22,474 nucleotides of DNA from a virus, in IMG/VR virus record IMGVR_UViG_3300008110_007268, positions 1-22,474 of that record; one strand, written 5' to 3'. A model generated the notes under the pieces. That model was not told where the DNA came from, searched no databases, and worked only from the letters and a program-made list of their open reading frames with translations. Positions 1-22,474 of this stretch are shown one piece after another; position 1 is the first letter of the stretch; each line of letters begins with the position of its first letter. Made by a program: the position numbers and the translations under genes.

Positions 1-314
1 CATTCATCAAGAGATGCAGCTTCCCAGATGGGATAGAAGTGCAGACCAATCGCATTAGAAGAAGGAACAACGGCACCAGAGATGATGTTGTTTCCGTACA
101 TCAGAGAACCAGCAACTGGTTCACGGATACCATCAATGTCCACAGGGGGAGCACCGATGAATGCGATAATGAAGCAAGTCGTGGCAGCAAGCAAGCAAGG
201 GATCATCAGAACTCCAAACCAACCAACATAGATACGGTTATCGGTGGAGGTGATCCAATTGCAGAACTGATCCCAAGTATTCGATTGTCGTTTTTGTGAA
301 ATTGTAGCAGTCAT
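1..314 (-). CDS. psbA: Photosystem II D1 protein, N-terminal part (runs off the window)
   Basis: D1 is the photosystem II reaction-centre subunit; cyanophages carry psbA to replace host D1 that is photodamaged during infection. Only the first 104 codons lie here, starting at the ATG at 314-312 (MTATISQKR...). Visible D1 landmarks are the [16 protein letters not shown] stretch that opens transmembrane helix A, the following [16 protein letters not shown] lumenal loop, and [16 protein letters not shown]. The reading frame is intact to the edge. Upstream lie a structured leader (361-433) and a composite promoter (472-505). Identity is certain; whether the rest is intact, or contains an intron as in some phages, cannot be seen. 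Confidence 0.98.
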
Positions 315-360
315 TGTTTTAAAAAAGTAGTAAGACCATCAGGGACATGGTGGAGTTACT

Positions 361-433
361 ATGCTCCCCGCACCCTCAGCGGGGATATGAGAGACGTATT
401 TACCCTCCCTTAGGTCTCGGTTAACGGGAGCAC
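361..433 (-). promoter_or_regulatory. Structured 5' leader RNA of psbA, candidate wcaG-type cis-regulatory RNA
   Basis: The psbA transcript would carry about 155 nt of untranslated leader with several mutually exclusive pairings. Read on the minus strand: GAGAC (418-414) pairs with GUCUC (395-391). CUCCC (430-426) pairs with GGGAG (409-405) in the loop of that hairpin, making an H-type pseudoknot. CCCCGC (384-379) pairs with GCGGGG (371-366) as a separate hairpin. Alternatively GUGCUCCC (433-426) pairs over 8 bp, one of them G-U, with GGGAGCAU (368-361), which would break both the pseudoknot and the 366-384 hairpin. The wcaG RNA motif is known from cyanophages upstream of light-induced or exopolysaccharide genes, so this is a candidate member. 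I cannot test the match to its covariance model. The pairings are seen; the function is inferred. Confidence 0.55.
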
Positions 434-471
434 AATCTTTAAGAAACTTTACATTCCTTAACTTGTTGATG

Positions 472-505
472 TATTTATAATAACACTGTCAGCAATCCCT
501 GTCAA
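472..505 (-). promoter_or_regulatory. Composite promoter of psbA: sigma70-type -35/-10 with overlapping T4-type late box
   Basis: On the minus strand TTGACA (505-500) is separated by exactly 17 nt from TATTAT (482-477), a near-consensus host sigma70-type promoter. The phage late box TATAAATA occupies 479-472, sharing three bases with the -10. Transcription could therefore start at nearly the same place (about 470) early with host polymerase and late with the gp55-type sigma factor. The porin gene has the same arrangement (8708-8741). Confidence 0.8.
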
Positions 506-531
506 TAGGTCCAATTACCTAAGTGGCACAG

Positions 532-560
532 TATAAATAGAAACCACCTTTTTATAAATA
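532..560 (+). promoter_or_regulatory. Two tandem T4-type late promoters
   Basis: TATAAATA occurs at 532-539 and again at 553-560 on the plus strand, 21 bp apart. Both precede the 37-aa basic protein at 586 and the plus-strand unit behind it. TATAAATA is the -10 element recognised by the T4 gp55 late sigma factor, and cyanomyoviruses use the related NATAAATA. The two boxes may give two start sites or reinforce one strong late unit. Confidence 0.75.
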
Positions 561-585
561 TTTGAGTGTTATTTGGAGCACCGCA

Positions 586-699
586 GTGGCAAAATCTGCA
601 AACAAGGGCAAAAAAGGTTCTGCTGGCGGAAAGCAGTCAAAACAAAATTCTGGCAATGCTACTGCCAAGAAAGCAAAGAACGGTGGTAAGAAGAAGTGA
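586..699 (+). CDS. Very small lysine-rich basic protein, GTG start
   Basis: This is a 37-residue protein beginning MAKSANKGKKG and ending NGGKKK. It has 12 lysines, no acidic residue and no hydrophobic segment, the rest being mostly Gly, Ala, Ser, Asn and Gln. The start is GTG at 586-588, chosen because GGAG lies at 575-578 with a 7-nt gap and two late promoters lie just upstream. Such composition suits an unstructured nucleic-acid-binding or DNA-packaging peptide, but that is inference; I recognise no named family. It is the first gene of the plus-strand late unit. Confidence 0.75.
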   Translation: MAKSANKGKKGSAGGKQSKQNSGNATAKKAKNGGKKK

Positions 700-722
700 T
701 GTAGTCCTGGGGGTTGTAAATA

Positions 723-1259
723 ATGGACTTTCTTTTAGCAGAAGGTATTACAGAAACCAATACAATTGAAGAAAAAAAGGAAGTTCATGAAGAAAAACCT
801 CAACAAACAGAACTTCCAGAAGAAGAGTTAATTGATAAGGTTATTTCAATCCCAATTCCCAACCCGTCCCCGTCATCTTTTGGTCCTCCCATAATGGCAC
901 CTATTCGTGGACTTCCTATGGGAACTATTATTGAGACCATTACAGTTCCTGCATCAGTTCCCACAGCAACTATTGAATCTTCTCATAGAAAAACTCAAAT
1001 AAAAACTGAAATTCCATATATACCTAAGAAAGAAACGAAACAAAAAAACGTGATGACGCAGGGAGAATCCCACGAATTTAAAACAGATTCAAATGGAAAT
1101 ATTGTAATTCGCAGAGAAATTTGCGATGGTGAAATTAATATTGGACCATTTAAAAGTTGTTTAAAAGAATTCACTGGAGTGACAGCAATAGGTTGGCTTG
1201 CTGCTGCAGCAGGGTTGATTGTTTTATGGAAATGGTTAGATCATAAATTTAAAAAATAA
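723..1259 (+). CDS. Unknown protein with acidic/proline-rich N-terminus and C-terminal membrane anchor
   Basis: This 178-aa protein is not one I recognise. The first ~50 residues are rich in Glu, Gln and Pro. Residues ~45-70 are proline-rich (PIPNPSPSSFGPP), and the middle is polar. The last ~28 residues form a hydrophobic helix (AIGWLAAAAGLIVLWKWL) followed by a basic tail (DHKFKK), which would make it a tail-anchored membrane protein with the tail on the positively charged inner side. A G-rich tract at 709-713 precedes the ATG. The next gene starts 2 nt after its stop, so they are probably cotranscribed from the late promoters at 532-560. A virion or host-membrane protein made late is possible. 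Confidence 0.75.
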   Translation: MDFLLAEGITETNTIEEKKEVHEEKPQQTELPEEELIDKVISIPIPNPSPSSFGPPIMAPIRGLPMGTIIETITVPASVPTATIESSHRKTQIKTEIPYIPKKETKQKNVMTQGESHEFKTDSNGNIVIRREICDGEINIGPFKSCLKEFTGVTAIGWLAAAAGLIVLWKWLDHKFKK

Positions 1260-1261
1260 TT

Positions 1262-1681
1262 ATGATAATAGAAACATTAGAAGCAATCGGCATTTTAATT
1301 TCTATCGGTTCTTCAATAAAAGATCTCAAAGATAAATTCTTTAATTCCAAAAGAAGAAAAGAAATTGCAGAATGGACTTATGATCTTGGAAGTATCGTAG
1401 AAGATATAGCAATTCATTTAAATAAAAACGAATATCCCCATCAAACATGTGCCAGAATGGCATATGTTACAGAGATCTTTTCAGAAGTTGTTGGTGATTC
1501 GATTACTTCAAAGGAAGAAGACTTATTGAAGGATCTACTACAATCAGCTATAAATATCGAAAGGACTTTTGGAGAATATAGTTCCCTTGAGGAATTTGAT
1601 AAAACAAGTTATGTTCAAGAATTATATTCAATTTCTGGTTGTATTTTAGGTATTGCTGATTCACTAAAACATAAAAAATGA
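1262..1681 (+). CDS. Hypothetical helical protein
   Basis: This is a 139-aa protein of unknown function. It starts with a mildly hydrophobic stretch (TLEAIGILISIGSSIKDL). The rest reads as charged amphipathic helices with two isolated Cys residues (QTCARM and SGCILG). It sits 2 nt after the membrane-anchored protein and its stop overlaps the next start as ATGA, so it belongs to the same translationally coupled unit. No enzymatic motif is visible. The coding call rests on frame length, spacing and coupling. Confidence 0.7.
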   Translation: MIIETLEAIGILISIGSSIKDLKDKFFNSKRRKEIAEWTYDLGSIVEDIAIHLNKNEYPHQTCARMAYVTEIFSEVVGDSITSKEEDLLKDLLQSAINIERTFGEYSSLEEFDKTSYVQELYSISGCILGIADSLKHKK

Positions 1682-1836
1682 ATGTATTAACTGGTGGAGA
1701 TGTTGTCTGGTCTGTTATTATTCTTCTTTCAGTTGGTTTAGCTGGCACAGCTTGGGTAATCTATAAAGTTCTTATCTGGGATAATGAGGAAACTAATTCT
1801 TCCGATCATAATCATCATTCGTCTTCTGACCAATGA
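1678..1836 (+). CDS. Small single-pass membrane protein with His/Ser-rich tail
   Basis: This ORF encodes 52 residues. Residues ~10-33 form one transmembrane helix (VVWSVIILLSVGLAGTAWV then IYKVLIW), followed by an acidic, His- and Ser-rich tail (NEETNSSDHNHHSSSDQ). It begins in the ATGA overlap with the preceding gene, typical of phage gene coupling. Size and topology resemble small phage membrane proteins such as holins or spanin-like proteins, but nothing proves a lysis role. The His-rich tail could bind metal. Confidence 0.6.
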   Translation: MNVLTGGDVVWSVIILLSVGLAGTAWVIYKVLIWDNEETNSSDHNHHSSSDQ

Positions 1837-1951
1837 TGGATTTTTTAATGAAAACAGAAACGTTAGAAATAAACCACAACCACCAGAAGTTCGTTATTCA
1901 ATTCGTAGAGTTTGGAAAAAAGGAGCAAAGAAATGTACGAGTACAAAGTAA
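1784..1951 (+). CDS. Small basic protein with hydrophobic N-terminus, overlapping its neighbours
   Basis: This is a 55-residue ORF in a different frame from the 52-aa gene it overlaps by 53 nt. The N-terminus looks like a signal peptide or anchor (MRKLILPIIIIIRLLT), followed by a proline-containing and then basic region (KPQPPEVRYSIRRVWKKGAK). The protein-like composition after the overlap argues that it is real. Against it are a poor Shine-Dalgarno (GGGATA just before the ATG) and a competing 42-codon ORF in the third frame (1833-1961). It also overlaps the start of the nuclease gene. No function is recognised. Confidence 0.4.
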   Translation: MRKLILPIIIIIRLLTNDGFFNENRNVRNKPQPPEVRYSIRRVWKKGAKKCTSTK

Positions 1952-2289
1952 AGAATATTAAAAGAGTTATTGACGGTGATACTGTAGAACTTGAAGTTGA
2001 TTTAGGATTTCATTTAACTCTTTGCGATAAAGTTCGTTTGGCGGGGGTTGATACTCCAGAAACAAGAACTACAAATCCAGAAGAAAAAGAAAGAGGTCTC
2101 AAATCCAAAGCATGGATGCAAGACCGTTTAAGTAATATTGAAGGTAAAGAGTTAATCGTAAAATTCGTAAAAGAAGAAAAATACGGAAGATTATTGGGTT
2201 GGTTGTATTTTGTTGGAGAACCCAATACTCTTAACGAACAATTAATTAATGAAGGATTAGCAGAACCTTATATGACAGATCAACTTTGA
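1933..2289 (+). CDS. Staphylococcal-nuclease-like (thermonuclease) protein
   Basis: This is a 118-aa single-domain SNase, a Ca2+-dependent phosphodiesterase that cuts DNA or RNA. The DGDT motif (residues 14-17) and VRLAGVDTPE (34-43) hold the expected Arg35, Asp40, Thr41 and Glu43, and Arg86 in EKYGRLLGW matches the second catalytic arginine. No signal peptide is visible, so it acts in the cytoplasm, plausibly in host DNA breakdown or DNA processing. The ATG at 1933 is preferred over an in-frame TTG at 1912 because GGAG at 1922-1925 sits 7 nt before it. Its stop overlaps the stop of the convergent minus-strand gene by 10 bp. Family assignment is secure; the biological target is unknown. Confidence 0.9.
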   Translation: MYEYKVKNIKRVIDGDTVELEVDLGFHLTLCDKVRLAGVDTPETRTTNPEEKERGLKSKAWMQDRLSNIEGKELIVKFVKEEKYGRLLGWLYFVGEPNTLNEQLINEGLAEPYMTDQL

Positions 2290-3527
2290 TCGAAATAAGG
2301 AGATTCTTCATAAGAAATCTCAGGAATTTCTGGCATATGTGAACTGAAGTCATCTATTACATCATAAGAATTATCAATGTATTGATCTTCATAAATTTCA
2401 TTTTCAACAATGTCTTGATAGAAATTATGACCCGGATGTTCTTCTACAAATCGATCAATAACGTCTGCAATTGAATTTCCATCATTTTCAGCGTTGTTAT
2501 GAGGTCCAGAATTACCTGGAGGATCTTGATCTCCGTTCCCCCATCCATTATTTCCTCCTTTACCTCCTCCATTATTAGGAGGATTTTCAGAATTATTATC
2601 TTGTCCTCCGTCATTTTTTGAATCGCCTGGAGGTTGGTTTGGTTCGGGATCTTGTCCATCTTGGTGATTACCTTTGCCTGGATTGTCTGATGCTCCAGTT
2701 TCTCCATCCCAAGGTGAGTTTCCAACTTCTTTATCATTGCCAGGATTACCTCTGCCTGGATCCTCAGGGTCTTCGGGATCTTCGGGATCTTCGGGATCCT
2801 CAGGGTCTTCGGGATCTTCGGGATCCTCAGGGTCTTCTGGATCTTCTGGATCTTCTGGATCTTCAGGTTCCTCAGGATCTTCTGGATCTTCTGGATCTTC
2901 TGGATCTTCAGGTTCCTCAGGATCTTCTGGATCTTCAGGTGGTGGAGGTGGTGGTGGATCTTCTGGATCTTCAGGTTCCTCTGGATCTTCAGGTTCCTCT
3001 GGATCTTCGGGATCTTCTGGATCTTCAGGTTCCTCTGGATCCTCAGGAGGATCAACAGGTGGAACAGGGGGGTCCACGGGAGGATCAACTGGTGGAGTAG
3101 GGGGGTCTACAGGCGGTTCTTGTTCTGGTAAATTATCAGCAACAACGCTGTCGTCAACAACATCCCCACCCCCAGGAGGTACAATATCAAGATTAAAAGA
3201 GATGTCATTTGTTTTAACTGGAGTAATGTCTATTCCATAAGCTTTAAATGCTTCTGCTGGAGTAATATTTCTTAGAACTACATTATCCCCAGAAGATCCA
3301 TAGGATTCTAATGCAGGATTAGAAAGATCTGTATCTGTCGTAACTTCAACTGCACCAACATTACTTGATGGCGCAGTTTCTACTGGAGTGTTATCTACTC
3401 CCTCACCTACTGGTGTATATCCACCAGGAAAACGAGCAGCAGCAGTAGGATCATGTGGTATTTGATCCTGAGATTGCTGACTCGTCTTGAGTGTTTCTTC
3501 ACCTTGTAATGCTAATTGCTCTTCCAT
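2280..3527 (-). CDS. Acidic Pro/Glu/Asp-repeat protein, probably a virion or surface protein
   Basis: The 415-aa protein has three parts. Residues ~1-140 are an ordinary-looking polar region. Residues ~140-258 are a repetitive linker, first VDPPV/PPT units and then tandem PED/PEE triplets interrupted by a seven-proline run. It continues as a Gly/Asn/Asp-rich stretch (~259-350) and ends in an acidic, Tyr-rich tail (~351-415). Such an extended, strongly negative segment would be disordered and could space a surface domain away from the particle. No catalytic motif or signal peptide is seen. The ATG at 3527 lacks a strong Shine-Dalgarno but has a late-type AATAAATA 20 nt upstream. The frame was chosen because only it stays open well beyond the repeat on both sides. 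Confidence 0.75.
   Translation of the reverse strand: MEEQLALQGEETLKTSQQSQDQIPHDPTAAARFPGGYTPVGEGVDNTPVETAPSSNVGAVEVTTDTDLSNPALESYGSSGDNVVLRNITPAEAFKAYGIDITPVKTNDISFNLDIVPPGGGDVVDDSVVADNLPEQEPPVDPPTPPVDPPVDPPVPPVDPPEDPEEPEDPEDPEDPEEPEDPEEPEDPEDPPPPPPPEDPEDPEEPEDPEDPEDPEDPEEPEDPEDPEDPEDPEDPEDPEDPEDPEDPEDPEDPEDPGRGNPGNDKEVGNSPWDGETGASDNPGKGNHQDGQDPEPNQPPGDSKNDGGQDNNSENPPNNGGGKGGNNGWGNGDQDPPGNSGPHNNAENDGNSIADVIDRFVEEHPGHNFYQDIVENEIYEDQYIDNSYDVIDDFSSHMPEIPEISYEESPYFDQS
2758..3058 (-). repeat. Degenerate 9-bp tandem repeat (GATCTTCTG-type units) coding for PED/PEE triplets
   Basis: About 300 bp consist of 9-bp units such as ggatcttct, ggatcttcg, ggttcctca and ggatcctca. They are broken once near 2937-2955 by a ggtggaggtggtggtgg run (the seven-proline stretch on the minus strand). 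Because the unit is a multiple of three and lacks stops in several frames, long spurious ORFs rich in Ser-Gly or Leu-Asp appear on the other strand. Synonymous third-base variation between units shows selection on the Pro/Glu/Asp reading on the minus strand. Such tracts change length by slippage. Confidence 0.9.
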
Positions 3528-3546
3528 GGTTTTTTGTTTTGTTTAG

Positions 3547-4179
3547 TTATTTATTTTTCATTCCCATTTCCCAGAGGTATCCCTCTGCTTTTCTACGTTT
3601 TGCCAGTCCAGGTTCCACTGATGTACCTGGATTTCTGTACATATAAAGTACTTCTGGAACTTTATGCCATTGTTTATTTTTCAAAACAAATGAAATGGTT
3701 GCGAAGTTTTTATTCCCGTAGAAGTTAGGTCCCATATTATAACAAAAGGAAAGAAGTGCTCCTCTTTGATTATCAGTCATTTCATTCCAAAATGGAATCT
3801 TTTGCAATGCTGGAAGATATTCTTTTTTTAAAGTTTTAGCAAGAAGTTCATCTGCTTCTTGCTGCGTAATTCTATCTCCAATTCTGAAGGAAGTTCCATT
3901 CAATCTCTTCGTAGAACCCCACCCAATTGTGATAGGCAATCCACCAGAAAGAGGATCGTAATATGCCTTTAATTCACATCCTTCAAACTGCTTTATCAAA
4001 TCAACACCAGATTTTGGAATATCTACGAGATAATTTACCTTTGGACCATCCCTATAAATTCTTGCAAATTCATCCAAAATTTCTTTATGAACTGACTTCT
4101 GCAAAAAATCCCATGCTTTCTTTTGATGTGGAAAACCTTTAAAGTTTTCTGCCGCATCTTCAAACTTTATGCTTTCCAT
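3547..4179 (-). CDS. GH24 (T4-type) lysozyme with N-terminal accessory module
   Basis: This 210-aa peptidoglycan muramidase has a GH24 domain from about residue 55. The expected Glu-Asp-Thr triad is visible: Glu66 in IKQFEGCELKAYYD, Asp75, and Thr84 in LPITIGWGST. The downstream fold elements DNQRGALLSFCYNMG and GLAKRRKAEGYLW are also typical of the family. The first ~50 residues (HQKKAWDFLQ... DEFARIYR) form a helical module resembling the N-terminus of the adjacent peptidase. No signal peptide is present, so export would need a holin, or the protein is carried on the virion. The start overlaps the peptidase gene by 13 bp, so the two are translated together from the late promoter at 4870. 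Confidence 0.93.
   Translation of the reverse strand: MESIKFEDAAENFKGFPHQKKAWDFLQKSVHKEILDEFARIYRDGPKVNYLVDIPKSGVDLIKQFEGCELKAYYDPLSGGLPITIGWGSTKRLNGTSFRIGDRITQQEADELLAKTLKKEYLPALQKIPFWNEMTDNQRGALLSFCYNMGPNFYGNKNFATISFVLKNKQWHKVPEVLYMYRNPGTSVEPGLAKRRKAEGYLWEMGMKNK
3548..3555 (-). promoter_or_regulatory. Possible late promoter (AATAAATA)
   Basis: AATAAATA on the minus strand fits the cyanophage NATAAATA late motif and lies 20 nt upstream of the ATG of the acidic repeat protein, overlapping the lysozyme stop codon. It is a single short match in AT-rich DNA. Confidence 0.4.
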
Positions 4180-4844
4180 ACTCTACCCCATCCCGCATTC
4201 GGACCATCACATAACCAACGATACTTCAAATCGTTTACTTTGTAAATAGCACCCCTACCATTTGTCACGGGACCAGTATATCTGTCATTCCAAGATCCAT
4301 AAGGATCGTTTACAACATAATCGCCTGTAGGGGTTTTTCCAATTACAACGACCATGTGCCCACCAGTAGGATATGACAATGATCCCCTATGCTTAACGCC
4401 AATTACAACTGGTCTTTGTTCTGCCAATTCTCGATCCAAATCTGCAAATCCCAAATTATTTTTAAATTCGGAATTAAGTCCAAATGATTGAAGTGCTCTT
4501 GTTTGAGCAGTATGGTCTGTAGTATCTCCAAAAGAAAATACCTTTCTTAAATATTTGTCGTCACCAGTTGCACCCCTAAGAGTTCCTGGTTTGAAATATT
4601 CCAAAAACATTGCACAACATGATGAATTACAAGTCCTATTTGGATCTCTGAAATTATCTGTTTGGGGAAACCAGGGGACAGTTAATATTGCTTTCTTTGG
4701 TTTGGATCTAAAAATTCTAACCCAATTTGCCTGATCATCCAAAAACTCTGCGGGCAACTTTGCCTCTAACTCATCAATCGCAGCCTTATGTTTTGGATTC
4801 TCTTCATCATAATGCACGAAAAAATCATGCAGATCTATTTTCAT
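4167..4844 (-). CDS. C39-like (papain-fold) cysteine peptidase
   Basis: The 225-aa protein has an N-terminal helical module (residues ~5-50) and then a papain-like C39-type domain. The expected catalytic residues are Cys72 (TCNSSCCAMFLEYF), His163 (GGHMVVVIG) and Asp180 (VVNDPYGSW). Domains of this type cut peptide bonds, often in cell-wall peptides or at Gly-Gly sites. Coupling to a lysozyme suggests that one enzyme cuts the glycan and the other the peptide part of host peptidoglycan. A maturation protease role is the alternative. No signal peptide is seen. The ATG at 4844 lies 26 nt downstream of a late promoter, indicating late expression. Confidence 0.85.
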   Translation of the reverse strand: MKIDLHDFFVHYDEENPKHKAAIDELEAKLPAEFLDDQANWVRIFRSKPKKAILTVPWFPQTDNFRDPNRTCNSSCCAMFLEYFKPGTLRGATGDDKYLRKVFSFGDTTDHTAQTRALQSFGLNSEFKNNLGFADLDRELAEQRPVVIGVKHRGSLSYPTGGHMVVVIGKTPTGDYVVNDPYGSWNDRYTGPVTNGRGAIYKVNDLKYRWLCDGPNAGWGRVWKA

Positions 4845-4869
4845 TTTTTATATCTCAATGACCTACCCA

Positions 4870-4877
4870 TATTTATA
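4870..4877 (-). promoter_or_regulatory. T4-type late promoter for the peptidase-lysozyme pair
   Basis: TATAAATA on the minus strand lies 26 nt upstream of the peptidase ATG, directly abutting the T-tract of the terminator that ends the peroxiredoxin transcript. This is the normal spacing for a phage late promoter. Confidence 0.75.
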
Positions 4878-4901
4878 AAAAAAGGAGGGAATAAACCCTC
4901 C
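4877..4901 (-). terminator. Intrinsic terminator downstream of the peroxiredoxin gene
   Basis: A perfect 6-bp stem GGAGGG (4884-4889) / CCCTCC (4896-4901) with a 6-nt AATAAA loop is followed on the minus strand by seven T (4883-4877). It ends the hli-peroxiredoxin transcript 14 bp after the peroxiredoxin stop and insulates it from the late unit beyond. Confidence 0.88.
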
Positions 4902-4914
4902 ATTGTTTCATATT

Positions 4915-5427
4915 TCAAACAGAAACGGTTTGCCTCGACTTCACATATTCAAGAAGTTTAGCTGGAGTCGTTTCTTCATAAGGATCTTCTTGACAGTTAT
5001 CAGATTTCCCCGATTCAACAAAGGATTTTTCAACATACATGTCATCAACAACCAATGCATATCTCCACGATCTTTCACCAAATCCAAGATTATTTTTAGA
5101 GACTAACATATTCATAGAGTCAGTAAAATCTCCATTGCCATCAGGAATCATCTTAACATTTTGAATTCCCAATTCCTTTGCCCATGCATTCATGACAAAA
5201 GCATCATTTACAGATACGCAAAAAATATCATCAATTCCCTGATTTTTAAATTCATTAAACAGATCATCAAATCCAGGAAGTTGGTAATTTGTACAAGTGG
5301 GAGTAAATGCCCCAGGAAGACTGAAAATGATTGCTCTTTTTCCGGCAAATAAATCGGAAGTTGTTTTTGTTACAAATTCCCCATCTTCTCTCAAAATAAA
5401 CTCAATTTCAACTAATTCATTTCTCAT
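4915..5427 (-). CDS. Peroxiredoxin, Prx5 type
   Basis: This 170-aa thiol peroxidase reduces hydrogen peroxide and organic peroxides. The peroxidatic Cys45 sits in the Prx5 signature LPGAFTPTCTNYQLPGF, and FCVSVNDAFVMNAWAKE and LGFGERSWRYALVVDD are further family blocks. Cys70 and Cys145 are possible resolving residues. The protein is cytoplasmic (no signal peptide) and has full family length. The ATG at 5427 is preceded by a near-perfect Shine-Dalgarno, AGGAGGT (5442-5436). It ends the operon begun by the hli genes, which fits protection of photosynthesis from photo-oxidative damage during infection. It is followed by a strong terminator. Confidence 0.95.
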   Translation of the reverse strand: MRNELVEIEFILREDGEFVTKTTSDLFAGKRAIIFSLPGAFTPTCTNYQLPGFDDLFNEFKNQGIDDIFCVSVNDAFVMNAWAKELGIQNVKMIPDGNGDFTDSMNMLVSKNNLGFGERSWRYALVVDDMYVEKSFVESGKSDNCQEDPYEETTPAKLLEYVKSRQTVSV

Positions 5428-5481
5428 TTTTTTAACCTCCTTAATAATTCCAAGATACTTTAGTCATATTTCAACTGATAA

Positions 5482-5601
5482 TCACCAAACGCCAGGGATG
5501 ATCTGACCAGTGGTGAGATATGTGCCTACAGCAACGACGAAACCGAGCATTGCCAGACGAGCATTGAGGATCTCTGCCTCAGGGGTAAATCCGAATTTCA
5601 T
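5482..5601 (-). CDS. hli: High-light-inducible protein, 39 aa (Hli/Scp)
   Basis: This single-helix chlorophyll-binding protein of the Hli family sits in thylakoids and protects photosystems. It begins MKFGFTPEAEILNARLAM. The signature ExxNxRxAMxGF (EILNARLAMLGF) provides the Glu and Asn chlorophyll ligands, followed by the hydrophobic rest of the helix and a short GQIIPGVW tail. It is complete at 39 residues, short even for the family but typical of phage hli. AGGAG sits just upstream, inside the end of the preceding gene, which it overlaps by 4 nt. It lies between the 66-aa protein and peroxiredoxin. Confidence 0.95.
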   Translation of the reverse strand: MKFGFTPEAEILNARLAMLGFVVAVGTYLTTGQIIPGVW

Positions 5602-5798
5602 TTTGTTTCTCCTCTTTTAGTAGTGTTTTGAATAACAATAAATTTGTCTTTCTTTAAGGTGCCTGCGATACAAACTTTAAGTTCATCATCGCTAGACCAA
5701 TCGCATTCGTCTTGAAGTTGTTGAAGGGCAATCGTAAGGTCTACTAACCAATTGCTTTTAGACATTACATTTTCTTCTGGTTCAAGATTTCCAATCAT
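5598..5798 (-). CDS. Small hypothetical protein in the hli operon
   Basis: This 66-aa polar, mostly helical protein (WLVDLTIALQQLQDECDWSSDDELKVCIAGTLKK) has no recognised motif, two Cys and no membrane segment. The ATG at 5798 is chosen because it overlaps the stop of the upstream 28-codon gene as TGATG; an internal Met start at 5765 (MSKSNW) is the alternative. Its last codons contain the ribosome-binding site of the following hli, so the two are coupled. Its place among hli and peroxiredoxin genes suggests a role in photosynthesis or redox stress, by context only. Confidence 0.7.
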   Translation of the reverse strand: MIGNLEPEENVMSKSNWLVDLTIALQQLQDECDWSSDDELKVCIAGTLKKDKFIVIQNTTKRGETK

Positions 5799-5884
5799 CA
5801 GTAAGTTTCAGCAAGGTTCTCCACAGCATAGCACAAAGTCACTAAGAAAGCAACTGAGGTCACTGTCCAAATAAGTTCAGTCAT
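5798..5884 (-). CDS. 28-residue single-pass membrane peptide
   Basis: The gene encodes MTELIWTVTSVAFLVTLC followed by YAVENLAETY, essentially one transmembrane helix (residues ~4-21) and a short acidic tail. It is joined at both ends by 1-nt TGATG overlaps, to the upstream hli and to the downstream 66-aa gene. That tight coupling is the main reason to believe it is translated. Its size recalls the very small membrane subunits of photosystems or cytochrome b6f, but I cannot match it to any of them. A thylakoid location is an inference from context. Confidence 0.65.
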   Translation of the reverse strand: MTELIWTVTSVAFLVTLCYAVENLAETY

Positions 5885-6087
5885 CAGAAGATTCCGAAGA
5901 AGAGCTTACCAGTGATAGCATAAGAAATAGCACCAGCAATAATACCGACCATTGCCCAACGTCCATTATACATCTCGGTAGTTTGCATGGGAGTCATAAG
6001 ACCCTTGCGGTGATATTCTTGGTAAACCATTTCAGGTTCTTTGGCCCACATATTTTGCTGACCAAATTCATTAGTGGTTACTGTCAT
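5884..6087 (-). CDS. hli: High-light-inducible protein, 67 aa (Hli/Scp)
   Basis: This 67-aa Hli protein begins MTVTTNEFGQQNMWAKEPE. The chlorophyll-binding motif EMYNGRWAMVG lies in the C-terminal transmembrane helix, which continues IIAGAISYAITGKLFFGIF. The polar N-terminal half is longer than in the 39-aa Hli of the same operon, so the phage carries two distinct types. The start at 6087 is preferred over an upstream extension, because the extension would run across the -10 of the promoter at 6115-6143. It is the first gene of the operon and overlaps the next by 1 nt. There is no clear Shine-Dalgarno, and the leader is only ~20 nt. Confidence 0.95.
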   Translation of the reverse strand: MTVTTNEFGQQNMWAKEPEMVYQEYHRKGLMTPMQTTEMYNGRWAMVGIIAGAISYAITGKLFFGIF

Positions 6088-6114
6088 TGTAGTTTTGTAA
6101 CGATTTACAACAAT

Positions 6115-6143
6115 AGTATATAGGTTTTGTAAAGTTTTGTCAA
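6115..6143 (-). promoter_or_regulatory. Near-consensus sigma70-type (early) promoter of the hli-peroxiredoxin operon
   Basis: TTGACA (6143-6138), a 17-nt spacer and TATACT (6120-6115) on the minus strand form a near-perfect housekeeping promoter. The predicted start is about 6108, 21 nt before the hli ATG. The -35 overlaps the last codons of the epimerase gene. No late box overlaps it, unlike the psbA and porin promoters, so this operon is expected to be early. Confidence 0.85.
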
Positions 6144-7078
6144 GAATCAACCTGTACGGGTTTCCTAACCTGTGTCTCGATCCAAGTATCAATTGATACT
6201 CTTGGTCTCCATCCAAACGCATGGAGCATTTTTTTATTATCAGCAAGAGTTTCTCTGGATTCTCCAGGTCTTGCGGATATATTTACTTGATTATCTGAAA
6301 TCATATTAGCAATTTCATTTACCGAATGATTTTTTCCAGTTCCAACATTATAAACCTGACCAAAAGTTCTTGGATCTGCAGTGGTTCCTTTAGAATATTT
6401 TGAACAAGACGCCATGATATTTGCATTTACAACGTCAGATACATGGGTGAAATCTCTACGTTGTTCACCATCTCCCACAATCGTCAGTGGTTCTCCATCT
6501 TCTGCTTGCCTCAGGAACAATCCAATTACAGGAGCATAGTGTCCCTTGAGTGGTTGACGTTCACCATAAACATTAAAGTATCTGAATATAATCGTTTCTA
6601 ATCCATACAATTCATAATACATCTTACAGAGTTTTTCTCCCGCAACTTTTGATACTGAATATGGATTTAAACAATCTTCAGTCATTGTTTCTATGCATGG
6701 AGGTTCATTTCTACCATACGCAGAAGATGTGGAGGAGTATATAACTCTCTTAACTCCTGCCTCTCTTGAACATTGAAGAACTGTGCAAGTACCGACACAA
6801 TTAGTAGTTACTGCACGAATTGGATTTTCAATTGCTGGTTGTATTCTTGCTTCTGCAGCAAGATGAAATACTACATCAACATCATCGTAAAGAGGCCGAG
6901 TATTAGTATAATCGGCAATATCAAATTTAGCATTAATCGCGCTTTCATTCCAGTAAAACTCCCCATTACATTCAGAACTCTCATTGTCAATTACAACTAC
7001 TTTCCATCCCATTTCTAAAAGTTTATCTACAAGATTGGAACCAATAAAACCAGCTCCACCAGTTACTAATGCCTTCAT
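6140..7078 (-). CDS. NAD-dependent sugar epimerase/dehydratase (extended SDR, UDP-glucose 4-epimerase-like)
   Basis: This 312-aa cytoplasmic enzyme acts on nucleotide sugars. The N-terminal Rossmann motif GGAGFIG (residues 7-13) binds NAD, with an acidic residue after beta-2 (VVVIDNES). The catalytic residues are the Ser/Thr of YSSTSSAYG and the YxxxK of NPYSVSKVAGEK. FRYFNVYGERQ, DFTHVSDVV and the C-terminal ADNKKMLHAFGWRP block are typical of GalE and UDP-glucuronate epimerase relatives. The exact substrate cannot be read from motifs. It lies just downstream of the porin terminator with no obvious promoter of its own, so read-through may express it. It would feed sugars to the glycan cluster. 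Confidence 0.88.
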   Translation of the reverse strand: MKALVTGGAGFIGSNLVDKLLEMGWKVVVIDNESSECNGEFYWNESAINAKFDIADYTNTRPLYDDVDVVFHLAAEARIQPAIENPIRAVTTNCVGTCTVLQCSREAGVKRVIYSSTSSAYGRNEPPCIETMTEDCLNPYSVSKVAGEKLCKMYYELYGLETIIFRYFNVYGERQPLKGHYAPVIGLFLRQAEDGEPLTIVGDGEQRRDFTHVSDVVNANIMASCSKYSKGTTADPRTFGQVYNVGTGKNHSVNEIANMISDNQVNISARPGESRETLADNKKMLHAFGWRPRVSIDTWIETQVRKPVQVDS

Positions 7079-7110
7079 ATATTAAAAAGTAATCTGTTTT
7101 ATGTAGTCAA

Positions 7111-7138
7111 TAAAAAACCACCCCAAGAAGAGGTGGTT
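7111..7138 (-). terminator. Intrinsic terminator downstream of the porin gene
   Basis: On the minus strand AACCACC (7138-7132) and GGTGGTT (7122-7116) form a 7-bp stem with a 9-nt loop, followed by a T-rich tract (TTTTTA, 7117-7112). It lies 24 bp after the porin stop and ends the porin transcript before the epimerase gene. Confidence 0.85.
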
Positions 7139-7161
7139 CCACTCAAATTATGAGTGATTTA

Positions 7162-8643
7162 TCAGAACGTGAACTTGGTCTGGATTACACCACCCCACTT
7201 GCTGCTGTCCTGATAACGTTGATTGTTTTCAACATAGAACAGAGCAGGAGTGATGCTGATGTTGTCGGTAACTTGGAACTTGTAGAAGAACTCAAGCATC
7301 GTAGCATCAGATACACCAGCGGTTTCAGCAGAAGGTGCTTGTCCAACAGCAACACCAGCAGTGTTGCCAGCAACAAACGCATCTGCCCACTGAAGACCAA
7401 CGAACCAGGAATCCGAATCAGTTGCATCGGTAGCACCAGTAGTACCATTTACGAAGTTATATCCGTAACCAGCACTGATGGAGGGAACCCAACCAGATTC
7501 AGAAGGCTGCCAATATGCGTTAAGAGCAATGGCATTGGACTCTTGACCATCTACAAGAGCACCAGAGGCACCCAGGAGACCGTTGTAGGTGCGAGGACGG
7601 GTGCCCTCAGAACCGTAACGATAACCAGCACCAACACCCCAGTTAGATCCTTTGTAACCGAGTTGGGCAATGAAGTTCAGAGCACCTTCGGAATCAAAGA
7701 CACCAGTGGAACTATCTTCACCATTCTCGGCAACATAGTTCAGACCAGCAACGAATCCACCTTTGCCGACATACTGAGCACCAACACCAGCACCAGTTGC
7801 CTTGTTATAGACACCAGGAGCACCAGCAACTTGGAAGAAGTCAAGGATTTCCGACTTATAAGCAGAAGGAACCCATGCCATCTCAGTGTTACGAACCTTA
7901 GGACCGGCAGTAATAGTCACACTATCACCCACAGGGAACTGATAGTAGAGACGATCAAGAACAACATTGTCTCCAGTCAGAGCAGTAGTGTTGTCTGCCT
8001 TGTCCAGTTTGAACAGGGAAGAAGAAGAACCGAAAGGATCACTGCTGAAGTTAGCAGAACGCAGACGAGTGCGAAGAAGATCACGACCAGTGAACGAGGT
8101 GTCAAAGTTCAGACGGACATCATAATTAAATGCGGTGTTGCCAACGTTTCCACCAGCATTAGTTTCAAGTCCAGGAACTCCACCCAGAACAAAGGTTGCT
8201 TCACCCTTCAGTTTGGTAGTGGTAGAGAACTGAGTTGCCTCAAGAACACCAACCTTTGCTTCCAAACCATCTACACGACCACGGAGAACAATCAGTTCTT
8301 CTTTGAATTCTGCCTGAAGTTTACGAAGCTCATCGGTGACTTCAGTTACACGATCAAGGCAAGCATTCAGCAGTGCTGCTGCTTCGTAACGAGTCATTGC
8401 CTTACCACCACCGTAGGTGCCGTTAGGATAACCTGCTACGCAACCATAACGCTCAATAAGATTAGTGAGTGCTTGATATGCCCAGTCGGTAGGTTGAACA
8501 TCAGAGAATTGAGTAACGCTCGTTACCTGTTCAACAGAAGAGTACTTGCTGACATCCTCAATATTGAGTTCTGCGGCAGTAGCAGCAGGAGCAACAAGAC
8601 CCAAAGCAACAGGGACAAGCATCAGTTGTTTGAGAAAATTCAT
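7162..8643 (-). CDS. Cyanobacterial-type outer-membrane porin with SLH domain (Som/iron-uptake porin family)
   Basis: The 493-aa protein begins with a signal peptide (MNFLKQLMLVPVALGLVAP, probable cleavage in the following ATAA region). Next comes an S-layer-homology domain at ~45-97 (FSDVQPTDWAYQALTNLI ... AMTRYEAAALLNACLD), which binds peptidoglycan. Then come a short coiled coil (~98-135, with Glu/Lys/Leu heptads) and a long barrel region with alternating aromatic/Gly strands. It ends in phenylalanine (QTKFTF), the usual outer-membrane assembly signal. This is the architecture of the major cyanobacterial porins. It has its own composite promoter, leader hairpin and terminator, and is visibly richer in G+C than the neighbouring glycan genes, suggesting transfer from a host. 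The frame is intact and full length. Confidence 0.92.
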   Translation of the reverse strand: MNFLKQLMLVPVALGLVAPAATAAELNIEDVSKYSSVEQVTSVTQFSDVQPTDWAYQALTNLIERYGCVAGYPNGTYGGGKAMTRYEAAALLNACLDRVTEVTDELRKLQAEFKEELIVLRGRVDGLEAKVGVLEATQFSTTTKLKGEATFVLGGVPGLETNAGGNVGNTAFNYDVRLNFDTSFTGRDLLRTRLRSANFSSDPFGSSSSLFKLDKADNTTALTGDNVVLDRLYYQFPVGDSVTITAGPKVRNTEMAWVPSAYKSEILDFFQVAGAPGVYNKATGAGVGAQYVGKGGFVAGLNYVAENGEDSSTGVFDSEGALNFIAQLGYKGSNWGVGAGYRYGSEGTRPRTYNGLLGASGALVDGQESNAIALNAYWQPSESGWVPSISAGYGYNFVNGTTGATDATDSDSWFVGLQWADAFVAGNTAGVAVGQAPSAETAGVSDATMLEFFYKFQVTDNISITPALFYVENNQRYQDSSKWGGVIQTKFTF

Positions 8644-8675
8644 AATCGATTAGAAAATAATTTACTAAAGAAAAA

Positions 8676-8704
8676 CGAGTTAAGTTTTGTTACGACTCAA
8701 CTCG
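8676..8704 (-). promoter_or_regulatory. Stem-loop at the 5' end of the porin mRNA
   Basis: On the minus strand CGAGTTGAG (8704-8696) pairs with CTTAACTCG (8684-8676), a 9-bp stem with one G-U pair and an 11-nt loop. The predicted transcription start is about 8706, so this hairpin would cap the very 5' end of the message. That is a position that often protects against 5'-dependent decay. A protein or small-RNA binding site is also possible. Confidence 0.6.
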
Positions 8705-8707
8705 ATG

Positions 8708-8741
8708 TATTTATACTACACGACCTTTTTCAAGTTGTCAA
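8708..8741 (-). promoter_or_regulatory. Composite sigma70/late promoter of the porin gene
   Basis: TTGACA (8741-8736), 17 nt, then TAGTAT (8718-8713) on the minus strand, with the late box TATAAATA (8715-8708) overlapping the -10 by three bases. The downstream bases CATCGA nearly repeat those at the psbA promoter (CATCAA). The geometry is identical to that at 472-505, so the porin could be made both early and late. Confidence 0.8.
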
Positions 8742-8757
8742 GGGGGTACGGAAATAC

Positions 8758-9558
8758 CTACTTTTTATCCCTTTTACCACCAGAAGGTTCAGAGACTCTG
8801 CCAAGAAATGGATCATACATGGTTATCTGATCTATCGTCATCGAAACTCCCGCTTGATCCCAAAATTCTCTAAGACCCGTATAAGAATTTTTATGGAAAA
8901 TATCAACATGTTCCGGATGAATTGAAGATCCCAAAGAAATTTTATAAAGCAATAAAGGACAAGAGTAAGTGCATCCAGAATTATAAATTAAATCGTCAGC
9001 TACTGGTCTTGGTTTTACTCCGTTATCGATTTTATATTTTTCACCCCTAACATGCATTGATATAAGTTTTTTTGCATGATGTCTAGTGATCACATAACAT
9101 GCTGTAGAAAAATTGTTTACAAATCTGTTATGTATCGGAACATGAATATCTCCAGTTGAAATTATTGCCAACTGCATAACATCCCATGCATATGGACATC
9201 TACCGATAAAATCTTTCCAAGTAAAATTCCAACATTTCACTGTACTCAAATCACAATCATCTTCCATGATAATTGCATATTGAGAATCTGAATTGTTATA
9301 CCAATAATTAATAGCCTTCAGATGAGATGTAAGACATCCCACTTCACCTGAAGTTACAAGATCTGGATATTTTCCCTTAATAATTTGACTCAGATCATCA
9401 TTTCTCCCGTCATAAGCAGAAATCCGAGTATAATTTTCAATTTCCCAGTATTTAAACTGGTCTTCCATATACTCTTTTCTTTCTGGTTGATCGTCCAAAT
9501 TTATATAATATATCGGACCAAAATCTTTTAATTTATAAGCAGATTTATTCTTATCCAT
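8758..9558 (-). CDS. Glycosyltransferase family 25 (LPS biosynthesis type)
   Basis: This 266-aa GT25-type transferase has the family opening YYINLDDQPERKEYM (residues ~17-31), then GEVGCLTSHLKAI, the acidic nucleotide/metal-binding segment YAIIMEDDCDL, and a second acidic patch VADDLIYNSG. GT25 enzymes add galactose or glucose to LPS cores or collagen-like acceptors from UDP-sugars; the donor here is unknown. It is cytoplasmic, and complete for the bacterial family. The start codon overlaps the stop of the HAD gene by 1 nt, tying it to the glycan operon. It is the last gene of that operon before the porin promoter region. Confidence 0.88.
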   Translation of the reverse strand: MDKNKSAYKLKDFGPIYYINLDDQPERKEYMEDQFKYWEIENYTRISAYDGRNDDLSQIIKGKYPDLVTSGEVGCLTSHLKAINYWYNNSDSQYAIIMEDDCDLSTVKCWNFTWKDFIGRCPYAWDVMQLAIISTGDIHVPIHNRFVNNFSTACYVITRHHAKKLISMHVRGEKYKIDNGVKPRPVADDLIYNSGCTYSCPLLLYKISLGSSIHPEHVDIFHKNSYTGLREFWDQAGVSMTIDQITMYDPFLGRVSEPSGGKRDKK

Positions 9559-9884
9559 TAGTTAAAAAAATCAATGTCTTTCAAAGCTTTATCATCTATG
9601 TATACATCTCCAGCAGGTTTTCCCATGTATAATTCATGGAATTTGCACCCCCAAGATACTAATTGTTTAAAGGTAACATCATACCACCTTTCATATGACA
9701 TTCTATAAGATCCCGAATAAGTTCCCATGCCCCTGGCAGTAAGAAATATTATTCGATTTCCGTCGTCATATAATTTATTAATTTTTTCAATTCGATTTAA
9801 AAAAGGTTCGGATTCTTCGTACTTGCCAATTTCTTTTTGTGAGCAAATAGTCCCATCAATATCAATTACATAAACTTTATTCAT
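9558..9884 (-). CDS. Small HAD-superfamily phosphatase
   Basis: This 108-aa protein has the four HAD motifs: DIDGTI near the N-terminus (nucleophile and acid/base Asp), LTARG (motif II Thr), a Lys in GKPAGD (motif III) and DVYIDDKA (motif IV Asp pair). There is no cap domain, so it is a minimal HAD. Related small HADs occur in capsule and LPS loci and dephosphorylate sugar phosphates. ATG at 9884 was taken as start; a TTG at 9899 would add five residues and overlap the upstream stop. It could supply the Kdo-8-phosphate phosphatase step missing beside kdsA and kdsB, but it is much shorter than usual KdsC. Confidence 0.8.
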   Translation of the reverse strand: MNKVYVIDIDGTICSQKEIGKYEESEPFLNRIEKINKLYDDGNRIIFLTARGMGTYSGSYRMSYERWYDVTFKQLVSWGCKFHELYMGKPAGDVYIDDKALKDIDFFN

Positions 9885-9895
9885 ACAAAAAAATA

Positions 9896-10486
9896 TCAAG
9901 GTACATACGCAAGTGTATTGCCATTTTTACAACTTTTTAGTTTGTATCCCAATCCCAATTCATCAAACCATTTTATTGTTGGAATTTGATCGTTCTGCTT
10001 TGTTTCAAAATAAACGGCAGGTCTATATTTTTTGATTGTTTCAATTGCACCCTTACAAACATTTAATTCGTATCCCTCGGTGTCAATTTTAATCAAATCA
10101 ACGTCATCCAAATCAAATGAATCTAAAGTTTTGCAAGGAACATTTTCAATTGCATATTCATTCTGACCTTCCCCCCATGTTCCATTTTTAGTGAACCTAC
10201 TAATACTGGCGTGTTCAGGTTTGTGTATTCCATTTGGCAGTACTAAAGTTACCGTTTTTTCTTCATCACCAAGAGCAATATTATATTTTTCAATTCCATC
10301 TGGCAAATGAGAAAATACATTTGGATTAGGCTCAAATGAAATTACTCTTTTAAAATCTTCTAAAAATGGATATGAAGTTTCTCCATAGCAAGCACCTACA
10401 TCAATATAAACATCAAATTTTTTGACGTGCGGAAAAACTTCTATTCTAATTCTTTTTCCAAATGCAGAATTTGTTAAATCATTCAT
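9896..10486 (-). CDS. FkbM-family SAM-dependent methyltransferase
   Basis: This 196-aa O-methyltransferase of the FkbM type has the SAM-binding motif YIDVGACYGETSYPF (residues ~27-41), then VISFEPNPNVF (acidic residue binding the ribose), CKTLDSF, and the family block DLIKIDTEGYELNVCKGA. FkbM proteins methylate hydroxyls of sugars or polyketides and are frequent in phage and cyanobacterial surface-polysaccharide clusters. It has no membrane segment. It is separated by 2 nt from the cupin gene upstream and lies 11 nt before the HAD start. Terminal sugar methylation could mask a glycan from recognition; the substrate is unknown. Confidence 0.92.
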   Translation of the reverse strand: MNDLTNSAFGKRIRIEVFPHVKKFDVYIDVGACYGETSYPFLEDFKRVISFEPNPNVFSHLPDGIEKYNIALGDEEKTVTLVLPNGIHKPEHASISRFTKNGTWGEGQNEYAIENVPCKTLDSFDLDDVDLIKIDTEGYELNVCKGAIETIKKYRPAVYFETKQNDQIPTIKWFDELGLGYKLKSCKNGNTLAYVP

Positions 10487-10488
10487 AA

Positions 10489-10845
10489 TTAATTCAATTC
10501 ACTTTTATTAAATCCAGAATATTCCCTTTCAATATCATTGTGATTAAATTCTGCCCAATAAAGTTCAAAAGCTAATCCATCTTCAAGAGCTTCAAATTGA
10601 TGATAATATCCTGGTTCTACAGCATTAAACTCACCAGGACCAAGAATAGTTTCATCGACCAAATCCTGACAATGCCTCCAATTCCTAATAAGCAATTTAC
10701 CAGAGACCACATAAAAACCATTCCATTTGAATTTGTGTTTATGCTTGGAACAAACTCCTCCTGCTTTAAAATCAATTCTATGGAATTCTAATGCATGATT
10801 TGCACAAATCAGTTCAGTTTTTCCCCAAATTTTTCCTTGTTTCAT
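10489..10845 (-). CDS. Single-domain cupin protein
   Basis: This 118-aa cupin carries motif 1 as KHKHKFKWNGFYVVSGKLLI (His residues and the G of the first metal-binding block). Motif 2 is GPGEFNAVEPGYYHQFEA, ending in the conserved His. The fold resembles the C-terminal mannose-6-phosphate isomerase/sugar-phosphate isomerase type cupin, so a role on mannose or another sugar of this cluster is plausible, including supplying mannose-6-P for GDP-mannose. That is inference. It is coupled to the upstream gene through an ATGA overlap. Confidence 0.85.
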   Translation of the reverse strand: MKQGKIWGKTELICANHALEFHRIDFKAGGVCSKHKHKFKWNGFYVVSGKLLIRNWRHCQDLVDETILGPGEFNAVEPGYYHQFEALEDGLAFELYWAEFNHNDIEREYSGFNKSELN

Positions 10846-11801
10846 GTCGTTAAAATCTTACAAATATCGTTAGTAGCGTTTATTTTCTTTAAACTTTTTT
10901 CATTGAGAACATCAACATTTCCATTATAATCTACAAATAATTGGTAGTCAAGTTGATTTAGAATACAATCAATAAAACAACTGGAAGGATACGTGACATA
11001 ATGTTGATCACACATGGAAAATAATTGATGTCTTTTAATATTATTATTTTTCAACCAATCATTATCAATAAGAAATTTATTTTTTCTTTTTAGTATGTTG
11101 ACAATCATTGAGTGTATTTTTTCATTTGCTCCAGGATGCCTAACGAAATAGCAAGGTTCATCAGTATCACATATCCTATTAATTTGATCTAAAGTTTCAT
11201 CTTTCCATTTTTTTGTGTATATCCCACTCCAAAAAGAATTTTTATTGACATCCAATTTTATGTCCTGATCATCAATGGCATCAAAACATCTACCAAAAAA
11301 GAAAATTTTACTATTTTCTATTTTAGTTGTAGAAGTATATTCATGATCCGGTACACCAACAGAAATAAATTTACTTGCAGATTTTGCATTTTTAATTACA
11401 TGTTCATCATTTACCCAGGTTAAAACATGATCTGCAGAATAAGAAATTTCTGGTATCCTGGTTATTCCTTCTTGAGAAAGTCCATGCTGGATTGCAAATG
11501 TCTTGCATTTTGATATTTTACAAGCCTCATATTCAATTTTATGGTAGATTGAACTACTTCCAGTAGTTACAAGAAACGATTCGGATTCTTTCGTCAAATC
11601 CGGTATGTCATTGTAATACGAATTAATGTCTAAAGCATCTACTTCTAAATCTCCAAATATTTCACATAAATCATCTTGAAATATTTCGTTTGCATTGGTA
11701 AGGAGTATAGTTTCATAATTCATTTGTTGGAGAGTTCTAACTATCGGAATTATAAACCTCAAATGATTTCTAGAAGTATTACATATAATAATTCTTTTCA
11801 T
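10842..11801 (-). CDS. Probable GT-B-like glycosyltransferase or surface-carbohydrate protein
   Basis: This 319-aa protein starts with a Rossmann-like strand and helix (MKRIIICNTSRNHLRFIIP). It contains FAIQHGLSQEGI, resembling the His-Gly block of capsule-type and CDP-glycerol-type transferases with a GT-B fold. Further on, PCYFVRHPGANEK and YPSSCFIDCILN sit where the C-terminal donor-binding domain would be. No transmembrane helix is visible. It overlaps both neighbours by 4 nt. Assignment as a transferase rests on these partial motifs and on context; donor and acceptor are unknown. Confidence 0.6.
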   Translation of the reverse strand: MKRIIICNTSRNHLRFIIPIVRTLQQMNYETILLTNANEIFQDDLCEIFGDLEVDALDINSYYNDIPDLTKESESFLVTTGSSSIYHKIEYEACKISKCKTFAIQHGLSQEGITRIPEISYSADHVLTWVNDEHVIKNAKSASKFISVGVPDHEYTSTTKIENSKIFFFGRCFDAIDDQDIKLDVNKNSFWSGIYTKKWKDETLDQINRICDTDEPCYFVRHPGANEKIHSMIVNILKRKNKFLIDNDWLKNNNIKRHQLFSMCDQHYVTYPSSCFIDCILNQLDYQLFVDYNGNVDVLNEKSLKKINATNDICKILTT

Positions 11802-12718
11802 AGTAATCCCAAATTATTAGATACAACACCAGTCTCAAATTCCTCTCTACTATATTGAGAAAAAGCTAAAGAGTTTAACCATTTCATTCTAATTTCATCA
11901 TCCGGATAATATGGTGTTTCGATCAAAGAATAATCGGATTGAGATACTGGAGATGTTGGTGAATTTACATCGGAAAATGTTGGTATTCCCATTAACTGTG
12001 CATGAATGGCAGCAGCAGATGAATGCGTGACTAAAGCCCAACAATCCTCCAAATCTTGTTCCAATGTAACTCCTGTAGATTGGGATTTGTTTGATAATTG
12101 ATTAGATTTGTCAGGTTTCTCACGAATGACAATTTCCCTATCTGTATTTTTTTTCAAAGTTTCCAATGTCTCCTCAGCCCAGTTTTCTTGACCATAAATT
12201 GACAAAACATGTTTTGAAGATCTACAAAAAATTATTTTTGACCCTCTTTTTTTATACTCCTTTCCATAACCATTAAAATGATCATAAAAATATTTTTTCC
12301 ATCTTGAGTCATCTACGTCTAAAATTTTACTCAATACATGAGAATTTTTAGAAATTCTGTACCATTCTTGGGAATGGGGATTGTTATTTCCAGTATGCCT
12401 GGCATACCCCCTCCAAAAATATCCATGATCAATGTAAAAATAATCCAGACCCAATTTTCTTCGATATTTAATAAAGTCATGCGTTGGTCTTCCAATAACC
12501 ATATCGCAAAGAATTACCTCAGAATCATCATAAATTCCATAAGAACTTGAATTCATATCAGTATTCCAAAGAACTTCGGATGGAATACAATTCTTATGTA
12601 AATTTTCTATGGTGACATCAATCAAATGATTAAATTCAGCCCCAACTCTAACTGGATATTTTCCAGGTGATATTTTCCCAAATTTTGCTTTGCTAAAGAT
12701 ACCATAATATTTTTTCAT
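11798..12718 (-). CDS. Probable capsule-type glycosyltransferase (GT-B-like)
   Basis: The 306-aa protein has a C-terminal segment, CWALVTHSSAAAIHAQLMG followed by IPTF, characteristic of the donor-sugar-binding half of KpsC/KpsS-like and related GT-B transferases. It is preceded by REIVIREKPDKSN, where a donor-phosphate-binding Lys/Arg is expected. The N-terminal half (FYIDHGYFWRGY) may bind the acceptor. KpsC/S enzymes use CMP-Kdo, which would fit kdsA and kdsB in the same cluster, but the similarity seen here is too short to assert that. Its start lies 4 nt after the stop of the upstream paralogue gene. Confidence 0.6.
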   Translation of the reverse strand: MKKYYGIFSKAKFGKISPGKYPVRVGAEFNHLIDVTIENLHKNCIPSEVLWNTDMNSSSYGIYDDSEVILCDMVIGRPTHDFIKYRRKLGLDYFYIDHGYFWRGYARHTGNNNPHSQEWYRISKNSHVLSKILDVDDSRWKKYFYDHFNGYGKEYKKRGSKIIFCRSSKHVLSIYGQENWAEETLETLKKNTDREIVIREKPDKSNQLSNKSQSTGVTLEQDLEDCWALVTHSSAAAIHAQLMGIPTFSDVNSPTSPVSQSDYSLIETPYYPDDEIRMKWLNSLAFSQYSREEFETGVVSNNLGLL

Positions 12719-12722
12719 ACTA

Positions 12723-13460
12723 CTACCTCATATTGGGATTTAACCACTCAGGACTATTCAAATAATGCTTTCTATCTCCCTTTCGGTGATCAATGTAAGG
12801 ACTCAATACCGGACAATATGGCATTGTATGAGATTTTCCATTTCCATATGTTTTTTCAGTTCTTGTCGGAAATGCTTTTAAAGTAGAATCAAAAGCAATG
12901 CAATCATGATATCCATCTTCAAGATCAAATAAAGTATCTTCAGCATATAGAGAAATATATCTGTCAAAGAACTCTTGAACTATTTCGTTTTCCACATTGA
13001 ATCCAATAAATCCCGTTTCCGTATATTTTTTTCTTGGATAGTATGCAAAGTCGCAATCGGAAATAAAGGATTCATACCAGTCTAACGGTATCTGTTTAAT
13101 AAAAACACAATCAAAATCGACATAGAACATTTTTTTTCCTATGTTTTTTGCTGCATGTTGTGCGTGAACTTTATATGAAAACTTCAGTGCATCATCATCA
13201 TTGATAGTATGTTTTCTTGGTTCTGGGGGAGATTTTCTACTTTTAAATCTCTGAACAAATTCAATCAAGTTTGATGATTCATTGTAAAGGTTTAGATATG
13301 TTATATTTTTATTTTGAGGATATATGCTAAAATCGTCCTCTTCAACATAGCAAAACAGTGGTATCAGCTGATCCGTTTTTATAAAAGTTTCAAGAAACCT
13401 ACTTCCATACTCTTTGTATATTTTTTTATTGAACGTTGTTACAAAATAACTATCAATCAT
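12723..13460 (-). CDS. GT-A-like glycosyltransferase, paralogue A
   Basis: This 245-aa protein has a DxD-type motif in FYVDFDCVFIKQIPLDW (residues ~112-128), expected to bind the metal and nucleotide sugar in GT-A folds. An N-terminal block YVEEDDFSIYPQNKNITYLNL and a C-terminal CPVLSPYIDHRKGDRK block follow the same order as in the next gene upstream, with which it shares the full length. The family is common in cyanophages but I cannot name it more precisely. The pair clearly arose by tandem duplication and has diverged substantially. It has no membrane segment. Confidence 0.75.
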   Translation of the reverse strand: MIDSYFVTTFNKKIYKEYGSRFLETFIKTDQLIPLFCYVEEDDFSIYPQNKNITYLNLYNESSNLIEFVQRFKSRKSPPEPRKHTINDDDALKFSYKVHAQHAAKNIGKKMFYVDFDCVFIKQIPLDWYESFISDCDFAYYPRKKYTETGFIGFNVENEIVQEFFDRYISLYAEDTLFDLEDGYHDCIAFDSTLKAFPTRTEKTYGNGKSHTMPYCPVLSPYIDHRKGDRKHYLNSPEWLNPNMR

Positions 13461-13466
13461 TTTAAA

Positions 13467-14192
13467 TTACACCCCAATCAATTCAGGACTTTTGGACATT
13501 TTTTTTCTATTCCCTTTTTTATGGTCAATGTATGGACTCAGAATAGGACATCTTGCCATTACATGTCTATGATATTTTAAATCTAACTTATCATTTTCAC
13601 CATGCAACTTTTCTGTTCTATTTGGAAAAAATCTAAGAACAACATCAAATACAACAGAATCATTCTGGGTTCGGACAGTATAAACTTTATCCGTGTTATA
13701 CATTTCAATAAAAGCATCAAAAAATTTTTGAACCGTTTCACTTTCGCAATTATACATCACAAATCCAGTTTCTGAATAATAATCCTGCCTCGGATAATAT
13801 GCAAAATCTTTATCTTCGATAAATTCATCAAACCATTTCAAAGGAATGCTTTCACGAAAAACGCAATCAGCATCTATAAAAACTTGCCTTTTCCCAAGAT
13901 TTCTTCCAGCATATTGAGCATATACTTTGTAGCAAAATCTTATAGCATCATATCTATACCCAGGAACTGGTCTATTTTTGTTCCTACTAATGAATTTTAA
14001 TATTTCCGGAGTTTCTTTGAACAAGTTAAAATAAGTTATATTTTTATGTTGTGGATAGATACTAAAATCATCTTCCTCCACATAACAAACCAATGGAACT
14101 TGTTGTTCTGTATTTAAATAACTTTCTATGAATTTATTAGCGTATTCATCAAACAACTCTTTATTAAATGTAGTCAAGAAAAATGTATCCAT
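13467..14192 (-). CDS. GT-A-like glycosyltransferase, paralogue B
   Basis: This 241-aa paralogue of the following gene has DxD as VFIDADCVFRESIPLKW, the shared N-terminal block CYVEEDDFSIYPQHKNITY and the shared C-terminal block CPILSPYIDHKKGNRK. Compared with paralogue A, the variable parts are residues ~70-90 and ~170-200, where acceptor specificity could lie. Both copies are intact, so two related linkages may be made. The start at 14192 is preceded by a GGTG-type weak ribosome-binding site. Confidence 0.75.
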   Translation of the reverse strand: MDTFFLTTFNKELFDEYANKFIESYLNTEQQVPLVCYVEEDDFSIYPQHKNITYFNLFKETPEILKFISRNKNRPVPGYRYDAIRFCYKVYAQYAGRNLGKRQVFIDADCVFRESIPLKWFDEFIEDKDFAYYPRQDYYSETGFVMYNCESETVQKFFDAFIEMYNTDKVYTVRTQNDSVVFDVVLRFFPNRTEKLHGENDKLDLKYHRHVMARCPILSPYIDHKKGNRKKMSKSPELIGV

Positions 14193-14211
14193 AATTTCAC
14201 CAAATCCAATT

Positions 14212-14219
14212 TATTTATT
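14212..14219 (-). promoter_or_regulatory. Possible late promoter (AATAAATA)
   Basis: AATAAATA on the minus strand matches the cyanophage NATAAATA late motif 20 nt upstream of paralogue B and overlaps the end of the GT29-like gene. It is an isolated match in very AT-rich sequence, so it may be chance. Confidence 0.3.
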
Positions 14220-14808
14220 GATAAAGATTCCATCCACGTTCTTTAATCATTCTATTAACAAAATATTCCTCAGATTCAAAATCATGAGGTGACTCAATTC
14301 TATTAACAAAAAGATCTTGTCTTGGAATTTGAGTCTTTGTTTTTTGAAAGTCAAATCCAAATATTTTCAAATTACAATCTATTTTTTTGTAAAGTAAATA
14401 TATTATCACAAACCCCTGAGATGGCATTTTTTTCATCTGAGGTTTATGATCCTCCCATACATCCTTCCAATTAAAAAGATCTCCCTTTATTAAACAAGAT
14501 TCAATTTCATTTTTGCTGTTTCCGCCCTGCAAAACATAATAAAAAAATTTATTTAATTTCAAATAATCGGGCAAAACTTTATCACCAACAAATCTATTAT
14601 TCATCCAAACCACATTAGTCTTTATTCCTTGACTTGTATAATGTATTGGATACCCTCGATTGATTCTCATAACAACATCAGAAGAATCTATGTCTTTTCC
14701 ATATTCTCTGTCTAATAAACTCTGAGCATTTCCAACTAAAGATATTGTTTTTCCTTTCAAATAATCGAATAATTCATAAGCGTCTTCGTGCGTTATTACT
14801 CGTTTCAT
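14215..14808 (-). CDS. GT29 sialyltransferase-like protein
   Basis: This 197-aa protein carries blocks in the order of GT29 sialylmotifs. A motif-L-like segment at ~21-54 (ISLVGNAQSLLDREYGKDID then SSDVVMRINRGYP) matches the VGN...Y-G-x-x-ID-x-x-D-x-V-x-R-x-N pattern. A motif-S-like segment at ~129-154 (PSQGFVIIYLLY ... IFGFDF) and a motif-VS-like PHDFESEEYF (His175, Glu178/180) complete the set. GT29 enzymes take the sugar from a CMP donor, so with kdsB nearby CMP-Kdo is a possible donor. It is short for the family and lacks the eukaryotic membrane anchor. It is divergently placed from the plus-strand island, 35 bp away. Confidence 0.72.
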   Translation of the reverse strand: MKRVITHEDAYELFDYLKGKTISLVGNAQSLLDREYGKDIDSSDVVMRINRGYPIHYTSQGIKTNVVWMNNRFVGDKVLPDYLKLNKFFYYVLQGGNSKNEIESCLIKGDLFNWKDVWEDHKPQMKKMPSQGFVIIYLLYKKIDCNLKIFGFDFQKTKTQIPRQDLFVNRIESPHDFESEEYFVNRMIKERGWNLYQ

Positions 14809-14833
14809 GCTAAACTATATAATCTATGTGTGA

Positions 14834-14841
14834 TATTTATT
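14834..14841 (-). promoter_or_regulatory. Possible late promoter (AATAAATA) for the GT29-like gene and onward
   Basis: AATAAATA on the minus strand lies 26 nt upstream of the GT29-like ATG, the same spacing as the late promoter of the peptidase gene. It sits in a 35-bp gap between divergent genes, where a promoter for the downstream glycan operon is needed. Confidence 0.5.
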
Positions 14842-14843
14842 AA

Positions 14844-15524
14844 ATGATTCCGATATACATTGGGTACGACCCAAGAGAAAGAGCTGCTACTTTATTGTTG
14901 ATAGACTCACTTCACAAATATTCTACCACACCTTTGTCGATAACACTAATCCGAAGAGAGCAACTGAAGGGAATTTTAACTCGACCAAGGGGACCATTAG
15001 ATGCAACAGATTTTTCAATATCCAGATTTTTGACACCATATCTATCCGATTATACTGGATGGTCAATATTCATGGACTGCGATATGTTGTTTAAAGATGA
15101 CATAACGACTTTGTGGGACATGAGAGATTCGACTTATGATGTAATGGTAGTAAAACATCAATACATCCCAAAATCTGAACAAAAATTTGACAGTGAGAAG
15201 CAAACAAAGTATGGGATGAAAAATTGGTAATCTTTAATGATGTTCAATAACTCAAAATGCAAATCACTTTCTTTGGATTATGTAAACAATTCTCCCGGAT
15301 TAGATTTACATCAATTCAAATGGACATCATCTATTGGTGAATTGCCAGTCAGATGGAACTGGTTGGCAGATGAATATGAATACAATGAAGATGTTTCAAA
15401 TATTCACTATACATTAGGCGGTCCATGGTTCCATGATGGAATTGGATCAAACATCAAATCAGACTACGAACAAACTTGGATAGAATATCATGAAGAATGC
15501 ACTAGTTATACCAGTAAGAATTGA
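14844..15524 (+). pseudogene. Glycosyltransferase gene interrupted by a single in-frame TAA
   Basis: Two same-frame ORFs, 14844-15230 (128 aa) and 15237-15524 (95 aa), are halves of one transferase. The first opens IPIYIGYDPRERAA and holds the DxD motif FMDCDMLFKDDI. The second continues MMFNNSKCKSLSLDYVN, then SPGLDLHQFKW, LPVRWNWLADEYEY and HYTLGGPWF, all blocks of one recurrent cyanobacterial/cyanophage transferase family. Only one codon separates the readable parts: TGG TAA TCT TTA ATG ATG, where related proteins (from memory) read Trp-Ser-Ser-x-Met, so TCA to TAA would explain it. No length change is present. Options are a recent loss, a sequencing error, stop read-through, or reinitiation at 15237. 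The end overlaps kdsB by 35 nt. Confidence 0.82.
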
Positions 15525-16194
15525 TAGTTCCAGACTTCCAAGAAAGGCATTATTAGAGATAGAAGGAAAAACACTAATCCAAAGAGTAGTAGATCAGTGT
15601 AAAAAAACAAATCTTCCCACATATGTGGTTACAGATAGTGAAGAAATAGAGCAATCTTTAGATCCCACAAATATAAAAATAATCCTTCAAAAAAAATCAG
15701 CAGAAAGTGGGACGGAAAGAATATCAAACGCCATTCAAAATATAGAAGGTGATTATATTATCAATGTTCAGGGAGACCAACCTTTTATTGAACCAGAATC
15801 AATCATTGAAATGAATGATTTCATAATCAAAAATTCACATCATATGGTTGTCACTCCAATAAAATTATTTTCCGAGAAATATGAAGATCCATCAAAATGC
15901 AAAGTAATTACAGATTTATTTGGTAGAGCAATTTATTTCAGCAGAAGTCCGATTCCATATAATGCAAAAGAGTCTTATGGGCACCTTGGAGTTTATGGAT
16001 ATCAAAGAAAAGTTTTAGAAAATTATAAAAAATTAAAAACTTCCCCACTTGAAAAAGTGGAGAAGTTGGAGCAATTGAGATTTATTGATAATGGAATACC
16101 TATTCAAACATACAAAACAAATTATTCAATCTTCTCTATTGACACTCAAGTAGACTTGATAGATGCTATTGAATATGCGAGAAAATTGATCTAA
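15490..16194 (+). CDS. kdsB: CMP-Kdo synthetase (3-deoxy-manno-octulosonate cytidylyltransferase)
   Basis: The enzyme transfers CMP from CTP to Kdo, giving CMP-Kdo, the donor for Kdo transferases. Over 234 aa the family blocks appear in order: IPVRIDSSRLPRKAL (nucleotide-binding Arg and Lys), VVTDSEEI, SGTERISNAI, INVQGDQPFIEP (metal-binding Asp), YFSRSPIPYN, GHLGVYGYQRKVL and LEKVEKLEQLRFIDNGIPI. All key residues seem intact; the length is slightly below the usual ~250. The ATG at 15490 lies inside the end of the interrupted transferase gene. Its final 69 bp are also the antisense end of kdsA. It is cytoplasmic. Confidence 0.95.
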   Translation: MKNALVIPVRIDSSRLPRKALLEIEGKTLIQRVVDQCKKTNLPTYVVTDSEEIEQSLDPTNIKIILQKKSAESGTERISNAIQNIEGDYIINVQGDQPFIEPESIIEMNDFIIKNSHHMVVTPIKLFSEKYEDPSKCKVITDLFGRAIYFSRSPIPYNAKESYGHLGVYGYQRKVLENYKKLKTSPLEKVEKLEQLRFIDNGIPIQTYKTNYSIFSIDTQVDLIDAIEYARKLI

Positions 16195-16893
16195 TGGTAT
16201 TTGACATTCTTTGTCAGAAAGAGCTTCTGGTGGGTTTGGATGCACTTCCATAAAGAGTGCATCAGCACCCCAGATCATTGCTGATTTGGCTAAAGGTTCA
16301 ACATATTGCCTTTCTCCACCAGTTGTCTCTCCACAACCACCGGGAAGTTGAGTGGAATGAGTGGCATCAAAGCAAACCTTACCGTATTGTTTCATGATTG
16401 GTATTGATCTAAAATCAACTACCAAATTATTATATCCAAATGAGGTTCCTCTTTCACAAAGATAAAAATCAGAACAACCGAAATCTTTTAATTTTTGTGC
16501 AATATTTTTAGTATCATTGGGGGCAAGAAATTGCCCCTTTTTTACGTTCACTAATAAACCAGATTCCGCAGCTGCACGAAGAAGAGGAGTTTGTCTACAA
16601 AGAAATGCAGGTATTTGGAGAGCATCGACATATGGTGAAATTTCATCTACCTGCCAAGTTTCATGGACATCCGTAATAATTTTAAACCCATCTTTCCTCA
16701 TTGAAGAAAAAACTTCTTTTGCATAATCTATTCCATGCCCAATAAAGCTATTTGAGCTGGATCTATTTTCTTTGGCAAAAGAAGTCTTGAAATAATAGTC
16801 AATTTCTTTGGGTATATTGCTACGAATTTCGTTTGCGACTTCATAACAAATTTCTATGCTTTCAAGAGAGCATGGACCGGCAAATAATTTCAT
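16126..16893 (-). CDS. kdsA: Kdo-8-phosphate synthase
   Basis: The enzyme condenses phosphoenolpyruvate with arabinose-5-phosphate to Kdo-8-phosphate. The 255-aa sequence has the family blocks YYFKTSFAKENRSSSNSF, ITDVHETWQ, LQIPAFLCRQTPLL, VNVKKGQFLAP, CERGTSFGYNNLVVDFRS, CFDATHSTQLPGG and FMEVHPNPPEALSD. The N-terminus FAGPCSLES has Cys8 where metal-dependent (Aquifex-type) enzymes have a ligand and the E. coli enzyme has Asn. With the His of DATHS, the Glu of MEVHP and the Asp of ALSD, this indicates the metal-dependent class. It overlaps the GT2 gene by ATGA and kdsB by 69 bp tail to tail. Confidence 0.96.
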   Translation of the reverse strand: MKLFAGPCSLESIEICYEVANEIRSNIPKEIDYYFKTSFAKENRSSSNSFIGHGIDYAKEVFSSMRKDGFKIITDVHETWQVDEISPYVDALQIPAFLCRQTPLLRAAAESGLLVNVKKGQFLAPNDTKNIAQKLKDFGCSDFYLCERGTSFGYNNLVVDFRSIPIMKQYGKVCFDATHSTQLPGGCGETTGGERQYVEPLAKSAMIWGADALFMEVHPNPPEALSDKECQIPLDQFSRIFNSIYQVYLSVNRED

Positions 16894-17615
16894 GCTAAAA
16901 CTCCCATGTGCTTATCTTTGCAATATTCCAACTCCTGATTAAATTTCTTATCATAATCAGATCCATTGGAATATAAAGACGATATCTGCTGATTATGTAT
17001 CCTATTTGTAACTAAATCGTCTTCCAAGTAAATAGGATCGCCGTAAGTCATCTTCATCCTATAATACATTTCACAATCCATCATCATTGTCAGAGATTCA
17101 TCGAATCTTTCAGAAACTTTAGTTCTCTTGAATGCCATACCAGAAGGAGATCCAATTGTATTAACTCCATTTAAAATATTATCATTCCACTCTGGCATCA
17201 AATTCCAATAGAAAGTATTTCCATCATCATTGGTATGATTAGATCCGCACAGCAACCACTCACTATCACTTTCAACTAAGGAATTATAAATTTTTTCAAG
17301 TGCTTCATCATCATAAAAGAAATCATCTTGGAACATAATTTTTACAATTTCTCCAGTGCATAGATCAATTGCAGTATTTGTATTTGCTGGACCATTTCCT
17401 CTATTAATTTCATTTCGGATATGACGTATGTTCATTCCCTTATCATGATAATAATTAACTAAAACTTTAATTTCGTTATCCTTACTATGGTCAGATACGA
17501 TAACTTCATAATCGGTTAAAGTTTGTATTTCAATAGTTCTAAGAAGATCATCAAGAAATTCTTGTCCTCTCCCATAAGATTCCCAAGTGGGAATTGCAAT
17601 CGAAATTTTTGTCAT
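16890..17615 (-). CDS. Glycosyltransferase family 2
   Basis: This 241-aa GT-A transferase opens KISIAIPTWESYGRGQEFLD, a standard GT2 first strand and loop. EVIVSDHSKDNEI and RNEINRGNGPANTNTAI follow, then the DxD equivalent IVKIMFQDDFFYDD. The catalytic-base region DCEMYYRMKMTYGDPIYLED resembles the ED/xRW-type end of the domain. No C-terminal transmembrane helices are seen, so it is soluble or peripheral. The ATG at 17615 is preferred over a TTG at 17627 because it forms an ATGA overlap with the fucosyltransferase stop and has GGA about 8 nt upstream. Donor sugar is unknown. Confidence 0.88.
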   Translation of the reverse strand: MTKISIAIPTWESYGRGQEFLDDLLRTIEIQTLTDYEVIVSDHSKDNEIKVLVNYYHDKGMNIRHIRNEINRGNGPANTNTAIDLCTGEIVKIMFQDDFFYDDEALEKIYNSLVESDSEWLLCGSNHTNDDGNTFYWNLMPEWNDNILNGVNTIGSPSGMAFKRTKVSERFDESLTMMMDCEMYYRMKMTYGDPIYLEDDLVTNRIHNQQISSLYSNGSDYDKKFNQELEYCKDKHMGVLA

Positions 17616-18400
17616 AATTTTTTCCAATCCTTTAAATATAAATCTTTTGTATTATGATCTTTACAATCACCAGAAAACCATGCTTTGGGTGCTATAACGT
17701 TTTTACTATCTGCTAACCAAGCACCCCACCAACTAAACGTACTATTACAAATAATATGATGAGAACAAAGGCTTAGTAAGCAAAGATCGATATATGCATC
17801 ATTAGTTTCGGAAACCATGAATCTATCAGACTCAAATATTTTTTGCTGTATACACCACTCTGGATCATCGGAGAATACCATAACAGTAAGATGATCATCA
17901 AACTCACTTAATGCCTTTTCATAATAAGAATTTGGTTGAACTGGATGATTTGGGTTTGTAAGAAAGTCATTTCTCCTAATATGTATTCCTATTACTTGAT
18001 CATATTCACTCATAACCTCTTTACAAGTATTCAAGATATCATCTTTAAATGTAAAGTCCGTTCTCAATTCACTTTCAATATTCTTAAAGTATTTTTCACT
18101 TTGAAAGAATCCGACATAATTAACATCATGTTCTGGAGGATTTTCAAATAGTTCATCATCAAAATGAAAAAATCTTTCGGTAACAGATGGAAATTCTGTC
18201 ATTGATCGATTGCACTTAATATCAAAACATTCATCAATATTACTAAAAAGTTTTTGATAATAATATTTTCCAAATACACTTTTTGGAGGAATATAAAATG
18301 ACCTGGAATGCTTAATGGACATCGACTTCACAAATGCATATTGAAACATTTGATTTCCAAGATGCCCATTATTGCCAAGATGATTGATTGAAAATGTCAT
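17612..18400 (-). CDS. GT11 alpha-1,2-fucosyltransferase-like protein
   Basis: This 262-aa family-11 transferase shows GHLGNQMFQYAF near the N-terminus (residues ~12-23), the GDP-binding HxRRxD motif as IGIHIRRNDF, VMVFSDDPEWC, and the C-terminal NSTFSWWGAWLA block, all diagnostic for the family. It transfers L-fucose from GDP-fucose, and some members are thought to use GDP-colitose, which matters here because a ColD-like gene is its immediate neighbour. It overlaps colD by ATGA and GT2 by ATGA. Length is near the family norm (~280-300), with no membrane anchor. Confidence 0.93.
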   Translation of the reverse strand: MTFSINHLGNNGHLGNQMFQYAFVKSMSIKHSRSFYIPPKSVFGKYYYQKLFSNIDECFDIKCNRSMTEFPSVTERFFHFDDELFENPPEHDVNYVGFFQSEKYFKNIESELRTDFTFKDDILNTCKEVMSEYDQVIGIHIRRNDFLTNPNHPVQPNSYYEKALSEFDDHLTVMVFSDDPEWCIQQKIFESDRFMVSETNDAYIDLCLLSLCSHHIICNSTFSWWGAWLADSKNVIAPKAWFSGDCKDHNTKDLYLKDWKKL

Positions 18401-19563
18401 AGTTTTCTCAAAATTTTATCTAAAAGATCAATCTCCTTTTCACCGATATATTGATTGTTTCCAAGATAAATTCCGCAATCATGAATTTTATCAACGTTAT
18501 GTTCGGTCTTATCTGATGTAATTGAATAGTGCCTCAAATAAGGTTGTTTTAAACAATTACCGGTAATTACTGGTCTATGTTCAACACCATACACATTACA
18601 AAGATCTTTAAATTGATTTTTTATTTGTTTATCATAAAAAATTAGTGGAAGACAGAAGCTACTAATTCCATCCGGAACTACAGGAACATGAACCTTCTCA
18701 CAATGATTTGAAAGTATTTTTACGAATTTCTTATAATTATCATTCCGTTTATCAATTATTTTATCAAGTCTTTTTAATTGAGATAATCCCAATACGGCAC
18801 ATAGTTCATGATTTCTAAAATTATACCCATCGGTAACAAAAAGAAACTGCCTATCTATATCTGGATATGTCTCATAATAAACATTTGACATATCAGATTC
18901 TCTAGCCATTCCATGACTTCTTTTCAATCTCATAATGTCATATACCGCAGAGTCATTAGTCGAAACCATTCCCCCCTCAATCGTTGACATGTGATGACCG
19001 AAGTAAAAACTAAAAGTTGATCCGAGACTATTAGATCCAACTTTAGATCCATCCGAATTTAAACATCCATGAGATTCGCAAACATCATCAATGAAGAAAG
19101 CACCTGGAAAAATTTCTTTGTATCTTTCAACTGGTGCAGGAAATCCCATTAAATGAGTCGTAAATACTGCTTTAATATCTGGATGTTGCTCAGAAATATA
19201 TCTAAGATTATCTTCATTAAAGGTAAAAGTATTGATGTCTATATCACAAAATATCGGTTGAAGTCCCAATTGGAAAACTGGATTTATATTCGTAACCCAA
19301 GTACAAGCCGATACAACTACTTTATCACCAGCCCTCAGTCCATAAACTTCCTTAATAGCAGAAAGTAATAGATAATTTGCAGTGCTTCCGGAAGAAACAT
19401 AAAGTGAGTACTCAGATCCTATCCAATTTGACCATGCAGCCTCAAATTGCTTAACCTTGGGACCATTGGTAAACCGGTCAGATGTCATGCAAAATTTGGC
19501 CATTTTGACTCTATCCATAAGAGTCATGTTATTGCTCATTAAAGGCCACTTAGACTCTTTCAT
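18397..19563 (-). CDS. colD: ColD-like PLP enzyme: GDP-4-keto-6-deoxymannose 3-dehydratase
   Basis: This 388-aa DegT/DnrJ/EryC1-fold protein is the length I recall for E. coli ColD. Ordinary sugar aminotransferases hold PLP on a Lys in an SFxxxKN motif. Here it reads TFSFYFGHHMSTIEGG, with His190 at the Lys position, the hallmark of 3-dehydratases (ColD and RfbH/E1). Other blocks fit ColD: YVSSGSTANYLLL, FIDDVCESHG (PLP-binding Asp), DGYNFRNHELCAV, VEHRPVITGNCLKQP and GIYLGNNQYI. The Cys set of an RfbH iron-sulfur cluster is not evident and the protein is shorter. ColD removes the 3-OH of the Gmd product using glutamate. gmd and fcl directly upstream supply the pathway. RfbH-like or aminotransferase activity is less likely. 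Confidence 0.85.
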   Translation of the reverse strand: MKESKWPLMSNNMTLMDRVKMAKFCMTSDRFTNGPKVKQFEAAWSNWIGSEYSLYVSSGSTANYLLLSAIKEVYGLRAGDKVVVSACTWVTNINPVFQLGLQPIFCDIDINTFTFNEDNLRYISEQHPDIKAVFTTHLMGFPAPVERYKEIFPGAFFIDDVCESHGCLNSDGSKVGSNSLGSTFSFYFGHHMSTIEGGMVSTNDSAVYDIMRLKRSHGMARESDMSNVYYETYPDIDRQFLFVTDGYNFRNHELCAVLGLSQLKRLDKIIDKRNDNYKKFVKILSNHCEKVHVPVVPDGISSFCLPLIFYDKQIKNQFKDLCNVYGVEHRPVITGNCLKQPYLRHYSITSDKTEHNVDKIHDCGIYLGNNQYIGEKEIDLLDKILRKL

Positions 19564-20494
19564 AATTGCTCCTATTATTCAAAAACCAATCAATAGTAAT
19601 TTTCAATCCATCCTCTAAAGAAGTTTTTGCATTCCATCCAAGAGAATCCATTTTACTTGTATCTAATGCTCTTCTTGGAGTTCCGTTTGGTTTAGAAGAA
19701 TCCCATACTACCTTTCCTTCATATCCAACAATTTTTGCAACCAACTCCGAAAGTTCTTTGATGCTCACTTCCCTTTGTGGTCCAATATTAATAATTTCCG
19801 GATCATCATAATTATTCATCAAGAAAATCAATCCATCAGCCAAATCATCCGAAAAAAGAAATTCCCGTGTTGGACTTCCATCACCGAAACAAACTACTTC
19901 AGGAAGATTATTTTCTTTTGCATTAATAAATTTATTAATAAAACTTGGTATTACATGACATTCGTTAATATTAAAATTATCAAATATTCCATACAAATTA
20001 TTGGGCATTACCGAAACGGTTGACATACCATACTGTTCTGTATATTTTTTGCACATCATATACCCGCTTATTTTTGCAATAGAATAAGCAATATTTGTTG
20101 GCTCTAAAATATCAGTCATTAAATACTCTTCCTTAATAGGAACTGGAGCATGTTTAGGGTAGATGCAAGCAGAACCTAAAAATAAAAGTTTTTTGACACC
20201 GAACAAATATGAAGAATGAATGATGTTACTTTGAATCATCAAATTTTCATAGATGAACTCTGCGGGATAATCTTTATTAAATCCTATTCCTCCGACTTTA
20301 GCAGCAGCAAGGAAAACATATTCCGGTTCTTCTGAGGAGAAGTATCGTTCAGTTTCTTCCTGATTGGTAAAGTCTAAATCATCCCGAGTTCCTTTGATGA
20401 TATTAGTAAATCCATCCTTTTCTAATCTTCTAACAATAGCCGATCCAACAAGTCCATTAGCACCAGCAACTAAAATCCTACTATCAAGTTTCAT
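19550..20494 (-). CDS. fcl: GDP-L-fucose synthase (or ColC-like epimerase/reductase)
   Basis: This 314-aa extended SDR enzyme performs 3,5-epimerisation and NADPH-dependent 4-reduction of GDP-4-keto-6-deoxymannose. Motifs: [10 protein letters not shown] (Rossmann), [33 protein letters not shown], the YxxxK in [36 protein letters not shown] and [17 protein letters not shown]. All are classic Fcl/WcaG. ColC, the colitose synthase, is a relative, so this gene could serve either or both routes. The ATG at 20494, overlapping the gmd stop, is preferred over a TTG at 20512. Its last 14 bp overlap colD. Confidence 0.93.
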
Positions 20495-21485
20495 TAATAC
20501 ACATTTCCTCAACTAATTGATTAAAAGAAATCTTAGGTTCCCAACCCAGTTTCTGTTTTGCCTTAGTGGCATCACCTAATAAGGTCTCTACTTCAGCAGG
20601 TCGGAAATATTTAGGGTCAACTACAACAACCAAATTTCCACTGTTAATATCGTATCCAACTTCATCAAGACCTTCACCTTCCCATCGAATATCCATTCCA
20701 AAGTAAGGTGCTGCCTTCTCTACAAACTCACGAACTGAATATTGTTTACCAGTGGCAATTACAAAATCATCTGGTTCATTTTGTTGAAGCATCAACCACA
20801 TTGCCTCGACATAATCCTTCGCATGTCCCCAGTCACGAAGAGCATTTAAATTTCCTAACTTGAGAACCGTTTGCCTGCCTTCAGAGATTGCTTTAAGACC
20901 TCTGGTAATCTTACGAGTAACAAATGTCTCACCACGGCGAGGAGATTCATGATTAAAAAGAATCCCCGTGCAAGCATACATTCCATATGCCTCACGATAG
21001 TTTTTAACAATCCAGTATCCATAAATCTTAGCAACTCCATAAGGACTTCTTGGATGAAAAGGAGTTGTTTCTGTCTGAGGAATCTCTTGAACTTTACCAT
21101 AAAGTTCTGAAGTAGATGCCTGATAAATGCGGACATCATTTTCCATCCCAAGAATACGAACTGCTTCAAGAATACGAAGAGTTCCAAGCGAATCAACTTG
21201 CCCAGTATATTCAGGTATTTCAAAAGATACCTTTACATGACTCTGGGCACCAAGATTATAGATCTCAGTAGGCTTAACTTTCTGAATTACCCTTATAAGA
21301 TTGGTAGAATCAGTAAGATCGCCGTAATGGAGATGAATAGAACTATAAATGTGGTCAATACGATGAGTGTTAATAAGGGATGCTCTCCGGATAATCCCAT
21401 GAACCTCATAACCTTTTTCAAGTAGTAGTTCAGCGAGATATGATCCATCTTGTCCCGTGATTCCGGTAATCAATGCTTTTTTCAT
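20484..21485 (-). CDS. gmd: GDP-mannose 4,6-dehydratase
   Basis: The enzyme converts GDP-D-mannose to GDP-4-keto-6-deoxymannose, the branch point for fucose, colitose, rhamnose and perosamine. The 333-aa protein shows [70 protein letters not shown] (Tyr-Lys pair), [17 protein letters not shown] and the C-terminal [18 protein letters not shown] block. It is first of the gmd-fcl-colD-GT11-GT2-kdsA series, all overlapping. It looks somewhat richer in G+C than fcl and colD, so it may have a different origin or expression demand. Its leader is AT-rich with no strong Shine-Dalgarno. Confidence 0.97.
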
Positions 21486-21522
21486 TTTTTAATTTATTAA
21501 AATAATTCAAATATATTAAATT

Positions 21523-21738
21523 TTAAATTTCAACGGCTTGGAGATCTTCCTCTAAACAATCAATGACAATATCATAATTATCTAAAGGATCATCACTAAA
21601 AATTACTCCTTGATTTTCATAAAATTTACAAACTTTTCTATAGAGTTTTTCATTTTTTACATCCAAATAGTATTCTCTATTAATGGCACCTTTTAATAGA
21701 GTAATATCTTTTCCTTTGAATTTATTTACAATTGACAT
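21523..21738 (-). CDS. Small hypothetical protein
   Basis: This 71-aa ORF (MSIVNKFKGKDITLLKGAIN...) ends in an acidic tail (NYDIVIDCLEEDLQAVEI). It looks globular, with alternating hydrophobic and charged residues, no membrane segment and no known motif. It lies 37 bp upstream of gmd and may share its transcript. It is supported only by its composition and by filling the gap between genes. Confidence 0.6.
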   Translation of the reverse strand: MSIVNKFKGKDITLLKGAINREYYLDVKNEKLYRKVCKFYENQGVIFSDDPLDNYDIVIDCLEEDLQAVEI

Positions 21739-21795
21739 TTTTTAAGTAAATTAAGTTATTTAAAGTACAAAAAAATTTTAGCACAATAATTGAAA

Positions 21796-22290
21796 TTATG
21801 CAACAAAGTTGAAAGCTATTTGACCCCCCTTTGATGCACAATATGCATGACTATTACTATAGTCATATAAAACTGTCCATTTATTTGGATTTAAAGCATA
21901 AACTCCTTGTCCCAAGGCATCTGCATTAGTGAGAAGTATAGTTCTCCAACTTGAAAGAGCTAAGGCAACTTGACCAGCAAAAGAAGGAGACCATATATCA
22001 AAACTTCTCCCTGTAGATGGATATTTAACAGTGGGAGTAGTATTTCTAAAACTTATATATTCAGCAACTAATGTATTATCAGACACGTAAGGATTAAAGT
22101 TCGTTGTAAAATTATATAAAGATCCATCACCAAAATCAATTCTTTCAAGTCTTTGGAAGAATGGTACTTGATCGCGTTCGTCAGTACCTCCCCCATTCAC
22201 TCCATTAATAAGATCCAAACTACCCGTCCATGCTCCAGTATATCCAAAAGATTGAGAAACTCCTGATATTGTATATACTATACGTGCCAT
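21796..22290 (-). CDS. Hypothetical beta-rich protein, possibly structural
   Basis: This 164-aa protein starts MARIVYTISGVSQSFGYTGAW and is rich in Gly, Ser, Asn, Thr and aromatic residues in alternating patterns. That suggests beta structure, as in phage tail or fibre proteins. It has no signal peptide and one Cys (HAYCASKGG). No family is recognised. It stands alone between gnd and the 71-aa gene. CTAAATA-like sequences upstream (around 22313-22329) are only weak late-promoter relatives. Confidence 0.65.
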   Translation of the reverse strand: MARIVYTISGVSQSFGYTGAWTGSLDLINGVNGGGTDERDQVPFFQRLERIDFGDGSLYNFTTNFNPYVSDNTLVAEYISFRNTTPTVKYPSTGRSFDIWSPSFAGQVALALSSWRTILLTNADALGQGVYALNPNKWTVLYDYSNSHAYCASKGGQIAFNFVA

Positions 22291-22336
22291 TTTTTGCTTC
22301 TATAGTGTCTAACTATTTAGAGAAATATTTAGTTTT

Positions 22337-22474
22337 CTATCTAACGTGATGTCCCCCAAACATGTATCTCATACCATTCAAAACTTTGGCTGCGAAAGTG
22401 CCCAGATTGCGTGAATTAAATCTTTCATAAAGAGCAGTTGTGATGACAGGAGCGGGAACCCCCAGATCCACAGC
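22337..22474 (-). CDS. gnd: 6-phosphogluconate dehydrogenase, C-terminal end (runs off the window)
   Basis: The last 45 codons and the TAG stop (22339-22337) are present. The sequence AVDLGVPAPVITTALYERFN followed by SRNLGTFAAKVLNGMRYMFGGHHVR matches the C-terminal helix region of Gnd, including the GVPAPV and FGGH blocks. The enzyme makes ribulose-5-phosphate and NADPH in the oxidative pentose phosphate pathway. Cyanomyoviruses often carry it to redirect host carbon toward nucleotide synthesis. The FGGHxV ending resembles the shorter, GndA/YqeC-type form. Only the end is visible, so integrity is unknown. Confidence 0.9.
   Translation of the reverse strand, partial: AVDLGVPAPVITTALYERFNSRNLGTFAAKVLNGMRYMFGGHHVR

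Follow-up and report, generated by a model that had tools for sequence, protein, structure and literature searches.

The GT29 glycosyltransferases are inverting enzymes that use CMP-sugar donors (PMC11288761; PMC5811610). The animal members are sialyltransferases that take CMP-sialic acid, are membrane anchored and disulfide linked (PMC5811610), and have PDB chains of 265–318 residues. Bacterial GT29 proteins without a membrane domain and without the L/S cysteine pair were described in 2018 (Sci Rep, PMC5811610), with no function predicted and no phage or Kdo link given in the portions cited here. Two putative precedents connect the family with Kdo. Arabidopsis RCKT1 (MGP2, At1g08660) is a GT29 proposed to use CMP-Kdo, and its loss removes the Kdo of RG-II, although that study does not demonstrate activity in vitro (PMC11288761). 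The GT29-GT107 protein of the E. coli K6 capsule has a bacterial GT29 domain tied to a putative Kdo homopolymer, an assignment made from predicted structure and mass spectrometry (PMC13171606). The Kdo genes kdsA and kdsB have already been reported in marine viruses as auxiliary metabolic genes (PMC10653327; PMC5332604), the cited parts of these papers making no mention of a GT29 partner, and in the titles and abstract starts of the open-licence PMC papers listed by our searches we found none joining a phage GT29 with Kdo.

The stretch of DNA analyzed here (the window) is the full 22,474-base virus record IMGVR_UViG_3300008110_007268, positions 1 to 22,474. One of its proteins shares with ST3Gal1, ST6Gal1, ST8SiaIII and ST6GalNAc2 the L, S and VS motifs and, in its predicted model, the fold (VIA Z 13–15), and with the bacterial GT29s the lack of a membrane domain and of the cysteine pair. 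It differs from RCKT1, a plant membrane protein with a pectin acceptor, and from the K6 protein, which is a GT107 fusion and belongs to a capsule rather than a phage. It is probably a soluble, short GT29 that takes CMP-Kdo as donor and adds Kdo to an acceptor glycan built by the phage's own glycosyltransferase cluster. The nearest DNA matches of the window are Synechococcus phages, and the window also encodes a phage lysozyme and a high-light-inducible-like protein; from these sequence features a cyanobacterial host is likely. Two other products are a SomB-type iron uptake porin (7162–8643; NF033921, 305 bits, cut-off 100), 68% identical to one in the cultured cyanophage S-SRM01 and an odd thing for a phage to make in that it is an outer-membrane porin, and a protein of 415 aa (2280–3527) in which EDPEDPEEPED repeats form a long tract.

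Motifs and predicted fold of the GT29 protein

Positions and supporting matches of the features discussed are collected in Table 1. An earlier note on this DNA had placed a GT29 enzyme at 14215–14808; the coordinates are correct, and the open reading frame there lies on the minus strand (ATG at 14808), the plus strand across the same interval being non-coding. The assignment to GT29 is borne out by Pfam PF00777 (40.9 bits, E 2.1e-10, against a curated cut-off of 23), by the predicted fold and by the motif residues. Five close viral relatives, 66–74% identical, occur in IMG/VR contigs (L002–L006), and the four that could be scanned whole score 43.6–48.1 bits with PF00777. The 5' part of the fifth (L006, 5150–5741) is out of frame, likely through sequencing error, because ambiguous residues occur elsewhere in that locus.

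Table 1. Features of the window, with coordinates, strand and supporting matches (bit scores with cut-offs where available).
Feature	Position	Strand	Support
GT25 glycosyltransferase	8758..9558	-	PF01755, 56.2 bits
Small HAD phosphatase-like protein	9558..9899	-	TIGR01689, 43 bits (below cut-off 162); kept in L220, L221
Two proteins, 306 and 319 aa	10842..12718	-	Weak DUF6716 match; no PDB relative by profile
FFLTTFNK-family protein adjoining GT29	13467..14192	-	Beside GT29 in window, L220, L221; no Pfam match
GT29 glycosyltransferase, soluble short form, 197 aa	14215..14808	-	PF00777, AF2 model, Foldseek/VIA
VS motif, H175...E180	14269..14286	-	59-row conservation; family profile aligns to ST3Gal1 VS His
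S sialylmotif, residues 129–154	14347..14424	-	Conserved PS.G and GFDF; family profile aligns to ST3Gal1
L sialylmotif, residues 20–64	14617..14751	-	Pfam stretch 23–71; conserved in 59 relatives
GT8-like gene (phrog_28018), one in-frame TAA at 15228–15230	14844..15524	+	Two ORFs match successive phrog_28018 parts
kdsB, CMP-Kdo synthetase	15490..16194	+	NF003952, 241.5 bits (cut-off 193); TIGR00466, 150.9 (cut-off 155.2)
kdsA, Kdo-8-phosphate synthase	16126..16893	-	NF003543, 314.5 bits (cut-off 242); TIGR01362, 303.3 (cut-off 314)
GT2 glycosyltransferase	16890..17627	-	PF00535, 53.2 bits
GT11-like (fucosyltransferase-type) protein	17612..18400	-	Similarity to annotated GT11 of S-SCSM2R; no NCBIfam match
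GDP-L-fucose synthase (Fcl)	19550..20512	-	NF047922, 412.1 bits (below cut-off 500)
GDP-mannose dehydratase (Gmd)	20484..21485	-	DNA match to annotated cyanophage gmd; present in L003, L005

The L, S and VS motifs follow one another along the chain in the order of the family, as had been proposed from the sequence. The L motif reads KTISLVGN...GKDIDSSDVVMRIN...GIKTN and the S motif PSQGF...IFGFDF. Dereplication at 90% reduced 89 rows to 59 non-redundant relatives (the profile did not pick up L025, L082 and L083); of these 59, 92% retain H175 and 88% retain E180. The search patterns came from the L and S motifs, so those columns are partly selected, and the VS columns are independent. The family profile aligns the VS His and Glu of the window protein with those of ST3Gal1, and H175 is likely the catalytic base. 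Motif III (1–4 residues, with a His in animal members) is not recognizable, there being no His at residues 155–174; in the gapped alignment of this stretch L002, L003 and L005 have a His and L004 does not. The L-motif Cys is absent from all five aligned cyanophage rows, which leaves no L/S disulfide pair of the animal type. The claim that a membrane anchor is lacking also holds: inspection of the sequence reveals no N-terminal hydrophobic stretch, and the predicted fold starts within the first 7 residues.

An AlphaFold2 model built on an alignment of 48 viral and bacterial relatives reached a pLDDT of 80.8 and a pTM of 0.83; an earlier model from only 5 close sequences (pLDDT 38) was set aside. 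With Foldseek, the best 30 matches in the PDB were all GT29 sialyltransferases (best E 8.9e-9), followed by GT42. VIA superposed the predicted model on ST8SiaIII with Z 15.3 (185 residues, 3.2 A) and on ST3Gal1 with Z 15.2 (172 residues, 2.5 A), in comparison to Z 10.4–12.6 for GT42 (CstI, CstII), and the sequence profile likewise favored ST3Gal1 (E 3.2e-20) over GT42 (E 1.7e-7). GT42 is a related fold that comes second to GT29 by Foldseek and VIA, both applied to the predicted model, and by the sequence profile. A fold unlike GT29 or the loss of CMP-site residues had been named as grounds for abandoning the assignment; the model is closest to GT29 and the motif residues are present. Chance or misread motifs are ruled out by the PF00777 score, the AlphaFold2 model, Foldseek and the profile match. 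Among the VIA matches listed, an HPPK-like protein (8sd5), SteA and thiamin pyrophosphokinase had middling Z values, which we took as shared architecture.

Kdo genes and the glycosyltransferase cluster

As the earlier note had observed, kdsB is the sugar-activating gene nearest to GT29, with one GT8-like gene between them. That note did not mention kdsA, which overlaps kdsB tail to tail; both proteins are complete in the window. Each passes one NCBIfam model (NF003543 for KdsA, NF003952 for KdsB) and falls just short of a stricter one, KdsA missing TIGR01362 by 11 bits and KdsB missing TIGR00466 by 4 bits. Both genes are also present in the two other cyanophage contigs of at least 17 kb with a window-type GT29 (L003/L220 and L005/L221). 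The L006 contig ends inside kdsA, and the contigs of L002 (4.1 kb) and L004 (5.8 kb) end within 200 bases of GT29. The direct neighbor of kdsB in the window, L220 and L221 is the GT8-like gene rather than GT29; this gene is uninterrupted in L220 and L221, and its TAA in the window could be real decay, an assembly error or recoding.

Further members of the cluster are less clear in function. The FFLTTFNK-family protein adjoining GT29 has a second copy at 12723–13460 and is probably a glycosyltransferase; the two proteins at 10842–12718 are possible GT-B glycosyltransferases; and our guess for the small HAD-like protein is a phosphatase of Kdo-8-phosphate or of another sugar. A GT2 gene lies directly upstream of GT29 in L002–L006.

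GT29, CMP-sugar synthetases and sugar synthases in viruses and bacteria

Searches with seven diverse query sequences found 81 GT29 loci in IMG/VR, of which 80 were kept. GT29 is common in viruses, and with these loci and the bacterial members in print (the cited part of PMC5811610) the idea of a family confined to animals has to be dropped. Twenty-one of the 80 records contain a match to the CMP-sugar synthetase model PF02348 at E up to 0.001, 19 of them above the cut-off. When only records of 15 kb or longer are considered, the synthetase was found in 19/48 with GT29 vs. 1/50 controls (Fisher p 1.9e-6), and in 18/39 after collapsing at 90% GT29 identity (p 2.8e-7); no control (0/50) had a synthetase above the cut-off. 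The controls were 50 of 79 GDP-fucose synthase loci without GT29, picked for lying on contigs of 15 kb or more, and GT29 was absent from all 50 records and all 79 loci. For 13 records of 40 kb or longer, the distance between GT29 and synthetase was much shorter than under random placement (combined p 6.6e-9). Enrichment and proximity together indicate that viral GT29 goes with CMP-sugars.

Where a sugar synthase could be identified, viral GT29 records fall into a sialic acid type, with NeuB, and a Kdo type, with KdsA; in the NeuB records, KdsA was sought within 10 kb on each side of GT29 and 1.5 kb on each side of the synthetase. We ran the NeuB model PF03102 on 42 of the 80 viral records, leaving out short ones, and on five bacterial genomes; NeuB was found in 12 of the 42, all 12 with a synthetase. 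A KdsB-like synthetase with adjacent KdsA occurs in 4/80 records (in addition to the window), none of the four with NeuB, and the five remaining synthetase-bearing records had neither NeuB nor KdsA. NCBIfam models confirm the KdsB of L097 and L098 and the KdsA of the record containing L098. The Kdo type comprises the window lineage (the window, L003, L005 and the L006 contig that ends inside kdsA) and two unrelated phage lineages, L052 and L055. L052 is a 429 kb phage, the same as LR756500 by sequence, with kdsA, kdsB, a kdsD-like gene and GT29; in L055 the kdsA/kdsB pair lies ~20 kb from GT29.

Several viral loci have unusual GT29 arrangements. Two neighboring GT29 genes are found in each of the phage loci L018, L021, L046 and L055, as in actinobacteria, perhaps for two successive linkages. 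GT29 is fused to a GT8 domain in L017 (9284–10528) and to a methyltransferase-like domain in L010 (9314–10555).

We also searched in the reverse direction, from the Kdo genes. GT29 lies within 10 kb of 4/80 viral kdsA loci, two of these being re-finds. This search also brought up L271 and L299 as two additional viral loci with kdsA and GT29, whereas 13/81 loci, S-SCSM2R among them, have both Kdo genes but no GT29. S-SCSM2R, a cultured cyanophage of Synechococcus WH7803, has an overlapping tail-to-tail kdsA/kdsB pair; a search of 30.8 kb of its sequence found no GT29, and the window GT29 had no tblastn match at E up to 0.01 in the whole record. The same overlapping arrangement recurs without GT29 in the cyanophage loci L249, L251 and L252–L255. 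The kdsAB pair is therefore its own mobile module in cyanophages, and its presence in S-SCSM2R and L252–L255 means that something else can use CMP-Kdo. Since kdsAB so often occurs without GT29, the neighborhood alone is weak evidence, and we rejected it as sole proof of a Kdo donor, most viral kdsA loci being without GT29. It seems that GT29 of the Kdo-linked branch depends on Kdo genes more than they depend on it.

In bacteria, a metagenome-assembled genome named as Cellulomonadaceae (L012; genome G083) has the run kdsB-kdsD-kdsA-kdsC-GT29-GT29 at 6949–11126, its frames abutting or overlapping, where kdsD encodes a KpsF/KdsD isomerase and kdsC a KdsC-type phosphatase. The same six genes are repeated in a second genome of this family (L247, 6470–10656, on a 1.76 Mb contig), and we found no report of such a run in the open-licence PMC literature searched. 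KdsA scored above its cut-off in only 1 of 28 actinomycete genomes, that of L012 (8 of the 28 were picked for having GT29, and G955 is outside the set); NeuB was found instead in 3 of the other 7 GT29-bearing actinomycete regions. GT29 is present in 9/398 Pseudomonadota genomes, and in these nine regions, within 10 kb of GT29, kdsA or kdsB occurred in 0/9 and NeuB in 1/9. Gram-negative bacteria carry their Kdo genes elsewhere in the genome, so these regions are uninformative on Kdo. A scan of genome contigs gave five loci, all non-cyanobacterial. Picocyanobacterial genomes carry annotations of kdsA and kdsB, which would weaken the idea of Kdo as foreign to the host.

The division between the two sugar synthases is largely reflected in the GT29 phylogeny. 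In a tree of 58 rows, one branch (support 95/90) holds 7 of 8 Kdo-linked and 0 of 12 NeuB-linked rows. The corresponding clade in a 77-row tree has 28 rows and a support of 94/96, slightly under the strict threshold. It contains 9 of 10 Kdo-linked rows and 1 of 16 NeuB-linked ones, a split with p 3e-5 uncorrected for relatedness; the truncated L045 was dropped from both trees. The exceptions are L008, a Kdo-linked row outside the clade in an unresolved fork, and L219, a partly aligned, NeuB-linked row inside it on a long branch. For 18 of the 28 rows, the sequence covered contains no donor gene. At 1.4 changes per column the stem of the window lineage is long, which makes the exact place of this lineage uncertain. 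A large viral clade of the LVGNSVEILN type (L022, L024, L029, L047, L059, L072 and relatives; 18 tree rows) has no CMP-sugar synthetase in its records, and these enzymes would have to draw their donor from the host.

Donor, acceptor and significance

Gene content and phylogeny both favor the suggestion, made in the earlier note, that CMP-Kdo rather than CMP-sialic acid could be the donor. That the window protein instead takes CMP-sialic acid or another CMP-nonulosonate from the host, with kdsA and kdsB serving something else, is in our view unlikely: all GT29 structures matched are sialyltransferases, and NeuB does accompany GT29 and a synthetase in the 12 viral records described above, but the NeuB-linked proteins fall in other clades (L219 excepted), no PF03102 match was obtained in G002 or G004, longer cyanophage records with a window-type GT29, and the sole one noted in the window is KdsA itself (15.5 bits, cut-off 22.1). 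We give a similarly low probability to GT29 being a bystander while another transferase of the cluster (the GT8-like protein or those at 10842–12718) or of the host uses the CMP-Kdo. Cyanophages such as S-SCSM2R and L251–L255, among others, manage kdsA/kdsB without GT29, and the GT8-like gene, nearest to kdsB in the window, L220 and L221, is 41–43% identical to one near kdsB in S-SCSM2R. GT8, GT2, GT11 and GT25, the other families assigned in the cluster, use UDP- or GDP-sugars, however, and GT29 takes CMP-sugars; the window copy of the GT8-like gene is interrupted; a WaaA-type (GT30, PF04413) Kdo transferase was found in 0/6 records (the window and five relatives), with a positive E. coli control; and profiles of the two 10842–12718 proteins gave nothing convincing in the PDB and no link to solved Kdo transferases, in what are weak tests.

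The scores of KdsA and KdsB just under their strictest cut-offs might suggest that both enzymes have drifted to a related substrate and that the donor is some other CMP-activated ulosonic acid, which we consider quite improbable given that each clearly passes another NCBIfam model of the same function. Least probable of all is that the GT29 gene is decaying or inactive like its interrupted GT8-like neighbor, as the 197-codon frame is kept in four relatives at 70–74% identity with its motif residues intact.

The analysis establishes the predicted GT29 fold with its motif residues, the presence of kdsA and kdsB, and the link of this GT29 branch to Kdo genes across the family. For the Kdo-transferring GT29 that we favor, it is from these comparisons that we infer which donor is used, that the reaction inverts, that H175 is catalytic and what the acceptor would be. 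KdsA would condense arabinose-5-phosphate with PEP to Kdo-8-phosphate, a phosphatase (from the host, or the small HAD protein) would release Kdo, and KdsB would convert it to CMP-beta-Kdo. With H175 as base, GT29 would then invert the linkage and place alpha-Kdo on its acceptor. The presence of Gmd, Fcl and the GT11-like gene points to a fucose-containing glycan, which may be one of the host surface that is probably altered during infection. CMP-Kdo has a half-life of ~34 minutes (PMC11288761), and with so short-lived a donor, synthesis on the spot would be sensible. The LPS of marine Synechococcus WH8102 and CC9311 has been reported to contain neither heptose nor Kdo (in the cited part of PMC4515613), and a Kdo-bearing product may therefore be a novelty there, or else part of another polysaccharide.

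We also put forward, much more tentatively and with some doubt, a wider reading: that a Kdo-using branch of GT29 in prokaryotes and phages decorates glycans other than lipid A, both in cyanophages, whose known host LPS is without Kdo, and in LPS-free Gram-positive actinobacteria; that the choice between Kdo and sialic acid follows the GT29 tree; and that the Kdo enzyme of plants and the sialic acid enzymes of animals may both be late derivatives of a more ancient transferase for CMP-ulosonic acids. If this is true, GT29 would be a family of CMP-ulosonic acid transferases rather than of sialyltransferases with odd exceptions, and the small soluble phage and actinobacterial enzymes would offer a tractable Kdo version of it. 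Such a version would be valuable, as the plant enzyme could not be expressed in E. coli and its proposed donor has the short half-life given above (PMC11288761). With a soluble enzyme of 197 aa whose gene lies near a kdsB of the same phage, the question of the donor can be put to a direct test. On the Kdo reading, the L012 and L247 loci suggest Kdo-containing glycans in some actinobacteria despite their lack of LPS, and the cyanophage would put on its host a sugar that the reported marine Synechococcus LPS lacks (cited part of PMC4515613), a plausible block to other phages.
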